A stretch of 64,000 nucleotides of DNA from Chitinophaga barathri (GTDB lineage Bacteria > Bacteroidota > Bacteroidia > Chitinophagales > Chitinophagaceae), in NCBI RefSeq assembly GCF_003807585.1, contig NZ_RMBX01000005.1, positions 1 through 64,000 on the forward strand. Direction: 5' to 3'. How positions within the stretch are numbered: position 1 is the stretch's first letter; every line of letters starts with the position of its first letter. Of the stretch, positions 1 to 64,000 are shown piece after piece. The position numbers and the translations under genes are program-made. The notes below the pieces were generated by a model that was not told the DNA's origin, made no database searches, and saw only the letters and a program-made list of their open reading frames with translations.

Positions 1-234
1 GTCCGTAATAAACTCATTTACAGAATGTTTGCTGTCATAAAACGCCAAACGCCTTTTGATAAGAACTATTTAGCAGCGGCCTGAATTTTTTTTTGGTAGT
101 CTCTTTATCTTAGAATACGCAATGACGACCTTTTCACAACGACGCCCCAAACAAGACCAGTTCCGTGTTAGATTTTCCCGCATGACTAAAGCCCTTCCAC
201 TAAAGTGCATAGTTTTAACTAACAGCTGGGACCA

Positions 235-273
235 ATAAAAAAAGAAACCGCCTCCGGCATAGCCGAAGACGGT
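235..273 (-). terminator. Terminator-like stem, minus strand
   Basis: Read on the minus strand, ACCG...CGGT and CGGC-TAT-GCCG form an imperfect stem, followed by TTCTTTTTTTATT. The only gene pointing this way is the S24 regulator ending at 613, so its transcript may carry about 340 nt beyond the stop codon. The two internal mismatches make the stem weaker than the other terminators in this window. Confidence 0.4.
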
Positions 274-368
274 CCCTGTAATGGTTAACATGGGGTACGA
301 AACAAGGATGAAGTTCCCTTGCATATGACATGAGATGCATTCTTCCATGTCAAAAACTTAGCGGGATA

Positions 369-539
369 TTAAGCGGCCGTGAGGCCAGGTTCATCTTCAT
401 TGTATGTTGGGAAATATCCGCTGTCCATTCGGTTAATTACCGAAACGGAGGATTCATTTTCCGAATACCTGGCTGCTTCCGCAATGATCTCTCACGCAAA
501 CACATCCAGGTACTGCATATCAGTTGGTAGTATACTCAT
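369..539 (-). pseudogene. Possible small ORF with one in-frame TGA
   Basis: Starting at ATG 537-539 the frame reads 15 codons, meets TGA at 492-494, then continues open for 40 codons to TAA at 369-371. The part after the TGA (it includes the string NRMDSGYFPTYNEDEPGL) is polar and acidic and looks like real protein. The frame starts 73 nt after the S24 regulator on the same strand, so it could be a second gene of that operon. It may be a decayed gene, a sequencing error, or chance. I do not recognise the family. Confidence 0.3.
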
Positions 540-612
540 TCAGAATTCCTGTTGTTACAATCTCAGGCTTACAGTATACTCAGATATTCCCTGTCACTGC
601 ATAAGATGCAGC

Positions 613-1368
613 CTAGTTCTTCATCTGTTTTTTGAGCATACTCACCTGTTCCTGCAGCTGGTTTACCATACCGGCGAGGTGGTTCACGCTCATTTTGTGC
701 TGTTGGCCCATTTTCTGGATCACAGCGTCCGCCTGCCAGATCTCCAGTACTTCATCCATATTTACGGCATAGGGATCGTACTGCGGGTTGTCGGATACGA
801 GCGTTACTTTGGTTTTGGAGCGGTTGCTTTTTACGACGCGTTTGTAAACGATGCCTTCGCGGTTCGTTACGACGACATAAGCTTCGTTGTTACGGATATC
901 TTCCCATCCGTCCACTTTGTGGCAAACGACCACGGAGCCTGAAGGAGTGGGAAGCATGGAATCCCCGGCTATTTCAAAAGCGCGGTAGCTGCCTGCGCCC
1001 AACATGGGGAGGGTGAAGGTGTTCAGCTCTTCGATGAATTCATCATCGTTGAAACCGGCCAGGTAACCGGCGGCGGCTTTCACCGGCACAAACACCACGT
1101 TCTGACGGGCGTTGCTGCCCAGCTTCTGCTGGCGGCGGCGTTCCAGGAAAGTTTCTTTCTGGGAACTGAGATCACGGCGGAGAAGATCATCTATTGAAAC
1201 ACGGAACATGTCGCTGACCTGCTCCAGTACTTCAGTGCGCGGCTCTGCGCGTTCTTCTTCATATGCGCCCAGCAAGGACCGCTTAATGTTAAGACGGTCG
1301 GCAAATTCCTGCTGCGTCCAGCCCTTTTGCTTGCGCAGATATTTCAGGTTACGGCAAACAGTAGACAT
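613..1368 (-). CDS. XRE-family regulator with S24 (LexA-like) autopeptidase domain
   Basis: A 251-residue transcriptional repressor. Residues 5-65 are an XRE helix-turn-helix (WTQQEFADRLNIKRSLLGAYE). Residues about 94-215 are a peptidase S24 domain with a probable Ala100-Gly101 cleavage site in VKAAAGY, catalytic Ser137 in GDSMLP and Lys176 in VYKRV. The last 30 residues look like a coiled coil. Family knowledge: such proteins cleave themselves when RecA filaments form or a similar signal arrives, releasing DNA. The promoter carries two CTAA-N5-TTAG sites, one of them containing the -7 element, so autorepression is likely. The same sites precede dinB-dnaE2, which makes this the probable SOS regulator of that operon. 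That last step is inference. Confidence 0.9.
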   Translation of the reverse strand: MSTVCRNLKYLRKQKGWTQQEFADRLNIKRSLLGAYEEERAEPRTEVLEQVSDMFRVSIDDLLRRDLSSQKETFLERRRQQKLGSNARQNVVFVPVKAAAGYLAGFNDDEFIEELNTFTLPMLGAGSYRAFEIAGDSMLPTPSGSVVVCHKVDGWEDIRNNEAYVVVTNREGIVYKRVVKSNRSKTKVTLVSDNPQYDPYAVNMDEVLEIWQADAVIQKMGQQHKMSVNHLAGMVNQLQEQVSMLKKQMKN

Positions 1369-1370
1369 CC

Positions 1371-1383
1371 CTAAATAATTTAG
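1371..1383. promoter_or_regulatory. Operator site 1 (CTAA-N5-TTAG) of the S24 regulator gene
   Basis: CTAAATAATTTAG is a perfect inverted repeat with a single central base, just upstream of the regulator start codon and probably inside its short leader. It shares the CTAA-N5-TTAG pattern with 1394-1406, 2793-2805 and 2811-2823. Confidence 0.6.
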
Positions 1384-1391
1384 TACAACAA

Positions 1392-1408
1392 TGCTAACAA
1401 AATTAGCA
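1392..1408. promoter_or_regulatory. Operator site 2 (CTAA-N5-TTAG) of the S24 regulator gene
   Basis: TGCTAACAAAATTAGCA has perfect 6-bp arms and a 5-nt centre. Its centre lies 23 bp from that of site 1. The minus-strand -7 element TAATTTTG (1398-1405) is embedded in it, so a bound repressor would block transcription of the regulator's own gene. Confidence 0.7.
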
Positions 1409-1430
1409 ATTATTTTTTGTAATTACCAAA
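1398..1430 (-). promoter_or_regulatory. Promoter of the S24 regulator gene
   Basis: On the minus strand TTTG (1427-1430), 21 nt, TAATTTTG (1398-1405) fits the Bacteroidota -33/-7 pattern. The -7 box lies 29 nt upstream of the ATG and within operator site 2. Confidence 0.6.
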
Positions 1431-1450
1431 TTATTCTTCTCTTATCCGCT

Positions 1451-1458
1451 TATTTTTG
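1451..1458 (+). promoter_or_regulatory. -7 element of the small membrane protein gene
   Basis: TATTTTTG matches TAnnTTTG exactly and lies 21 nt before the chosen ATG at 1480. I see no clear -33 TTTG at the usual distance. Confidence 0.45.
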
Positions 1459-1479
1459 TGCGGACAAACTCAATTAACT

Positions 1480-1944
1480 ATGCAAGAAACTTTGTTAGGT
1501 ATCCATTCCATCGTAAGATGGCTGATACTCCTGTTCGGGATATGGGCAGTTATTCGTGCTCTCATGGGCGTTAGCGGCAAAAAACCTTATACCTCCGCCG
1601 ATACCAAAGCCGGCCTTTTCTTTATGATCTTCCTGGATATCCAGTTCCTGCTGGGCCTTATCCTGTTCTTCATCAGCCCGCTGATCAAAGCCTCTCTTGC
1701 CGATATGGGCGCCGCCATGAAAAATGCAGGCCTCCGTTTCTTTACGGTAGAGCATACCCTCATGGCCCTGATAGCTATAGCCCTCGTGCATATCGGCCGC
1801 AGCAAGATCAAAAAGCTCAGCAATGACGGCAAAAAACACAAAACCGCACTGATCTTTTTCCTGCTGGCCCTCGTACTCATCCTGGCGGCTATTCCCTGGC
1901 CGGGCCGCGAAGCCATCGGCAGGGCTTTATTCCCCTCTTTCTAA
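1480..1944 (+). CDS. Small four-helix membrane protein, cytochrome-b-like
   Basis: A 154-residue inner-membrane protein with four predicted helices (about 10-31, 46-69, 91-108 and 122-141). Histidines sit near or in the helices (HSIVRW at 9, VEHT near 93, VHIG near 103), as in small b-type cytochromes of Bacteroidota, but heme binding is not proven. An in-frame TTG lies 24 nt upstream; I chose ATG 1480 because the upstream TTG falls at the promoter -7 box. The gene is divergent from the S24 regulator and shares its intergenic region, so weak co-regulation is possible. It ends at a bidirectional terminator. Confidence 0.75.
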   Translation: MQETLLGIHSIVRWLILLFGIWAVIRALMGVSGKKPYTSADTKAGLFFMIFLDIQFLLGLILFFISPLIKASLADMGAAMKNAGLRFFTVEHTLMALIAIALVHIGRSKIKKLSNDGKKHKTALIFFLLALVLILAAIPWPGREAIGRALFPSF

Positions 1945-1963
1945 GTAATACACACATACCCAT

Positions 1964-2003
1964 AAAAAAAGTAAGAACAGGAATCCCCCGTTCTTACTTT
2001 TTT
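1964..2003. terminator. Bidirectional terminator between convergent genes
   Basis: AAAGTAAGAAC (1968-1978) pairs perfectly with GTTCTTACTTT (1990-2000). There is an A-run before and a T-run after, so it can act on both converging transcripts. Confidence 0.85.
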
Positions 2004-2049
2004 GTTTTGCGGGAATGCTTGCCAAGTCCCGCTTCTTGTTTGTCAGGCT

Positions 2050-2724
2050 TTAGCCATGGGTTTTATAAAATAACCGGTAAGAATAGATGTAAGGCAGCGC
2101 GGCCAGGGCCCCCGCCGCGAAAATGAACAGGAACACCCCGCTGATGATCGGCAGGAAAATACCCGCCACAATGATGCCGAGCCCGCCAAACAACCATAAA
2201 CGGCTGGCCATATGGTGCACTTCTACCCATATATCCTCGCTTTTGAGCGTCCAGGGGGTACGTACTCCCACATAATTATTCGGTTTCAGGTTCTTCAGAT
2301 ACAGCCCGATGGCGGCTATGAGCAGGCCCACGCCCACAAATACCCATTTTTCGAGGAATATCTCGCGGCCGGCGCTTACCAGGTATATCACGATAGTGGT
2401 GAACACAGCGAGATAAATATGTATCCTGAAGCGGATACGGTAATAATCCCGGATATGATCCGCCACATCCTGTGGAGCTTCCTGCCCGTCATCTGGTTTG
2501 GGGATGTACCGGAACAGCGCGTATAAAAGACCATTGGTGAAGAAAAGAAAGATCATGAGCAGGAGGAATTCCCGCTTTTCCACAACCCCGTCCGGCATGC
2601 CGTTGAGGTTGAAATTAGTAGGGATGGTGGCTGGCAGGTTCGGCCAGATAATGCCCAGGTAGATCATCGGCCCGAACAATAACGCCAGCAACAGCACCTC
2701 TTTAAGATAATCCGGATGTTTCAT
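2050..2724 (-). CDS. DUF1648/SdpI-family membrane protein
   Basis: A 224-residue protein with about six membrane helices. The N-terminal part (residues about 15-60, including LPATIPTNFNLNGMPDGVVEK) matches the DUF1648 pattern. The C-terminal part (about 125-215, with NNYVGVRTPWTLKSEDIW) matches the SdpI family, named after the Bacillus immunity protein against the SdpC toxin. Family members also occur as general membrane proteins without a toxin partner, and none is seen here. It lies back to back with dinB; the 123-bp gap holds the dinB operators, which sit about 70-100 bp from this start codon. Confidence 0.85.
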   Translation of the reverse strand: MKHPDYLKEVLLLALLFGPMIYLGIIWPNLPATIPTNFNLNGMPDGVVEKREFLLLMIFLFFTNGLLYALFRYIPKPDDGQEAPQDVADHIRDYYRIRFRIHIYLAVFTTIVIYLVSAGREIFLEKWVFVGVGLLIAAIGLYLKNLKPNNYVGVRTPWTLKSEDIWVEVHHMASRLWLFGGLGIIVAGIFLPIISGVFLFIFAAGALAALPYIYSYRLFYKTHG

Positions 2725-2791
2725 GGCAGTTTGGGTGATTAGTTCTATATATATCTACAGCCATCGTGCCAAATAAGTTTAAAATCTTTTT

Positions 2792-2806
2792 ACTAACTGC
2801 GTTAGT
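2792..2806. promoter_or_regulatory. Operator site A upstream of dinB
   Basis: ACTAACTGCGTTAGT contains CTAA-CTGCG-TTAG (2793-2805), a perfect 5-bp inverted repeat with a 5-nt centre. It has the same architecture as the two sites at the S24 regulator and overlaps the presumed -33 region of dinB. Confidence 0.7.
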
Positions 2807-2810
2807 TTTG

Positions 2811-2823
2811 CTAATATTTTTAG
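2811..2823. promoter_or_regulatory. Operator site B upstream of dinB
   Basis: CTAATATTTTTAG is CTAA-N5-TTAG, centred 18 bp from site A and directly abutting the -7 box at 2824. Two sites between -33 and -7 would give tight repression. Confidence 0.7.
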
Positions 2824-2831
2824 TATTTTTG
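2824..2831 (+). promoter_or_regulatory. -7 element of the dinB-dnaE2 operon
   Basis: TATTTTTG fits TAnnTTTG, 16 nt before the dinB ATG. TTAG at 2802-2805, 18 nt upstream, could be a degenerate -33 element overlapped by operator site A. Confidence 0.6.
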
Positions 2832-2847
2832 ATGAAAGTCACCGATC

Positions 2848-4074
2848 ATGCTGTTAGACGGACAGCGCACCATAGCGCATTTTGACCTGGATTGTTTCTT
2901 TGTTTCCGTGGAATGCCTCAAGGATAATAGCCTGAAAGGCAAACCCCTCCTCGTAGGCGGGAAAAGCGACCGTGCCGTTGTAGCCGCCTGCAGCTATGAA
3001 GCCCGTACTTTCGGCATTCATTCCGCCATGCCCATGAAAATGGCGCTCCGGCTCTGCCCTCATGCCATCATCCGCGGCGGGGATTTTGACGAATACACCC
3101 ATTTTTCGCGGGAAGTGACCGATATTATCGCCGGTTCGGCCCCGTTATATGAAAAATCGTCGATAGACGAATTTTACCTGGACCTGACGGGAATGGACAA
3201 ATACTTCGGTTCCCTCAAATGGACGAGCGAATTGCGCCAGCAGATCATGAAAAAGACACAGCTGCCCATTTCCCTTGGCCTGGCTTCTAATAAAATGGTG
3301 TCTAAAGTAGCGACGAACGAAGCCAAACCCAACGGCCAGCTGTCCATCCCATTTGGGCAGGAAAAAGGTTTCCTCGCACCCATGTCCGTCGAAAAGATCC
3401 CTATGGTAGGCAAAGAAACCGCCGCACAACTTCGCCGCCGGGGCGTGGAAACGGTGCGTACGCTCAGCGAGATACCCGTGGGGCTTTTGGAAGCCTGGCT
3501 GGGGAAAAACGGTATCTCACTGTGGAACAAAGCCAATGGCATCGATGAATCGCCGGTGGTGCCTTATCATGAACAGAAATCCATTTCCACGGAAAATACT
3601 TTCCCCACCGATACGATCGACCTGGGGTTTATTCACAGCGAACTGGTTAGGATGACGGAAAAGATCGGCTTCGAGCTGCGTTCGCAGAACAGGCTCACCG
3701 GTTGCGTGACGGTCAAGATCCGTTATTCGGATTTTGAAACGGTCACCAAACAGCTCAGCATTCCTTATACCTCCAGCGATCATGTCCTGCTGGAGAAAGT
3801 AAAGGAACTGTTTCACCGCCTGTACGACCGCCGCCTGCTGATCCGCCTGATCGGCGTGCGTTTCAGCCACCTGGTGTCCGGCAATTACCAGATCAGCCTG
3901 TTTGACGATACGGAAGATATGATATCGCTGTACCAGGCGATAGACAGCATCAAGAGCCAGTTCGGCTGGCAATACCTGATGCGCGGCAGCAGCAGCGCGG
4001 GGAAACATGAGCAGCAGTTGCAGCCTTACCAGAAAGAAACAATGATCATGCACAAACGTTACCCAAAATATTAA
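2848..4074 (+). CDS. dinB: Y-family DNA polymerase IV (DinB)
   Basis: A 408-residue translesion polymerase that copies damaged templates with low fidelity. The palm motif FDLDCFFVSVE carries Asp13, and SSIDEFYLD carries the catalytic Asp107-Glu108 pair, so unlike ImuB proteins it should be active. Fingers, thumb and little-finger regions follow in normal order. QISLF near residue 348 is a probable beta-clamp binding motif, followed by a basic tail of about 55 residues. It forms an operon with dnaE2 (3-nt gap). Two CTAA-N5-TTAG sites in its promoter indicate damage-dependent control by the S24 regulator at 613-1368. Confidence 0.93.
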   Translation: MLLDGQRTIAHFDLDCFFVSVECLKDNSLKGKPLLVGGKSDRAVVAACSYEARTFGIHSAMPMKMALRLCPHAIIRGGDFDEYTHFSREVTDIIAGSAPLYEKSSIDEFYLDLTGMDKYFGSLKWTSELRQQIMKKTQLPISLGLASNKMVSKVATNEAKPNGQLSIPFGQEKGFLAPMSVEKIPMVGKETAAQLRRRGVETVRTLSEIPVGLLEAWLGKNGISLWNKANGIDESPVVPYHEQKSISTENTFPTDTIDLGFIHSELVRMTEKIGFELRSQNRLTGCVTVKIRYSDFETVTKQLSIPYTSSDHVLLEKVKELFHRLYDRRLLIRLIGVRFSHLVSGNYQISLFDDTEDMISLYQAIDSIKSQFGWQYLMRGSSSAGKHEQQLQPYQKETMIMHKRYPKY

Positions 4075-4077
4075 CCC

Positions 4078-7062
4078 ATGTACCTGAATTGCAAAACATG
4101 GTTCAGCCTGCGGTACGGCACCATCCGTACAGACGAGCTGGTGGAGCTGGCGAAGGATTTCGGCATCACTTCACTGGCGCTCACCAACATCAACGCGACC
4201 ACAGACGCGTGGATGTTCGTGCAGGAATGCCAGCAGCAGGGCGTCAAACCCATCCTTGGGCTGGAATGCCGCAACGGTGCTGCTTTTAATTATGTTTTGC
4301 TGGCCAGGAGCATGGAAGGCTGGTTGTCCATCAACCGGTTCCTGTCAAAACATTTACAGACAGAAACCCCCTTCCCGGACGCGGCGCCCTGGCTCCCTGA
4401 TACCTTCGTAATCTATGCCTGGGGCGCCCGTCCTCTCCCATCCCTCGCCCCGCACGAGCTGATGGGCGTCAGGCCGCGGGAGATGAACAAATTGTTCAGG
4501 ACAGATACGAAAAAGTATGCGGACAAACTGGTGATCCTGCAACCGCTCACTTTCCAGAACGAAGAATCGCAGCGGCTGCACCGCGTGCTGAGAGCGGTGG
4601 ACAACAACCTGCTTATCAGCCAGCTGCCGCAGGAACAGGTAGCCGGCACGGACGAATGTTTTATGAGCCCATACCAGTTGCTGGAACTTTTTAAAGAACT
4701 GCCGCATATCGTGCACAACACGCTGCATGTAATGGAACAATGCAATATCCAATTTGCATTCGGGCAGCACCTGAACAAAAAACGTTTTACCCACAGCCGT
4801 GAAGGTGACCGCCAGTTCCTGCGCGACATTGCTTTTGAAGGCATGGAACTCCGTTACGGCCTGCACAACGAAGAAGCGAAAAAGAGGATCGAAAAAGAAC
4901 TGGCGATCATTGACATGCATGATTTTAACGCGTATTTCCTCATAACCTGGGATATTGTCCGGTATGCGAAACACCGGGGCTTTTTCCATGTAGGCAGGGG
5001 GAGCGGCGCAAACTCGATCATTGCGTACTGCCTGCAGATCACAAATGTGGACCCCATTGCCCTCGATCTTTATTTTGAACGTTTCCTGAACCCTTACCGC
5101 TCCTCCCCGCCCGATTTCGATATCGATTTTTCGTGGCGGGACAGGGATGAGATCACGAAATATATTTTTGAACAATACACCACGGAACACACCGCGCTTT
5201 TGGGCACCGTGGCCACCTTCCAGACGAATGCCATCGTGCGCGAACTGGGTAAGGTATATGGCCTGCCCAAGCAGGAGCTGGACAAGATATTAGAAAACCC
5301 CTATCAGGTGAAACTTGGAGAAGACGGCGTGCATCAGCGTATTATCCATTACGGGCGTATGCTGGACCGTTTTCCCAATCACCTCAGCATTCACGCCGGT
5401 GGCATTCTCATCAGCGAAGCGCCCATTCATCAATACTGCGCCACTCACCTGCCGCCCAAAGGCTTCTGCACCGCGCAGCTGGACATGCACCTGGCCGAAG
5501 CCATCGGCCTGCATAAGTTCGATATCCTCAGCCAGCGCGGCCTTGGCCACATCCGTGACTCCATCGACCTGATAAAGGCGAACCAGGGTATCGACATCGA
5601 TATCCATGATGCCAAAGCGTTTATGAAAGATGAGAACGTACGCAATGCGCTGCGCACAGTGAATACCATCGGTTGTTTTTATATTGAATCACCCGCTATG
5701 CGGCAGCTGCTTAAAAAACTGAGCTGCGATGACTATATCACGCTGGTGGCGGCCAGTTCCATCATCCGGCCCGGGGTAGCGCAGGCGGGCATGATGCGGC
5801 AATATGTGCTCAATTTTCATGCGCCGGACCAGGTCAATTACCTGCACCCGGTGATGAAAGAATTGCTGGGAGAAACTTACGGAGTGATGGTCTACCAGGA
5901 AGATGTGATCAAAGTGGCGCATCATTACGCAGACCTCGACCTGGCGGATGCAGACACCCTGAGAAGGGCCATGGCGGGGAAATACCGGGGGCAACAGCAT
6001 TTTGAAAAAATACAGAACCTGTTCTTTGAGAACTGTGAAAGACTCGGCAGGCCGCGCGCCGTCAGCGAAGAAGTATGGCGGCAGATCGCCAGTTTTGCCA
6101 ACTTCTCTTTCTCCAAAGCGCACTCCGCGAGTTTTGCCGTGGAAAGTTACCAAAGCCTTTACCTGAAAACCTATTTTCCACGGGAATTTATGGTGGCGGT
6201 GATCAACAACTTCGGCGGGTTCTACAACCGCGAGCTGTACTTCCGTGAGCTGGCGAAAACCGGCGCGCGGATATTCCCGCCCTGCATGAATAACAGCCTC
6301 TATTATACCACCATCAGTGGCAATGATGTGTTCACGGGTTTTATCCATGTTGAAAAACTTGAGCAGGCGTGGATGGAAAAGGTACTGGCTGAAAGGGCTG
6401 CCAACGGGCCGTATACGGGCCTGGAAAACTTTACAGAACGGACAGACCCCAAACCTGAGCAACTGGAAATATTGATCCGTATCGGGGCGTTTAACTTCAC
6501 GGGGCATACTAAAAAAGAACTGCTCTGGAAAAGCTCCGCGCTCCTGAAAAACGATCCCCCGGAAGAACTGAAGCCGCGCCTCTTCCGCGAGCCTTCAACG
6601 GACTGGGAATTGCCTCACCTCGCCTATCACCGGCACGAAGACGCGTTCGACGAGATCGAACTGCTCGGTTTCCCGTTGTGCTCCCCTTTTGAAGTGCTGC
6701 AACACGACCAGCAGCATTATATCACCGGGGACAAATTCCCACAACACCTCGGGAAAACGGTGACAGCGCTGGGTTATCTCGTTACCCTCAAACATGTGTA
6801 CACGGCCAAAAGAGAACCTATGTGCTTCGGCACTTTCCTGGACAGGGATGGCAACTGGATGGATACTGTTCACTTCCCGGACAGTCTCCGTCAATACCCT
6901 TTTATGAAGGGCGGTTTTTATATCCTGGAAGGTAAGGTGACCGAAGAGTTTGGGGTGTATTCCCTGGATGTGTTCCGTATGCGGAAGATCGGGTTCTTTG
7001 AGGATAAAGTAAAAGAAACCGGTACCATGATGGGTTCCCTGAGCCTGGCGGCCGCGCGGTGA
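4078..7062 (+). CDS. dnaE2: Error-prone DNA polymerase III alpha subunit, DnaE2 type
   Basis: A 994-residue C-family polymerase, shorter than a replicative DnaE (about 1150). The PHP domain is degenerate: where DnaE has HxHSxYS this protein reads NCKTWFS at 4-10, and LTDH is LTNI, so PHP metal binding is probably lost. The polymerase core keeps GRGSGANSIIAYCL and the catalytic PDFDIDF (Asp346, Asp348). A C-terminal OB-fold-like region spans about 890-980. It follows dinB after 3 nt, the same pairing idea as the ImuB-DnaE2 mutasome, but here with an active Y-family partner and no imuA in view. A hairpin terminator follows at 7069. Confidence 0.9.
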   Translation: MYLNCKTWFSLRYGTIRTDELVELAKDFGITSLALTNINATTDAWMFVQECQQQGVKPILGLECRNGAAFNYVLLARSMEGWLSINRFLSKHLQTETPFPDAAPWLPDTFVIYAWGARPLPSLAPHELMGVRPREMNKLFRTDTKKYADKLVILQPLTFQNEESQRLHRVLRAVDNNLLISQLPQEQVAGTDECFMSPYQLLELFKELPHIVHNTLHVMEQCNIQFAFGQHLNKKRFTHSREGDRQFLRDIAFEGMELRYGLHNEEAKKRIEKELAIIDMHDFNAYFLITWDIVRYAKHRGFFHVGRGSGANSIIAYCLQITNVDPIALDLYFERFLNPYRSSPPDFDIDFSWRDRDEITKYIFEQYTTEHTALLGTVATFQTNAIVRELGKVYGLPKQELDKILENPYQVKLGEDGVHQRIIHYGRMLDRFPNHLSIHAGGILISEAPIHQYCATHLPPKGFCTAQLDMHLAEAIGLHKFDILSQRGLGHIRDSIDLIKANQGIDIDIHDAKAFMKDENVRNALRTVNTIGCFYIESPAMRQLLKKLSCDDYITLVAASSIIRPGVAQAGMMRQYVLNFHAPDQVNYLHPVMKELLGETYGVMVYQEDVIKVAHHYADLDLADADTLRRAMAGKYRGQQHFEKIQNLFFENCERLGRPRAVSEEVWRQIASFANFSFSKAHSASFAVESYQSLYLKTYFPREFMVAVINNFGGFYNRELYFRELAKTGARIFPPCMNNSLYYTTISGNDVFTGFIHVEKLEQAWMEKVLAERAANGPYTGLENFTERTDPKPEQLEILIRIGAFNFTGHTKKELLWKSSALLKNDPPEELKPRLFREPSTDWELPHLAYHRHEDAFDEIELLGFPLCSPFEVLQHDQQHYITGDKFPQHLGKTVTALGYLVTLKHVYTAKREPMCFGTFLDRDGNWMDTVHFPDSLRQYPFMKGGFYILEGKVTEEFGVYSLDVFRMRKIGFFEDKVKETGTMMGSLSLAAAR

Positions 7063-7068
7063 GCGCTC

Positions 7069-7122
7069 ACATTAAGCTGGTGCGGGCCGCTGATCCAGCC
7101 TGTGCCGGCTTAATGTTTTTTT
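7069..7122 (+). terminator. Terminator of the dinB-dnaE2 operon
   Basis: ACATTAAGC (7069-7077) pairs perfectly with GCTTAATGT (7108-7116), followed by TTTTTT, starting 7 nt after the dnaE2 stop codon. The loop region holds a further GC-rich sequence. Confidence 0.8.
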
Positions 7123-7123
7123 A

Positions 7124-7158
7124 AGAAAAAAAGGCTGAAGCATTTGCTCCAGCCTTTT
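7124..7158 (-). terminator. Terminator of the lysC operon
   Basis: On the minus strand AAGGCTG pairs with CAGCCTT across a short loop, followed by TTTTTCTT. It lies about 25 nt after the lysC stop codon. Confidence 0.8.
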
Positions 7159-7182
7159 GTATGCAGAATAAACTAAGTTTTG

Positions 7183-8505
7183 TTATTCCAGGTTGAACAG
7201 TCCTTTGTTCAGCAGTTGCAGCGTTTTTTCCTTGTGCTGGCCACCTACGAGAATGGAAATGTTATGCCTGCTGCCACCGTAGGAAATCATCCTTAAAGGC
7301 ACTTCGTTCAGCGCTTCGAACAGTTTCTTGAGAATGGAAGGCGTGGCTGCTACTTCGTTCCCCACGATGGACACGATCGCCTGGTGATGATCCAGCTCCA
7401 CGGTGCCAAAGGGTTGCAGCTCTTTCAGTATCTGGTCGAGGTTGCGCTGATCGTCGATGGTGATGGATACCGCTACTTCTGAAGTAGTGATCATATCTAT
7501 CGGCGTGCGGTATTTCTCGAACACTTCGAATATTTTGCGGAGGAAACCATAAGCCAGCAGCATACGGCTGGATTTGATCTTGATAGCAATGATGCCGTCT
7601 TTCGCCGCGATGGCCTTCACACCGTTGCCGTTGGGCATTTCGGTGATGATGGTGCCTTTGGCTTCAGGCTGCAGGGTGTTCAGCAGTTTCACCGGGATGT
7701 TGAAGTGCTGTGCGGGCCAGATAGACGCCGGATGCAGGATCTTTGCGCCGAAGTAAGCCAGCTCCGCCGCTTCGTCGAAGCTCAGCTGATCGATCGGGAA
7801 GGTTTTTTTCACCACACGCGGATCGTTGTTGTGCATACCGTCTATGTCCGTCCATATCTGCACTTCGGAAGCCTGGATGGCTGCGCCGATGAGGGAAGCG
7901 GAATAATCGCTGCCGCCGCGTTTCAGGTTGTCAATTTCCCCGCGTGCATTGCGGCAGATATAACCCTGGGTGATAAAGAGCGTCTGGCCTTTGTTCTGGT
8001 CGATGAGCGCGCTCAGCCTCACTTTCATACGCGGGATCTCCGGCTCTTCAAACTCATCGATGCTCATGAAGTCCAGCGCGGGCGCCAGCACGGCATTCAC
8101 GCCGGCTTCTTCCAGGTAAGCGCAGAACAGTTTGGTGGAGAGCAGTTCGCCCTGCGCCAGGATGTCTTTGTTCAACGCTTCATTGAAAGATATCTTCAGG
8201 ATAATGTTGAGGAATTCAAAATGTTCGTCTACAATAGCCTTGGCGTTTTCACGGCCTGCGTCCGTTTTCACCAGTTCCTGCACAAAAGCGCGGTAGTGGC
8301 TTTCCAGCTTGTCAATCTGCTGTTTGGCCTGTGCCTTTTTGCCTTCAGAGCAGGATTGACCGATCTCAACCAGTGCATTGGTGGTGCCGGAAAGGGCCGA
8401 CAATACCACTATTTTGGCATCCGGATCTGCGGTAATCAACTTCGCTACGGCATGCATACGTTCCGGTTTACCAACGGAGGTTCCGCCAAATTTTAAGACT
8501 TTCAT
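7183..8505 (-). CDS. lysC: Aspartate kinase, monofunctional
   Basis: A 440-residue enzyme that phosphorylates L-aspartate, the first step toward lysine, threonine, methionine and diaminopimelate. It opens with the kinase signature MKVLKFGGTSVG; the kinase domain runs to about residue 280 and contains NLKRGGSDYSASLIGAA. Two ACT domains follow (about 300-370 and 375-440), the usual site of feedback inhibition by lysine or threonine; which amino acid cannot be told from sequence. No homoserine dehydrogenase domain is fused. It is the last gene of an operon with the Ldh2-type dehydrogenase (24-nt gap). Confidence 0.93.
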   Translation of the reverse strand: MKVLKFGGTSVGKPERMHAVAKLITADPDAKIVVLSALSGTTNALVEIGQSCSEGKKAQAKQQIDKLESHYRAFVQELVKTDAGRENAKAIVDEHFEFLNIILKISFNEALNKDILAQGELLSTKLFCAYLEEAGVNAVLAPALDFMSIDEFEEPEIPRMKVRLSALIDQNKGQTLFITQGYICRNARGEIDNLKRGGSDYSASLIGAAIQASEVQIWTDIDGMHNNDPRVVKKTFPIDQLSFDEAAELAYFGAKILHPASIWPAQHFNIPVKLLNTLQPEAKGTIITEMPNGNGVKAIAAKDGIIAIKIKSSRMLLAYGFLRKIFEVFEKYRTPIDMITTSEVAVSITIDDQRNLDQILKELQPFGTVELDHHQAIVSIVGNEVAATPSILKKLFEALNEVPLRMISYGGSRHNISILVGGQHKEKTLQLLNKGLFNLE

Positions 8506-8529
8506 TTGTTATGATGGTATATATATTAC

Positions 8530-9606
8530 TTAAAAATCGATTTTAAACTTCATGGCTATTTCGCCGAGGTCTTTCACCACGGGCCCCAGCAGCGGGACAC
8601 CGGCTTCCAGGCGTTCGGCCTGCATTTCCCTTTCGGGATCCCCGGGTATCAGTACTTTTTCGTGGCCTTCCGCGGTGGCGGCGTTCCGGAAGCGGTTGAT
8701 CCAGGTGTCCATATGATCCTTGAATTCATCCGCGGGGCGGAAAGCATCTACCCGCATGGCGCCGAAGAAATGGCCGAGTCCTTTCCCTACAGGGTCTGGC
8801 GGCAGCGGCAGAAAACTTACAAAAGGCGGCGCCCATGGGCCGTAATTGGCACCTGAAAGGACGGCCGAAAATATATCGACCACCGATCCCAGGCAATACC
8901 CTTTGTGGCTGCCATGCTCCCGGTCCCCTCCCAGCGGCAGCAAAGCGCCCCCGCTTTTCAGTTCGTTCGGGTTGGTGCTCGGCACCCCGTTTTTATCCTG
9001 TATCCAGCCCAGCGGGGCTTCCTGCTCTTTTCGCTGCAATATCTCCAGCTTGCCGTTGGCGGCCGTGGTAGTGGCAAAATCCGCTACAAAGGCCGGCTGT
9101 GTGGCAGCCGGGATGGCTACCGCAATCGGGTTCGTGCCCAGCATACGTTCAGTGGCAAAGGTAGGCGCTACCAGCGGGCTGGCATTGGTCATGGCCATAC
9201 CGATCATATCGTGCCGCAAGGCCATCATAGCATGATAACCCGCTATCCCGAAGTGATTGGAGTGGCGGACGCTCACCCAGCCTGTACCGGCGATCTTCGC
9301 TTTTTCTATGGCCACCTGCATGGCAAAAGGAGCCACCACGAGGCCCAGGCCTCCATCTCCGTCCACCACGGCCGTACTGGGTGTTTCATGTACGATCCTG
9401 ATATCGGGCAGCGGGTTGATGCGGCCGGCTTCCCACAAACGGATGTAGCCGGACAAACGGGCTACGCCATGGGAATCGATGCCACGAAGGTCCGCGGACA
9501 ACAATACAGTAGCGGCCAATTGTGCGTGCTCAGGCGTACAGCCGATCTTTAAAAAAACATCCCGGGTAAAAGCGTGCAGATGCTCGTAAGGAAAAACTTG
9601 CTCCAT
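8530..9606 (-). CDS. Ldh2-family malate/lactate-type NAD(P)-dependent dehydrogenase
   Basis: A 358-residue cytoplasmic oxidoreductase of the Ldh2 family (PF02615), which reduces 2-oxoacids to 2-hydroxyacids or related compounds. Family members act on malate, L-sulfolactate, ureidoglycolate, 2,3-diketogulonate or delta-piperideine-2-carboxylate, so the substrate stays open. Typical strings are LRGIDSHGVARLSGY near 40, the catalytic-His segment VRHSNHFGIAGYHA near 115, and GTNPIAVAIP with DFATTTAANGK further on. It sits between DUF3467 (6-nt gap) and lysC, so a role close to aspartate-family metabolism is conceivable but unproven. Confidence 0.88.
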   Translation of the reverse strand: MEQVFPYEHLHAFTRDVFLKIGCTPEHAQLAATVLLSADLRGIDSHGVARLSGYIRLWEAGRINPLPDIRIVHETPSTAVVDGDGGLGLVVAPFAMQVAIEKAKIAGTGWVSVRHSNHFGIAGYHAMMALRHDMIGMAMTNASPLVAPTFATERMLGTNPIAVAIPAATQPAFVADFATTTAANGKLEILQRKEQEAPLGWIQDKNGVPSTNPNELKSGGALLPLGGDREHGSHKGYCLGSVVDIFSAVLSGANYGPWAPPFVSFLPLPPDPVGKGLGHFFGAMRVDAFRPADEFKDHMDTWINRFRNAATAEGHEKVLIPGDPEREMQAERLEAGVPLLGPVVKDLGEIAMKFKIDF

Positions 9607-9612
9607 TTATAA

Positions 9613-9924
9613 TTATGCCTGTGCAGTAGGCCCTCCGAAGTTCATGGGAATGGAAACCGGCTCCTGGTCCTGTATGGTGCCGTGTGCGGATTCATATTTC
9701 TTTACATTGTCCACCAGGGCCTTCATCAGGCGTTTGGCATGCTGGGGGGTGAGTATGATGCGGGATTTAACCTTTGCTTTTGGTAAACCGGGCATCACAT
9801 TGATGAAATCAACCACAAACTCGGATGGGGAGTGCGTGATAATGGCCAGATTAGCATATGTTCCGTCTGCAATTTCCTCACTCAGCTCTATATTCAGCTG
9901 CTGCTGCTCATTTTGATTTTCCAT
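9613..9924 (-). CDS. DUF3467-domain protein
   Basis: A 103-residue cytoplasmic protein of the DUF3467 family, function unknown. The core is ADGTYANLAIITHSPSEFVVDF, then a basic segment and LTPQHAKRLMKALVDNVKKYE. The frame stays open to a possible start at 9978, but that lies inside a terminator hairpin and upstream of a good -7 box (9946-9953), so ATG 9924 (MENQNEQQ) is the sensible start. It is first in an operon with the Ldh2-type dehydrogenase and lysC. Confidence 0.85.
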   Translation of the reverse strand: MENQNEQQQLNIELSEEIADGTYANLAIITHSPSEFVVDFINVMPGLPKAKVKSRIILTPQHAKRLMKALVDNVKKYESAHGTIQDQEPVSIPMNFGGPTAQA

Positions 9925-9945
9925 TATATGTGGTTTAACGAGATA

Positions 9946-9953
9946 CAAAAATA
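9946..9953 (-). promoter_or_regulatory. -7 element of the DUF3467-Ldh2-lysC operon
   Basis: On the minus strand TATTTTTG matches TAnnTTTG, 21 nt before ATG 9924. It directly follows the T-run of the upstream SusD terminator, so the two signals are packed together. Confidence 0.6.
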
Positions 9954-9988
9954 AAAAAAGAGGTGCCATTTCCAGCACCTCTTTTTTT
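9952..9988. terminator. Terminator after the first SusC/SusD unit
   Basis: AGAGGTGC (9959-9966) pairs perfectly with GCACCTCT (9975-9982), with A- and T-runs of seven on either side. On the minus strand it ends the susC-susD transcript. Confidence 0.85.
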
Positions 9989-10006
9989 ATTATGGCCAGT
10001 TTTGGA

Positions 10007-10058
10007 ATAATTCCGGATTTTCCAGCCTCCTTTGGGGAAGCCTTGAATCCGGAATTAT
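10007..10058 (-). repeat. 13-bp stem in the 3' region of susD
   Basis: ATAATTCCGGATT (10007-10019) and AATCCGGAATTAT (10046-10058) are perfect inverted repeats around a 26-nt loop. No T-run follows. It lies between the susD stop and the true terminator and may protect the mRNA 3' end. Confidence 0.5.
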
Positions 10059-10074
10059 AACACGGGAGTATTAA

Positions 10075-11553
10075 TTACTTATCCCACCAAACCGGGGTGG
10101 AAAGCTCATCGGGACCCTGAATGGCCAGCGCGGCTTCGTAGTTCGCCTTATTCAGGTCGCGCTCCGTACCGATGTAACACTGCCTGCGGGGGATCTGTCC
10201 GCCGGCGTTTACAGCATCGGGAGCCGCCGTCAGTGCGGGATAACCTGTCCTGCGCCATTCAGCCCAGGCTTCGTATCCGTTGCCCAGGAAGAAGTTCAGC
10301 CATTTCTGCGTCTGGATGCGCTCCAGTTTCACAGCGGCTGTCTGGGCAGGTGTGATCACCACATTGGCGCCTGCGGCGTAACCGGTGATATCCACTTCGG
10401 CAATGGTTTTGGCTGCGAGGCCATGCCATTTCTGCATGGAAGCGGTAATCCCCCTGTTGTACCAGAGGAGCGTTTCAACGTCTCCGCCGGGTATCCAGCC
10501 TATGAGAGCCGCTTCAGCCATGGTGAAACAGGTTTGCGCATAGGTGGTGAGCAGGGCGGGGAAGTTCTGCGCGGCAGGCGTGGTACCTATCAGGCTGAAA
10601 TCGCCGGTAGTGAACTGATCGTTTACGCCATAGGGGATGCCAACAAAAGTACCCGCGGCATTTGCGGGAGAGCGGGCAAAGATGGAAAGGCGCGGATCTG
10701 CCAGCAGCTTCAGTTTATCGATCATGGTGTTGCTCAATCCATAGTCGTACCGGCTGCGGTAGTTCGTATACCAGGGGCTTTCAAATGCCTGAACGGCCTG
10801 GTAAGGGAAAGCGGCGTCATCGGTATTGGCGCCCATGAGGCCCGCGGCCACTGCTTCAGTGAAAGCAGCACGACCTGCGGCTGCTTCGGATGTGCCGGAA
10901 AGACGCAGTGCGGCGATGGCCCGGAGGGTGTTCGCCCAGCGTTTCCATTTGGCAAAGTTGCCGTCGAACAGGGGATCGTTCGGCATCGTCACGGTGATCT
11001 GCGCGGAGGCTTCTTTGAATTCCTTCAGCAGATCCAGGTAGATGTCCTTTTGCGGCGTGAATTTAGGTTTGGTATTGGCGGAACCTTTGAGTGCGTCAAA
11101 ATAAGGGATGTCGCCCCAGCGGTCCGTCATGGTGAGCATGAGGAAAGCGCGCAATACGCGTGCATGCCCTATCTGGTTGTCGTTCGGGCTATTGTCCAGC
11201 ACGGCTTTAGTCACCTTGGTAACAGGATCGGTATTCATCTCAATGATCCTGGTGAGGTCCATCAGCGGGCCGGAATAGATCGCATTATAGCTGTATTCCC
11301 GGTTAAAATAACGGGATTCGTTGTTGTATACATATTCGGCCAGGTGCTGTACGTACAGTACGCCGCCCGCGGCGTTGTTGATACCGCCGATGCCTATCAC
11401 GGCGCTGCCGAAGAGGAATTTGGTGGAAGGCTGGCTGGCCTGGTTGGGGTTCACATTGAGGTCCCCGAAATCCTTATTACAGGATACGGTGCCTGCCAGC
11501 GTAATCCCCAGCATCACCGCAGCCGTCATATGTTTTAACCTGATGAGTTTCAT
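10075..11553 (-). CDS. SusD/RagB-family outer-membrane lipoprotein
   Basis: A 492-residue surface lipoprotein that captures substrate for its SusC partner. The signal peptide ends at a lipobox with Cys25 (TLAGTVSC). NKDFGDLNVNPNQ after the cysteine is typical of the SusD_like_2 branch, as is the helical TPR-like body with KFTPQKDIYLDLLKEF and RALVLMTMTDRWGDIPY-like text near 130-150. It follows susC after 19 nt. No enzyme gene lies in this unit, so the substrate cannot be guessed; some such pairs carry peptides rather than glycans. Confidence 0.9.
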   Translation of the reverse strand: MKLIRLKHMTAAVMLGITLAGTVSCNKDFGDLNVNPNQASQPSTKFLFGSAVIGIGGINNAAGGVLYVQHLAEYVYNNESRYFNREYSYNAIYSGPLMDLTRIIEMNTDPVTKVTKAVLDNSPNDNQIGHARVLRAFLMLTMTDRWGDIPYFDALKGSANTKPKFTPQKDIYLDLLKEFKEASAQITVTMPNDPLFDGNFAKWKRWANTLRAIAALRLSGTSEAAAGRAAFTEAVAAGLMGANTDDAAFPYQAVQAFESPWYTNYRSRYDYGLSNTMIDKLKLLADPRLSIFARSPANAAGTFVGIPYGVNDQFTTGDFSLIGTTPAAQNFPALLTTYAQTCFTMAEAALIGWIPGGDVETLLWYNRGITASMQKWHGLAAKTIAEVDITGYAAGANVVITPAQTAAVKLERIQTQKWLNFFLGNGYEAWAEWRRTGYPALTAAPDAVNAGGQIPRRQCYIGTERDLNKANYEAALAIQGPDELSTPVWWDK

Positions 11554-11572
11554 ATCTTCTACGGTTTTGTTG

Positions 11573-14500
11573 TTAGAAAGTAACTTTTACGTTAAAGCCG
11601 ATGGAACGTGTGCCGGGCAGCTGGCCGCCTTCGATCCAGGAAGATTCCAGTTCGGAAGGATCAAGACCTTTGGTAGCGCTGTGGATCAGCCAGAGGTTCT
11701 GACCGATAACGGCTACGTTGATGCCTTTGAAAGGTGAATTCCCCAGCATACGGGTCGGGAAAGAATAACCGATGGCCAGTTCACGCAGTTTCACGTAAGA
11801 CGCGTCGTATGTCCAGTTTTCCCAGAGGGAGAACAGGTAAGACTGGTAAAGGTCTTTGGTTTCGGCATATACTTCGTTCTGTTTGCCGGAGCTGGCGCTG
11901 ATCGCATCCAGCTTCACACCGCCGCCACTGGCTACCGGGTCGCGTTTGGGATTGCCTTTATCGTTCAGGCCGGCTGTTTCAGCAGAAAGGCCGGAGCCGG
12001 ACATAAACATTTTGGAAATAGACACAAACTTGCCGCCTTTCTGGAAGTCCAGGGAGAAGTTGAGGGAGAAGTTTTTGTAATAAACACCTGAAGACACACC
12101 ACCTGTCCAATCCGGGGTTACATAACCCAGTTCAACGCTATTGTTCAGCAAAGGATACCCTTCATCGTCCACCAGCATTTTGCCGGTAGCTTCGTCTCTC
12201 TGGAAGCCGCCGCCCATGATGAGGCCGTAAGAAGAACCTTTTTTAGCATTGAGTGAAGCGCGGGGGGAGCCTACGAAACCGAATGACAGCGCGGAACCGT
12301 CAAGCGCCACCTGGAGATTTTCCACATCCGGCGCGATGGATACCACGGTGTTTTTCATGAAGGCAAAGTTCACATCTATATCCCAGCTGAAATCCTGCAT
12401 TTTCAGCGGAGTAGCGCCGATAGTGAATTCCCAGCCTTTGTTGATCATTTCGCCGGAGTTGATCTTACGGGCGGAATAACCGGAAGAGCTGGGCACTGTT
12501 ACGTCCACGATCTGGTCGATGTTTTTACGGTAGAAGTAGTTCACATCCAGTCTTACGCGGTTGTTTGCAAACTGCAGTTCGGTACCGATCTCGTAGCTGG
12601 TAGAAAGTGCGGGGCGAAGGCTGTCATTGGGCCTTGTATCCGGCACGCTCATGCGGGAGTAAGTGGCGCTGCCTGATTTCGGGAAGTTGGTGCCCAGCGC
12701 GAATGTTTCCTGGATGGCATACGGGTCTGTATCCGTACCCAGGCGGGCGATGGAAGCGCGCAGTTTACCAAAGCTCAGCCAGTCGCGGGTATTGAGCAAT
12801 TCGGTAAATACAAAGGAGGTGCTCAAACTTCCGTAAACGTATGAGTTGTTAAATGAAGGCAGTGTGGAAGAGATATCATTACGCACCGTTGCGTCCAGGA
12901 ACAACATGTCCCTGAAACCCACGCCGGCATAACCGAACAGGGAGTTCACCTTACGTTCCTGGATCAGGTTCGTGGTTACTTTTTCGTTCAGGGAATTGCT
13001 CACATTGTATACGTCCGGCAGGATGAAACCACCTGCGGTAGCGGATGTTACGCGATAGCGGGTACGGGTGTTCAATTCGCCCCAAACACCTGCGCGCAGA
13101 GAGAAGTCCTTGATGGTCTTTTCATATTCCAGGTTGCCGAGGTATGACACTTCCGTACGTTTGTCTTCTTCCGTAGAGAAAGAAGGCGGGTTGAGCGTAT
13201 AGGAAGCCACGCGGTTGTCGCTGTTAAAGTTTTCGAAAGTACCGCGGGCGATCACGCCGGCTTTGAAGCCGTTCATGAAGTTGTAATTCAGGGTTACCTG
13301 GCCGTATACTGTCTGGATGTAGTTGTTGCGGATGTTTTCATACGCTTCGGTATAAGGATTGTCCCAGTATTTGGGAGTCACGTTCGTGGGGCCGGTCATG
13401 TTCCAGCTGCGGAAGCTGCCGTCCTCGCGTTTGTAGTATTCTTTCAGCTTGTTGGTTTCCAGGTTGCGGTGGAACCATTGGTTGAAAGAACCGGTGGTTT
13501 GGGTACCATAACCTTCGCGGGGCACGTTGAAGAGGTATTCATTCACATAATTGATATTGGTGCTCAGCGTCAGCTTATTAGTGAGGTTCAGGCTGCCGTA
13601 GTAGGTGAGCCAGTTCTTTTGCTGTTTGGAGTTGGGGATTACACCGGAACGGGTGAGGTTGGTAAATGAGAAGCGGTTTGTCATCACATCGCTGCTTTTC
13701 GCGAAAGAAACGGTGGTGTTGTTGGCAATACCGGTTTTGAAGAAGTCGCGAACGTTGTCTGGCTGTGGCACGAATGGTTTCTGGATGCCGAAGTCAGAGG
13801 GGCTTACGGTAGGGTCCCAGGCATACCATGGAGCGTGGATGGTGCCATCCATGCGGGGGCCCCAGCTTTCGTCCACTTCGTAGTTATAATATTTTGCGCC
13901 GTCCAGTTTGGCGAGCGCGGGGTTGTGCGTACCGGGCTGATAGACGAATGTCCTCCAGTCCTGCGAGCTACCGCCGCCATATTCGTTCTGGTAATCAGGC
14001 AGTACATATACATTTTCGAAGGTGGTAGTATGGTTTACGGTGAGGCCGATACCGCCGCCGGACGTCTTTTTGGTGGTGATCACCACGGCGCCTTCGGAGG
14101 CACGCTGGCCGTAAAGTGCCGTGGCAGCGGGGCCTTTCAGTACGGTGAGGGAAGCCACGTCATCCGGGTTGATGGCGGTGTTCGGAGTGATCACACCATC
14201 TACCACGTAAATGGGGTTGCCGCCGGTGAGGTTATTCACACCGCGCAGACGGATCTGCATGGTACCGAACTTGGCGCCGGAACCGCCGCGAAGCTGCACG
14301 CCTGCTACTTTACCGGCGATGGCGGTATTAAGGTCCGCCTGTTTGGTTTGTGTGATCTTGTCGGCTTTGATTTCCTGTACAGCATAACCGAGGGACTTTT
14401 TCTGACGGTTCATGCCGAGAGCGGTTACTACCACTTCTTCGAGGCTTTTTGCATCCGGTGCGAGGGACACGGAAACGGAAGTGAGGCTTCCTAATGGGAT

Positions 14501-14743
14501 TTCTTTGGCAAGATAACCAACGCTGCGGACGATGAGCGTGACGTTGGTGCCGGATACGGAGAGAGAGAAGTTACCTTCCTGGTCGGCAGTGGTTCCGGAT
14601 GTAGTGCCTTTAATCTGGACGGTGGCGAAGGCGATGGGAGCACCATCGTCCCCCACTACCTTCCCCGTCACTTGGCGCTGCTGGGCAAATGCCAGACTGA
14701 CGCTCACCATCATCATGGTGATGAACAGTAAAGCTTGTTTCAT
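11573..14743 (-). CDS. SusC/RagA-family TonB-dependent outer-membrane transporter
   Basis: A 1056-residue outer-membrane pore. The signal peptide (1-20, ending AFA) is followed by a carboxypeptidase-regulatory-like domain (about 23-100), a TonB-box/plug region (EEVVVTALGMNRQKKSLGY, then ADLNTAIAGKVAGVQLRGG and YVVDGVITPN) and a large beta-barrel ending in NVKVTF with the usual terminal aromatic residue. It imports ligand handed over by the SusD lipoprotein, using TonB energy. The 625-bp gap upstream should hold its promoter; no sigma/anti-sigma pair adjoins it. Confidence 0.93.
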   Translation of the reverse strand: MKQALLFITMMMVSVSLAFAQQRQVTGKVVGDDGAPIAFATVQIKGTTSGTTADQEGNFSLSVSGTNVTLIVRSVGYLAKEIPLGSLTSVSVSLAPDAKSLEEVVVTALGMNRQKKSLGYAVQEIKADKITQTKQADLNTAIAGKVAGVQLRGGSGAKFGTMQIRLRGVNNLTGGNPIYVVDGVITPNTAINPDDVASLTVLKGPAATALYGQRASEGAVVITTKKTSGGGIGLTVNHTTTFENVYVLPDYQNEYGGGSSQDWRTFVYQPGTHNPALAKLDGAKYYNYEVDESWGPRMDGTIHAPWYAWDPTVSPSDFGIQKPFVPQPDNVRDFFKTGIANNTTVSFAKSSDVMTNRFSFTNLTRSGVIPNSKQQKNWLTYYGSLNLTNKLTLSTNINYVNEYLFNVPREGYGTQTTGSFNQWFHRNLETNKLKEYYKREDGSFRSWNMTGPTNVTPKYWDNPYTEAYENIRNNYIQTVYGQVTLNYNFMNGFKAGVIARGTFENFNSDNRVASYTLNPPSFSTEEDKRTEVSYLGNLEYEKTIKDFSLRAGVWGELNTRTRYRVTSATAGGFILPDVYNVSNSLNEKVTTNLIQERKVNSLFGYAGVGFRDMLFLDATVRNDISSTLPSFNNSYVYGSLSTSFVFTELLNTRDWLSFGKLRASIARLGTDTDPYAIQETFALGTNFPKSGSATYSRMSVPDTRPNDSLRPALSTSYEIGTELQFANNRVRLDVNYFYRKNIDQIVDVTVPSSSGYSARKINSGEMINKGWEFTIGATPLKMQDFSWDIDVNFAFMKNTVVSIAPDVENLQVALDGSALSFGFVGSPRASLNAKKGSSYGLIMGGGFQRDEATGKMLVDDEGYPLLNNSVELGYVTPDWTGGVSSGVYYKNFSLNFSLDFQKGGKFVSISKMFMSGSGLSAETAGLNDKGNPKRDPVASGGGVKLDAISASSGKQNEVYAETKDLYQSYLFSLWENWTYDASYVKLRELAIGYSFPTRMLGNSPFKGINVAVIGQNLWLIHSATKGLDPSELESSWIEGGQLPGTRSIGFNVKVTF

Positions 14744-15368
14744 AAAAAAGATTCAGATTTTGGATGAGAAACTAAACTTGTCTAAATAATAGGCGGAATA
14801 AAAAGATGATCAATTCATTTTCAGGTCATAGTAGCAGTTTGATTTAGCTGGTTGTTGAATATTGTTTTAACGGTTATCAAGCACAGGTTTTATAGATGAA
14901 GGCCGGTTCAGGCAAAAGCTTTCCCGATCTAAAAAATCTTGATTTTTTAAATACAAATTCAGGTTCCCGGATTGGAATAATGAGCAGGTAAAGAATGGCA
15001 GTTTTTTACCGTTCGCGTTGTGTCTTTGTTGAATTGATACTGTCGTTGGCTATGAAATGGCTTACCAGATCATGTTCGCTCTGATTTAGATTTAGAGATT
15101 CGATTTAGACATTGACCTTTTTTCTTTTCCCTGTTGCTACTCAGTTAAGCATTGTTAGGATAATGGTAAGCAACCACTCTTGATCTTGGATGTATTTATA
15201 ATCATTTTGGATGATAGACGTAAGTTAGTAATTTATTTTACTTCAGCATCACCACCGGTTAAACTTTTGTTAAAAACCCTGCTTGATAACTTTATAAACT
15301 ACTGGAAAACAGGTAGATATGTGCTCAAAAAAAGAGTAAAAAAAATTTCACCCCCGCAATCCGATGCC
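14744..15368. other. Intergenic region upstream of the first susC
   Basis: No gene is supported. The heptamer GATTTAG occurs four times (14841, 15083, 15089 and 15102; the middle two overlap by one base). I see no convincing TAnnTTTG element for susC on the minus strand. The right edge (15354-15376) resembles part of a tRNA but overlaps the end of the next gene. Confidence 0.5.
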
Positions 15369-17474
15369 CTACCAACTGAATTGTACCTGCAGTAGAAGGC
15401 TTGTTTTCCGCTCTCCTCCGATCTCTTCCAGGCCAGTGCCATTACTCTTCCCACCCGGGTATACCGACTGCTGCCAGCGGCACCAGAGCGTAAGCACCGG
15501 GGATACTTGGTACAGCAACTGTGCATACCCGTTATGCCCTCTCCCCGAAAACCTCGACAAGGACTGATCACCGGGGAATCCTAAAGCCGCGAGATACAAC
15601 CCTTCGGTTTCCGCCGTGTCAAACCAGGTATAACCGGCACTGCATTTCCATTTACGCAACCGCGCCTGCACCTGCTGATAAAGCAACCAGCTTTCCGCCC
15701 CCTGCCCGAATGCCACCTGTACTCTTCCGTTCCATGTAAACCTTTCATCCACCGGCAGAACGGCCCGGGCGCTGACGTGGTGCCTGCGCTCATTCATCAC
15801 AAACCGCTGCTTCAGCGGCGGCTCTTTTACATCCGCCGGAGCCTGCGAATAACGGTAAGTAACATTCAATACGGATTTTTTATCCGGCAGCCATTGCAGG
15901 GACAACAAAGCATCCGTTCCTTCCGCTGGCGCGCTCACCCTGTATTTCAGCCATGGCAACCGGAACACGTCCGCATATGCCGCCACCAGCCACTTCGATC
16001 CCCATTTTAATTGTATGCCCATATACATACCGTTTTCATTTCCCACGGCACTGCTCTCCCCGAAAGAATTTCCATACATACTGCGGTAGGCTTTGTGTTC
16101 ATAACGGTACAACAATGAAAGGTCCGCCTTCGGGCTTAAGGCTGCCAGCAAACCCTGCAATACCGCGGGATGGCCCCTTCCATCCACCGCCGTTTCTCCA
16201 AACAAATGGATATTCCGCCAGCCAAATGAATGGTCCGCGCTGACATTGTAAACCTTTTGCCCCGCAATGGCATACAAGCGATAGAGTTCCTCTCCTTTTT
16301 TTAACGGATGCGAGTACTGGTGCGCAATGGCATTCAACGCAAGATGCCCCTGCCTGGCACGCCACTTCAGGACTGTGCCCGCTGTATATTGCCGGATGGC
16401 ATTCCGCAAGGCGATCTCCGATGGAGTCCTGTGATACCCGGCACTGGCAAGTGTTCCCTCTTCATACAATCCTTCGGACAGTGAATCTTCCAACCTGCTT
16501 AACCTCCCGTCCAGGCTACGCGCAGATACAAACCCGGTGATGCTGGTATTTCCTTTCTCCCAGGTCATGCCCGCTCCACGGTAAAAGAAAAACTCCCCTG
16601 GCGAGGCATACGGCCGCAAGACCTCGCTCTCCCTTTTTACCTGCATCACGGCGCCAGTCTTTCCGAAAGCAAATCCCTGCCACTGTATCAGACCCTGCCC
16701 CATATTCACCGTGTAGTCTCCCAGCGCCAGCGTTTTCACTTTCCCCAGCCGCTGCAAAAACAAATGAAATCCCACATGATCTCCCAGCCATGGCATTCCC
16801 TTCTTCATCCACTTTTCCCCGGCATCTTTTTCCATCACCAATCCCCAGCTTGCATATCGCCCAAACCTGTACCTGTAACGCAATAACATCTTATCAGGGC
16901 TGCCCAGGTAACGAACCTCCTCATCGCCTCCCCTCCTGTATCCCTCCGCCAATTCCAGCACACGGCTGTAACGCAGTTCCAGCTGATGTTTCCCACGTCG
17001 GAAATAATCCTTTATCGTATAATAGGGTTCCAGCCCGCTACCCGCCTCCACATATGGCAGTATGGACCGTATCAGCACGAGGTCAAATCCGGGCACCGCC
17101 TGCAATTCATAAATGGATACGAGCGGCCCGAGCATTTTCCGGTATCCCAGCAATGCATCCACCTGCAACCCATCCAGTAATCCAAGCCCATGCATAGCGG
17201 CTGCATCTGCTGTATTCAGGTTTAGTTTCCTGCGGGCGTAACTTGCCAGCTCCTGGTATTGCTCATCATTTTCCTGTACCTGTTCTTCTCCTGTTCTTTC
17301 CATTTCACGGCTTACACTCTGCTCCTGCCGCATTTCAACGGGATGTTCTTCTTCCTGGCCAGAGGCGGATAACCAGCCACCGTGCAGCAAACTAAAACAC
17401 ACCAGGCATCTCCATCCGGCATTTGATATCCACGCAAGCGCCGTATAAAAAACATGCGTTATTCCTTTCCCCAT
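15369..17474 (-). CDS. Helix-hairpin-helix envelope protein with beta-rich body
   Basis: About 701 residues if started at ATG 17474. A hydrophobic signal-like segment comes first, then an acidic, Glu/Gln-rich linker, then a ComEA-like helix-hairpin-helix region (LNLNTADAAAMHGLGLLDGLQVDALLGYR and ELQAVPGFDLVLIRSILPY, split here). The remaining 500 residues are rich in aromatic alternating strands and end in VQFSW, as in an outer-membrane barrel. Proteins of this layout are common and uncharacterised in Bacteroidota. The start codon overlaps the end of the upstream gene by 16 nt, so translational coupling is likely. The open frame extends further upstream inside that gene, which I discount. Confidence 0.75.
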   Translation of the reverse strand: MGKGITHVFYTALAWISNAGWRCLVCFSLLHGGWLSASGQEEEHPVEMRQEQSVSREMERTGEEQVQENDEQYQELASYARRKLNLNTADAAAMHGLGLLDGLQVDALLGYRKMLGPLVSIYELQAVPGFDLVLIRSILPYVEAGSGLEPYYTIKDYFRRGKHQLELRYSRVLELAEGYRRGGDEEVRYLGSPDKMLLRYRYRFGRYASWGLVMEKDAGEKWMKKGMPWLGDHVGFHLFLQRLGKVKTLALGDYTVNMGQGLIQWQGFAFGKTGAVMQVKRESEVLRPYASPGEFFFYRGAGMTWEKGNTSITGFVSARSLDGRLSRLEDSLSEGLYEEGTLASAGYHRTPSEIALRNAIRQYTAGTVLKWRARQGHLALNAIAHQYSHPLKKGEELYRLYAIAGQKVYNVSADHSFGWRNIHLFGETAVDGRGHPAVLQGLLAALSPKADLSLLYRYEHKAYRSMYGNSFGESSAVGNENGMYMGIQLKWGSKWLVAAYADVFRLPWLKYRVSAPAEGTDALLSLQWLPDKKSVLNVTYRYSQAPADVKEPPLKQRFVMNERRHHVSARAVLPVDERFTWNGRVQVAFGQGAESWLLYQQVQARLRKWKCSAGYTWFDTAETEGLYLAALGFPGDQSLSRFSGRGHNGYAQLLYQVSPVLTLWCRWQQSVYPGGKSNGTGLEEIGGERKTSLLLQVQFSW

Positions 17475-18172
17475 ACCAGTGAAATGCCAGGCGTTATACC
17501 GAGAGTGTGATGAAAACTGCCCGTCACACCGATCCTCCATTTTTCCACTCCATACCCGATGCCCGCATACTGATACACCGGCTGCGTAGCCCAGCCGCCC
17601 AGGACAAGGAACCGCTTCACCGGCCAATAAGTGCATTGCACCCGCACAGACAACGGCATGGAAACATCCTTCCGAAAAGCGGCTTCCATCATCACCTGTT
17701 CCGAGGCTTTGTATCCCAGCATCACCATACTGGCGGCATCGTCACTGCCGGGATGATACAGGTGCACACCCATGTTCAGCTGCGGGGTGAGCAGCCAATC
17801 CACACCCAGCTCACCGCCCACGCCGCCGCGCCTGTAATTGAACCCTGCGGCCGCCCTGAGCCGTTTACCCAAAGGCAACGCATATCCCAGTCCAAATAAC
17901 TGCTCACGGTAGTAACGGTACCCCAGCTGCCATAATTTGACACCCATTACGCCGCCCGCCAGCGGCATGCCCAAAGCCAGCGCATGCATACTTAATTCAC
18001 GCAGCATAAAACGCCGCTCGGTATACAAACCTGCCGTAACATGCTGCAGCGATACCAGCCGGGCCGGGTTCTGAAAAACACTGAATACTTCTGAAAAACT
18101 CCCGTTCACCGGGATGCGCGGAGCCTGCACAACTAACAGTTGCAGGCAGAGCTGACAAACAATGACTATCAT
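17459..18172 (-). CDS. Predicted outer-membrane beta-barrel protein, unknown
   Basis: About 237 residues from ATG 18172 (an in-frame start 60 nt upstream would put extra residues before the signal peptide). The N-terminus MIVIVCQLCLQLLVVQA is a plausible signal peptide. The body alternates aromatic and small residues (GYALPLGKRLRAAAGFNYR, PVYQYAGIGYGVEKWRIG) and ends IGITPGISLVW-like, suggesting a barrel related in style to PorV/PorQ proteins; the string FQNPARLVSLQHV after the signal is also PorV/PorQ-like. No function is assigned. It overlaps the helix-hairpin-helix gene by 16 nt and probably forms an operon with it. Confidence 0.65.
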   Translation of the reverse strand: MIVIVCQLCLQLLVVQAPRIPVNGSFSEVFSVFQNPARLVSLQHVTAGLYTERRFMLRELSMHALALGMPLAGGVMGVKLWQLGYRYYREQLFGLGYALPLGKRLRAAAGFNYRRGGVGGELGVDWLLTPQLNMGVHLYHPGSDDAASMVMLGYKASEQVMMEAAFRKDVSMPLSVRVQCTYWPVKRFLVLGGWATQPVYQYAGIGYGVEKWRIGVTGSFHHTLGITPGISLVWGKE

Positions 18173-18230
18173 GTAATTCCTGGTTAAAACAAACAATGCA
18201 GCAAATGTAAAATGCGGGACGAACACCCAC

Positions 18231-18268
18231 AAAAAAAATATCTCCGGAAATCAGAGATTCCGGAGATA
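18231..18268 (-). terminator. Terminator of the trpS-dNK operon
   Basis: TATCTCCGGAA (18239-18249) pairs perfectly with TTCCGGAGATA (18258-18268). On the minus strand a run of eight T follows. It lies 18 nt after the kinase stop codon. Confidence 0.85.
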
Positions 18269-18285
18269 CAATTCGTTGTAGAACA

Positions 18286-18918
18286 CTAGAATAAGCCGTA
18301 CAGTTCTGAATCTACACGGGAGATAATTTCTCCGAGATCTTCTTCTTTATCGGGGAATTTATTTTTGTCCACGTCGATGATCAGCAAGGGGCCGTCTTTA
18401 TATTTCTCGATCCAGGAGTTGTAAAATTCGTTCAGCCGCTTCAGGTAGTCCAAGCGGATATTTTCTTCGTATTCCCTTCCGCGTTTCTGTATCTGCGCCA
18501 CCAGCGTGGGTACAGACGCCTGCAAGTAGATCAGCAGGTCCGGCGGTTTTACCATGCTCTTCAGCGTTTCGAAGAAATTAAAATAATTATCGAAATCCCT
18601 TTTTGTCATCAGTCCCATTTCATAAAGGTTGGGCGCGAAAATATGCGCGTCCTCGTAAATGGTACGGTCCTGGATCACGGTATCTTTCCCATGCTGAATA
18701 TCCACCAGCTGCTTCAGGCGGCTGTGAAGGAAATAGATCTGGAGATTAAACGACCAGCGGGGCATATCGTCGTAAAAATCGCTGAGATACGGGTTATGTT
18801 CCACATCCTCGAACTGCGGCACCCAACGGTAATGTTTGGCCAGCATTTCAGTAAGAGTAGTCTTTCCGGCGCCGATATTGCCGGCTATTGCTATGTGCTT
18901 GATCTTATTTTTTGCCAT
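18286..18918 (-). CDS. Deoxynucleoside kinase
   Basis: A 210-residue kinase of the deoxyguanosine/deoxyadenosine kinase family, which salvages deoxynucleosides by 5'-phosphorylation. It shows a P-loop GNIGAGKTT at 13-21, the substrate-site strings FEDVEHNPYLSDFY and QDRTIYEDAHIF (the DR motif), and RGREYEENI near 155 as lid region. Length is normal. It lies 35 nt downstream of trpS on the same strand and is closed by a strong terminator. Base preference (dG, dA or dC) cannot be told. Confidence 0.9.
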   Translation of the reverse strand: MAKNKIKHIAIAGNIGAGKTTLTEMLAKHYRWVPQFEDVEHNPYLSDFYDDMPRWSFNLQIYFLHSRLKQLVDIQHGKDTVIQDRTIYEDAHIFAPNLYEMGLMTKRDFDNYFNFFETLKSMVKPPDLLIYLQASVPTLVAQIQKRGREYEENIRLDYLKRLNEFYNSWIEKYKDGPLLIIDVDKNKFPDKEEDLGEIISRVDSELYGLF

Positions 18919-18953
18919 GCATGGGGGGTATGATGATACAACAAGTTAAAGAA

Positions 18954-19958
18954 TCAATAGAAATTAATGCCCATTAATTTGCGGGCTTCCGAGAGCGTCT
19001 GAGAGGCAGTAGCACGGGCTTTGTCCGCACCTTCGCGCATGATGCGGTGAAGGTAGGCATGGTCCTGCTGGATAGCTGCCGCTTTTTCACGGATGGGGGC
19101 GATAAATGCCACCATATCTTCTCCCAGTTGTTTCTTCATATCCCCGTAACGGATATTGCATTTGTTAAAAGCTTCTTCGAAGAACTGCACGGTGTCCGGA
19201 GTTGACACCAGTTTCATGAGGGTGAACAGGTTATTGATATAGTCGGGTTTCTCTGAATTTTCTTCCTGCGGGCCGCTGTCTGTTTTGGCTTTTTTGATCT
19301 TGTTGCGGATCGCGTCGTCTGTATCGTTCAGATAAAGGGTTGAATTTTCATTTTCGCTTTTGCTCATTTTCCCGTTCCCGTCCAGGCTCATGATACGCAC
19401 GAGGTCATCGCCGTAGTTAAAAGGGAAAGGTTCGGGGAAAAGAAAGCCGTAACGGTTGTTGAAACGTTGCGCGAAGTTGCGGCTCATTTCAAGATGTTGT
19501 TCCTGGTCTTTGCCTACCGGCACTTTCACGGCACGCTGAACAAGGATATCCGCGGTCATCAGCACGGGATAGGTCAGCAACCCCGCATTCACGTTATCCG
19601 GGTTCTGCCGCACCTTGTCCTTGAAAGTGGGCACTTTCTCCAGTTCGCCTTTATAAGCCATCATATTCAGCAGCAGGTACAGCTCCGCGATCTCAGGGAT
19701 ATCGCTCTGCACATACAGGGTCACTTTCTCTGGATCGAGGCCGGAGGCGATGTTTTCAGCCAGCACACGGTACACGTTGCCGCGCAGGTCCTTCGGGTCC
19801 GGGTGAGTGGTAAGGGAATGCCAGTCCGCCACAAAAAAGTAACAGTTGAACTCTTCCTGCATCCGGATATAATTACGGATAGCGCCAAAATAGTTTCCTA
19901 AATGCAAAATGCCTGTGGAGCGGATGCCGCTGACAACGATTTCTTTTTCCTTTACCAT
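18954..19958 (-). CDS. trpS: Tryptophan--tRNA ligase
   Basis: A 334-residue class I aminoacyl-tRNA synthetase that charges tRNA-Trp. Signature motifs are STGILHLGNYFGAI (HIGH-type) near the N-terminus and KMSKS near residue 200, with MTADILVQ and VGKDQEQHLEMSR between them. I chose ATG 19958 (MVKEKEIVVSG), which begins directly at the Rossmann strand; an in-frame ATG at 19988 would add ten residues and cannot be excluded. It is divergent from gatC and probably co-transcribed with the deoxynucleoside kinase downstream. Confidence 0.93.
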   Translation of the reverse strand: MVKEKEIVVSGIRSTGILHLGNYFGAIRNYIRMQEEFNCYFFVADWHSLTTHPDPKDLRGNVYRVLAENIASGLDPEKVTLYVQSDIPEIAELYLLLNMMAYKGELEKVPTFKDKVRQNPDNVNAGLLTYPVLMTADILVQRAVKVPVGKDQEQHLEMSRNFAQRFNNRYGFLFPEPFPFNYGDDLVRIMSLDGNGKMSKSENENSTLYLNDTDDAIRNKIKKAKTDSGPQEENSEKPDYINNLFTLMKLVSTPDTVQFFEEAFNKCNIRYGDMKKQLGEDMVAFIAPIREKAAAIQQDHAYLHRIMREGADKARATASQTLSEARKLMGINFY

Positions 19959-20030
19959 ATCGGGGCGCAATTTAATAAATTTTAACATCGTGCTATGTTA
20001 TTCGGTAGCAGAATGCCCGCCTTTTATCCC

Positions 20031-20038
20031 TATTTTTG
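20031..20038 (+). promoter_or_regulatory. Possible -7 element of gatC
   Basis: TATTTTTG matches TAnnTTTG but lies 66 nt before the gatC start, which implies a leader of about 60 nt. No good -33 element is seen. Confidence 0.4.
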
Positions 20039-20104
20039 CCTATCGATCACATTTATCGATTATATGAATACAATTTATTAGCTTTAAACCGTTAATTTAA
20101 AACC

Positions 20105-20395
20105 ATGGAAGTGAATGACGCACTGATCCGCCAGCTGGCCACCCTGTCAAGGCTGGAAATCAATGCCACAGAGCAGGAAGAGATCCGGCATGACCTGCAA
20201 AGGATGATCACCTTTGTGGAAAAGCTCGGAGAACTGGATACCACGAATGTGAAACCTATGCTGCATATGACCCGCGATACCAATGTGTTCCGCAAAGACG
20301 AGGTGAAACACCCTATCAGCCGGGAAGAAGGGCTACAGAACGCCCCCGCCCATACAGCAGAATACTTCAGCGTCCCTAAAGTAATCAAGAAATAA
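20105..20395 (+). CDS. gatC: Asp/Glu-tRNA amidotransferase subunit C
   Basis: A 96-residue small subunit of GatCAB, which converts mischarged Glu-tRNA-Gln (and Asp-tRNA-Asn) to the correct amide form; GatC wraps around GatA. Family strings are [19 protein letters not shown], then a helical segment [13 protein letters not shown] and [19 protein letters not shown]. Here it stands apart from gatA and gatB. It is followed after one nucleotide by an ABC ATPase gene, so the two share a transcript. Confidence 0.92.
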
Positions 20396-20396
20396 T

Positions 20397-21104
20397 ATGT
20401 CCCAGTCTGTTATCCATCTCGAAGACATCCGCAAGAGCTATTTCATCGGCAAAAACGAACTGCCGGTGCTGAAAGGCGTTACGCTCGACATCCTGAAGAA
20501 CGAGTACGTAGCCCTGATGGGCCCGTCCGGTTCCGGGAAAAGTACCCTCATGAATATCCTCGGGGCGCTCGATACGCCTACCAGCGGCAAATATATCCTG
20601 AGCGGCCACGATGTGAGCAGGATGGAAGACAATGAACTGGCCCGCATCCGTAACCAGGAGATCGGCTTCGTGTTCCAGCAGTTCAACCTCATGCCCAGGC
20701 TTTCCGCCCTGGAAAATGTGGCTGTACCGTTGATCTACGCCGGTATCGGGAAAAAGGAACGGGAAGAAAAAGCCCGGCACATGCTCGAAAGAGTAGGCCT
20801 TGGCGACCGTTACAAACACAAACCCAATGAACTTTCCGGCGGCCAGTGCCAACGTGTGGCCATTGCCCGCGCCCTGGTGAACGATCCCTCCCTCATCCTC
20901 GCGGATGAGCCTACCGGTAACCTGGACACCAAAACGTCCGTGGAGATCATGGAGATCTTTGGCCGCATCCATGCATCGGGCAACACCGTTGTACTGGTAA
21001 CGCACGAAGAAGACATTGCCGACCATGCCCACCGCGTGATCCGCCTCCGCGACGGCGTGATGGAATCGGACAAGCTGAATCCCGTAAAATCCCTGGCCCA
21101 CTAA
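20397..21104 (+). CDS. ABC transporter ATPase, LolD/MacB type
   Basis: A 235-residue ATPase subunit. It has Walker [10 protein letters not shown] near 41, a Q-loop in [17 protein letters not shown], the signature [15 protein letters not shown] (Cys where Gln is usual), Walker [13 protein letters not shown] and the switch His in VTHEE. The sequence resembles LolD, MacB and FtsE ATPases that work with four-helix permeases on lipoproteins, antibiotics or the division site. No permease lies nearby, so the partner must be elsewhere. It is co-transcribed with gatC and closed by a terminator at 21127. Confidence 0.9.
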
Positions 21105-21126
21105 GCCCGGTATCATATAATTCCAA

Positions 21127-21162
21127 AGGGGCAGCTTTGCAAAAGGCTGCCTCTTTTCTTTT
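21127..21162 (+). terminator. Terminator of the gatC-ABC ATPase unit
   Basis: GGCAGC (21130-21135) pairs with GCTGCC (21146-21151), followed by TCTTTTCTTTT, 23 nt after the ATPase stop codon. Confidence 0.75.
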
Positions 21163-21188
21163 GATTAACTTCGTCCAAAACGACCATC

Positions 21189-21749
21189 ATGGCCTTCAAG
21201 ATATACACCAAAACCGGGGACAAAGGCAAAACCTCCCTCATAGGCGGCACCAAAGTATCCAAAAGCCACCTCAGGATCGAAACATACGGCACCGTAGACG
21301 AGCTGAATTCCTGGCTGGGCCTGGTGAACGATTATATGACGGATGAGGGCGTAAAAGCCCTGATCGGCGAGATACAGGACCGCCTGTTCACCGTAGGCGC
21401 TTCGCTGGCCACAGACCCGGAAAAGAACGTTAAAATGAGCATCCCTGATCTGCACGCGGAAGATGTGAAGCTGCTGGAAGACAAAATAGACGCCATGAAC
21501 GAGGTGCTGCCCGAAATGAAACATTTTATCATTCCCGGCGGCCACCCGGCGGTATCGAACTGCCATATCGCCCGCTGCGTGTGCCGCAGGGCGGAAAGGC
21601 TGTGTGTGGACATGCAGGAGCAGGACATGCAGGTGGAACCACTGGTGCTGCAATACCTGAACCGCCTCAGCGATTACCTTTTCGTACTGGCACGTTATGC
21701 CGGCCACCTGCTGCAGGTGCCTGAAATACCCTGGAAACCACGGGTATAG
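21189..21749 (+). CDS. Cob(I)alamin adenosyltransferase, PduO type
   Basis: A 186-residue enzyme that transfers the adenosyl group of ATP to cob(I)alamin, giving coenzyme B12. The N-terminal glycine-rich ATP site reads KIYTKTGDKGKTSLIGG, followed by RIETYGTVDELNSWLG. The C-terminal helices contain GGHPAVSNCHIARCVCRRAER and LNRLSDYLFVLARY, both typical of the PduO/MMAB family. Length is normal. No cobalamin riboswitch is seen upstream. It converges on the next gene with a 1-nt gap. Confidence 0.92.
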   Translation: MAFKIYTKTGDKGKTSLIGGTKVSKSHLRIETYGTVDELNSWLGLVNDYMTDEGVKALIGEIQDRLFTVGASLATDPEKNVKMSIPDLHAEDVKLLEDKIDAMNEVLPEMKHFIIPGGHPAVSNCHIARCVCRRAERLCVDMQEQDMQVEPLVLQYLNRLSDYLFVLARYAGHLLQVPEIPWKPRV

Positions 21750-21750
21750 G

Positions 21751-22446
21751 TTATTTTACCAGTTTGGTAATGAGCGTCCCGCCCATTTTCTCTCCCTTTT
21801 TACCGACACTCTCCGTTTTCACCACGCCAAAACCCGGGGAAAACCACTCCGTGCCGGTAAATTCCACCGGTATGTCCTTTCCCATCATACTCATGATAAA
21901 ATCCGCCTTAAAAGTGATACGGTAGCAGTCCCAGCTGCCCGCGCTCGTGGTGATCTTTTCTTTTCCCGCCACGGTTCGGCCCGTCACTTTATATTTCATG
22001 CTCATTTTCATGCCGTTGGTTTCGGTGTCCATCGTAAAAGAAGCGTCCGGCAGAGTTTGGCCGGTGCTTAACGAGGAAGGATATACGAGAAAAGCGTCTG
22101 ATCCTTTCATGGTGGCCTGCTGGCCGGCCATGGGGCTGGAAGGCATCATCATCTTGATGTCTACCGAAATGCCGGCGCCGCCGCATTTGAACTTGCCCTT
22201 GCCCTGGCCCATTACCTTCCCGTCCTTCATGGTAAGCGTGGAGGTAAAGTCAGACACCATCTCGCCTCCTTCATTCTTCACATCCCCGATCTTTATCAGC
22301 TGTTTGCCTACCGGCCCGCCTTTCCCGTCAATAATGGACATTTCCACTTCGGAATGGGACAACATGTAGTAATAATTTTTGCAATCCTGGGCCGCGGCAG
22401 CCAGGGTAACGCAGAGGAACGTGGCAGTAATCCAGAAACGTAACAT
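21751..22446 (-). CDS. Secreted protein of DUF3108/TapB-like type
   Basis: A 231-residue exported protein with a signal peptide ending near residue 19 (TLAAAAQ). The body is beta-rich with Met-rich stretches (MMMPSSPMAG, MKMSMKY). The C-terminal segment with WFSPGFGVVKTES resembles the DUF3108/TapB-like fold, in which a lipocalin-like barrel may bind lipids or envelope polymers. That relation is tentative and the role is unknown. It is a single gene, convergent with the adenosyltransferase and divergent from tyrS. Confidence 0.7.
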   Translation of the reverse strand: MLRFWITATFLCVTLAAAAQDCKNYYYMLSHSEVEMSIIDGKGGPVGKQLIKIGDVKNEGGEMVSDFTSTLTMKDGKVMGQGKGKFKCGGAGISVDIKMMMPSSPMAGQQATMKGSDAFLVYPSSLSTGQTLPDASFTMDTETNGMKMSMKYKVTGRTVAGKEKITTSAGSWDCYRITFKADFIMSMMGKDIPVEFTGTEWFSPGFGVVKTESVGKKGEKMGGTLITKLVK

Positions 22447-22562
22447 GGTAAACGATTTGAGGGGTTATTGATCAGGCAAATTACTGAATTCGGGCAATAC
22501 TCCACACATTACACCAAAACAACATTCATAGCCCGTCATGCCATATTTCGTGATTGAATCCG

Positions 22563-22570
22563 TAGGTTTG
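22563..22570 (+). promoter_or_regulatory. -7 element of tyrS
   Basis: TAGGTTTG matches TAnnTTTG, 20 nt before the tyrS ATG. A weak TTTCG at 22546 may serve as -33. Confidence 0.5.
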
Positions 22571-22590
22571 CAAAAATTTTTCATCATTCC

Positions 22591-23877
22591 ATGAATCTTA
22601 TATCTGAATTGCGCTGGCGGGGTATGATACAGGACATCAAGCCGGGTACGGAAGAACAGTTGCAAAAGGAAATGACCACCGCTTATATAGGTTTTGACCC
22701 CACGGCAGACTCCCTGCACGTAGGCAACCTGGTGCCGATCATGCTGCTGGTACACCTGCAGAGAGCCGGGCATAAGCCGCTGGCCCTCGTAGGCGGCGCT
22801 ACCGGTATGGTGGGCGACCCTTCCTTTAAAGCGGAAGAAAGGAAAATGCTGGACGAAGCCACCCTGCTTCACAACCAGCAAAGCATCAAAGCACAGCTGG
22901 AACGTTTCCTGGACTTCGACCAGGCAAAACCCAACTATGCCGAAATGGTGAACAATTACGACTGGTTCAAAGGTATCTCCTTCCTCAGTTTTATCCGTGA
23001 CGTGGGCAAACACATCACCGTGAACTACATGATGGCCAAGGATTCCGTAAAAAAGAGGCTGGAAGGTGACAGCGGGATGTCTTTCACAGAGTTTTCCTAC
23101 CAGATGATACAAGGCTACGACTTCTATCATCTTTATAATACAATGAACTGCAAGATGCAGATGGGCGGCTCGGACCAGTGGGGCAATATCGTAACCGGCA
23201 CCGAGCTGGTGCGCCGTATTGGCGGTGGCGAAGCATATGCTTTCACCTGCCCGCTGATCAAGAAAAAAGACGGTACCAAATTCGGGAAATCCGAAAGCGG
23301 GAACATCTGGCTGGACCCGGCAAAAACCACGCCCTACCAGTTCTACCAGTTCTGGCTGAACGCCGATGATGAAGACGCGGAAAGTTATATCCGCATTTTC
23401 ACCTTCATTGACGAGCCGGCGGTGAACAGCCTGATCGCCGAGCACCGTCAGGATCAGAGCAAACGTGTATTGCAGAAACGTCTCGCGCAGGAAGTGACCA
23501 CTTTCATCCACGGCGAAGCTGAATATGAAGCGGCGCTCAAAACCACCGAAAGCCTGTTCAGCAAAAACGCCGGTGTGGACGTGTTAAAAACCATGTCCGA
23601 AGAACAGCTGCTGCAAACGCTGACAGGTGTAGACGTGAAAGAAGTCCCTGCCGCGGCGCTCACTGAACAAAAGGATGTAGTGACGTTCCTTGCAGAAGCA
23701 GGCATCTTCCCCAGTAAAGGTGAAGCCCGTAAACTGATCCAGGGAGGCGGTATGAGCATGAACGGCCAGAAGATCACCGCTGTGGATCAGAAGATCACTG
23801 AAGAATCGTTGCTTAACGGCAAAAATATCCTCTTCCAGAAAGGGAAGAAAAATTATTACCTCGTAAGGTTCATATAA
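22591..23877 (+). CDS. tyrS: Tyrosine--tRNA ligase
   Basis: A 428-residue class I synthetase that charges tRNA-Tyr. It shows [18 protein letters not shown] (HIGH-type, near 32-50), the tyrosine-site string [22 protein letters not shown], and KFGKS as the KMSKS loop near 231. An S4 RNA-binding domain closes the protein ([17 protein letters not shown]). Length is standard for the TyrRS form with S4. It is preceded by a good -7 element and followed by a GC-rich terminator that overlaps the neighbouring gene's 3' end. Confidence 0.95.
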
Positions 23878-23891
23878 AAACCTTCACCGGC

Positions 23892-23945
23892 AACGGCGCA
23901 GCGCAGGCAATCAGTCCGCGGCTGCGCCGTTTTTTATTTCAGCTT
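23892..23945 (+). terminator. Terminator of tyrS
   Basis: CGGCGCAGC (23894-23902) pairs perfectly with GCTGCGCCG (23931-23939), followed by TTTTTT. The right arm lies inside the last codons of the convergent rhodanese gene. Confidence 0.85.
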
Positions 23946-24288
23946 CCACGGGATAACCCTTCCTCAGCCAGACGGTGAGGCCGGCGGTCATTACAAACAC
24001 ATTCTCAAAACCCATGTTTTTCGCCCTTTTGGCGGCATAAGGCCCGGCGCCGCAGAGTGCATCAAAGCAATAGAAAACCAGGGTATCCTGTTTGTTGTCA
24101 CTGAGCTCATGCGCGGAATAATCCCCGGGGTCCAGGTGGCGGGCGCCGGGTATATGATGGCGGCGGAAGGAGGCGCAGCTGTTATTGTCTATCGCGATAA
24201 AGCCCGGTTGCCCCAGTCTTTTACGTACCTCTTCAGGAGTGATTTCGGCGAGCCCGAAGAGCCTGGTGGTGGTGATCCTCATTTGCAT
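23911..24288 (-). CDS. Single-domain rhodanese-like protein
   Basis: A 125-residue rhodanese-fold protein. ITPEEVRKRL opens the domain, AIDNNSCASFRRHHIPGARHL is the substrate-side segment, and YCFDALCGAGPYAAKRA holds the active-site loop with the catalytic cysteine in YC. GFENVFVMTAGLTVWLRKGYPV closes it. It probably transfers sulfane sulfur or acts on oxidised sulfur; the acceptor is unknown. Its last codons form part of the tyrS terminator. Confidence 0.85.
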   Translation of the reverse strand: MQMRITTTRLFGLAEITPEEVRKRLGQPGFIAIDNNSCASFRRHHIPGARHLDPGDYSAHELSDNKQDTLVFYCFDALCGAGPYAAKRAKNMGFENVFVMTAGLTVWLRKGYPVEAEIKNGAAAD

Positions 24289-24358
24289 ATCCGTTGATTT
24301 AATACAAAGTTGAACCGGGCGAATGACAAGGGTATGTCAGGAGGGGGGATAAGTATCT

Positions 24359-24374
24359 CGATTTAGTTAAATCG
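24359..24374. promoter_or_regulatory. Palindrome CGATTTA-GT-TAAATCG
   Basis: Perfect 7-bp arms around a GT centre, 71 bp upstream of the rhodanese start and inside the gap between it and the small basic-protein gene. A regulator site is possible. Confidence 0.3.
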
Positions 24375-24379
24375 CTCTA

Positions 24380-24412
24380 AAAAGCAATGCCAGGAATGTA
24401 TGTTCCTGGCAT
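24380..24412 (-). terminator. Terminator of the AT-rich two-gene unit
   Basis: ATGCCAGGAA (24387-24396) pairs perfectly with TTCCTGGCAT (24403-24412). On the minus strand TGCTTTTTAG follows. It lies about 35 nt after the small gene's stop codon. Confidence 0.75.
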
Positions 24413-24447
24413 CATTGGAAATTATATAAAAGTAGCTTTATAACACA

Positions 24448-24603
24448 TTAACAACCAGAAGGTTTTTTGAGGAATACAATTTCCTCAAGCATCTTGTTTG
24501 CTTTATCAATCTTCTTCTTAAATGCCGCTGATACGCCCTGTTTTTTTGTAAAAGGCCTATCTACTTTCTTTTTGGAAGTTCGATTTTTCTTTATCACTGG
24601 CAT
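24448..24603 (-). CDS. Small Lys-rich protein of unknown function
   Basis: A 51-residue basic protein from ATG 24603 (MPVIKKNRTSKKKVDRPF). The frame is open upstream to 24672, but that would overlap the preceding gene, so I chose the internal start. It is very Lys-rich at the N-terminus, with a predicted helix FKKKIDKANKMLEEIVFLKK and Cys near the end. It follows the unassigned gene at 24629 by 25 nt and ends at a good terminator, so the two form a transcript. I do not recognise a family. Confidence 0.5.
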   Translation of the reverse strand: MPVIKKNRTSKKKVDRPFTKKQGVSAAFKKKIDKANKMLEEIVFLKKPSGC

Positions 24604-24628
24604 ATAGTCCCAATTTATTACAAAAATA

Positions 24629-25105
24629 CTACTTTTTACGTACGAAAAACCCTTCGTATTCCTCAACTTCAATCGGGTTATATTCAGTCTCTGATAATAT
24701 ATTATTAACTCTTTGAATACCCGTTATCAAATATTTCCTGGAAAATTGCAGGTAATATCGCTTCAAAATTATATTGTACACAACCGTTCTTTGTGGAGTA
24801 CTTCCGGTAAAATAAAGTGTGCTGCCTGGATTTCCTTCCAGAAAGTCTTCAATTATACTAATTATGGTTGCAAAGACTTTAATTAAGTCCCCATTATTAG
24901 TTTCTACCTCATCATCAATGCTACCATCTGGGCACGCATCGCCGAATCCAAAATTATAGTATCCGGATTTTATAAGCGGTGTTATTACAACCTCCTTGAC
25001 AAAAATTCCTTTAGGGCCATTACTTGCAAACGTATACATAGTAGAGTTTTTAACCTCTACTTTATAAGGCGGCGTATTCAATCTGGTGGTTTTTGATCTT
25101 TGCAA
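24629..25105 (-). CDS. Unassigned protein in AT-rich island (DUF6934-like?)
   Basis: A 158-residue soluble protein with no signal peptide or membrane helix. Distinct strings are YYNFGFGDACPDGSIDDEVETN, split as FGFGD and GSIDDEVETNNGD, then TLYFTGSTPQRTVVYNIIL and a C-terminal acidic tail NPIEVEEYEGFFVRKK. The pattern reminds me of an uncharacterised Bacteroidota family annotated as DUF6934; I hold that loosely. Base composition is clearly more AT-rich than the neighbours, as expected of a recently gained gene. It is followed by a small basic-protein gene and bounded upstream by a 27-bp perfect stem. Confidence 0.6.
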   Translation of the reverse strand: MQRSKTTRLNTPPYKVEVKNSTMYTFASNGPKGIFVKEVVITPLIKSGYYNFGFGDACPDGSIDDEVETNNGDLIKVFATIISIIEDFLEGNPGSTLYFTGSTPQRTVVYNIILKRYYLQFSRKYLITGIQRVNNILSETEYNPIEVEEYEGFFVRKK

Positions 25106-25132
25106 TTTAATAAATTTGTCAAAGCCAAACGG

Positions 25133-25191
25133 ATCCGGAAAGTAAAAAGGCGTATTGCATTATTTGCAATACGCCTTTTTACTTTCCGGAT
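25133..25191. terminator. 59-nt hairpin with 27-bp perfect arms (bidirectional terminator)
   Basis: The segment 25133-25159 is the exact reverse complement of 25165-25191, with a 5-nt loop. The inner part, AAAAAGGCGTATTGCA and its mirror, looks like a classical two-way terminator with A- and T-tracts; the outer 11 bp (ATCCGGAAAGT) extend the stem beyond normal. On the minus strand it ends the amidohydrolase operon 12 nt after its stop codon. Confidence 0.75.
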
Positions 25192-25203
25192 AAAAAAACT
25201 CTT

Positions 25204-26505
25204 CTATTTCAGATCATACTTGTATTTGTAACGCTCGTACAACTGCTTGTGTTTATCCTCCAGGCTCACTTCGCGGCCCTGGATATAAGCACGGGTGATC
25301 ACGCTTGATTTCATATCGAGGATGTCGCCGGTGCTCACTACGATGTTCGCATCTTTGCCTACTTCGAGGGAGCCGGTTTTGTCATCGATGCCGAGGATCT
25401 TCGCTGCGTTCAGGGTCACGGAGCTGAGTGCTTCTTCCTTCGTCATGCCGTAAGCGCCGGCGGTGCCTGCGTTGAAGGGAAGGTTTCGCTGCTGCCAGAA
25501 ACCTTCGTTGCTGATACAAAACAGCACACCGGCTTTCTGAAGCTGGGCAGGCGTTTTATAAGGCTGGTCCACATCATCGTCCGCCATAACGGGCAGGCTG
25601 TGCGGCTGACTGAGGATCACGGGGATGTTATACTTCTTCAGCACATCGGTGATCATCCATGCATCCGTTCCACCCACTATCACCACATCAATGTCCAGCT
25701 CTTTTGCGAAATCGGCGGCTACGATCAGTTCCTTCACGAGGTCCGCATGAATGAAAAGTTTCTGGGACTTGTCGAACAGACCTTTTACGGCTGCATATTT
25801 CAGGTTCACTTCCGCATGTTGTGCAGCAGTGTTATATGCCTGTGCGGCGCGGAGGAAGGATTTAACGCTGGCCACTTTCTCCATGGCTTCTTTCACCGCA
25901 TCGGTGGCGGGGCCAGCGGCCGCTCCGCCAAAAGGATTGGCGCGGGGCATCAGGCGGGGCATAAAGAAATGAATGCCGTTGTCTGTTTTATAGGCGGCAT
26001 CTTCCCAGTTCCATGCGTCCAGCTGTACTACGGAAGAGCTGCCGGTCACCAGGCCGCCCTGCGGCACTACGTGCGCCAGCAATATCCCGTTGGTACGGAG
26101 GGTGGCTATCACTTTGGAATCAGTATTGTAAGACACGATGGAACGCACGGAAGGATTGATCTCCCCTACTTCCTCGTAATCGTTCGTAGCGCGTACGCTT
26201 TCTACTTCCGTGAGGCCCAGGTTGCTTTCCGGGGCTATCAGGCCGGGATAGACGTGCTGGCCGTTCACGTCGAATACTTTTACATCATCCGCGGGGATGG
26301 CTACGTTCGCCCCTACCGCCATGATCTTGCCGTTGTTGAAGCCGATGGTGCCGTTTTGGATCACCTGCCCGTTACCCACGTGAATGGTGGCGTTCTTCAG
26401 GAACACCAGCCCCTGCTGCGGCTTGGCGGGGTACACCGTTTCCTGCGCACGGAGGGCGGTGCTGCAAAGGGAAAGGCCCAGTATATAAATGAATGTCTTT
26501 TGCAT
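25204..26505 (-). CDS. Secreted amidohydrolase-like protein, metal site degenerate
   Basis: A 433-residue exported protein (signal peptide 1-20, ending LRAQ). The composite beta domain and TIM-barrel layout of amidohydrolases is kept: LVFLKNATIHVGNGQVIQNG at the start and a closing NAAKILGIDDKTGSLEVGKDANIVV. Where active enzymes have HxH after the first strand (PGLIDxHxH), this protein reads YPGLIAPESNLG, and the late NSD aspartate motif reads ISNEG. A conventional binuclear metal site therefore seems lost. It lies 21 nt downstream of the larger amidohydrolase gene, on the same transcript, and may be a partner or scaffold of it. Confidence 0.85.
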   Translation of the reverse strand: MQKTFIYILGLSLCSTALRAQETVYPAKPQQGLVFLKNATIHVGNGQVIQNGTIGFNNGKIMAVGANVAIPADDVKVFDVNGQHVYPGLIAPESNLGLTEVESVRATNDYEEVGEINPSVRSIVSYNTDSKVIATLRTNGILLAHVVPQGGLVTGSSSVVQLDAWNWEDAAYKTDNGIHFFMPRLMPRANPFGGAAAGPATDAVKEAMEKVASVKSFLRAAQAYNTAAQHAEVNLKYAAVKGLFDKSQKLFIHADLVKELIVAADFAKELDIDVVIVGGTDAWMITDVLKKYNIPVILSQPHSLPVMADDDVDQPYKTPAQLQKAGVLFCISNEGFWQQRNLPFNAGTAGAYGMTKEEALSSVTLNAAKILGIDDKTGSLEVGKDANIVVSTGDILDMKSSVITRAYIQGREVSLEDKHKQLYERYKYKYDLK

Positions 26506-26526
26506 GTTGTTTCGATTTTCGGATGA

Positions 26527-29500
26527 TTACTGTTGATAAACATCGTCCATGATATGATGCTGATGGCCTGCCTGCAGGTCTTCGCAATGGTAGATCTCTT
26601 CGCGGCTGGGTACGGGCCTGCCCATGGGCGCGCCTTTCTTTTTCTCCCCGAGCATTTTACCGATCAGGCGGTTACGCTCTTCGGAAATGCGTTTGCGCAA
26701 TTGCAGGTCCTGGTCACGGTCGAAGTAAATGGTACCGTCCACCATCGTTTTTTCCGCTTTGGCGTAGATGCTCAGCGGGTGATCGCTCCACAGTACGAGG
26801 TCCGCGTCTTTGCCTGTTTTGATACTGCCGATGCGGTCGCTTACGTGCAGCAGCGTGGCGGGATTGAGGGTTACCATTTTCAGGGCGTCCTCTTCCTGCA
26901 TACCGCCGTACTTCACGCTTTTGGCAGCTTCCTGGTTCAGGCGGCGGGCCATTTCGGCGTCATCGGAGTTGATAGCAACGGTAAGACCCACACGTTGCAT
27001 GATCGTAGCGTTCTGCGGGATCGCGTCCACAACTTCCATTTTGTACGCCCACCAATCTGCGAAGGTGGATGCACCAGCGCCGTGGGCTTTCATTTTGTCG
27101 GCCACTTTATACCCTTCCAGGATATGAGTGAAAGTACTTACCTGGAAACCGTATTTGTCACCGGCTTTCAGCAGCATGTTGATTTCGCTCTGTACGTAGG
27201 AGTGACAGGTGATGAAACGTTTTTTGTTGAGTATCTCCACCAATGCGTCCAGCTCAAGATCGCGGCGTTTGTTGGGGCCTGCTTTTTCGTAATCTTTGGC
27301 ACGGGTAAAGGCGTCTGCCAGCACCTGCTCAACGCCCATACGCGTCTGCGGGAAACGAACACGCTGGCGGTCGCCCCAGTTGGACTGTTTTACGTTTTCA
27401 CCCAGTGCGAACTTGATGAAGCCGTCCCAGTTTTTGAATTTTAGGTCTTCCGCATTGGCGCCCCAGCGCAGTTTGATCAGCTGGCTTTGCCCGCCGATAG
27501 TGTTGGCGGAGCCGTGCAGCAGGTGCGAGGAAGTAACGCCGCCGCTCAGCTGGCGGTAGATGTTTACATCATCGGGGTTCACTACATCCGCGATACGGAC
27601 TTCGGAAGTAACGGACTGTGTGCCTTCGTTCACACCGCGGCTGATGGCGATATGCGAGTGTTCGTCCAGGATGCCGGGCGTAAGGTGTTTGCCGGTACCG
27701 TCTATTACTTTGGCGTTACCCGCGGCGAGGTTTTTACCTACCTGCGCGATCTTACCGTTTCGTACCAGTACGTCCGCGCCTTCCAGTTTGCCTTCCTTTT
27801 CGTTGGTCCAAACGGTGGCATTGCGGATCAATACGTCCTGCTGCGTTGGCAGGGTTTCATAACCATAACCGGAGAAGGGGAAATAGATCTTCCCGTATTG
27901 CGGGGTTTCCTTTTTCTTCGCTGAATCTGCCTTAGCCACAAAAGGTTTGGACAGCACAGCTTCCCAGGTCAGCGGTTGGCCTTTTTCATCTGTACCGGAG
28001 CCGCTCCATTTGCTGACACCAGCCTGCTGGCTGATGACGCCGCTGAGGCGGATCTGTTGTGAATTATCTTTTTTGGTATTGATCACGATCTTCACCAGCT
28101 GGCCTTCCACATCGATCTTTCCGGGAATGGTGTCTTTGTTCACAAGGCTCAGCGAAGCGGGTGTGCCTTTGATCTCCACCGGCACGCTGCCTGCATTGGA
28201 AAGCGTGATGGTGTAGGAACCCCGGAGGTCCTGCCATCCTTCGTTTTTCAGCACATATCGGTTACCCTGCACCCAGTTCTGGAAAAACACGGTATTTTCC
28301 TGGAACACAGGACCGGATGTGATGATAAAGTTGGCGAGCTTGCCGGCATCCAGGCTGCCGATGCGGTCGTAGGCCTTCAGCAGCGTGGCAGGCGTTTTAG
28401 TGAGCGCATCCAGTGCTTTTTCCTCGGAAAGACCGTATTCTATGGCTTTACGCAGGTTTGCGAGGAAAGACTTGGTGTCTTTCAGTTCCGCGGTGGTAAG
28501 GCAGAAAGGAATATTCGCTTTTTCAAAAGAACCGGCCTCCGTGGGCGTCAGTTCCCAGTGTTTCATATCCGCCAGGGCTACAAAACGGGCGTCGTTGGGA
28601 TCTTCCACATCCATTGCCTGCGGATAGTTCAGCGGCAGGATAAAAGTCGCTTTGGTAGCGGCCATTTCAGGAATACGCTGGTATTCGTTGCCGCCTGCCT
28701 TGATCACGTATTGCACACCGAACTCGTCACCGATCTTGTCCGCGCGCAGCACGTTCCATTTGTCGCCCGCGTCAAACACCTGCAGGAGGCCCTGGTTGTC
28801 GTTCCAGGATTGCAGGCTGAGGTTCACGCCCTCTTTGGCGGGATTGCCTTTGTACCACTGGGCATCCAGGTATTGCTGGCGCAGCAGGGCGATGGAGCCC
28901 ATGAGAGAAGAAGGATAATCTTGTGTGGAAGAGCCTTTTTCAAAAGAATAATGAGCGGAAACCTTTTCACGGAGAATGGTCATATTCTCACGTTCCGAAG
29001 CAAGGCTCACCAGTACCCCCGTACCACGGGCGATGCCGTCCTGCTGGTGGCTCAGCACCACGCCAAAACCTTGCTCACGGAGGGATTTTGCTTTGGATTC
29101 ATCCGCGGAGAATACCTGTACGGCATTTACTTCGCTTTTGATAGCCTGGTTCCAGCCGTAGGGGCCTTTGGTGTTGGAAAGCATCTGGGGCGCCGCTCCG
29201 CCGCCACGACCGCCGAATGTGCGGGGCTGTGCGGCCGGCATGCCGTAGTCGCTGTAAATATCTACGAAAGAGGGATAAATAAATTTCCCTTTACAATCGA
29301 TCACCACTGCATCTTTGGGGATGGCGGCGCCGGCGCCCACTGCGGTGATCTTTCCGTCGCGGATCACGAGGGTGGCGTCTTTTAATGTGTTTTGTGCGTC
29401 TCTTACAATGGTGGCATGGGTGAATGCATAGCAGGATTCACGCGGTTCGGCAACGCCGTTCACCGGCCAGGTTTGCTGAGCGTTAGCTGCAAAGCCTGCC

Positions 29501-29616
29501 AGGAGGCATCCTACAACGCCGAATACGGAACGGTACCGTAAACGCGTTATCAGGAAGCGGCGGTGCTTCTTCCCTTGTGCCGGTGTGATACCGGCAGTTA
29601 GCGGATTTGATTTCAT
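26527..29616 (-). CDS. Secreted tandem amidohydrolase (degenerate plus intact domain)
   Basis: A 1029-residue exported protein with two amidohydrolase modules. A hydrophobic signal segment ends near residue 47 (AANAQ). Module 1 (about 50-450) starts YAFTHATIVRDAQNTLKDA but has FVDIYSDYG where HxH is expected and so looks inactive. A beta-rich linker (about 460-590) follows. Module 2 (about 595-1010) has DEHSHIA with HxH near 652, FITCHSY and AINSDDAEMARR, the complete metal-ligand set. Family members cleave cyclic amides or act as imidazolonepropionase-like and dipeptidase-like enzymes; substrate unknown. The gene is first in an operon with the degenerate paralogue at 25204. Confidence 0.88.
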   Translation of the reverse strand: MKSNPLTAGITPAQGKKHRRFLITRLRYRSVFGVVGCLLAGFAANAQQTWPVNGVAEPRESCYAFTHATIVRDAQNTLKDATLVIRDGKITAVGAGAAIPKDAVVIDCKGKFIYPSFVDIYSDYGMPAAQPRTFGGRGGGAAPQMLSNTKGPYGWNQAIKSEVNAVQVFSADESKAKSLREQGFGVVLSHQQDGIARGTGVLVSLASERENMTILREKVSAHYSFEKGSSTQDYPSSLMGSIALLRQQYLDAQWYKGNPAKEGVNLSLQSWNDNQGLLQVFDAGDKWNVLRADKIGDEFGVQYVIKAGGNEYQRIPEMAATKATFILPLNYPQAMDVEDPNDARFVALADMKHWELTPTEAGSFEKANIPFCLTTAELKDTKSFLANLRKAIEYGLSEEKALDALTKTPATLLKAYDRIGSLDAGKLANFIITSGPVFQENTVFFQNWVQGNRYVLKNEGWQDLRGSYTITLSNAGSVPVEIKGTPASLSLVNKDTIPGKIDVEGQLVKIVINTKKDNSQQIRLSGVISQQAGVSKWSGSGTDEKGQPLTWEAVLSKPFVAKADSAKKKETPQYGKIYFPFSGYGYETLPTQQDVLIRNATVWTNEKEGKLEGADVLVRNGKIAQVGKNLAAGNAKVIDGTGKHLTPGILDEHSHIAISRGVNEGTQSVTSEVRIADVVNPDDVNIYRQLSGGVTSSHLLHGSANTIGGQSQLIKLRWGANAEDLKFKNWDGFIKFALGENVKQSNWGDRQRVRFPQTRMGVEQVLADAFTRAKDYEKAGPNKRRDLELDALVEILNKKRFITCHSYVQSEINMLLKAGDKYGFQVSTFTHILEGYKVADKMKAHGAGASTFADWWAYKMEVVDAIPQNATIMQRVGLTVAINSDDAEMARRLNQEAAKSVKYGGMQEEDALKMVTLNPATLLHVSDRIGSIKTGKDADLVLWSDHPLSIYAKAEKTMVDGTIYFDRDQDLQLRKRISEERNRLIGKMLGEKKKGAPMGRPVPSREEIYHCEDLQAGHQHHIMDDVYQQ

Positions 29617-29816
29617 TTCGGTTTGCTTTTAGAATTAGATGAAGGCTGATAATTATTCCGCCGGGGCACAGGTTTAGATCTTGGTATTTCCGGCATACGG
29701 TCACAATACAGCTACAAGTGCTAAATTTAACAAATGATTGACCGCATATCGTACTATTTTAGTATAAATTTTACGAGCGGTATAATACTTGCAGGAAAAT
29801 GCGTGAATTCACAGCT

Positions 29817-30239
29817 ATGAAAAATAAGACATGGAGCCTCCTTATGCTATTCCTCCTCGCCATGGGCGCAGCATACGCACAGGACACCACGAAAATCAAA
29901 AAAGACCGCTGGGACGCGGCCGACAAGGCGGACAAACTGAGCGACAAGCTGTATAAAGAGCTGGACCTGACCAAAGAGCAGCACCAGCAGATCTACGGCA
30001 TCAATGAAGACATTACCAAACGTCGTGACGCCGCCCGCCAGAACACTTCCCTAACCTCCCGCCAGCGGATGCAGGTATACCAGCAGCTGGACGCGGAACG
30101 CAATAACCGTTTTAAATCAGTGCTTTCCTCCTCTCAGTACAAAAAGTGGAACGATTGGGAAATGAAGAAAAAGGCGCAGGTGGAGGCTAAAATGGACCGC
30201 AAGCAGGACAAAAGGCAGGCCCGTAAAGGAGATCATTGA
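29817..30239 (+). CDS. Spy/CpxP-like periplasmic protein
   Basis: A 140-residue exported protein from ATG 29817 (an ATG 18 nt upstream would only lengthen the signal peptide). The signal peptide ends near residue 21 (AAYAQ). The rest is helical and charged: LDLTKEQHQQIYGINEDITKRRDAAR and MQVYQQLDAERNNRFKSVLS, then QYKKWNDWEMKKKAQ, a pattern close to LTxxQ-type Spy/CpxP chaperone-like proteins of Bacteroidota. A strongly basic tail ends it. Its TGA overlaps the ATG of the glycerate kinase gene, so the two are coupled. Confidence 0.75.
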   Translation: MKNKTWSLLMLFLLAMGAAYAQDTTKIKKDRWDAADKADKLSDKLYKELDLTKEQHQQIYGINEDITKRRDAARQNTSLTSRQRMQVYQQLDAERNNRFKSVLSSSQYKKWNDWEMKKKAQVEAKMDRKQDKRQARKGDH

Positions 30240-31558
30240 TGGAAGGCGTTCTGCAACAGGCCGTTGCCATCTTTGAACATGCTGTAGCTGCCGTGCAGCC
30301 GCAGCAGTTTATGCAGAAAGCCTTGCAGGGGATCACCGCGCCCGGAAAACATCGCGGGCCGCAGTTTTTACAGCAGGTTACAGGCGCCTCCGAATCAGAG
30401 CATCCTCTCCGTATCTTCCTGCTGGGAGCTGGCAAAGCCGCAGCTTCCATGGCTTTTGAAGCGGAAAAGATACTGGGCGGGAGGATCACGCAGGGACTGG
30501 TAGTCACCAATCACCTCCCCGCCTACACGCTGCAAAAAACCACCGTCATCACCGCCGCACACCCCGTACCGGACCTCAACAGCGTGATCGCGGGCACCGC
30601 CATGCTGAATATGGCATCCGCCTTTCAGCCCGGTGACCTGGTGATATTCCTGCTTTCGGGCGGTGCGTCCTCGCTGCTGGCCGATGTCCCGGAAGGCGCT
30701 ACCATGGAGGAATTACAGGAACTTTTTAATGCTTTGTTAAAGAGCGGCGCGGACATCCGCGAAACGAACACCGTGCGGAAACATCTTTCCGCCATCAAAG
30801 GCGGCCAGCTGGCGCGTGCGCTGCTGCCGGCCAATGTGTTCACGATCATCCTTTCGGATGTTCCGGGAGACGATCCGGCCGTGATCGGCTCCGGCCCTAC
30901 CGTCCCCGACCCGTCCACTTTCGCCGAAGCATGGGCCGTACTGGAAAAATATCATCTCACAGAAGGCCTTCCTGAAGGCATCCTGCAACATATTAAGGAC
31001 GGAATGGCCGGCATCATACCTGAAACGGCCAAACCCGGCGAACTTTCTCATTCCGGCTACCTCATTGCCGCCAGCAACCGCATTGCGATCGAAGCGGCGG
31101 CGGAAAAAGCGGAAACGATGGGCTACCATACCCGTATCCTCACCAGCGCGGCCGCAGGGGAGGCCAGGGAACTGGCCCAGACCCTCGCGGAACTGGCGCT
31201 GAATTACGAAGGGCCTTATCCCGCTTGTATTCTGGCGGGAGGAGAGACGACCGTAAAAGTGACAGGCGCGGGCCTGGGCGGCCGGAACCAGGAGCTGGCG
31301 CTGGCCACGGGTTTGTTATTACAGCATGCCCCGCATATTAGCTTCCTTTCCGCCGGTACAGACGGGATAGATGGGCCTACGGACGCAGCAGGCGCGGTGA
31401 TCAACGCATCCGTGCTGGCCACAGCCCCCGATCCCCGGCCTTTCCTGGAGCAGAACGACAGCTGGCATTTTTTTGAGAAGACCGGCACCCACGTCAGAAC
31501 CGGGCATACCGGCACGAATGTGATGGATGTGATGGTGCTATTGCTGCAAAAACCCTGA
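30239..31558 (+). CDS. Glycerate 2-kinase (DUF4147-MOFRL type)
   Basis: A 439-residue enzyme that phosphorylates D-glycerate to 2-phosphoglycerate. The N-terminal DUF4147 domain contains FLLGAGKAAASMA, TAAHPVPD, FLLSGGASSLL and NTVRKHLSAIKGGQLA. The C-terminal MOFRL domain contains ILAGGETTVKVTGAGLGGRNQE and FLSAGTDGIDGPTDAAG. I chose ATG 30239, which shares its A with the upstream TGA, over the TTG just before it. The enzyme fits sugar-acid breakdown, in line with mannonate dehydratase downstream, although the latter has its own promoter. Confidence 0.92.
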   Translation: MEGVLQQAVAIFEHAVAAVQPQQFMQKALQGITAPGKHRGPQFLQQVTGASESEHPLRIFLLGAGKAAASMAFEAEKILGGRITQGLVVTNHLPAYTLQKTTVITAAHPVPDLNSVIAGTAMLNMASAFQPGDLVIFLLSGGASSLLADVPEGATMEELQELFNALLKSGADIRETNTVRKHLSAIKGGQLARALLPANVFTIILSDVPGDDPAVIGSGPTVPDPSTFAEAWAVLEKYHLTEGLPEGILQHIKDGMAGIIPETAKPGELSHSGYLIAASNRIAIEAAAEKAETMGYHTRILTSAAAGEARELAQTLAELALNYEGPYPACILAGGETTVKVTGAGLGGRNQELALATGLLLQHAPHISFLSAGTDGIDGPTDAAGAVINASVLATAPDPRPFLEQNDSWHFFEKTGTHVRTGHTGTNVMDVMVLLLQKP

Positions 31559-31573
31559 TTTTCTTACCGATAA

Positions 31574-31604
31574 TTTGCATATCTCCTTTTTGATTCTATT
31601 TTTG
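31574..31604 (+). promoter_or_regulatory. Promoter of uxuA
   Basis: TTTG (31574-31577), 19 nt, TATTTTTG (31597-31604) is an ideal Bacteroidota promoter. The ATG follows 24 nt after the -7 box. Confidence 0.75.
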
Positions 31605-31628
31605 GGAAATTAAAAAAACAATCAGCGT

Positions 31629-32795
31629 ATGTTGAGAATGGAACAGACCTGGCGGTGGTTCGGGCCCAAAGACCCGGTAAGCCTATCAGACATCCGGCAG
31701 GCCGGCGCCACAGGGATAGTTACTGCATTGCATCACGTTCCGAACGGCGTTGTATGGAGCAAAGAAGAAATACTCCAGCGCAAACAGGAAATAGAAGCCG
31801 CAGGCCTCAAATGGTCAGTGGTGGAAAGCGTGCCCGTGCATGAGGATATCAAAACACAAACCGGCCGGTTCAAAGAATATATTAAGAACTACCAGCAAAG
31901 CCTCCGCAACCTCGCGGCCTGCGGCGTTTATACCGTAACGTATAACTTCATGCCCGTGCTGGACTGGACGCGTACAGACCTCGCCTACACCGTTGAAGAC
32001 GGCTCCAAAGCCCTTCGTTTCGATAAAGCGCAGTTCATGGCCTTCGACCTGTTCATGCTGCAACGCCCGGGGGCTGAGAACGATTATCCGCAGGAGGAGA
32101 TCTCCCGCGCGAAAGAACAGTTCGACAGCATGACGGACGATGAAAAAAATCTGCTGCAACGCAACATCATCGCGGGTCTTCCCGGCTCCGAGGAAAGTTT
32201 TACGCTGGAACAATTCCAGGGTGCCCTTGACAAATACAAGGACGTGGATGCCATCAAACTGAAGCTGCACCTCTTTTATTTCCTCCAGCAGATCGTGCCG
32301 GTGGCGGAAGAAGTGGGCATTAAGCTCGCTATCCACCCGGACGATCCTCCCTTCCCGATCCTGGGCCTGCCCCGCGTGGTAAGCACCGAACAGGATGCAA
32401 AAGAACTGCTGGCCACCGCGCCTTCACCCGCAAACGGCCTTTGTTTCTGCACCGGCTCTTACGGTGTGCGGGAAGACAACGATCTGCCCGGCATGGTGGA
32501 CCGTCTTGGCGAACACATCCACTTCATCCACCTGCGCGCCACCAAACGCGATGCGCTTGGCAACTTCTACGAAGCCAATCACCTTGAAGGCGATGTGGAC
32601 ATGTACAGTGTGGTAAAAAACATACTGGCGGTAATGAAAAGAAGGAACGGATCCATCCCGATGCGCCCCGATCACGGCCACCAGATGCTGGACGACCTGA
32701 ATAAAAAGACCAATCCCGGTTACAGCGCCATCGGCAGGCTGAGAGGCCTTGCGGAACTGAGAGGCCTTGAAATGGGGATTGCAGGAAAATCATAA
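31629..32795 (+). CDS. uxuA: Mannonate dehydratase
   Basis: A 388-residue enzyme that dehydrates D-mannonate to 2-keto-3-deoxygluconate in D-glucuronate breakdown. It carries the UxuA strings [40 protein letters not shown] and [14 protein letters not shown]. The metal-site part reads [35 protein letters not shown] and MRPDHGHQM. Length is normal. It has its own strong promoter and a terminator at 32818. No uxaC or uxuB gene is in view, so the rest of the pathway lies elsewhere; uronic acids may come from the polysaccharide locus at 49-61 kb. Confidence 0.93.
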
Positions 32796-32817
32796 TGTGC
32801 TTTCACATAAAAAAAGT

Positions 32818-32849
32818 AAGCCCGATCCACGAAGGACCGGGCTTTTTTT
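32818..32849 (+). terminator. Terminator of uxuA
   Basis: AAGCCCGATCC (32818-32828) pairs with GGACCGGGCTT (32834-32844) with one mismatch, followed by a T-run, 22 nt after the stop codon. Confidence 0.85.
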
Positions 32850-32905
32850 AAACACACACTACGAAAACAAAACTACGGACATTCCATCCGTAATTCTCTT
32901 TATAA

Positions 32906-34180
32906 CTATTTCCAGAATTCATTTCCATTCAGTTGTAACAATGCCAGGCTGCTCACGGAGAGCTGGTATTGATATTGTATTTTGGATATCTCCGCTTCCA
33001 GTAAAGAGGTCTGTGCATTTTGCAGATCAAGGTAAGTGATCACCCCGTTTTTGTAACGGCTCTGCGCCAGCATCAAAGCCCTGTTGGCCTGTTGCAGCAG
33101 CGTTTCCGCCGTTTGCAGCCTTTCGCGGCTGGCGGCTATATCCGACTGTTGCTGGGCGGCTTCTTTTTTGATATTGTCTTTTATGCCCTGTGTGTTCCAT
33201 TTGGCCACTTCCACTTCGGTTGCGGCAATGTGTTCCTGCGTACGCAGTTTTTTCCCGTGAAATATAGGAACGGAGAGGCTTACGCCCGCGTTGTAGTTGA
33301 ACTTCGGCGTAGTCACATCAGGCAGGAAACCGTTTTTGTAACCCGTTCCCGCTTCGGCGAACAAAGAAGGTTTGTATTGGCTTTTCGCCAGTTCCACGCC
33401 AACTTCAGCTACTCTTTCTTTTTCCACAGCGGTTTTAACAGCGGAGTTTCCTTCAAATGAAACATCCTGGAGGGAAGGTACGGGCCAGCTGAAATTGCTG
33501 CGGATAGTATCCTTCAAAGGCTCGCCGGTGAGGTATTCCAGGTTGGCCAGCTGTTTTTGCAGCGAGTTCTGGAAATCCACTTTGCGGTTGCGGTAGGTTT
33601 CGAGTTTTACGCGGGTGTTCAGCAAGTCCAGATCTATCGCGTCACCGTGTTTGAGTTTGTTCTCCACCATCTTTTCCGTTTCTTCCAGCAGTTTAATGTT
33701 CGCGTCCTGCACGTTGATATTGTCCTGGAGGAAAGCAATGGCGAGGTAAACGTCCGCTACCTGGTACGCGAGTTTTTCGCGCGCTTCCGCGGTTTGTGTG
33801 CCCAGCAGGCTGGCCTGTGCCCGGCTTTGTTTGATCTGGCTGCCTGACTTACCAAAGTCCAGCAGCAGCTGGCGCGCTTCCACGCCTGCGTTCACGTTTT
33901 CGGCCGGCACCGGCTGGAAAGCGAAATCGCTGCCTGGCAATGCTATTTTCGGAACGGGATACAAGTGCGTGTAACTGGCTACGCCATTCACTTCAGGCAG
34001 GCGATTGGCTTTGGCCATCACGGTCCTGTCCGCGGCGATCCTTTGCTGCGTTTCCATCGCTTTTATCTCCGAAAAGTGATCGAACGAATGTTTGACCATG
34101 CTTCTGAGGTCTTCCGGCGCCTGTTGCGCGGAAGCCTTTACAGTGGAGATGGTCAGTATAATGAGAAATATCTTTTTCAT
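32906..34180 (-). CDS. TolC-family outer-membrane efflux protein
   Basis: About 424 residues from ATG 34180 (MKKIFLIILTISTVKASAQ, a clean signal peptide); the open frame extends to 34210 and would overlap emrB. Two OEP repeats of long amphipathic helices are seen, with YTHLYPVPK near the N-terminus and GVSLSVPIFHGKKLRTQE and TYLDLQNAQTSLLEAE in the second half. It is the outer-membrane channel of the tripartite exporter encoded by this operon, 19 nt after emrB. Confidence 0.9.
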   Translation of the reverse strand: MKKIFLIILTISTVKASAQQAPEDLRSMVKHSFDHFSEIKAMETQQRIAADRTVMAKANRLPEVNGVASYTHLYPVPKIALPGSDFAFQPVPAENVNAGVEARQLLLDFGKSGSQIKQSRAQASLLGTQTAEAREKLAYQVADVYLAIAFLQDNINVQDANIKLLEETEKMVENKLKHGDAIDLDLLNTRVKLETYRNRKVDFQNSLQKQLANLEYLTGEPLKDTIRSNFSWPVPSLQDVSFEGNSAVKTAVEKERVAEVGVELAKSQYKPSLFAEAGTGYKNGFLPDVTTPKFNYNAGVSLSVPIFHGKKLRTQEHIAATEVEVAKWNTQGIKDNIKKEAAQQQSDIAASRERLQTAETLLQQANRALMLAQSRYKNGVITYLDLQNAQTSLLEAEISKIQYQYQLSVSSLALLQLNGNEFWK

Positions 34181-34199
34181 CGTTGTTATCATTTTAATA

Positions 34200-35780
34200 T
34201 TAGTGCGCATGTTCCGCCGCTTCTTTCATGGCTGCCGCGCTTACGTTTCGTGTTTTTACAAAGAACATCAGTGGCAGCACGCATATGAAAAAGATGCCCA
34301 CAATGCGGAAAGCATCCAGGTAGGTGAGTACATATGCCTGTTTGGTCACGATTCCATCTAAAATATTAAGCCCCACCTGGTGTGCGTCAAAGGCATTCAC
34401 ACCTTTGGCGGCCATGGCGTTTGCGGTTTGATTCACCCGTTCTATGGCCTGCGGGCTGTCTTGCGTTACATAGTTGAGCAACTGGGTGCGGTGCACCGAA
34501 TATTGCCTGGCCACATACGTGTTCATAAACGCGATACCGAAGGAGCCGCCCAGCTGGCGAAGCATGTTGTTGATCGCAATACCCTGCGGCATCTCCATCG
34601 GCGTAAGGCCAGATACCGCCTGGTTTGTAAGCGGTACGCTCAGCATGGCCGCGCCAAAACCGCGAAGCAATAAGGGTAAAAAGAAAAACATCACACCGGC
34701 TTCGGCACTGGCGGTAGACATCCAGAAACAGAACACCGCGAAACTGAAGAATCCGAAGGTGATCAGGAATTTCGGCGGTACACCGCGCTGGATCATTTTA
34801 CCGACCATGGGCATCATTATTGCCGCAACGATAGCCCCCGGGAAAAGCGATTCTCCCGTGAGCGTGGGCGTAAAACCCATCACACGCTGCATCCACACGG
34901 GATACACGAACATGGAACAATACATCCCGACACCCATGATAAACGTGAGCAATGTGGTGATGGCCAGCGTCCGGTTCTTCAGCACATGCAGGTTCACCGC
35001 CGGCGAATCCGTCCGCAGTTCCCACCAGATGAATAATACAAACGCAACCACCGCCGCAATGGTGAGTATCACAATATGTTGGGCTGCAAACCAGTCTTCA
35101 GACTGGCCTTTTTCCAGGATATATTGCAGGCTCCCCACCCAGACTATCAGCATCAGGATGCCGAAGTAGTCGATCTTGATGGCTTTCCGGTTGATGTTGT
35201 ATTCATTCGGCTGCTTATCTATGTAATTAAATACGAGGAAAGCCGCGATGATACCTACCGGTACGTTGATGTCGAATATCAGGCTCCAGTGGAAATTGTC
35301 CACTATCATACCGCCCAGCGTAGGCCCGATGGTGGGGCCGATGATCACACCCATACCAAAAATGGCGGCTGCGATAGGCCTTTCGGAGATCTCGAACGTA
35401 TCGAAGAGAATGGACTGCGAGGTGGACAATAACGCACCGCCGCCCACGCCCTGCAGGAACCTCCAGGCTACCAGCTCCCAGAGCCCGCCGGAGTTTCCGC
35501 ACATGTAAGATGAAAATGTAAATATGATGATGGATGCCAGGTAGTAATTTTTCCTGCCAAAATAAGAGGCAAGGAACCCTGTCATGGGGATCACGATCAC
35601 GTTTGCGATCGCATATGCCGTAATGACCCAGGAAGCATCCTCGATAGTGGCCCCGAGGTTACCGCTGATCTGGGAGAGCGCCACGTTTACGATCGTGGTG
35701 TCTATCAGTTCCAGCATGGTAGCCGAAATCACCGTGGCCACAATGATCCACTTGGCAAATCCTTTCGGTTTGAGTGACAT
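34200..35780 (-). CDS. MFS drug transporter, DHA2 (EmrB/QacA) family
   Basis: A 526-residue inner-membrane proton antiporter with 14 predicted helices. DHA2 signatures include LDTTIVNVAL-like text (LIDTTIVNVALSQI) in helix 1, GFLASYFGRKNYY in the loop 2-3 (motif A), WRFLQGVGGGALLSTSQ, and GPTIGPTLGGMIVDNFHW (motif C). The C-terminus is His-rich (KEAAEHAH). It works with the HlyD adaptor (3-nt gap upstream) and TolC channel downstream to expel drugs. Probable control by the MarR protein is discussed with the operators. Confidence 0.93.
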   Translation of the reverse strand: MSLKPKGFAKWIIVATVISATMLELIDTTIVNVALSQISGNLGATIEDASWVITAYAIANVIVIPMTGFLASYFGRKNYYLASIIIFTFSSYMCGNSGGLWELVAWRFLQGVGGGALLSTSQSILFDTFEISERPIAAAIFGMGVIIGPTIGPTLGGMIVDNFHWSLIFDINVPVGIIAAFLVFNYIDKQPNEYNINRKAIKIDYFGILMLIVWVGSLQYILEKGQSEDWFAAQHIVILTIAAVVAFVLFIWWELRTDSPAVNLHVLKNRTLAITTLLTFIMGVGMYCSMFVYPVWMQRVMGFTPTLTGESLFPGAIVAAIMMPMVGKMIQRGVPPKFLITFGFFSFAVFCFWMSTASAEAGVMFFFLPLLLRGFGAAMLSVPLTNQAVSGLTPMEMPQGIAINNMLRQLGGSFGIAFMNTYVARQYSVHRTQLLNYVTQDSPQAIERVNQTANAMAAKGVNAFDAHQVGLNILDGIVTKQAYVLTYLDAFRIVGIFFICVLPLMFFVKTRNVSAAAMKEAAEHAH

Positions 35781-35783
35781 ACA

Positions 35784-36827
35784 CTAGTATTTTAAGGCCA
35801 CTTCTACGCTCAGGCCAGCACGCAGCTTGTCGAGATATTGGTCTGCATTATCAATGATGATCTTAACCGGCACACGCTGCACGATCTTAACGAAGTTGCC
35901 CGTAGCGTTGTCCGGAGGCAGCAGGGAAAATTTGGCGCCTGTTGCGCGGGAGATGGCAGATACATGACCTGTCAGTTTCAGGTCTCCGTAGCCATCCACT
36001 TCAATTTCCGCTTCCTGGCCAACCTGGATGTGAGCCAGCTGTGTTTCTTTGAAATTCGCGACGATGTAAAAACCGTTTTCGTCCACGATAGTGAAGAGGC
36101 TTTGACCGGCCTGTATAAACTGGCCCGGCTCTATGTTCTTTTTACCGATACGGCCGTTGATGTTCGCGGTGATATTGGTATAGCCAAGTTTGAGCTTCAT
36201 CTGGTCCACGGCTGCCTTGCGGCTGGCTACCAGCGCTTCCGCCTGCGATATTTTTGCAGCGGCTACCTGTACGGAGGAACGGGCCAGGGTGATATTGTCC
36301 TGCGCCGCCTGGTACTGCCTGTCGTTAGTAAGACTGGCTGCTTTGGTATCGTCCAGCTGGCGGTTGGTAATAGCCTGATCATCAAAAAGGCTCTGGTCGC
36401 GATGGAGATCGGCCGCCGCTTTGTCTTTCCGTACCAGTGCCACCTGCGCGTTCGCGTCGGCTACCCTGATGGATGCGGAAGCGTTGATCTGGTTGGCTTT
36501 CGCGGTTTCCAGGTCGGCCACAGCCTGTTGGTAATCCGCTTCAGCCTGCTGCAAGGCGATGCGGTATTCCACATCATCTATCATCAGCAGGGAATCACCC
36601 CTTTTTACGTTACCATAATCCTGAACATTGAGGCTTTTTACATAACCGGCTACCCTGGCTATAACGGGAGCGGAATGGCCTTCTACCTGTGCGTTGTCTG
36701 TCGTTTCGTGGTGGCGGGCGTAAAGCCATTGTTTAGCCCCGAAAATGCCCCCGGCTATGAGGATGCCGATGAAGATGAGGCGCACGACTAATTTACCCTT
36801 CCGAGGGTTCGCATTTGCTGTTTCCAT
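35784..36827 (-). CDS. HlyD/EmrA-family membrane fusion protein
   Basis: A 347-residue periplasmic adaptor with one N-terminal membrane helix (about 11-28). Then come a split lipoyl half (TDNAQVEGHSAPVIARVAGYV), a long alpha-hairpin coiled coil (about 85-200) and the second lipoyl half with INGRIGKKNIEPGQFIQAGQ. A beta-barrel domain (EIEVDGYGDLKLTGHVSAIS) closes it. First gene of the emrA-emrB-tolC operon; the promoter and paired palindromes lie just upstream. Confidence 0.93.
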   Translation of the reverse strand: METANANPRKGKLVVRLIFIGILIAGGIFGAKQWLYARHHETTDNAQVEGHSAPVIARVAGYVKSLNVQDYGNVKRGDSLLMIDDVEYRIALQQAEADYQQAVADLETAKANQINASASIRVADANAQVALVRKDKAAADLHRDQSLFDDQAITNRQLDDTKAASLTNDRQYQAAQDNITLARSSVQVAAAKISQAEALVASRKAAVDQMKLKLGYTNITANINGRIGKKNIEPGQFIQAGQSLFTIVDENGFYIVANFKETQLAHIQVGQEAEIEVDGYGDLKLTGHVSAISRATGAKFSLLPPDNATGNFVKIVQRVPVKIIIDNADQYLDKLRAGLSVEVALKY

Positions 36828-36862
36828 TGTAATGTGTGTTTTGTAGTATTGTATTACGCACG

Positions 36863-36894
36863 CAAAGGTAAACCAAGTTTACTAAATAGACAAA
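36863..36894 (-). promoter_or_regulatory. Promoter of the emrA-emrB-tolC operon
   Basis: On the minus strand TTTG (36891-36894), 20 nt, TACCTTTG (36863-36870) is a full Bacteroidota promoter, 35 nt before the adaptor ATG. Confidence 0.7.
36868..36882. promoter_or_regulatory. Palindrome O1 on the exporter promoter
   Basis: GTAAACCAAGTTTAC has perfect 6-bp arms around CAA and overlaps the exporter's -7 element. Probable operator of the divergent MarR protein. Confidence 0.6.
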
Positions 36895-36903
36895 CAGGTT
36901 GAC
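36889..36903. promoter_or_regulatory. Palindrome O2 on the exporter promoter
   Basis: GACAAACAGGTTGAC is an imperfect copy of O1 with the same length. Its centre is 21 bp from that of O1, two helical turns, and it covers the exporter's -33 element. Confidence 0.45.
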
Positions 36904-36981
36904 TATTAAATAAATATTATTAACTTTATGTGACAAAAGGGGTATTTTAGGAAACACTGTACCCAAAACAGCGTACACAAT

Positions 36982-37515
36982 ATGACTACAACTGATTTAG
37001 ACAAGCAACTGGAGGAGATCGTAGCCCGCAGGCCACGGCTGCTGGTGAAGCTGCTCAGCATCGTCAAAAAGGATTTTGACGCCCGCCTGACCGAATACTT
37101 ACAACAAACTGGTTATAAAGATTTTAAGATAGGAGACATGGTCCTGCTGGTGAATATTTCACCTGAAGGCACTATCAATAATGAACTGGCAAAAAAGGCC
37201 CGTATCACGAAGCAGGCCATGAGCAAGGTGGTAAAAAACCTGGAGGCCATGGGGTTCATTTATACCCGCAAGCACGAAACAGACAACCGCGCCACGGTCA
37301 TTTTCCTCAGTGATAAGGGGAAACAGCTGGTGATCGATACATCCGGCGCGGTGCAGGAGATCCAGGCGTTTTATACCGGCATTATCGGGGAGAAAGACGC
37401 CGAACAGCTGCGGGATATCCTATTCCGCCTAGTGGAAGGTATTTTCCCCGCCGGGGTTGGGGCTGAGAAAAAATCAGCGCCTGCTTCGCCGGAAACCAAC
37501 AACGACAACCAGTAA
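36982..37515 (+). CDS. MarR-family transcriptional regulator
   Basis: A 177-residue winged-helix repressor. The DNA-binding part contains NELAKKARITKQAMSKVVKNLEAMGFI as helix-turn-helix and TRKHETDNRATVIFLSDKGK as wing. Helices at both ends should form the dimer. It is divergent from the emrA-emrB-tolC operon, the usual layout for a drug-sensing repressor of an efflux pump; two related palindromes cover the pump promoter. The last 42 nt overlap the end of the convergent CHAT gene. The Ser/Asn-rich tail is not part of the fold. Confidence 0.9.
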   Translation: MTTTDLDKQLEEIVARRPRLLVKLLSIVKKDFDARLTEYLQQTGYKDFKIGDMVLLVNISPEGTINNELAKKARITKQAMSKVVKNLEAMGFIYTRKHETDNRATVIFLSDKGKQLVIDTSGAVQEIQAFYTGIIGEKDAEQLRDILFRLVEGIFPAGVGAEKKSAPASPETNNDNQ

Positions 37516-40149
37516 AACTCCTGCGCCCAGGATCCAATACCACATTTTATTCCCTACAGGTTTTTCCGGCACTACGGTTTGCGGGTGGCCGATGTATGTC
37601 ATAGCCGCCCAATAATAAGGCAGTTTCAGCTGCTGGCTTGCCTTCCCGTTCCGTAACCATTGCTGTTTGGCGGAATGAAGCGCCATGGCAGGGTCTGCGG
37701 CGTTGCGCAGCTCTTTGTAAAAATCGCCGGTGAGGTTCGCGGCAGTAGCGTCGTGCAGGTTCCAGAGGCCGGCTACAATACCCGTGGCGCCCGAAGTTGT
37801 GAATTCACGGGCAAGACTGATGATACCCTCCCCTTCCGCCATCATGCCCTGGCCCGTTCTGCATGCGCTCAATACGATCAGCCCCGGGCGGAACTTCCTT
37901 GTATATAATTCAAACAGGTAAAATGGCCCGTCCGCCAGCTGTATAGCGGGCAGTTGCTGATCCCCTTCCAGGGATGCATGTGTGCTGAGGTGCAGAATCC
38001 CGCCATGCCCCAGCTGCTCCCGGAAGGCGGCGAGCGTGGCTTTGTTGTCTTTAAAATAAAGACCGGCAGCGGCTTCTTTTATCGCTTTGTATTCTTCCTC
38101 CACGGCGGGCAGACCTACAGCGGAAATAAAAAAGCCGGTAAGTTTTGCATCGTTTTCACCTGCCGCGGGTGATTGCTGCCGGTAGGTTTGAAGGGAATAA
38201 GCGAGGCTGGTGACGGTTTGGTTCAGCAGGAAAGGCCATTGTGCTGTATTTCGTTTATACGTGCTGTCCGTGATCAAAGCATCGAAGGGGAGATAACCGA
38301 ACCAGCCGTCAGGGATCAGGAGATAACGCGGGGCCACGGGACCGTTCCAGAGCCATTGGTATACCTGGTAGGCATCGCGGTAATAAGCTGCCGGCGAGTT
38401 CTGCATGGCGGCGGGGCCATTGTGGAAATACGTGGTGACGAAGTGTTGCAGGAAAGATTGTTTTCCTTCCCCATCGTCCAGCCGGCGGACGGACTGAATA
38501 CCCGCGCTCGTGATATCCACTACATACAGGTGGTCTTCACCGGAGAAAAGGCTTTTTACAGTAAGACCCGCGGGGATATCTTTTTCTGAATGAAGGGAAT
38601 TTTCGCGCACAGGTTCAAAATAATCCGGGTATTTTTTCCTGATCCGGACCTGGAGTTGTGAAAGGTTATAGGCCAGCTCATCGCGGGCCGCGTTTTTTTT
38701 ACCTGAAACGGCGGTTTCCCGGTCGTAGTAGGCGAGTGCCTGTTGCATGCGCTGCTGTTCATCCAGGAGCGGATCTTTCATGCCCAGGCGGCTCTGCTGC
38801 CTATTAAACACCTGTTCCTGCAAAAGCACCTGCGCTTTGCTTTTTTCCATGATATGCAGCATGGCCCATGCGTATTTTTCCTGCTTGCCCTGCTCCCACA
38901 AAAGATATGCGGCGTTCATCGCTTTCTCAGCCAGCGCGTGGCTTTGCCGCTGGTGCAGCAGCCGCGTGGCCCGGCTGAAAAACTCCCTTCGCAACGTGGC
39001 TTCAATATCAAAAATAAGCTGGTAACCTTCCAGCGCTTCTTTCAGGCGGCCTGCCCGTACCAGTGCGTCCGCGCGGCCTTCTATGGCATCGGCAATGGTA
39101 AAGTCGCCGTACAGTTTTTCTTTCGCCGGCCACCCGGATGTATGAGCGGGAAGCATGTATCGCAGCGCCCGGTCGAAAGGCTGAAGCAGCGAATTGTATC
39201 GGGGTTGTGCGTATTCCTTCTGCAATGCAGCTCTCCCTTGTTTTACCAGTACTCTCGCCTTTTCGCGGTTGCGCGCGTCGGGATAAAATTTATTGAGCAC
39301 GGCAAGCGATCTTTCATCCCACTTCTCCGCTTCCCCGTATTGTTTTTTTAACATCGCCACATCTCCATTCGCCTGCAACACGGAAGCCAGCCAGTAACCT
39401 GCGTTTTCCGTTTTCAGTATCTGCGGCTGCTGTAATATGCGTATGCCCAGCGCAGCGTGTATGGCGGCGCTGTCCGGCATTTTTTTCCTGATATAGATTT
39501 CAGCGAGAGAGGAATGCAACAAGCCGGTAACGCTGCTGTTCGCCGGCGCTACCCGCAGCCCGCTCTGCGCATGGGCGCCTGCAAGATCAAAACGTTCCTG
39601 CATCAGGCAGGTAACGGCCAGGTTGCTATATACGGCGGCTGTTTGCAGCGGATCCTTTTGTTTCTGAGCGATGTCCAGGCTGCGTTCCTGGATAAAACCG
39701 GCGCGTTCGTAATCGCCGAGACGGGTGTAGTTATTGCCCAGCGGCTTCAGGATATATTCCAGTATATCCGGGTCCGTTAGTTTTTGTTCGTTGTAGTAGT
39801 TATACGCGGCTTCGTAGGCAGTGATGGAAGGAAGGATATTGCCGGTGAACATCTGGTAATAGCCCTGATAGGTCAACATGTCCAACCAGGCGGAATGTTC
39901 AGTCTCGTTTTGCGGTGCACGCCACGCGCGTTTCCCCAGGTTCATCAGCAGGGAGAGCCTTTCGGCGGGTTCTTCCGCGGCATAGTCCATTTGCAGGTAG
40001 AGCCATTCGCCCAGGTTATTTTCTTTTTGCAGGGCGGCCGCTTTGCGGGCCAGCTCAGGCGGAAGGCGGAGTGAATCAGCGGGCTGGCTGAAACCTGCCG
40101 TAAACCGGAAGCAGCATAGGAAAAGGATGATATAACGCAGGCAAGCCAT
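37474..40149 (-). CDS. Secreted TPR-CHAT protease, membrane-anchored
   Basis: An 891-residue protein: signal peptide (1-21, ending TAGFSQ), about a dozen helical TPR-like repeats (about 60-430), a coiled linker, and a C-terminal CHAT domain (about 640-850) of the caspase/separase clan. Both catalytic residues are present: His724 in LHLSTHAS and Cys763 in VLSACRTGQG. After GLWNLHDATAANLTGDFY and KLPYYWAAMTYIG comes one membrane helix (about 868-885) and a basic RRSRR tail, so the protease would face the periplasm with its tail in the cytoplasm. It follows two lipoprotein genes on the same strand with a strong hairpin between; the divergent sigma/anti-sigma pair nearby suggests an envelope signalling role. 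Substrate unknown. Confidence 0.88.
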   Translation of the reverse strand: MACLRYIILFLCCFRFTAGFSQPADSLRLPPELARKAAALQKENNLGEWLYLQMDYAAEEPAERLSLLMNLGKRAWRAPQNETEHSAWLDMLTYQGYYQMFTGNILPSITAYEAAYNYYNEQKLTDPDILEYILKPLGNNYTRLGDYERAGFIQERSLDIAQKQKDPLQTAAVYSNLAVTCLMQERFDLAGAHAQSGLRVAPANSSVTGLLHSSLAEIYIRKKMPDSAAIHAALGIRILQQPQILKTENAGYWLASVLQANGDVAMLKKQYGEAEKWDERSLAVLNKFYPDARNREKARVLVKQGRAALQKEYAQPRYNSLLQPFDRALRYMLPAHTSGWPAKEKLYGDFTIADAIEGRADALVRAGRLKEALEGYQLIFDIEATLRREFFSRATRLLHQRQSHALAEKAMNAAYLLWEQGKQEKYAWAMLHIMEKSKAQVLLQEQVFNRQQSRLGMKDPLLDEQQRMQQALAYYDRETAVSGKKNAARDELAYNLSQLQVRIRKKYPDYFEPVRENSLHSEKDIPAGLTVKSLFSGEDHLYVVDITSAGIQSVRRLDDGEGKQSFLQHFVTTYFHNGPAAMQNSPAAYYRDAYQVYQWLWNGPVAPRYLLIPDGWFGYLPFDALITDSTYKRNTAQWPFLLNQTVTSLAYSLQTYRQQSPAAGENDAKLTGFFISAVGLPAVEEEYKAIKEAAAGLYFKDNKATLAAFREQLGHGGILHLSTHASLEGDQQLPAIQLADGPFYLFELYTRKFRPGLIVLSACRTGQGMMAEGEGIISLAREFTTSGATGIVAGLWNLHDATAANLTGDFYKELRNAADPAMALHSAKQQWLRNGKASQQLKLPYYWAAMTYIGHPQTVVPEKPVGNKMWYWILGAGVLLVVVVGFRRSRR

Positions 40150-40182
40150 TCGGTATTAAAGATAACGTACCTGCGTTATATT

Positions 40183-40216
40183 TAGTCCGGCCGGGAAAAG
40201 GTTTCCGGCCGGACTA
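40183..40216 (-). repeat. 12-bp GC-rich hairpin before the CHAT gene
   Basis: TAGTCCGGCCGG (40183-40194) and CCGGCCGGACTA (40205-40216) are perfect inverted repeats around a 10-nt loop. No T-run follows, so it is more likely an RNA-stabilising or attenuating stem between the lipoprotein and CHAT genes than a full terminator. Confidence 0.55.
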
Positions 40217-40221
40217 CATGA

Positions 40222-41178
40222 TCAGAAATCAATCTCCTCAGAGCCGCTCCATGTCGTATCCGTCAATACCGGTGTAACGCCGGTAAGAGGATCTGGCAGG
40301 TTGACCCTGAATTTTGTAAGTGTATTTCTGTTAAACTCCACGTTCTTTTCACCGATCAATATCTCCCGTCCGTCACCGGGCTCCCAGATGACTTTTACCG
40401 GTACCGGCGGAACATACCCACCATGCTTATATAACTGGTGGGTGAAAAAGAAACGGCTTCCCGTAATATTGGCGGGCGTCAGCACTTTGGGATCCATCAA
40501 TCCGTTAAAAGAAACTTTCAATTGCCCGCTGGTAAATTTCGGTGAAGAAAATTCGAAACCGAAAGACATCCTTTTCAGCCGTAAAACTAACTGGGAACCG
40601 GCAGCTGCAATGCTGAAGGTAGTATCTACGCGAAAAGCATCCACCTCGGAATACTCGTATTGTGTATAATTCAGCGTATCCAGCGGTTTTGTGATCCTGA
40701 AATTGCTCAATGTGTCGCAGTAATGCAGGTATTCGGTTACCGGCTCCACCCTGTTTGACAGTGTATCGAAAATGGGAAGCCCAAAATATGGCTTACCATC
40801 CACCCAGGTATGATACAAACCACCACCTGAACCTTTTTTATATGCATGAACAACGATCCACGCCTGGCCAGTTTCAGGGACCAGGAGTTTGATATTGTTC
40901 GGGTTCGTAAATGCGCCACCGTAAGCTGTAGCAGCCTGCTCGCCCCAAAAATGCGCACGCACTACGTAAATTGTGCTGTCCAGCAGCAAACGCCGGTATG
41001 CTTCATCGCCCGGTGCTTTCCTGCCTAGCGGGGATTCGGTAACCTCAAGCCCTGTCAGGTTGAGGGTTACTTCTTTCATTTTAACAGGCTGTTTTTCATC
41101 CTGCACCTGCTCCGTATTTTTTTTACAGGCAGCTAGTGTTGCCAGCGCAATGGCCGCCAGCATGATCTTTTTTTTCAT
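40222..41178 (-). CDS. Lipoprotein of unknown function, paralogue A
   Basis: A 318-residue lipoprotein; the lipobox LATLAAC places lipid on Cys18. KEVTLNLTGLEVTESPLGRK and DSTIYVVRAHF, then AYGGAFTNPNNIKLLVPE are shared with the neighbour at 41223, as is the C-terminal EKNVEFNRNTLTKFRVNL. The body is beta-rich. The family is not known to me; a fimbrillin-like or surface role is possible but unsupported. Same strand and close to CHAT downstream (72-nt gap with hairpin) and paralogue B upstream (44-nt gap). Confidence 0.75.
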   Translation of the reverse strand: MKKKIMLAAIALATLAACKKNTEQVQDEKQPVKMKEVTLNLTGLEVTESPLGRKAPGDEAYRRLLLDSTIYVVRAHFWGEQAATAYGGAFTNPNNIKLLVPETGQAWIVVHAYKKGSGGGLYHTWVDGKPYFGLPIFDTLSNRVEPVTEYLHYCDTLSNFRITKPLDTLNYTQYEYSEVDAFRVDTTFSIAAAGSQLVLRLKRMSFGFEFSSPKFTSGQLKVSFNGLMDPKVLTPANITGSRFFFTHQLYKHGGYVPPVPVKVIWEPGDGREILIGEKNVEFNRNTLTKFRVNLPDPLTGVTPVLTDTTWSGSEEIDF

Positions 41179-41222
41179 AATAAAGGTATTCGGTTAAGTA
41201 TTGATTTTTAAGGCACGGTCTG

Positions 41223-42176
41223 TTAGAATATGACATGTTTCACACCGGTCACGGTTGTGTCTACCAGTATGGGATTTACATTGGCGGAAGTCCCGTTCTC
41301 CAGGCTGAAGGATATTTTCGTGAGCATGTTTCTCCGGAACGTCACATTCTTTTCGCCTACAAGCACTACATTGCCGTTAGGCCGTTGCCACTCCACCCGG
41401 ACAGGAATAACGGCCGTGTCGCGGCTCAGGAATTCCTGTACGGTGAAAATGAACGGATCATGAGGGATGTCCGTTGGCGTAAGTTCTTTCTGGGTCATTT
41501 GCCCGTTGAAACTTACGAACAGGCGGCCGGCAATAAAATTCTGGGGTGCCAGTTCCAGCCCGAAAGCTCTTCTTTTCAGCCTTATGTTTATCTGGGAAGA
41601 AACATTGTCTACATGGATCGTGGTATCGGACCAGAAAATATCCAGTTCAGGATTGCGGAATGTCTGGGAGAGAGAGGTATCATCCGGATGTGTAACGGCA
41701 AGGTTAGTGAGCGGAAACATCGGATAATGCGTTTCTCCGCCGGTCTTCACTTTTTCCATCCTGTTATGAAGCGTGTCATAAATCGGCGCTTCGTAGTATG
41801 GCAGTCCGCCTCTCCAGGTATAATAAAGCCCATTACCGGAGCCTTTACGTATAGCCATCGCGAAAATCCCAATATCCGCCATTTCGGGAACCATAATGCG
41901 CAGATTATCCGGATCTGTAAATGCGCCGCCATAGATGCCCAAATACGAATTTATACGGAAGACATAGATAGTGCTATCGCGGAACACACGGCGGCCGGCC
42001 ATATCTCCCCCGGCCTTTCTGCCCAGTGGCGATTGTGATACGTCAAAGTCTCCCGTAAGCTTAAGGGTCACTTCTTTGAAGTGTACGGGTTCCTTTTGGT
42101 CAGCAGGTTGCCCGTTTTTTTTACATGAAATAACAGCGGCCAGAAACGTCGCCGCAAGCATGATCTTCGTTTTCAT
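41223..42176 (-). CDS. Lipoprotein of unknown function, paralogue B
   Basis: A 317-residue lipoprotein with the lipobox LAAVISC and lipid-bearing Cys18, the same position as paralogue A. The two align over their full length (VTLKLTGDFDVSQSPLGRKAGGD, split, and YGGAFTDPDNLRIMVPE; EKNVTFRRNMLTKISFSL near the end), so they are a tandem duplication that has diverged well. It is first in a likely transcript B-A-CHAT, since the PKD gene upstream ends at its own terminator. Confidence 0.75.
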   Translation of the reverse strand: MKTKIMLAATFLAAVISCKKNGQPADQKEPVHFKEVTLKLTGDFDVSQSPLGRKAGGDMAGRRVFRDSTIYVFRINSYLGIYGGAFTDPDNLRIMVPEMADIGIFAMAIRKGSGNGLYYTWRGGLPYYEAPIYDTLHNRMEKVKTGGETHYPMFPLTNLAVTHPDDTSLSQTFRNPELDIFWSDTTIHVDNVSSQINIRLKRRAFGLELAPQNFIAGRLFVSFNGQMTQKELTPTDIPHDPFIFTVQEFLSRDTAVIPVRVEWQRPNGNVVLVGEKNVTFRRNMLTKISFSLENGTSANVNPILVDTTVTGVKHVIF

Positions 42177-42240
42177 AGAATAAGGGTTCGGGTTAAATAT
42201 TTGAGCTAAAATAGTTATTTTATTTAATGTATGTATATGA

Positions 42241-42270
42241 AAAAACGGCAGCCCTTTTCAGAACTGCCGC
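42241..42270 (-). terminator. Terminator of the PKD-protein gene
   Basis: CGGCAG (42247-42252) pairs with CTGCCG (42265-42270); on the minus strand TTTTTT follows. It separates the PKD gene from the lipoprotein-CHAT transcript. Confidence 0.75.
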
Positions 42271-42312
42271 CATAGAGATTATAACCAGATCCGGCGTCAC
42301 AAACCCTGTGGC

Positions 42313-44325
42313 TCAGAACCGCCAGATACCATAGAAAAACACCCGCTGCTGCGAATCTTTCAGATACTGCAACACGCGGACGCCCAACGATGGCCCGGCT
42401 CTGACCATGCCCAGGTTCAGATCGGCAAACAACGCGCCGTCCGCAGCAGTGAAACGCTCTTTCACCGATCCGGCCAATCTGTCAAATTTTTCCAGTGCGC
42501 CCGAGGGCGGCTGCGCCATCACCGTCACCACTTTCTTTTCCTGTTTTTTCTCTCCCACCACCACACTCACCATCGCACCCGCACCCACGCCCAGCCAGGA
42601 TGTGATGTTGTACCGCACATGCAGCGGCACTACATCCATAGTAGTTCTGCTCACGATCTCAAAATTCTCGCGGCCCTGTATGATGTATTTGCCGGTACCA
42701 ATGGAAGTATCGCGCTGATCGCGGGAGAAGGAAGTAAGTGTTTCATTTTTCTGCTGAAGGCCCAGATATATTTCCGCCTGCAGGTACACGCGGTAAGGTG
42801 AATAGGTGGAAACGCTGAATCCGAGGGAACCCGCAGGCAAGCCGAACGGCATTTTATCTTTCCCCGAACCGATGCCGTACCCCATGATCACACCCGGTGA
42901 AATACCCGGCATCCAGCGGCCTTTGGAGCGGTTGGTGATCACGGGCTCATTCCTGTCAAATACAATGGAAGCCTGGCTGCTGAAAGGCAGTTTCTTTAGT
43001 TCCTTGCTGAACCGGATGCGGTATTTTATAAATCCTTTGGTGGAGTCCTGGTCTTCCACACCCTCCTGTTTTACACCTTTGAGATAAATATTATTGAATA
43101 CAAAAAAGATACTGTCCTGGCGGACGATCGTATCCAGGCAACTTTGTCTTTCATACGCGGAATCGCACATCACACATTTGGGTGAATAGTCCGTGATCTC
43201 CAGCGTCTGCCCGTTCAGCATACCGGGCACGGCCACGCCGACGGCTACTTTACCCGCCGGACCTTTACCGGTGTTCTGAAACTGTACTTTATAACTCAGC
43301 TCTTTTGATTTACGTACAAATCGGTAGTTCATCCGCCGGTTCCTGAGCTGCATACGATTGGGGTCGTGCGAGGCTACGATCTGCATTTCCAGGTTATACT
43401 GGCTCACCGGCATCAGCGGATCATCCGGCACAAACAGGCTGCTGATGGTCACCACGGCATTGGTGTCTTTGATCATCTCCGGCGTGGTTTCCAGGGAAAG
43501 GAACAGGTATTTTTCTTCACCCGCTTTCAGGTTTTCCACCCGCCATACATCCTGCTCACGGAAGAGGCTTTTCTTTTCGGCCAGCATTGCACTGACGGTG
43601 GCGGTCCTTTCAGCCACCAGGGCATTCCAGGCCGCGTTTTTTTCTACCAGCAGGGATACTTCGCCATTCACTGCCGGGCCGGCCAGCGGCATATACAGTT
43701 CATCCGAAGGGGCAAAAGCCATCACTGAATCCAGTACGGACTTACGTTCGCCATGATAGGCGCGCGCATCCGCCATTACAAAGTTTTTCCGCGCAAACTG
43801 TTTTTCATTATAAAACAGCAACAACGAACCGCTTACGTTCCCGCCGCCGCCGGGATGGCGGTAACCCACCACGGTTACCATTTCTTCGCCGGGCTTCGGC
43901 ATACGGTTCGCCTTCATGGCCAGCATGTCCGACTCCTGGAAAAAGCCGGTGGGATTGCCCAGCGAGGCATACATGGTCTTTTTCACTTTGATCTTGCGTG
44001 GTTTGCTTTTGGGCGCTTTGCCATCGTCATAGTTATTCGTGGCGTATAAACGGATCTCGTAATCGCCAGTGTCTTTGAAATGATGAACCGGTTGCGGGGC
44101 AAAAGAAAAAGTGCCATCCCCGAACTCCCAGAAATAAGTATAGAACGCTTCCGGCGCCCCGGCTATCTGGCGCAACGGCCGGAGTGTGGCGCTGAGTGCG
44201 GCTTTGTTTTCCTCCAGCCCTACTTCTATCACGGCAGGAATGGTGTCAGGTGCGGCTTTCTGCTGTGCGGCCAACGGGAAGGCCATAACGAGGAATATAG
44301 CGGCGGCGCTGATATGTTTGTTCAT
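42313..44325 (-). CDS. Secreted PKD-domain protein
   Basis: A 670-residue exported protein (signal peptide 1-20, ending PLAAQ). Residues about 30-112 form a PKD domain (FYTYFWEFGDGTFSFAPQPV, then HHFKDTGDYEIRLYATNN). The middle (about 150-450) is beta-rich with a DUF11-like stretch (YKVQFQNTGKGPAGKVAVGVAVP) and a Cys pair CVMCDSAYERQSC. The last 200 residues look like strands of a porin-like fold (GSLGFSVSTYSPYRVYLQAEIYLGLQ in part) and end VFFYGIWRF with a terminal aromatic. A surface adhesin- or sensor-like role is possible. It is divergent from the ECF sigma gene. Confidence 0.8.
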   Translation of the reverse strand: MNKHISAAAIFLVMAFPLAAQQKAAPDTIPAVIEVGLEENKAALSATLRPLRQIAGAPEAFYTYFWEFGDGTFSFAPQPVHHFKDTGDYEIRLYATNNYDDGKAPKSKPRKIKVKKTMYASLGNPTGFFQESDMLAMKANRMPKPGEEMVTVVGYRHPGGGGNVSGSLLLFYNEKQFARKNFVMADARAYHGERKSVLDSVMAFAPSDELYMPLAGPAVNGEVSLLVEKNAAWNALVAERTATVSAMLAEKKSLFREQDVWRVENLKAGEEKYLFLSLETTPEMIKDTNAVVTISSLFVPDDPLMPVSQYNLEMQIVASHDPNRMQLRNRRMNYRFVRKSKELSYKVQFQNTGKGPAGKVAVGVAVPGMLNGQTLEITDYSPKCVMCDSAYERQSCLDTIVRQDSIFFVFNNIYLKGVKQEGVEDQDSTKGFIKYRIRFSKELKKLPFSSQASIVFDRNEPVITNRSKGRWMPGISPGVIMGYGIGSGKDKMPFGLPAGSLGFSVSTYSPYRVYLQAEIYLGLQQKNETLTSFSRDQRDTSIGTGKYIIQGRENFEIVSRTTMDVVPLHVRYNITSWLGVGAGAMVSVVVGEKKQEKKVVTVMAQPPSGALEKFDRLAGSVKERFTAADGALFADLNLGMVRAGPSLGVRVLQYLKDSQQRVFFYGIWRF

Positions 44326-44405
44326 ATAGAGGTATTTAGGGTAAGTGCTGCTCCAGGCCTGACAGATCCGAATGTGTTAATATAGCGTTTTTCCGTCAAC
44401 AACAA

Positions 44406-44435
44406 AAGGCGCTCCCGTATGGCACGGGAGGCCTT
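44406..44435 (-). repeat. Hairpin stranded between divergent genes
   Basis: CTCCCGT-ATGGC-ACGGGAG (44412-44430) is a perfect 7-bp stem, lengthened by AAGGC/GCCTT around one bulged base. On the minus strand TTTTGTTGTTG follows, so it looks like a terminator, yet no minus-strand gene lies upstream. A small RNA or a 5' leader element of the PKD gene are options. Confidence 0.45.
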
Positions 44436-44496
44436 CATAGTGTATCTGGCGTTAACAGGTCAGGAGCTTTCAGAAGAAGATCAACAAAGCCGGTGA

Positions 44497-44526
44497 TTTG
44501 TTACCCCGGGATTTTTAATATCTTTA
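44497..44526 (+). promoter_or_regulatory. Promoter of the ECF sigma gene
   Basis: TTTG (44497-44500), 18 nt, TATCTTTA (44519-44526; one mismatch to TAnnTTTG). The -7 box ends 7 nt before the ATG, so the transcript would be nearly leaderless. Confidence 0.5.
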
Positions 44527-44533
44527 AAACTAT

Positions 44534-45115
44534 ATGTCCACCCAAACCCCTCATGCAGACCAGTATTTTATCCACGCCCTGCTGAACAACGAAGCGCAGG
44601 TGGTGGGAGAGATCTACCGGCGTTTCGCCCCGCGGGTGAAGCATTATATAATGCAGAACAGCGGCACGGCAGACGATGCGGCGGACATCTTCCAGGAATC
44701 CCTCGTGGATATTTACAACCAGGCCCGTTACAAAAATCTTGTGCTCACCTGCCCCTTTGAGCCTTTCCTGCTGATGGTATGTAAGCGCAAATGGCTCAAT
44801 GAGTTGAAAAAAAGAGGCCGGCAGGGGGTAACAAAAGACCTGGACGATCAATTTAACCTGGGAGAAGACAGCTTCCGGGACGCCGAAAAAACATGGGCGG
44901 ATAACGAAAAAGCACGCCTCTTTAAAGCCATGCTCGAAAAGATGGGCGAACGCTGCCAGGAAATTATCCGCTGGTCTTTGACGGACAAACCGCAGGAAGA
45001 GATCGCTTCCAAACTGGGCGTTACCTACGGTTATCTCCGGAAAAAGAAATCGGAATGTATGGCCGCTTTGATCAGCGAGATTAAAGAAAATCTTTCAAAA
45101 TGGGGACTGACATGA
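44534..45115 (+). CDS. ECF-type RNA polymerase sigma factor
   Basis: A 193-residue sigma-70-family factor. Region 2 spans about 20-90 (IYRRFAPRVKHYIMQNSG, DIFQESLVDIYNQ, PFEPFLLMVCKRKWLNEL) and region 4 about 135-185 (CQEIIRWSLTDKPQEEIASK and GVTYGYLRKKKSECMAAL). Region 3 is absent, as is normal for ECF factors. The stop codon overlaps the ATG of the membrane TPR gene (ATGA), so the two are translationally coupled, as sigma/anti-sigma pairs are. Its targets may include the divergent PKD gene and the lipoprotein-CHAT unit. Confidence 0.9.
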   Translation: MSTQTPHADQYFIHALLNNEAQVVGEIYRRFAPRVKHYIMQNSGTADDAADIFQESLVDIYNQARYKNLVLTCPFEPFLLMVCKRKWLNELKKRGRQGVTKDLDDQFNLGEDSFRDAEKTWADNEKARLFKAMLEKMGERCQEIIRWSLTDKPQEEIASKLGVTYGYLRKKKSECMAALISEIKENLSKWGLT

Positions 45116-45837
45116 ACGAACTAGATCACGAATTAATAGAGCGGTATCTCTCCGGCGATATGGACCCGGATACCAAAGCCGCCTTCGAAAGCCGCCTGGA
45201 AACGGAGCCGGACCTGCTTCACACGCTTCAGACCTGGCGCAATGTGGAGGCCACCCTCCGTCAGACCCTTCAGCCGGACGCTCAACGCGAGGAACTAAAA
45301 AAAACACTGCACGAGTTACGTCCCGTCATTACGAAACAGCCCGCCAAAGTGGTACGTTTCAACCGGTCACTGCTGGCTATTGCCTCGCTGGCCGCCGCCG
45401 TGGCGCTCATATTGTACCTTAGCCCATGGGAGCAGGACCTTTACCAGCAATATGGCGCCAAAGAAATGATCTCCCCGGCGGAACGCGGCACCGGCACGGA
45501 TACACTGCTGGCCAATGCCGCCCACCAGTTTAATCATCACCATTACGCCCAGGCTATCACCACGCTGGACAAAGTATTGGCAGACCAGCCCGATAACGCC
45601 TATGCCCGTTATTACCGCGGCCTTTCTTACCTGGAAAACAAACAACCTGCCCAAGCCCGACCAGACCTGGAAGCGATCTACAACGGCGAATCGGTTTTTA
45701 AATATGAAGGCGCGTTTTTTATGGCGCTCAGTTACCTGAAGGAAAAAAACGAGGATAAATGCCGGGAATGGCTGGAGAAGATACCGGAGGATGCAGACAT
45801 TTATGCCAAGGCGAGAGAATTGCTGGAAAAGCTGTAG
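45112..45837 (+). CDS. Membrane TPR protein, probable anti-sigma factor
   Basis: A 241-residue protein from ATG 45112. The cytosolic N-terminus (about 1-85) reads MNELDHELIERYLSGDMDPD and AAFESRLETEPDLLHTLQTW, the zinc-less anti-sigma-like opening common in Bacteroidota. One membrane helix follows (about 86-106, SLLAIASLAAAVALILYL). The periplasmic part holds about three TPR units (HHYAQAITTLDKVLADQPDN and AYARYYRGLSYLENKQPAQA and KYEGAFFMALSYLKEKNEDK). The layout suits a factor that holds the sigma protein and senses a periplasmic partner through TPRs; the TPR-CHAT protein is a natural candidate. That last point is inference. Confidence 0.8.
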   Translation: MNELDHELIERYLSGDMDPDTKAAFESRLETEPDLLHTLQTWRNVEATLRQTLQPDAQREELKKTLHELRPVITKQPAKVVRFNRSLLAIASLAAAVALILYLSPWEQDLYQQYGAKEMISPAERGTGTDTLLANAAHQFNHHHYAQAITTLDKVLADQPDNAYARYYRGLSYLENKQPAQARPDLEAIYNGESVFKYEGAFFMALSYLKEKNEDKCREWLEKIPEDADIYAKARELLEKL

Positions 45838-45850
45838 TCAAAAAATAAAA

Positions 45851-45881
45851 TTTGCCGGATAAAACAAACATCGTAATATTG
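45851..45881 (+). promoter_or_regulatory. Promoter of arsR
   Basis: TTTG (45851-45854), 19 nt, TAATATTG (45874-45881; one mismatch). The ATG follows 8 nt after the -7 box, so the transcript is nearly leaderless. The -7 box lies inside the ArsR palindrome. Confidence 0.6.
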
Positions 45882-45885
45882 CGAT
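45870..45885. promoter_or_regulatory. ArsR operator 1
   Basis: ATCGTAATATTGCGAT is a 16-bp palindrome with one mismatch, covering the arsR -7 element. It nearly equals the site at 46237-46252. Confidence 0.65.
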
Positions 45886-45889
45886 AGAT

Positions 45890-46219
45890 ATGGGATTGAC
45901 AAAATCGGAAATATTCACAGACAAACAGAATAAGATGGCCGCTATGATGAAGGCGCTGGCCCATCCGGCGCGCATTGCCATCATCCAGCACCTGATAAAG
46001 GCGGATGCCTGCATCTGCGGCGACCTGGTGGAAGAGTTGGGGCTTGCACAGGCCACTATCAGCCAGCACCTGAAAGAGCTTAAAAACGCCGGTCTTATCC
46101 AGGGCACTATTGAAGGCACCAGCGTTTGTTACTGCATAGACCCAAAGGTCTGGAAACAATATAAAGCTGCCTTCGATACGTTTTTTGTCGCGTACGACAA
46201 CAAGAATCCCTGCTGTTGA
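45890..46219 (+). CDS. arsR: ArsR-family arsenic-responsive repressor
   Basis: A 109-residue winged-helix repressor. The helix with ADACICGDLVEELGLAQATI carries the Cys-x-Cys pair that binds As(III) in ArsR proteins, followed by the recognition helix TISQHLKELKNAGLI and wing. More cysteines occur in the C-terminus (SVCYCID and KNPCC). It heads an arsenic operon and should repress it through the two ATCGnAATATTGCnAT palindromes, one on its own promoter, one before arsM. Confidence 0.93.
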   Translation: MGLTKSEIFTDKQNKMAAMMKALAHPARIAIIQHLIKADACICGDLVEELGLAQATISQHLKELKNAGLIQGTIEGTSVCYCIDPKVWKQYKAAFDTFFVAYDNKNPCC

Positions 46220-46236
46220 TTTTTTTGCTCCTATTC

Positions 46237-46252
46237 ATCGCAATATTGCAAT
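46237..46252. promoter_or_regulatory. ArsR operator 2, upstream of arsM
   Basis: ATCGCAATATTGCAAT is a 16-bp palindrome with one mismatch, 22 bp before the arsM ATG and in the 55-bp gap after arsR. It may act as a second repressor site on an internal promoter or as a roadblock. Confidence 0.6.
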
Positions 46253-46274
46253 ATAACAATGCACTTTAAACACC

Positions 46275-47120
46275 ATGGCTACACCGACACAACTCAAAGA
46301 GATCGTAAGACTGAAATACAGCGAGATAGCCCTGCAAAGCAGGGAAGAAAATGCCGCCTCCTGCTGCGGCGCGGGCGGCTGCTCCACCGAAGTGTACAAC
46401 ATCATGACAGATGATTACACCGGCCTGGAAGGTTATGATCCTGACGCGGATCTCGGCCTTGGCTGCGGCCTCCCCACTCAATTTGCGAAAATCAGCAAGG
46501 GCGATGTAGTGATAGACCTGGGCTCGGGCGCCGGGAACGATTGTTTTATAGCCCGTGCCATGACCGGGGAAACCGGTAAAGTGATCGGCATAGACTTCAC
46601 GCCCGCCATGATCGATAAAGCCCGCATCAATGCGGAAAAGCTAGGGTACAACAACGTGGAGTTCAGGCAGGGGGATATCGAAAAAATGCCGTTATCCGCC
46701 AACACCGCGGATGTGGTAGTAAGCAATTGTGTGCTTAACCTCGTGCCGGACAAAGAAGCCGTGATCAAAGAAATATACCGGGTACTGAAGCCCGGCGCAC
46801 ATTTCAGCATTTCAGACATTGTGCTGGAAGGCGAATTGCCCGCCAACATCCGCGAAGCGGCGGAAATGTATGCCGGATGCGTATCCGGAGCCATTCAAAA
46901 AGACACCTATCTTGATTTTATCCTGCAAACCGGTTTTGGGAACATTACCATTCAAAAAGAAAAAAAGATCATTATCCCGGATGATATTTTAAGCAGATAC
47001 CTTGACGCCGCAGAACTGGAAGCCTTCAAACAAAGCGAAACCGGCGTATACAGCCTTACCGTGTATGCGGAAAAGCCAGTAGAGAACGCTGCCTGCTGCG
47101 GTACTGATTGTTGCAAATAA
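46275..47120 (+). CDS. arsM: Arsenite S-adenosylmethionine methyltransferase
   Basis: A 281-residue enzyme that methylates As(III) with S-adenosylmethionine. The SAM site is [18 protein letters not shown] near 75, followed by [13 protein letters not shown]. Family cysteines are seen in [21 protein letters not shown] and [10 protein letters not shown]. Extra cysteine clusters near both ends (ASCCGAGGC and [10 protein letters not shown]) could bind arsenic. Length is close to the bacterial norm. It lies between arsR and acr3, 11 nt before acr3. Confidence 0.93.
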
Positions 47121-47131
47121 ATCCCGACCGC

Positions 47132-48211
47132 ATGACTACCAATAATTGCAATCAGGCCGCTGGAAGAAAACATCTCGGCTTTATGGACAGATATCTTACC
47201 TTCTGGATTTTCGCAGCCATGGCGGCAGGCGTTGCTTCGGGATATTTTTTCCCGGGCCTGCCCATGCTGATCAGTTCTTATTCCAGCGGCACGACGAACA
47301 TTCCACTGGCCATCGGGCTGATACTGATGATGTACCCTCCCCTCGCCAAGGTACATTACGAGAAAATGGGAGAGGTATTCATGAATGTAAAAATACTTGG
47401 TATCTCTCTCCTGTTGAACTGGGTGATAGGCCCGATGCTGATGTTCCTGCTGGCGGTACTTTTCCTTCATAATTCACCTGAATATATGTACGGCCTTATC
47501 CTGATCGGGCTCGCGCGTTGTATAGCCATGGTGATCGTCTGGAGCGAGCTGGCTGAAGGCAACAGGGAATACACTGCCGGGCTGGTCGCGATCAACAGTG
47601 TATTCCAGGTGGTATTCTTCAGCGTGTATGCGTGGTTTTTCCTGACCGTATTACCGCCACTCTTCGGTTTATCTGCTCTGCCCGTCAATATTACCATCTG
47701 GCAAATCGCGGAAAGTGTAATGATCTATCTCGGCATTCCTTTTGCGGCCGGCGTTATTTCCCGTCTGGTACTGATACGGATAAAAGGGGAGGAATGGTAC
47801 TTGCAGCGGTTTATTCCATTTATTTCTCCCGTCACACTGATTGCATTGCTGTCCACTATTGTAATAATGTTCAGTTTAAAAGGAGAACTAATTGTACGTA
47901 TTCCGCTGGATGTGTTACGTATTGCTGTTCCGCTGGTTATTTATTTCGCTCTTATGTTTCTTGCCAGTTTTTTTATAGGCAAGGCACTGGGCGCCGACTA
48001 CTCCCGGAATGCCGCTATCTCATTCACTGCCGCTGGCAATAATTTTGAGCTGGCCATTGCTGTGGCTATCGGTGTATTCGGCATCAACAGCGGTCAGGCA
48101 TTTGCCGGGGTGATAGGCCCGCTGGTGGAAGTGCCCGCCCTTATTGCGCTTGTTAACGTGGCCCTTTGGCTCCGAAGAAAATATTATCCTTCTATTCAAA
48201 CTTACTCCTAA
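47132..48211 (+). CDS. acr3: ACR3-family arsenite efflux permease
   Basis: A 359-residue inner-membrane exporter from ATG 47132 (the frame is open to a TTG at 47108 inside arsM). About ten helices are predicted. Family strings are [47 protein letters not shown], the catalytic Cys in [14 protein letters not shown], and [20 protein letters not shown] near the end. It removes arsenite using the proton gradient. Its stop codon TAA shares its last A with the ATG of the metallophosphoesterase. Confidence 0.95.
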
Positions 48212-48951
48212 TGACCATCGCACTATTCTCAGACATCCACGCAAACCTCCCCGCGCTGGAAGCGTTCTTCAAGGACCTGGACAGCCGCAGGCCAGATGCC
48301 GTCTATTGCCTCGGTGACCTCGTAGGTTACAACATCTGGCCCAATGAAGTGATACAGGAAATACGCAAACGCGGCATCCCCACCATTGCCGGCAACTACG
48401 ATGCGGGTATCGGCAAAAACAGTAACGATTGCGGCTGTGCTTATAAAACAGATGATGAAAAGGTCAATGGTTCCATCTCCATTTCCTTCACCAACGAGAT
48501 CACCGGGGCGGAAGAAAGGGATTATCTCCGCACGCTGCCCGCACACATCAGGGTGGAGTTCCAGCTCAATGATGACAGAATGAGCCTCCTGCTGGTACAC
48601 GGCAGTCCCCGGAAGATCAACGAATATCTTTTTGAGGACAGGGATGAAAAAAGCCTGCTGCGTATCATGCAGGATGCAGGCGCGGATATTCTTTGTTTCG
48701 GTCATACGCATAAACCTTACCACCGCAGGGTTACAGACGGAGAACGTACGCGTCATGCCATCAACACAGGTTCCGTGGGCAAACCAAAAGACGGGGACGC
48801 CCGCGGATGTTATGTGCTGCTGACTATCCTTGAAGACAGCATTACAACCGAGTTCGTACGTTTTGAATATGATGTGGAGAAAGCCGCCAGGGCTGTAGAA
48901 GACAGTATTTTGCCCAATGCATATGCGGAGAGTTTACGTAAAGGGATCTGA
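48211..48951 (+). CDS. Calcineurin-like metallophosphoesterase in the ars operon
   Basis: A 246-residue phosphoesterase from ATG 48211, one base overlapping the acr3 stop codon. All metal motifs are intact: FSDIHANLPALEAF, CLGDLVGYNIWP, IAGNYDAGIG, LLVHGSPR and FGHTHKPYHR. It resembles the YfcE/MJ0936 group that splits phosphodiesters. NDCGCAYKTDD near 70 adds a Cys pair not typical of the group. The coupling to acr3 indicates a role linked to arsenic, perhaps on arsenylated or damaged metabolites; unknown. Confidence 0.88.
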   Translation: MTIALFSDIHANLPALEAFFKDLDSRRPDAVYCLGDLVGYNIWPNEVIQEIRKRGIPTIAGNYDAGIGKNSNDCGCAYKTDDEKVNGSISISFTNEITGAEERDYLRTLPAHIRVEFQLNDDRMSLLLVHGSPRKINEYLFEDRDEKSLLRIMQDAGADILCFGHTHKPYHRRVTDGERTRHAINTGSVGKPKDGDARGCYVLLTILEDSITTEFVRFEYDVEKAARAVEDSILPNAYAESLRKGI

Positions 48952-48976
48952 TTTCTTTAGAAAATATCAGTAAGGG

Positions 48977-49003
48977 GGAAGGCATTTTGCCTTCCTTCAC
49001 TTT
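48977..49003 (+). terminator. Terminator of the ars operon
   Basis: GGAAGGCA-TTT-TGCCTTCC (48977-48995) is a perfect 8-bp stem followed by a weak TTCACTTT, 25 nt after the phosphoesterase stop codon. Confidence 0.65.
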
Positions 49004-49007
49004 ATAG

Positions 49008-49038
49008 AAAAAAAGATGCCGGCTCAGACGAGACCGGC
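49008..49038 (-). terminator. Terminator of the fucosidase/lyase operon
   Basis: On the minus strand GCCGG...CCGGC (49018-49038) with an inner CTC/GAG pair is followed by ATCTTTTTTT. It closes the operon ending with the lyase-like gene. Confidence 0.75.
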
Positions 49039-49100
49039 GTTATCATATTCCACGTCTACAGTACTCTTTAGTACGTTTATGATATCTTTTTTAGTTGAAC

Positions 49101-50276
49101 TCAGAGTTTAACCATCCATATTTCCGGGTTTCTCACCGGGAGGTTGCGCAGCACTTCCTCTACTTCGGGATCATGCTTTAACTTTTGCCACAACCTGAAA
49201 TAATTTTCATTGTTATAAGCCGCCGCGCCGAACAACAGGAACGGGTGCGCCACAGGCCATTCGTCCCAATACATCACATCCTTTGCAAAAGGCCATTTGC
49301 CTTTGTCTTCCACGTAGGGATACATGTAAGCAATGCCTTTCCCGATCGTTTTCCCCGCATCCGCAGTGTACTTCCAGAGATCGTTCCCCGGAGTGCTGAG
49401 TATCTGGCAAACGGTGGCCATCGCATCCAGGTTAAATAAGGCGTAACCGTAGGGTTTTGTCCTTCTCAGCTCCTGCGGGAAGCTGCCGTCTCCGGCCATC
49501 TGGTTGGGCAGCAACACTTCTTTATAACGGTTGATGCAGAAGTCCGTCCATTTTTTGTCCTGAAGGAAAGAGGAGAAAGCCGCTACCTGCATCACCCAGC
49601 ATGTGCCATGGTTGTTCTTCGCATTCATTTCATCTTTTCCGTAAGGATGCTCCGTCATAAAGCGGAGATATTCGGCAAACCAGCTTTTTACGGCCGCCAG
49701 GTCCGCGTCTTTTAACACGCCCGCTTTTTCCATGATGCGCAAAGCCTGCGCTATTTCAATAAAGTGAACGGTATCGATGATGCCGATGCCGCGGCCGGTA
49801 GCCCTGCCTTTGATGGCCTGTGCGTATTGCAGGTTCGGGTTCATGCGTGTGTCCGCGTTGACGAACCATGCCAGGATGTGTTTACGCGCATGCTCCAGGT
49901 ATTCTTTTTTTCCTTCGGCCACATAGGCTGCTGCCAGAGCGCCCACTACCCTGCTGAACCTCACCATCGCCTGGCGGTGCGCCACGAAGTTATCCGGGTT
50001 GGTCTGGCCGTCTTTCTGGATATACGGACTGTCAGCACTGGCGGGGTTGGGCCACCAATAATCGCCCTCTGAATAAAAATCATGTATACCTCCTGCGCTG
50101 CGTGGGCTGCTGGCTACGGTAACGGTTACCGGCTGCTGTTGCATGGCCCATTGCGCCTTGGTGACAATATCCGCCCTTCTGGCTATCACGGCCTGTTTCA
50201 GCCATTCGTCGCCATTAGCCGCCTGCGCGATGTTCGCGAAGAGGATGCAGATCGTTATGATTAAATATTTTCTCAT
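49101..50276 (-). CDS. Alginate-lyase-superfamily polysaccharide lyase
   Basis: A 391-residue exported enzyme (signal peptide 1-19, ending AQA) of the alginate_lyase (PF05426) (alpha/alpha) toroid fold. Hallmarks are GDYWWPNPASADSPY, WFVNADTRMNPNLQYAQAIK and the active-site string AKNNHGTCWVM, where NNH parallels the NNHS motif of PL5 lyases. The CAZy family is probably PL38 or PL5-related; I cannot decide. It would cleave a uronic-acid polymer such as glucuronan or an alginate-like chain. Last gene of the GH95-GH29 operon, 30 nt after GH29. Confidence 0.8.
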   Translation of the reverse strand: MRKYLIITICILFANIAQAANGDEWLKQAVIARRADIVTKAQWAMQQQPVTVTVASSPRSAGGIHDFYSEGDYWWPNPASADSPYIQKDGQTNPDNFVAHRQAMVRFSRVVGALAAAYVAEGKKEYLEHARKHILAWFVNADTRMNPNLQYAQAIKGRATGRGIGIIDTVHFIEIAQALRIMEKAGVLKDADLAAVKSWFAEYLRFMTEHPYGKDEMNAKNNHGTCWVMQVAAFSSFLQDKKWTDFCINRYKEVLLPNQMAGDGSFPQELRRTKPYGYALFNLDAMATVCQILSTPGNDLWKYTADAGKTIGKGIAYMYPYVEDKGKWPFAKDVMYWDEWPVAHPFLLFGAAAYNNENYFRLWQKLKHDPEVEEVLRNLPVRNPEIWMVKL

Positions 50277-50306
50277 CGGTTTGATTCGTTGTTGTTGAAG
50301 GCAATT

Positions 50307-52148
50307 TTACTTGCCTGTCAGTATCACTTCCTGCAATTTCATCAGCTCTCCGTTTATCGTGCCCGGCTTCAGTTCCAGGTCGTATGTGCCGGCGGGCAGT
50401 TGCAGGGTGGCGTATGTTTCGTTCTCTCCTATCTTTCCTTCTATCTTCTGGTTGCCGGCGGTGAGCACAAAAGTGTTGCCGTTCACACTGTTCTCCTTCA
50501 CATATTTCAGGTTCAGCTGCAGCACGGCGGGCTCATTCAGCCTGATCTTCCAGCTCAGCCACTGGTCCTGTTTTTTCCAGTTCTGCACAAAGTCCTTTTC
50601 CGCTTTCCCATCTCCGTAACCCAGGCCTTTGCCATGCAGTTCCGCATCAAATGCGCGGAGGATGTTTTGTTCTTTTGATGCCAGCAGCCGCGCTTCGTCT
50701 CCTTTGATCTCTCCTTCCACTTCCACCGCGATCACGGTGTTCACCGCATCGGGCGCTTTAGCGGGTAAGCTGAATATCCAGTCGCTGGTATTTTTCTTTT
50801 TAAAGCTCAGCGTTTTGCCGGAGGCCAGCAGCGACGCGCTTTTTATTTTTCCCTGCAATCCGCCCAGCATCAGTTCTCCGTTTGCCGGCCAGTTAAATAC
50901 ATGCAGGTACAGTTTGTTGCCTTTCCTTGTCACCTCGCCCCAGTACTGCAGCGGAAGCGGTGATGCCCCTGCCCCGTACACGCTCTCACCGTTCACTTTC
51001 AGCCAGTCGCCTATTGTATGCAGTATCACCGTGTCCCTCGGATCGATGATGCCGTTGCCCATCGGGCCGATATTCATCAGCAGGTTACCGCCCCTTGCGG
51101 TGGCTTTGGCGATCAGCTGGATGAAAAATGCAGCCGGTTTGTGACTGTTATCGTAACGGGAATACCCGTATGATTCATTCGTTGTCGGTATCGCTTCCCA
51201 GTCGCCTTCCACGGGATAAAACTCAGCGGGCCTGTCCGCGGTGTTTTTGTAGTCCCCGAAGGAAACGGCCGAACTTCTTGCCAGCCTTCCGTTCACCACC
51301 ACATTGGGATCTGTTTCACGGATGGCTTTCAGGATGCGGATGTTTTCGGACAGCGGCAGCTTGTGGGGTGTATCGAACCAGATGATGTCCGGGTGATACT
51401 TCACCAGCAGCTCTTTGATCTGCGGGATCGATTTTTCATCCACGTATTTTACCGCTTTGGGCAGCAGCTCCGGGTGATGATCGTACCAGTTGGTGCCGCC
51501 GTAGAGGTTTTTATCTCCGCCGGGGTTCTGGTAATCCCAGTCGTTGCCCGGTGCGTCAGGATGCTCCCAGTCGAATGCATGGGAATAATAAAAGCCGAAC
51601 CGGATACCGTATTTTTTGCAGGCCGCGGACAGCTCCTGCATCGGGTCCCTTTTGAACGCCGAGTTCCTTATTGTGTAATCGCCAATGGCTGAAGGATACA
51701 TCGCCACACCGTCGTGATGTTTGGCGGTGATGATGAGGTACTTCATACCCGCGTCTTTTATCAGCCTCACCCATTCATCCGCGTTAAAATCAACGGGGTT
51801 GAATGTTTTGATCAGTTGCTGCGCGTATTCTCCTCTTGGTATTTTTTCCTTCCGCATCAGGTGCTCCGCATACCCGCCTACTTTTTTCCCTTTCCACTCA
51901 CCGCCCGGTACGGAATACACTCCCCAGTGAATAAAACATCCAAACTTCGCTTCGCGCCACCATGCGATGCGCGCATCGTGGTTTTTCATGGAAGCCGTCC
52001 ACCAGCCATCCACTGCATCCGCAATGGCAATGCTATCCCTCTTCGCTGCTTTCTGCATCAGGATGCCGTCATCATCTCCCTTGAACTGCGCCAGCCCCTG
52101 TATCGATGCGCCCAGTAATGCCGCCGTTATGATGATTGTTATTTTCAT
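50307..52148 (-). CDS. Alpha-L-fucosidase, GH29
   Basis: A 613-residue exported enzyme (signal peptide 1-20). The GH29 barrel carries [47 protein letters not shown] and the nucleophile Asp in [10 protein letters not shown] beta-sandwich follows the barrel (about 410-500) and a CBM-like segment closes the protein ([36 protein letters not shown]). It removes terminal alpha-L-fucose with retention. The ATG overlaps the GH95 stop codon (ATGA), so the two fucosidases are made together. Confidence 0.93.
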
Positions 52149-54688
52149 AGTGCGGTGATGGTTGTGGTGCCTGCGGATATTGTTATAGCCTGGTCAACTA
52201 CGGGTTTCAGGTCCAGCGAAGGCAGTTTGCCCGCATCTCCGATCACTTTATTCACAGCAAAACCGTAGTCTTTTATTTCTTTTTTATCTGCTTTAATACC
52301 GTTTGCCTGGCTGATGTTCACTTTCTGCCCGGTGCGGATCGTTTGTGCACCCTGGTTCACTTTCGAACGGATCACCGCTTGTTGCAGCACCCCGTTTTTC
52401 CAAGCGATATCTACCTCCATGCCGCCTTTTATTCTCAGCCCTTTCACGCTGCCGGTGGGCCATGCGGAGGGCAATGCGGGCAGCAGGTGGATCACGCCGT
52501 CGTGGCTCTGCACGAACATTTCGGTGATGCCGGACACTACGCCGAAGTTGCCGTCTATCTGGAAGGGCGGGTGGGCATCAAAGAGGTTCGCATAAGAACC
52601 GCCGCTGCTGTCCCCCACACTGATAGAATCGATCGTTGCGAGGAAGAGTTGTTTGTTCAGCATGGTGTAGGCATGATCGCCGTCTTCCAGCCTCGCCCAC
52701 CAGTTGATCTTCCATGCTTTGGACCATCCTGTGCCTCCGTCGCCTCTCAGCAGCAGGCTTTGTTTGGCGGCCGCTGCCAGTTCAGGCTGACGGCGCGGTG
52801 TGATCACGTTGCCGGGATATACGCCGTACAAATGGCTCAGGTGGCGGTGTTTGTCCTTTGCGTCATCCCAGTCCAGGTACCATTCCTGCAATTGGCCTAA
52901 TCTGCCCGTGTGGAAAGGATACATGTTCTTCAGCACAAATTTCATCTGCTTCACGAAAGCGGGATCTTTTCCCAACGTCTCCGCGGCCAGAATGGTGCGG
53001 TTCAGCAGATCATGGATGATAGACAGGTCCATGGTGGAAGCGATGCTTACAGAACCTTTTCGCTCTCCATTCACCAGGAAGTTGTTTTCCGGTGAAGTGG
53101 AGGGGTTCGTCACCCATTGGCCGTCCGGATTTTTCACCATCCAGCCCACCATAAATTCCGCCGCACCTTTCATGAGCGGGTATGCTGTATCTGCAAGGAA
53201 TTTTTCATTCCCGGTGTATGTATAGTGATCCCAGAGATGACGGCAGAACCAGGCTCCGGCCATGGGCCAGATGCCCCAGCGCGGGTCGCCTTTCGGGTCT
53301 TTCCAGTCAAAGCCGCCGCTGGGTGAGGTGATGGCCCAGATGTCCGTGTTGTGATGCACGGTCCAGCCTTTCATGCCGTAATTCACCTGTGCGGTCTTTT
53401 CCCCGTTCTTCGCCAGCTGCGCGATAAAATCGAACAGCGGGGTGGCGCATTCGTCCAGGTTCGCGGTTTCAACAGGCCAGTAATTCATCTGGGTGTTGAT
53501 ATTCACCGTATAGTTCGAGCCCCATGGCGGCTGCATTTTGTCGTTCCAGAGGCCTTGCAGGTTCATGGCCGGCCCGCCTTTACGGGAGCCTGCAATCATG
53601 AGATAACGCCCGTACTGGTACAGCAGCGTGGTGAGCTGCGGGTCGCGGTTGCCTCCAGCCAGCGTGTATTCCCGGAGCCTAACGTCCGTCGGTTTAGGTG
53701 CGGAGGTATCTTTTCCAAGGTCCAGTTTCACACGGTTAAATAAAGCCGTGTAGTCGCCGAGATGCGTTTTCAGCAGGTTGTCAAAATTTGCTGAGCCGGC
53801 TTTCGACAAATGTTTCACCGCTTCTTCCGCCGGGTTTTTCCCCGCGCTCACGGGATTGTTGAACGGGCCGTTGTAGCTGGTGCCGATGGAAAGCAGCAGT
53901 ACCGCTTCCGTGGCGCCTTTTACGGTAAGGCCTTTGTCGTCCACTTTGCTGGAGCCGCCTTTCAGGCGGGCCTGCAGGTGCACTTCATATTTGATGCCGT
54001 TCTGCGGATCGTATTCAAACGTCCTTTTTTCATATGGCCTGTGCGGCACATAACTTGGGCATTGACCACTGAGTACGATATACCCGTCATTCTTTTTAGA
54101 GAGTGTAACGGGCATGGGATTATCAAACAAGGCCTGAAAGTTCAGCGCGCCGGCCTTGCTGCTCCGCCAGCGTATCACCAGCAGTTGCGCGGGATAGCTC
54201 ACGAATGTTTCTCTTGTATATTCCACGCCGCCGGAAGTATATTTCACGGTGGCAAGTGCTTTATTCAGATCCAGCGAACGTTCATAACCTTTTACGTCAT
54301 TCACCGGCCCATCGTTCTTTAATAACAGGTTGCCCAGCGTCAGGTAACGGGCGCTGTAGGGGCCCAGCATGAGCCTGCTCAGCGAATCCGCTTTCATATA
54401 TTCGCCTTTCCACAAAGCTTCTCTTACGAATGGCAGCGTGGTGCGGGCGCCCGGGTTGTTCCCGTCAGACGGGCTGCCGCTCCACAGGAATGCTTCATTT
54501 AACTGGAGCTTTTCCTGCTGAACGGAACCGAATATCATGGCTCCGATACGTCCGTTCCCCACCGGGAGCGCTTCGTTCCAGTTCGCGGCCGGCTGGCGAT
54601 ACCAGAGCTTCAGCAGGGGGTCGCCCTGTTGAGCCTGTGCGTGGAACGGTACCGTAAATAATATGATCCCTGCGATCAATCCTTTCAT
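52145..54688 (-). CDS. Alpha-L-fucosidase, GH95
   Basis: An 847-residue exported enzyme (signal peptide 1-19). The GH95 parts are [23 protein letters not shown] at the start, [12 protein letters not shown] (the two catalytic-water Asn), [11 protein letters not shown] with the general-acid Glu, and [11 protein letters not shown] with the conserved Asp. It removes alpha-1,2-linked fucose (or related galactose) with inversion. First gene of the operon GH95-GH29-lyase; a GGAAGG sits directly before the ATG. The 362-bp gap upstream carries two LacI-type palindromes. Confidence 0.93.
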
Positions 54689-54912
54689 CCTTCCTGTAGT
54701 TTAAGCAATTGGCATTGGTTACGACTGTAGCGCGATCTGATCAAATCTCATGCTTGCCGCTATCCACAGGGAGTACGGTTACGCACCGTACCGCCCGTGA
54801 ATTGCAGCGAAGCATGATTTGTGTAATGAAAGTGTGGTGACTGATCTTCATAACGCGGTGCCGCTTCGTGCGGCATATATAATTAAAGAATTAGAATCTG
54901 AAGTGACATTTA

Positions 54913-54924
54913 GCAAACGTTTGC
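54913..54924. promoter_or_regulatory. LacI-type operator 1
   Basis: GCAAACGTTTGC is a perfect 12-bp palindrome with a central CG, the usual shape of LacI/GalR-family sites. It lies 225 bp upstream of the GH95 start. Confidence 0.55.
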
Positions 54925-54978
54925 ATTAATCCGGCTGGTTACGTTTTAAAACACGCCCTGAATATAATATCGAAATTA

Positions 54979-54992
54979 TGCAATCGGTTGCA
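54979..54992. promoter_or_regulatory. LacI-type operator 2
   Basis: TGCAATCGGTTGCA is a near-perfect 14-bp palindrome with central CG, centred 67 bp from operator 1. The pair could hold a looping repressor. Confidence 0.55.
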
Positions 54993-55050
54993 AATTAGGA
55001 AACATTATTTTAACTATTGTTAGTATTGGATTCGCATTTTACAAAATGGT

Positions 55051-56355
55051 TTATATCGCCGGACTGGTGAATCCCAACCGTTGAAGACCGGTTTTCACTT
55101 CCGGGCAGCTCATGAAAAGCCGCCACAGTAGCCCACTCCTGTAGTTTTCTATCATCACCACAATAGGTCCCTGGTCTATAGCGAGGTACTGATAGTCAAA
55201 CCAATTGACGGTTTCATTGAACGCATCGTAAAATCCATATTCTCCCCAAAGCCGGTCCCCCACCTTATTATAGAAGTACTTCAGCGCCTGCATGGAATAT
55301 TCGGGCGTGTAAGGAAATGAAGACAAGGCCGCGGTGGGGGTGATCACGCCAAGATCGTTCGTTGGTGAGTGCGCGTTATAGAACTCATGGTTGTCGCTGG
55401 CGGTGAGGCCCCAGCAATCCTCGCCGTAACCTTTGAACTTCTTCGGGTTTTCTATGCAGTACTGGCGGTTGATAAGCGTATGGTTTTTATTCTGCTCCCA
55501 ATAATCGGCATATTGATCTTTCAGGCCGCGCGGGTCCAGCCCGAGGAATGAATAATGCGCAAAAAACAGCGGGCCGCCATAAGGAAAGCCCAACGGCAGT
55601 TTGATACCATAATATTCCCGTGCCGTGGAAAAGAAGGTGCTTACCGCCCAGCCGTTGTGATAGGCTTTGGCGGAAATGAGATAGTTCGGCGAAGAAGCCG
55701 CCAGCACATACGCGATCAGGCATTCGTTCCAGCCGCGTATCTGGTGGTTCATAGCCCAGCCGCTATTCGGGCTCCAGTGCCAGTACAATACTTCCTGCCC
55801 GCCCTGGGTGTACCAGTTCCACTCCGTTTCCGCCCACATCCAGGTGATCTTGTTGCGCAGTTCCTGTTCTTTGGGCGTATTGCCGGTGAAATACTGGCGT
55901 ACGCTCAGCAGCCCCTGCCACATAAAGGCGGATTCCACCACATCTCCCCCATCGTCCCTCCGGCTGAAAGGGACCGTTTTACCGGTGGCGCCGTTCAGCC
56001 AGTGCGGCCACATACCGTGGTAATGATCGGCTTTGTACAGGAAGTTCACGATCTTCAGCAAACGCTCCAGCCCCTGCTCCCTGGTTATGAACTTCCGCTC
56101 GATGCCCACCAGGATCGCCATCACGCCAAAACCGGAGCCGCCCACGGTCACCACTTCGGGCGTAACGGTGCGCTCCGGCGCCAGGCCGGACACGGGGTGG
56201 GCAAACTTCCAGAAATAATCAAAGGTCCGTTGCTGCACGAGCGTCAGCAAAGCAGAGTCCCCCAGCCGTGGCCGGGGGAAATTTTTTTTCTTTTGCGCCG
56301 TTGCCGGCAATACAAATATGGTACAGCAAATAATGCAGATCAGGCGACGTGTCAT
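55051..56355 (-). CDS. GH144-like glucanase (glucoamylase-family fold)
   Basis: A 434-residue exported enzyme (signal peptide 1-20, ending TAQ) of the PF10091 group, which includes GH144 endo-beta-1,2-glucanases. Family strings are RTFDYFWKFAHPVSGLAPERT, VTVGGSGFGVMAILVGIERK, WPHWLNGATGKTVPFSRRDD, LYWHWSPNSGWAMNH, CWGLTASDNHEFYNAHSPTN and LWGEYGFYDAFNETVNW. Substrate is probably a beta-glucan or related chain; exact linkage cannot be read. It lies 116 nt after susD on the same strand, with a hairpin between. Confidence 0.88.
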   Translation of the reverse strand: MTRRLICIICCTIFVLPATAQKKKNFPRPRLGDSALLTLVQQRTFDYFWKFAHPVSGLAPERTVTPEVVTVGGSGFGVMAILVGIERKFITREQGLERLLKIVNFLYKADHYHGMWPHWLNGATGKTVPFSRRDDGGDVVESAFMWQGLLSVRQYFTGNTPKEQELRNKITWMWAETEWNWYTQGGQEVLYWHWSPNSGWAMNHQIRGWNECLIAYVLAASSPNYLISAKAYHNGWAVSTFFSTAREYYGIKLPLGFPYGGPLFFAHYSFLGLDPRGLKDQYADYWEQNKNHTLINRQYCIENPKKFKGYGEDCWGLTASDNHEFYNAHSPTNDLGVITPTAALSSFPYTPEYSMQALKYFYNKVGDRLWGEYGFYDAFNETVNWFDYQYLAIDQGPIVVMIENYRSGLLWRLFMSCPEVKTGLQRLGFTSPAI

Positions 56356-56409
56356 ATTATCGGCGTTGTTGTTTCAAATTACAGTTTTTTGTTCATGCAG
56401 TGGATGGAT

Positions 56410-56453
56410 CAACCCGACGCAAAAGCTGCTCTTTGCAGTCCCGCGCCGGGTTG
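56410..56453 (-). repeat. Hairpin between susD and the GH144-like gene
   Basis: CAACCCGACGC (56410-56420) and GCGCCGGGTTG (56443-56453) pair with one mismatch around a 22-nt loop, without T-run. A stem of this kind may let susC/susD mRNA outlive the enzyme mRNA. Confidence 0.45.
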
Positions 56454-56471
56454 AAATATATTGCCCCGGCA

Positions 56472-57971
56472 TTAATTATATCCCGGGTTCTGCGTGAGAC
56501 GGTTATTACTCAGCAGTCTCTGGTCCTGCGGAATGGGGAACAGTTCGTTTTTATTATCCACGAAGTTTTTCCCATGCGCACGCATCACCACGCCCGCGCG
56601 GCCGGTGCGCACCAGGTCCCAGAAGCGGTCATGCTCCATGGCCAGCTCCACCCTTCTTTCCCTCCATATCTTCAAACGCAGGTCCGCCTGCCCGCCTGAA
56701 ACTGCATTCGGCAGTCCGGCTCGTTTACGTACAATATTCAGCTTTGCCAGCGCTTCGCCGGTATTGCCCAGCTCATTGGCCGCTTCGGCATATTGCAGCA
56801 ATAATTCACCGTAACGCAGCACGCGGAGGTTTTTGGGCGTACGGTCCGGGCTGTTGCAATAGGGTTCCTGCGTGCGGCTGTGATAAGCTTTGTAATTATA
56901 ACGGTCGTTTTCCACGGAATCGCGGCTGGGTACGCGGAAGCCATCCCAGAGCACGGTGCCGTTCGGCTGAATGGTAATGATAGTGGCTTCTCTCCTTTTA
57001 TCGCCGGGCTCGTAAGCGGCTACCAGGTCCGCGGTGGGATTATTAAACCCAAACCCGAAGTCCGACCAGCCCCTTCTGGCACGGATGCCCTGGCTATTCG
57101 CATACAGCTCGATAGCGGCGTTGCAGGCCGCGTTGGTACCGGTCTGTACTTCAAAGATGGATTCAATGGAATTGGCCCCCCTGGTACGCCAGATATCGGC
57201 ATAATTGGAAAGGGTATCATACAGCCCGGAAGTAATGACCGCCTGGCTCAGCTCGAATGTTTTCTGCCAGTTCTTCTGGTACATATATACTTTCCCGAGC
57301 AGCATCTGCGCCGCGCCTTTGGTAATACGGCCCACCGGTGTTGCGCCTTTCAGCGGCAGGTTGTCTACCGCAAACTGAAGGTCTTCTATGATCAGGGCAT
57401 AAATATCCGCAGCGGTAGCCCGTGTCTGGAAAGCGTCCGAGTTTGCTTCTTCAGGCGTAGGCACCCTGTCTATTTTGGGTACGCCGCCATAAGTACGTAC
57501 GAGGTTAAAATAGAAATACCCGCGCAGGAAACGCACTTCGCCGATCAGCCTGTTCTTATCGGCTTCATCGATGGGGCTCAGCGGCAGTTTGTCCAGCGCC
57601 TGGTTCGCGCGCGCAATGGCCTGGTAATATCCCGTCCATAAATTACCTACAATGGCATTCGTGGGGCCGTAGGTGAAATTATCTATTTCCAGCGCAGGGC
57701 TGTAATCCTGCGGTGTGCTGCCTTTGTCCGCATCGTCGCTGACGATGCTGGTGAGCGTGATGAACTGGAGACCGTGCACATCAGGCCCGAAGCCGCCCAG
57801 CCACATCACATTGTACACGCCGTTCGTAAGGTCCACGGCCGCATTCGGGTTCGTGCGTATTTCTTCTTCGGTAACCCTGCCTTGTGGCGGAATATCCAGG
57901 AAACCATCTCCGCAGCCCGTATACAAAAGTATGGCCGTTAATAGCAGTGGTATATAGATCAGTTTTTTCAT
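56472..57971 (-). CDS. SusD/RagB-family glycan-binding lipoprotein
   Basis: A 499-residue surface lipoprotein; the lipobox ILLYTGC puts lipid on Cys20. After it come DGFLDIPPQGRVTEEEIRTN, a TPR-like helical body (ARANQALDKLPLSPIDEADK and EVRFLRGYFYFNLVRTYGGV), and the C-terminal NIVRKRAGLPN and RRVELAMEHDRFWDLVRTGR, all classical for SusD. It binds the glycan before SusC import. Ten nt downstream of susC. Confidence 0.95.
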   Translation of the reverse strand: MKKLIYIPLLLTAILLYTGCGDGFLDIPPQGRVTEEEIRTNPNAAVDLTNGVYNVMWLGGFGPDVHGLQFITLTSIVSDDADKGSTPQDYSPALEIDNFTYGPTNAIVGNLWTGYYQAIARANQALDKLPLSPIDEADKNRLIGEVRFLRGYFYFNLVRTYGGVPKIDRVPTPEEANSDAFQTRATAADIYALIIEDLQFAVDNLPLKGATPVGRITKGAAQMLLGKVYMYQKNWQKTFELSQAVITSGLYDTLSNYADIWRTRGANSIESIFEVQTGTNAACNAAIELYANSQGIRARRGWSDFGFGFNNPTADLVAAYEPGDKRREATIITIQPNGTVLWDGFRVPSRDSVENDRYNYKAYHSRTQEPYCNSPDRTPKNLRVLRYGELLLQYAEAANELGNTGEALAKLNIVRKRAGLPNAVSGGQADLRLKIWRERRVELAMEHDRFWDLVRTGRAGVVMRAHGKNFVDNKNELFPIPQDQRLLSNNRLTQNPGYN

Positions 57972-57981
57972 GATGTCGCAT

Positions 57982-60900
57982 TTAAAATGTTACGTTCAAG
58001 CCTATCGCAAAGGTTTTTGTAGTGGGGTACGGATAAAGCTCTATACCTGCATCCAGCGGGCTGGTGCTGTTCTGTAAAGACAGGAACCCGTCCCGCTTGG
58101 TAGCGCCGGATACCAGTTCTGGTGAGAAGCCGGTGAACTTCTTAATGGTAAAGAGGTTCTGCGAGGTCAGGTATATCCTCAGCCGTTCGAATTTTATACG
58201 CTCGAGCACTGCTTTCGGAAGCGAATACCCCAGTGTGATATTGTTCATCCTGAAGAAGTTGCCGGATTCGATAAAATAATCTGAAGCGGGCGTGCTGCCC
58301 AGCAGTACCCTTGGGTCCGTGGTGGAGGGCCGGGCAGAGGTCCAGCGTTTGTCCGCATAACTGGCTTCTATGTTATCTGTGATCTCGTAACGGAACGCCT
58401 TTTTACCATTGTAGATTTTATTCCCCGCGTTGCCATAAAAGTCCACGCTAAAATCAAAACTTTTGTAGTTGGCGCCCAGGTTGATGCCGTAGTAGAGTTT
58501 CGGCTGATAACTTCCGGCGTACACACGGTCATCGGAGTTGATCAGCCCGTCCCCGTTTGCATCGCGGTAGCGCAGGTCACCGGGTGCGGCGTTCGGCTGT
58601 ATCTTCCCGCCGTCTTTATTCAGGTAATTGTCGATCTCTGCCTGGTTCTGGAACACGCCTTCCGCATCCAGCACAAAAAAACTGCCGATAGGCTGGCCGT
58701 TGTCGGTTTTGGTGATATTGCCCTGCTGGCCTACGCCACCACGGAACAGCGGCTGGCCCTGGTTGAGGCCCGTCACTTTATTGTCGTTGAGCGTAAGGTT
58801 GCCGCCGATGGTATAGTTGAAGTCATCGGAGATCTTGTCTTTCCAGCCCAGGGTAAATTCCCAGCCCTTGTTCACAAAAGAACCGGCGTTCGTGGTGTAT
58901 TCATTGTCCGGGTCACCCAGCAGGCCGGGTATCCGCACGGTCACCAGTGCGTCGATGGTTTCTTTGTTATAGTAGTTTACTTCACCGGTCAGCCTGCTGT
59001 CCATCATGCTGAACTCCAGTCCGAAGTCGTATTCCTGCGTGGTTTCCCATTTCAGGTTCCGGTCTTTAATGTCGGACAGGTTTGTGCCCAGCGTGGCTGT
59101 GCCGTTGAAGAAATAAAGCAGCCCGGAGTTGGCCGTGAGTATATACAGGTTGGAAGCGATATTGTCGTTGCCGATGCGCCCCCAGCTGCCGCGGAGCTTC
59201 AGGAAGTTGAACAGCTTCTGGTTCTGCATAAAGTCTTCCTGCGAGATCACCCAGCCCAGGCCTACCGCGGGGAAATAACCGTTCCGGTTATCCGAGGGGA
59301 AACGCGAGGAAGCATCGTTACGGAAAGATGCGGAGAGCAGGTATTTGTCGTCGTAACTGTAGTTCACCCTCGCCAGTATGGAGGTACGGGCGTATTTGTC
59401 GCCGTCCGAAGTATTGGTGGAAGTGTTTGGGTCACCGGCGATGAGATACCAGAGGTCCGTGCTGTTCGGCACATTCCGGCGGGAGCCTTCGATGTAGTCC
59501 CCTGCGTATTTCTGTGCGGTATAACCCGCCAGCACGGTGAGGTCATGTTTGTCAAACCGCTGCTGGTAAGTAGCGGTATTTTCCCACAGCCATTCGGTGC
59601 CTTGTTCTTTTACGATGGTCAGCTGGCTTTCAGGCCGCTGCTGGTTGCCGCCCGCCACCAGGAAGGTGACTTCGTCGTTGAGGTATTTATCATTGTATTT
59701 ACGCCTGTTCTGGAAGCCCTGGTTCACGCCGATGCTGGAGCGCAGGCGGAGCCATTTCCAGGGGGAATATTCGAGATAAGTGGTTCCCTGGAGGCGGTTC
59801 TCATAGATCTCGTCATTTGTTTTATCCAGCGTCAGGATGGGGTTGCCTACGTTCTGGAAAGCGGAGGTATTGCCGTAGCGCCCGTCCCGCTTGATGGGGA
59901 TCACCGGCGCGGCGCGGTAAGTATTGGTGTAAATGTCATCCAGTTGCACAAAGTCTGTTTCATTGTGCATGTACGACAGCTGCGTGACGAATTTCAGTTT
60001 GTCCTCCACGATGTTCCACTCATTGTTCGAACGGATCGTGAAGCGGTCGTACTGGTTGTTCCGCACAATGCCCTGGTCTGTAAGGTACCCGACGTTGAAG
60101 TAATACAGGAACTTTTCACTGCCGCCGGAGAGGGATATATTATGCGTCTGCTGGAAACCTTTCCGCAGCACATCCCCGTACCAGTCTGTATCGGCGCCGA
60201 AGTCCGGGATAGTCACCTGCGGGCCTGCATCCGCCAGGAAGGCGGTGTATTGCTGGGTATTGGCCATTTCCACGAGATTGGCGGCCTGGCGCCAGCCCGC
60301 GGTCATGTTGTAGCTCACTTCCATTTTGCCGGCCTGGCCGCGTTTGGTAGTGATGATGATCACGCCGTTTGCCCCGCGCACACCATAAATAGCGGCCGAG
60401 GATGCATCTTTCAGTACATCCATGCTCACGATGTCCGCCGTATTGATGTTGCGGATGTCGTTGGTAAGAATGCCGTCCACCACATACAGCGGTTCCGCTC
60501 CCGCGAGCATACTACCCGTACCGCGTACACGCACCTGCGGTTGCGATCCGGGCTGGCCAGAACTGATGATCTGCACACCGGCCAGTTTGCCCTGCACACC
60601 CTGGGTAGCGGTGTTCACCGGTTGTTTGGCAATTTCTTCGCCCCGCACGCTGCCCACAGCGCCGGTAACGTCCCTTTTGCGGCGGGTGCCGTACCCTACC
60701 ACCACCACCTGTTCCAGTTCGGAAGCGGAGGAAGTCATCACCACATCCACTGTAGTGCGCCCCGCGAGGGCAATTTCCTGCTGCGTATACCCGATGTACG
60801 AGAATTGCAGTGTGGCGTTGGCATCGGGCACATTGATGGAATAAGTGCCGTCCGGCTGGGTGACCGTGCCCGTGGAGGTGCCTTTTACCTGGATGGTAAC

Positions 60901-61047
60901 GCCGGGAATAGGTGCGCCGTCACTGCCTTTGACGGTGCCTTTTATGGTAATGGCCTGCATAAACGCGCCCGAACCACGGGCAAGTGTGGCAAGGGGTTGC
61001 AGGAATAGCCATAAGAAAACGGAATACAGTAGTAAGCCTGGTTTCAT
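57982..61047 (-). CDS. SusC/RagA-family TonB-dependent transporter
   Basis: A 1021-residue outer-membrane transporter. The signal region is followed by a carboxypeptidase-regulatory-like domain (about 33-115, IKGTVKGSDGAPIPGVTIQV), the SusC signature VVVGYGTRRKRDVTGAVGSV, the plug (NTATQGVQGKLAGVQIISSG, AEPLYVVDGILTNDI, SAAIYGVRGANGVIIITTKR) and a barrel ending GLNVTF. First gene of the susC-susD-GH144-like unit. It imports oligosaccharides released by the locus enzymes. Confidence 0.95.
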   Translation of the reverse strand: MKPGLLLYSVFLWLFLQPLATLARGSGAFMQAITIKGTVKGSDGAPIPGVTIQVKGTSTGTVTQPDGTYSINVPDANATLQFSYIGYTQQEIALAGRTTVDVVMTSSASELEQVVVVGYGTRRKRDVTGAVGSVRGEEIAKQPVNTATQGVQGKLAGVQIISSGQPGSQPQVRVRGTGSMLAGAEPLYVVDGILTNDIRNINTADIVSMDVLKDASSAAIYGVRGANGVIIITTKRGQAGKMEVSYNMTAGWRQAANLVEMANTQQYTAFLADAGPQVTIPDFGADTDWYGDVLRKGFQQTHNISLSGGSEKFLYYFNVGYLTDQGIVRNNQYDRFTIRSNNEWNIVEDKLKFVTQLSYMHNETDFVQLDDIYTNTYRAAPVIPIKRDGRYGNTSAFQNVGNPILTLDKTNDEIYENRLQGTTYLEYSPWKWLRLRSSIGVNQGFQNRRKYNDKYLNDEVTFLVAGGNQQRPESQLTIVKEQGTEWLWENTATYQQRFDKHDLTVLAGYTAQKYAGDYIEGSRRNVPNSTDLWYLIAGDPNTSTNTSDGDKYARTSILARVNYSYDDKYLLSASFRNDASSRFPSDNRNGYFPAVGLGWVISQEDFMQNQKLFNFLKLRGSWGRIGNDNIASNLYILTANSGLLYFFNGTATLGTNLSDIKDRNLKWETTQEYDFGLEFSMMDSRLTGEVNYYNKETIDALVTVRIPGLLGDPDNEYTTNAGSFVNKGWEFTLGWKDKISDDFNYTIGGNLTLNDNKVTGLNQGQPLFRGGVGQQGNITKTDNGQPIGSFFVLDAEGVFQNQAEIDNYLNKDGGKIQPNAAPGDLRYRDANGDGLINSDDRVYAGSYQPKLYYGINLGANYKSFDFSVDFYGNAGNKIYNGKKAFRYEITDNIEASYADKRWTSARPSTTDPRVLLGSTPASDYFIESGNFFRMNNITLGYSLPKAVLERIKFERLRIYLTSQNLFTIKKFTGFSPELVSGATKRDGFLSLQNSTSPLDAGIELYPYPTTKTFAIGLNVTF

Positions 61048-61305
61048 AATAACGTGTTTAAGCTCATCAATATGGGTTGATTGGGTGTAGGGAGAAACAA
61101 GACAGGCCCTGGGTTATAAAAGAATTACACCCATGGTGAATCGAATGTTCAATCTGAATGATAGAAAGACAGTAAAGCGGAATTAAATCTGGTTAATAAT
61201 ACACAGCAATTTACGTACCCGCACTGCGGCATAAGGTCGGTAACAACACAAAATGTCGGGCATAAAAGACAGAAAATCAATAATAATGTCTTTTTAAATC
61301 GACAC

Positions 61306-61317
61306 AATAAGCTTATT
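61306..61317. promoter_or_regulatory. Palindrome AATAAGCTTATT at the ATPase promoter
   Basis: A perfect 12-bp palindrome that overlaps the first half of the -7 box of the ATPase gene. Possible operator. Confidence 0.35.
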
Positions 61318-61321
61318 TTTG
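61314..61321 (+). promoter_or_regulatory. -7 element of the ATPase gene
   Basis: TATTTTTG matches TAnnTTTG, 20 nt before the ATG at 61342. The -33 region is T-rich without a clear TTTG. Confidence 0.55.
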
Positions 61322-61341
61322 CCTTTTACAATCGACAGATC

Positions 61342-62532
61342 ATGGAGATTTTAATCGAGTTCCAGGACCGCCTGCTCAAAAGTACTACCAACGATTTTCG
61401 CAGATACCTGCATGGGCAGATCAACTGGAAACAACGGATGATTGCCATAAAAGGGCCCAGGGGCGCAGGGAAAACCACCTTGTTCCTCCAATACCTCAAA
61501 TTTGACCTGGGGCTTCCGTCAACGGCTTTGTACATCACCGCGGATCATACCTGGTTTTACAATCACAGCCTGCTGGAAACCGCAACTGACTGGTATAAAA
61601 TGGGCGGCAGAACGTTGTTTATAGACGAAGTACATAAATACCCGCAGTGGTCGAGAGAGCTTAAAAATATATATGACGGACTGCCTGATATGCAGGTGGT
61701 TTTTTCCGCGTCCTCCGCGCTTGACATCTACCGGGGCGAGGCGGACCTTAGCAGGAGAGTGATCACCTATACCCTGCCCGGCCTGTCCTTCAGGGAATAT
61801 CTTTCTTTTATCACCGGCAAACAGTTTGATCATATTGCTTTAGCCGATCTTCCCACCCGGCACCGCGATTTTAGCCGGCAGATATTACATGAGCTGCAAC
61901 CACTGCCTTTTTTTAAGAAATATTTGCAGAACGGATACCTGCCGATCATAGCGGAAGGAGAAGCCGAGTACCTCTTAAAATTGGAGCAGGTCGTAAATGC
62001 GATAGTGGATGTTGACCTGTCCTATATCGCTTCTTTTAATGCAGGCACCGCCATTAAGATCAAAAAACTCCTGGCCGTAATAGCGGAATCGGTTCCTTTT
62101 AAGCCTAATATCGCTGCCCTTGCGCGAAAGCTGGACATGAGCAGGGATAGTGTTTACCAGTATATCTATCTTCTCAAAGATGCAAGACTGTTGAATGTAT
62201 TGTCTGCCGAGGGTTCAGGTGTATCCACTTTGCAGAAACCAGATAAAATATACCTCGAAAACACCAACCTCATCCATACGATGACCGAGCGGCCCGAAAC
62301 AGGTAATATCAGGGAAACCTTCCTGCTCGGGCAGTTATTAAACAGCGGCAAAGTGGTATACGCCCCTCCCGCAGGCGATTTCCAGGTAGGTGATATGGTC
62401 ATTGAAGCAGGTGGTAAAAATAAAAAAGCGACCCAGGTAAAGGATACACTTCAGTACATGATAGCCGCCGATGATATTGAAACCGGCATCGGCACACAGG
62501 TTCCCTTATGGCTGTTTGGTTTTTTATATTAA
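61342..62532 (+). CDS. AAA_14/DUF4143-family ATPase
   Basis: A 396-residue cytoplasmic ATPase. Walker A is KGPRGAGKTT near 37-46, Walker B TLFIDEVHKYPQWSRELK near 91, sensor 1 VVFSASSALDIYRGEADLSR. Then come GLSFREYL and a C-terminal DUF4143 part with a winged-helix-like PNIAALARKLDMSRDSVYQY and the nuclease-fold-like end QVGDMVIEAGGKNKKATQ. Such proteins are abundant in bacteria and their role is unknown; some are thought to act in DNA or toxin-related processes. Single gene with its own promoter and terminator. Confidence 0.88.
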   Translation: MEILIEFQDRLLKSTTNDFRRYLHGQINWKQRMIAIKGPRGAGKTTLFLQYLKFDLGLPSTALYITADHTWFYNHSLLETATDWYKMGGRTLFIDEVHKYPQWSRELKNIYDGLPDMQVVFSASSALDIYRGEADLSRRVITYTLPGLSFREYLSFITGKQFDHIALADLPTRHRDFSRQILHELQPLPFFKKYLQNGYLPIIAEGEAEYLLKLEQVVNAIVDVDLSYIASFNAGTAIKIKKLLAVIAESVPFKPNIAALARKLDMSRDSVYQYIYLLKDARLLNVLSAEGSGVSTLQKPDKIYLENTNLIHTMTERPETGNIRETFLLGQLLNSGKVVYAPPAGDFQVGDMVIEAGGKNKKATQVKDTLQYMIAADDIETGIGTQVPLWLFGFLY

Positions 62533-62534
62533 AA

Positions 62535-62570
62535 AGAAAAAGCCGCTCCATAGCTGAAGCGGCTTTCTTT
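62535..62570. terminator. Bidirectional terminator between ATPase and phytase genes
   Basis: AAGCCGCT (62540-62547) pairs perfectly with AGCGGCTT (62558-62565), with A-rich and T-rich flanks, between the two convergent genes. Confidence 0.8.
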
Positions 62571-62593
62571 ATACAAAATTATCTCCCCCCGGC

Positions 62594-63619
62594 TTATTTC
62601 ATCCGTCCTTCGATATCTTTCCAGTTGTAATAATGGAACACTCTCCCGTTGCTCATCGCTACAAATAATCCCCCGGGGAATTTACCGCCGAATGTCACCG
62701 GCGTAATGTCAGAGCCATCGCTTTCCACGGTGGACACTGGTACTTCGGCAACAAATTCGTTGGCCCCTTCTCTTTTGAAGATCATGAATGTATTCGCCTG
62801 CTGGTTGGACACCAGGAGGTAACCGGTGCTGTCCGTAACGGGGTAAATGGAAATTCCTTCGTGGTCGGATGTGAATCCCTGCTGACCGATGAAGTTCAGC
62901 TCGTGGTTGTCTTTTTTGTCGGGGTCCGCGTAATATTTGCGCACGCCAACGGTTTCATCTGAATAATAAACAAACCCCAGCTTGTTGTCCACCGCGATCG
63001 CTTCCACTTCTTTTTTGCCGCTGTATTGGCCGAATTTTCTCACCACGTCAGCTTTGAAGTTTCCGCGACCGTCTTCCTGCAGGCGGTATTGCCAGAGGTA
63101 TCCATCGGCCGGGCCTTCTTTTCTGCCCACAATCACAAATACGGCTGAATCGGTAAGGCGGGTATAGGTAGCGATACCCATCGGGTCCCCCTGCTGCTCG
63201 CCGGCGAATACGGGGATGCCGCCATTGTCCAGGGGCTGAAAATCGGGCAGGCGGAATATCCTCATCCTGCGCGTTTCCCTTTCGGTGAGCACCGCAATGT
63301 CCACCAGCTGGCCGTTTACGGGCACATCATATGCAATGTCCACATTGTTCGGCCGTTGCAGTTTTACTGATTTACGAACGATCTTGCCGTCCAGGTCAAA
63401 GGCGTACAGCGCGCCGTCACTGTCCTTGTCCGTGCCGATGATCAGGCTTTTCAGGGTATCCTTCCGGTTGATCCAGATAGCGGGATCGTCCGTATCATGA
63501 CCCACCGGTTCAGTCACCAGGGCCGGTTTCAGCGCATTTTCCGCTACGGGCGCATGTTCGTTGCACGCCGCGGATACCAGCGCCAGGGCAATATATGTCA
63601 ATGTTAATCTCGTCATCAT
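62594..63619 (-). CDS. Beta-propeller phytase lipoprotein
   Basis: A 341-residue lipoprotein; the lipobox LVSAAC places lipid on Cys19. The six-bladed propeller phytase fold (PF02333) shows in GHDTDDPAIWINRKDTLKSL, IGTDKDSDGALYAFDLDGK, KLQRPNNVDIAYDVPVNG, GDPMGIATYTR, EVEAIAVDNKLGFVYYSDE and GFTSDHEGISIYPV, all calcium/phosphate-site strings. It releases phosphate from phytate (or similar phosphate esters) at the cell surface. It lies 15 nt downstream of a TonB-dependent receptor gene, an arrangement that suggests joint binding, hydrolysis and uptake. Confidence 0.92.
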   Translation of the reverse strand: MMTRLTLTYIALALVSAACNEHAPVAENALKPALVTEPVGHDTDDPAIWINRKDTLKSLIIGTDKDSDGALYAFDLDGKIVRKSVKLQRPNNVDIAYDVPVNGQLVDIAVLTERETRRMRIFRLPDFQPLDNGGIPVFAGEQQGDPMGIATYTRLTDSAVFVIVGRKEGPADGYLWQYRLQEDGRGNFKADVVRKFGQYSGKKEVEAIAVDNKLGFVYYSDETVGVRKYYADPDKKDNHELNFIGQQGFTSDHEGISIYPVTDSTGYLLVSNQQANTFMIFKREGANEFVAEVPVSTVESDGSDITPVTFGGKFPGGLFVAMSNGRVFHYYNWKDIEGRMK

Positions 63620-63634
63620 ACTGATTTATGCAAT

Positions 63635-64000
63635 TTACAGATCGAATTTAAAACCGAAGTTGTACCGGGGGCGGTAAAACTCTTCCTGCATGGTCCTTTC
63701 CCGGATGCCCTGGAAATAACGCAACGGCTGGTTGGTGAGATTGTTCGCCTCGCCGAATACACGCAGGTTTTGCGTCAGTTTCACGGAAGCGTTCGCATCC
63801 AGGAAAAACTGGCGGTCATAAAAACGGTCCTCAAAATCAGATCCGCCTAATTCATCGAGATAAGAAGCGGCGTAGTTGCCGGAGATACGGGCGGTGAAGA
63901 ATTTGTTTTCGTAAGACAATGAAGCGTTGAACATATGCGGGGCGGTGCCGGGCAGGGTTACGCCGATGCGTTTTTCACCGTCGCCGTTGTACACGCCGTC
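63635..64000 (-). CDS. TonB-dependent receptor, C-terminal part (runs off the window)
   Basis: The frame is open to the window edge; 121 residues are visible. They show the last barrel strands of a TonB-dependent receptor: GTAPHMFNASLSYENKFFTA, the receptor-family string NLRVFGEANNLTNQPLRYFQG, and RPRYNFGFKFDL with a C-terminal hydrophobic residue. The start codon and plug lie beyond 64000. It precedes the phytase gene by 15 nt and probably imports a product or substrate of it. Confidence 0.88.
   Translation of the reverse strand, partial: DGVYNGDGEKRIGVTLPGTAPHMFNASLSYENKFFTARISGNYAASYLDELGGSDFEDRFYDRQFFLDANASVKLTQNLRVFGEANNLTNQPLRYFQGIRERTMQEEFYRPRYNFGFKFDL

Follow-up and report, generated by a model that had tools for sequence, protein, structure and literature searches.

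We found that a six-gene locus of Chitinophaga barathri, lying in the 64,000-nucleotide stretch of DNA analyzed here (the window), is a conserved gene module, with comparable sets across Bacteroidota. It is probably a self-contained envelope-signalling unit in which an exported TPR-CHAT protein makes the site-1 cut in a membrane-anchored anti-sigma factor. All six open reading frames were confirmed at the coordinates first assigned to them; the genes for the sigma factor and the anti-sigma candidate diverge from the PKD-LipB-LipA-CHAT genes. The surroundings in the window are ordinary efflux and arsenic-type genes.

Features of the module in the window (positions count from the first nucleotide of the window; a slash marks the proposed cut)
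Feature	Position	Strand	Remark
TPR-CHAT protease, 891 aa	37474..40149	-	Signal-like N-terminus, TPR, CHAT, C-terminal TM-like helix; predicted periplasm-facing
Asp800 codon (LWNLHD), proposed S1-pocket residue	37750..37752	-	60/60; rank 2/813 CHAT columns against the antisigma arginine
Catalytic Cys763 codon	37861..37863	-	Invariant 60/60
Catalytic His724 codon	37978..37980	-	Invariant 60/60
Glu686 codon, proposed S1-pocket residue	38092..38094	-	60/60; rank 1/813 CHAT columns against the antisigma arginine
Lipoprotein A, lipobox LAACKK	40222..41178	-	Lineage-specific
Lipoprotein B, lipobox VISCKK	41223..42176	-	47% identical to A; lineage-specific
PKD protein	42313..44325	-	Signal-like N-terminus, PKD, DUF7619, C-terminal DUF7849 (predicted small outer-membrane-type barrel)
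Promoter-like element GGTAACA-N15-TGATCT, context GGGGTAACAAA	44478..44505	-	Reads toward PKD-LipB-LipA-CHAT
ECF sigma factor, 193 aa	44534..45115	+	
Membrane-anchored TPR anti-sigma candidate	45100..45837	+	ORF overlaps the sigma ORF
Arg129 codon (numbering from ATG 45100)	45484..45486	+	Proposed P1 of CHAT cleavage site SPAER/GTG

The CHAT domain of the protease matches Pfam PF12770 at residues 595-854 (E=1.5e-40; 139.9 bits, cut-off 24), and TPR_12 is also matched. His724, within LSTHA, and Cys763, within LSACRTG, are invariant in an alignment of 60 CHAT sequences of at least 700 aa, shorter rows having been left out. The protein begins with a hydrophobic signal and ends in a hydrophobic helix followed by an RRSRR tail; by a simple hydropathy rule both the signal and the helix are present in 51 of the 60. 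The protease is thus predicted to be exported and to face the periplasm; the exported, membrane-anchored CHAT with both catalytic residues of the preliminary description holds up, and the topology signals lend no support to a cytoplasmic placement. CHAT proteases are mostly known from intracellular conflict systems, and the literature matches listed (titles and abstract openings, with subscription literature partly covered) contained no description of an exported form. Eight solved PDB chains match the domain by sequence (E<1e-3), seven of which we take to be TPR-CHAT/Csx29, some of these identities being assumed; when the whole TPR-CHAT alignment served as the profile against PDB, the best 60 of 366 matches were all TPR-type proteins.

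The sigma factor scores 58.0 bits against the ECF model TIGR02937 (cut-off 42.9), with Sigma70_r2 above its cut-off and the r4 models below theirs. In 55 orthologous pairs the anti-sigma candidate is encoded directly downstream, at a gap of -35 to +12 bp. In its AlphaFold2 model four helices at the N-terminus are followed by one at 89-107, which agrees with the transmembrane (TM) segment, and by TPR helices from 135; gene position, N-terminal helical domain and single TM helix are those expected of a membrane-anchored anti-sigma factor. The match to the NCBIfam 'antisigma' model NF052375 is weak (34.1 bits, cut-off 100), as is that to zf-HC2 (E=0.15). On position, topology and this sub-threshold match we treat the protein as an anti-sigma candidate. 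None of its 21 Pfam hits up to E=1 is FecR, so a FecI-FecR assignment was not made, and Foldseek returned no match at E<=0.001, with generic TPR proteins among the best 50 listed. The arrangement first described, an ECF sigma factor with a TPR membrane protein opposite to the CHAT group, is present.

The PKD protein was first described as secreted. It has a signal-like N-terminus but is not merely secreted, since its C-terminal ~200 residues (DUF7849) are predicted to form long antiparallel strands, match OmpX, Ail and OmpA modestly, and are predicted to make a small outer-membrane-type barrel. The twin lipoproteins are indeed two paralogs at this locus, and we rejected them as a core part of the module because a homolog occurs in only one of 64 related loci (L005). 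Most relatives instead carry another lipoprotein, F4; the four F4 proteins tested had no Pfam family above cut-off. In seven related loci a further gene family lies 3′ of CHAT, its tested member being a retropepsin-like protease.

These 64 related loci were selected by their PKD protein, and 52 of them keep the order antisigma-sigma, then divergently PKD-CHAT. Across 247 evenly sampled Bacteroidota genomes, 11 contained the PKD protein (E<1e-100), 10 the sigma factor (>=260 bits) and 10 the CHAT protease (>700 bits); the ten are the same genomes, and the genes are adjacent in each. In eight more genomes the sigma factor is matched more weakly, and seven of those eight show no match to PKD. At two loci (L042 and L063) sigma, an Arg-bearing antisigma and PKD are kept, with no CHAT beside PKD. 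Among non-orthologous CHAT loci, an ECF sigma of the window's kind with a 3′ partner gene occurs within 3 kb in 23 of 33 of the same class and in 10 of 27 others (both from query A1), leaving 10 and 17 with no such pair in that range; it occurs in none of 40 random control regions, one containing 4,000 N, where the ECF model was tuned to the clade of the window sigma and zero means no ECF of this kind. An order sample and a family sample (the latter with flavobacterial nearest named relatives) gave 27/40 and 33/40, values biased upward because query A5 was built mostly from ECF-linked CHATs. Starting from the antisigma instead, at least 21 of 53 hits, and 4 modules besides, fall near a listed CHAT place; these are minimum figures, since only a few CHAT candidates in each genome received a score.

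An independent distribution of the CHAT and sigma genes is accordingly not what we see: the two occur together in the orthologous module and at many distant CHAT loci. Unrelated neighbors, united only by chance or a common location, would suit the ordinary genes around the locus and the flank past CHAT, which is also kept in related Chitinophaga loci; against this, the module order is kept over several families while flanks change, and in distant loci the CHAT-ECF linkage takes several other gene orders. We rejected mere neighborhood on the counts above (52/64 with order kept; 23/33 against 0/40), and give it next to no credence.

The periplasmic linker of the anti-sigma candidate contains a single arginine, Arg129, which the AlphaFold2 model places in coil, after the TM helix and before the TPR helices. 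It is present in all 56 antisigma copies beside a window-type sigma, followed by G in 47, S in 8 and A in 1. These loci contribute 11 further TPR rows, none of which has the arginine: eight are paralogs without an adjacent sigma, each with Leu at position 129, and three have Ser, at least two of them belonging to another CHAT-linked pair. Over 97 protease/antisigma pairs (the L179 ORF, without the pocket column, was dropped), Glu686 and Asp800 were the two CHAT columns most strongly associated with Arg at this site, and column 129 ranked first of 227 antisigma columns against Asp800. Where both acidic residues are kept, the site residue is R in 79 pairs and another residue in six (K 3, L 2, Q 1), three more aligning to a gap; in the nine pairs where Glu or Asp is lost it is M in 5 and K, L, Q or H in one each, never R. 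Tree parsimony reduces these nine to four pocket changes, and in an independent-pairs test 2.2 of 3 pairs agree on average and none opposes, numbers at which significance is unreachable. We propose that Glu686 and Asp800 form an S1 pocket; they resemble Glu917 and Asp1082, the acidic residues that contact the P1 arginine in the separase model as given in PMC4626109.

The evidence that CHAT cuts the TPR anti-sigma, as was first suggested, is thus comparative, an invariant linker arginine going with two acidic protease residues. The same arginine might serve docking or inhibition without a cut there, the covariation then marking an interface and not a scissile bond: both proteins have TPR motifs, two acidic residues could salt-bridge an arginine in any role, L, Q and H are also found at the site, and Craspase cleavage is described as governed by positioning more than by residues (PMC11106740). 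We think this improbable, however, given that the site falls in a short coil linker (median 25 residues beyond the TM, n=94), that G or S follows it in 79 of 94 pairs, and that the separase model assigns such residues to P1-Arg binding (PMC4626109).

The element between the divergent genes is conserved as GGTAACA-N14/15-TGATMT. GGTAACA occurs in 52 of 56 operon upstreams. The dyad was seen in 41 of 56, whereas none of five shuffles gave more than 9; in nine of 65 rows, including L051 and L061, which have no local sigma, the motif was not found in this form. GGTAACA also precedes PKD in four loci, and F4 in L037, without an adjacent member of the window sigma family. For an L,D-transpeptidase, all five close relatives (60-100% identical) have the same motif in front, with 0, 0, 0, 1 and 2 mismatches; the transpeptidase set examined comprised 22 of 29 loci, three of these without a recognizable HGC motif. 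Scanning the window's own genome gave 16 matches, and none with the reversed-pattern control; six were flagged inside longer ORFs and the full GGGGTAACA context occurs only at the window's copy; further targets beyond the operon are possible. A separate motif driving sigma was rejected, the TGTTACC before it being the reverse complement of the operon motif. A conserved ECF-like motif before the PKD/CHAT operon argues that the sigma factor may affect its transcription.

CHAT's place behind this motif would also fit its being an output, in which another signal or protease releases sigma, which then induces CHAT as a periplasmic executioner or as a processing protease for other envelope proteins. 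CHATs of other systems act as effectors, and the gene family 3′ of CHAT in seven loci, with its retropepsin-like tested member, would be in keeping with such a role. We nevertheless consider it unlikely, as it leaves unexplained both the invariant linker arginine tied to acidic pocket residues and the absence of that arginine from the eight sigma-less TPR paralogs.

The reading of CHAT as site-1 protease has parallels in known systems. Like Craspase of type III-E CRISPR CASP (Csx29, Csx30, ECF sigma), the module would set a TPR-CHAT against an inhibitor of an ECF sigma. Craspase is cytoplasmic, has no export signals and, unlike the window module, is RNA-activated together with Cas7-11. No array-like repeats were found in the window from 30 to 52 kb, the locus did not qualify for a Cas7-11/CRISPR array assignment, and PADLOC gave only weak hits for the six module proteins (TPR, E 0.0096; Csx1, E 0.0044); membership of a defense system was rejected on the lack of repeats in that span and the weakness of these hits. 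The Csx29 family model NF041237 scores the window CHAT at 14.1 bits against a cut-off of 300, and the best-matching solved TPR-CHAT, chain 8d9h, differs in having no equivalents of Glu686 and Asp800 in the alignment. Csx29 cleaves Csx30, an inhibitor of an ECF sigma, and the Craspase locus contains sigma motifs; no residue of Di-Csx30 is reported there as essential for cleavage (PMC10028731). The cuts given in PMC11106740 are A/S, L/D or M/K, none after Arg, at sites described as not conserved, and single substitutions around the Jc site left cleavage equal to wild type. Residue identity at the Craspase cut thus matters little, which counts against the site-1 reading in that a TPR-CHAT need not read its P1 residue.

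The RseA-DegS-RseP system of sigmaE comprises an ECF sigma, a single-pass anti-sigma with a periplasmic domain, a juxtamembrane site-1 cut and a membrane-anchored periplasmic protease. The module shares the ECF sigma, a single-pass anti-sigma candidate with a periplasmic domain and a predicted juxtamembrane site-1 cut by a protease predicted to be periplasmic and membrane-anchored, and its genome has a Peptidase_M50 (site-2 type) gene. In contrast to that system, a clan CD cysteine protease would take the place of DegS at site 1, the module's protease being a CHAT and not a PDZ serine protease; the periplasmic anti-sigma domain is TPR and the sensor candidate a PKD/beta-barrel protein. The likeness to separase cleavage of cohesin (a caspase-like domain, a proposed cut after Arg, two acidic residues proposed for P1-Arg; PMC4626109) goes no further than the clan CD domain, separase being eukaryotic with another substrate and compartment. 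Dma/Das, the dual membrane-spanning anti-sigma system of Bacteroides as presented in PMC13088901, is likewise Bacteroidota sigma/anti-sigma envelope regulation; unlike it, the window anti-sigma candidate has one TM and a TPR domain, with a protease co-encoded.

In the site-1 mechanism that we favor, the ECF sigma would at rest be held in the cytoplasm by the TPR protein's N-terminal domain. A disturbance, perhaps envelope or peptidoglycan damage, would be reported by the outer-membrane PKD/beta-barrel protein, along with lipoproteins A/B at this locus and with F4 at most of the related ones. The sensing role earlier given to the PKD or lipoprotein part was not supported as written; what we found is an architecture. 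Periplasmic CHAT would then cleave the anti-sigma linker on the C-terminal side of Arg129, some 25 residues beyond the TM helix. With the TPR domain gone, the remaining stub would become open to a general site-2 protease, and sigma would be freed. Freed sigma would transcribe the PKD-...-CHAT operon from the GGTAACA motif as positive feedback and, in some flavobacterial relatives, the L,D-transpeptidase gene also.

More tentatively, exported TPR-CHAT, ECF sigma and cleavable TPR anti-sigma may be a phylum-wide Bacteroidota signalling class, with a conserved Arg/Gly or Arg/Ser site coevolving with a two-carboxylate S1 pocket, from which type III-E CRISPR acquired a cytoplasmic offshoot of the protease/anti-sigma/sigma triad, gated by RNA; we hold this as a serious possibility, short of a probable one. 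If true, a caspase-family protease would gain a regular role as periplasmic site-1 protease, and an origin would be suggested for the CHAT/sigma-inhibitor/sigma arrangement of type III-E CRISPR. With substrate, cleavage residue and reading pocket residues named, many uncharacterized Bacteroidota CHATs would become directly testable.

The preliminary description had proposed a module of six genes, all of which were found where it placed them. The TPR-CHAT protein scores 139.9 bits for the CHAT domain, the sigma gene product matches both sigma-70 region 2 and an ECF model, TPR motifs were matched among the module proteins, and lipoproteins A and B are paralogues with 47% identity to each other. 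The genome itself has one match to the window CHAT and one M50 match, a site-2 type candidate.

Genes of the module and their arrangement in the window
Gene	Position	Strand	Arrangement
TPR-CHAT	37474-40149	minus	
Lipoprotein B, then lipoprotein A		minus	between PKD and TPR-CHAT
PKD protein	42313-44325	minus	
ECF sigma	44534-45115	plus	divergent from PKD-CHAT run
TPR membrane protein (anti-sigma candidate)	45100-45837	plus	ORF overlaps ECF sigma ORF

The stretch 32906-37515 holds genes of a tripartite efflux system (an outer membrane efflux protein, MFS and HlyD) and, adjoining them, a regulator-like ORF (36982-37515) that overlaps the end of the CHAT ORF; this ORF was called MarR by reading, with no Pfam match at E<=1e-8. 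The regulator and HlyD family remain next to CHAT in related Chitinophaga loci. Immediately 3′ of the anti-sigma gene are an ArsR-family regulator, a methyltransferase and an SBF-family transporter (45890-48211), which we take to be an arsenic-type operon, and 49101-50276 encodes an alginate lyase family protein.

The module is real and conserved. A PKD protein search of genome contigs gave 64 loci, from their titles belonging to Chitinophagaceae, Sphingobacteriaceae, Flavobacteriaceae and Cytophagales such as Fulvivirga and Reichenbachiella, the higher ranks being our presumption. The order, sigma then anti-sigma in one direction and PKD then CHAT in the other, is retained in 52; the remaining 12 are on short or truncated contigs (L011, L046, L059), have no local sigma of the window-sigma family (L008, L010, L012, L037, L051, L061, L064) or have no CHAT next to PKD (L042, L063). 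An extra gene of ~330 aa, family F4, precedes PKD in 49 loci; it likely encodes a lipoprotein, judging from the lipobox-like start of 39 of 50 F4 ORFs, and four members tested against Pfam gave nothing above cut-off. Seven flavobacterial loci (L043, L045, L051, L056, L057, L058, L061) have another gene directly 3′ of CHAT, and the one member tested (L058) is a retropepsin-like aspartyl protease (PF13650). L051 and L061 have PKD-CHAT without a local sigma of the window-sigma family; in L051 the pair sits 3′ of a 2349-aa protein resembling the type IX secretion protein SprA.

As PKD had been the selecting query for these loci, 247 evenly sampled Bacteroidota genomes were searched as well. PKD was found in 11 (E<1e-100), sigma in 10 (at least 260 bits) and CHAT in 10 (>700 bits); the sigma- and CHAT-positive genomes are the same ten, with the genes adjacent. 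In G037, the one further genome with PKD, CHAT adjoins PKD, but the sigma match is weaker (112 bits) and lies on a separate contig. Looser thresholds gave PKD in 13 genomes, sigma in 18 and CHAT in 91.

The window CHAT also matches many non-orthologous TPR-CHATs, and 60 such loci were taken with ~6 kb of flank. An ECF of the window kind with a 3′ partner gene lies within 3 kb of 23 of 33 window-class TPR-CHATs and of 10 among the 27 found in other parts of the phylum; 40 regions picked arbitrarily from these genomes contained no such pair. Gene order varies among linked distant loci, with CHAT convergent with the sigma pair or downstream of it; the linkage therefore does not come down to a single operon whose synteny was inherited. 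Two further CHAT sets were linked in 27/40 and 33/40 cases, figures biased by a query built mostly from linked CHATs. In the reverse search 21 of 53 anti-sigma matches, a lower bound, were no more than 3.5 kb from a CHAT position on the list, and four more were the module itself.

The anti-sigma is weakly conserved (22-61% identity between the window protein and 18 others). Arg129 of its periplasmic linker, counted from the ATG at 45100, is one of two invariant columns in this set, and again in 53 sequences. All 56 anti-sigmas adjoining a window-family sigma have this Arg, followed by G (47), S (8) or A (1); it is absent from the remaining 11 of 67 TPR rows. Eight of these have no adjacent sigma and all have Leu at this place; they could be uncleavable decoys. 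Sigma-less extra TPR genes of this anti-sigma-like type occur in L026, L030, L034, L037, L038 and L041, convergent with CHAT. The other three (L008, L010, L012) have Ser, inside SMS or SMN; in L008 and L010 the neighbors are a different CHAT, which reads LWKADN with Asn at the Asp800 place, and an ECF of a different clade. The anti-sigma model has the TM helix at 89-107, a short helix at 114-119 and the first TPR helix from 135; Arg129 falls in coil between them, in a block of mean pLDDT 69.

Covariation of this site with CHAT was examined in 97 pairs (93 distant pairs less than 3 kb apart, less one whose CHAT row lacks the pocket column, plus five orthologous pairs), the anti-sigmas being aligned independently of the CHATs. 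For each of the 813 window CHAT positions with at least 70 usable rows, Fisher's test asked whether keeping the consensus residue goes with having Arg at the anti-sigma site, and the positions were ranked by the result. By p values that ignore kinship, Glu686 ranks first (4.7e-9; rows keeping Glu have 79 Arg and 6 non-Arg sites, rows lacking it 0 and 9), Asp800 second (6.3e-7; 79 and 8 where Asp is kept, 0 and 7 where it is lost), and the third column reaches 1.2e-4; in the reverse test against Asp800, anti-sigma column 129 is first of 227 (runner-up 0.002). Where both acids are kept the site residue is R (79), K (3), L (2), Q (1) or a gap (3); where either is missing it is M (5), K, L, Q or H (1 each). 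A CHAT-domain tree built without the two pocket stretches requires four pocket changes and seven site changes, and on average 2.2 of 3 independent pairs agree and none oppose, numbers too small for significance; the first tree, for Asp800 only, gave three changes.

In caspase-clan Arg-cutters, the P1 side chain can be held by acids located on the first helix and beyond the catalytic strand (PMC4357240); in a separase model, Glu917 and Asp1082 are the acids assigned to P1-Arg (PMC4626109). Glu686 and Asp800 may be their counterparts, since Glu686 precedes the catalytic His724 and Asp800 is 37 residues past Cys763. Eight solved chains match the CHAT domain at E<1e-3: seven TPR-CHAT/Csx29 chains, some of which we assume to be such, and another CHAT protein, 8rot, with Asp at the Asp800 place. 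The best-matching chain, 8d9h, has a gap over the Glu686 region and Ser at Asp800. The cuts described for Craspases fall between A and S, L and D, and M and K, none after Arg, and substitutions near the cut site are reported to matter little in them (PMC11106740, PMC10028731), a warning that strictness at P1 cannot be presumed of a TPR-CHAT.

Scored by a simple hydropathy rule, 51 of the 60 orthologous CHATs combine an N-terminal signal with a C-terminal TM helix, as do 65 of the 93 linked distant ones; no internal TM was seen in any of the 60 or the 93. Unlinked CHATs carry both signals in 28 of 52 cases, so many appear exported as well. Because of these signals, CHAT is likely periplasmic.

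The PKD protein contains PKD, DUF7619 and DUF7849 domains; its closest named relative is from C. chungangae (84% identity), and F is the final residue in 51 of 63 copies counted. Its AlphaFold2 model (mean pLDDT 82.6) has beta domains followed by long antiparallel C-terminal strands. Foldseek matches include OmpX, Ail and OmpA (target TM 0.42-0.53, E 1e-4 to 1e-3, rmsd about 9-13), and higher-ranked matches align the front part to adhesin-type folds. Given the C-terminal strands and the OmpX/Ail/OmpA matches, a modest structural support, the protein is best read as outer-membrane anchored. DUF7619 figures among the families predicted to form intramolecular isopeptide bonds (PMC12617251).

GGTAACA was found upstream of the first operon gene in 52 of 56 loci, and the dyad TAAC-N18-ATAT in 41 of 56 operon upstreams versus at most 9 in five shuffles; in CHAT upstreams the best dyad reached 11 of 62 (shuffles 5-6). 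AAC is usual in the -35 element of ECF promoters. Of the 65 rows scanned, 56 have GGTAAC pointing toward F4/PKD, in most cases 21-255 bases ahead of the gene; these include five without an adjacent window-family sigma (L008, L010, L012, L037, L064; the second motif half is weaker in L010 and L064). Among the nine negative rows, L002, L057, L058 and L063 carry the reverse complement just before sigma; in L051 and L061 neither GGTAAC toward F4/PKD nor a local sigma was found.

In nine flavobacterial-type module genomes the motif also precedes other exported genes (18 matches versus 2 for a reversed-pattern control), one of them an L,D-transpeptidase (YkuD, 83.8 bits). All five close relatives of this enzyme have the motif (0, 0, 0, 1 and 2 mismatches, 15-base spacing), one in a genome without a PKD match (G222). 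Among 14 other transpeptidase loci, one has two mismatches at a different spacing and 13 have at least three. The motif before L,D-transpeptidase genes hints, from few genomes, at an envelope or peptidoglycan response. The same motif precedes ~180-aa lipoprotein-like genes in two flavobacterial-type genomes (L336, L339); the L336 protein had no Pfam match.

The best supported reading remains, with corrections, the chain of the preliminary description, from sensor to CHAT to anti-sigma to sigma. On this reading the module works like regulated site-1 proteolysis of an anti-sigma; it is a member of neither the DegS/RseA nor the Craspase family as defined. We infer the cut at Arg129, the identity of the sensor and the order of events: the ECF sigma would be kept bound by the anti-sigma, an outer-membrane protein or lipoprotein would act as sensor, CHAT would cleave the anti-sigma at Arg129, site-2 proteolysis would follow, and the operon would be induced, together with a wall enzyme in some species.
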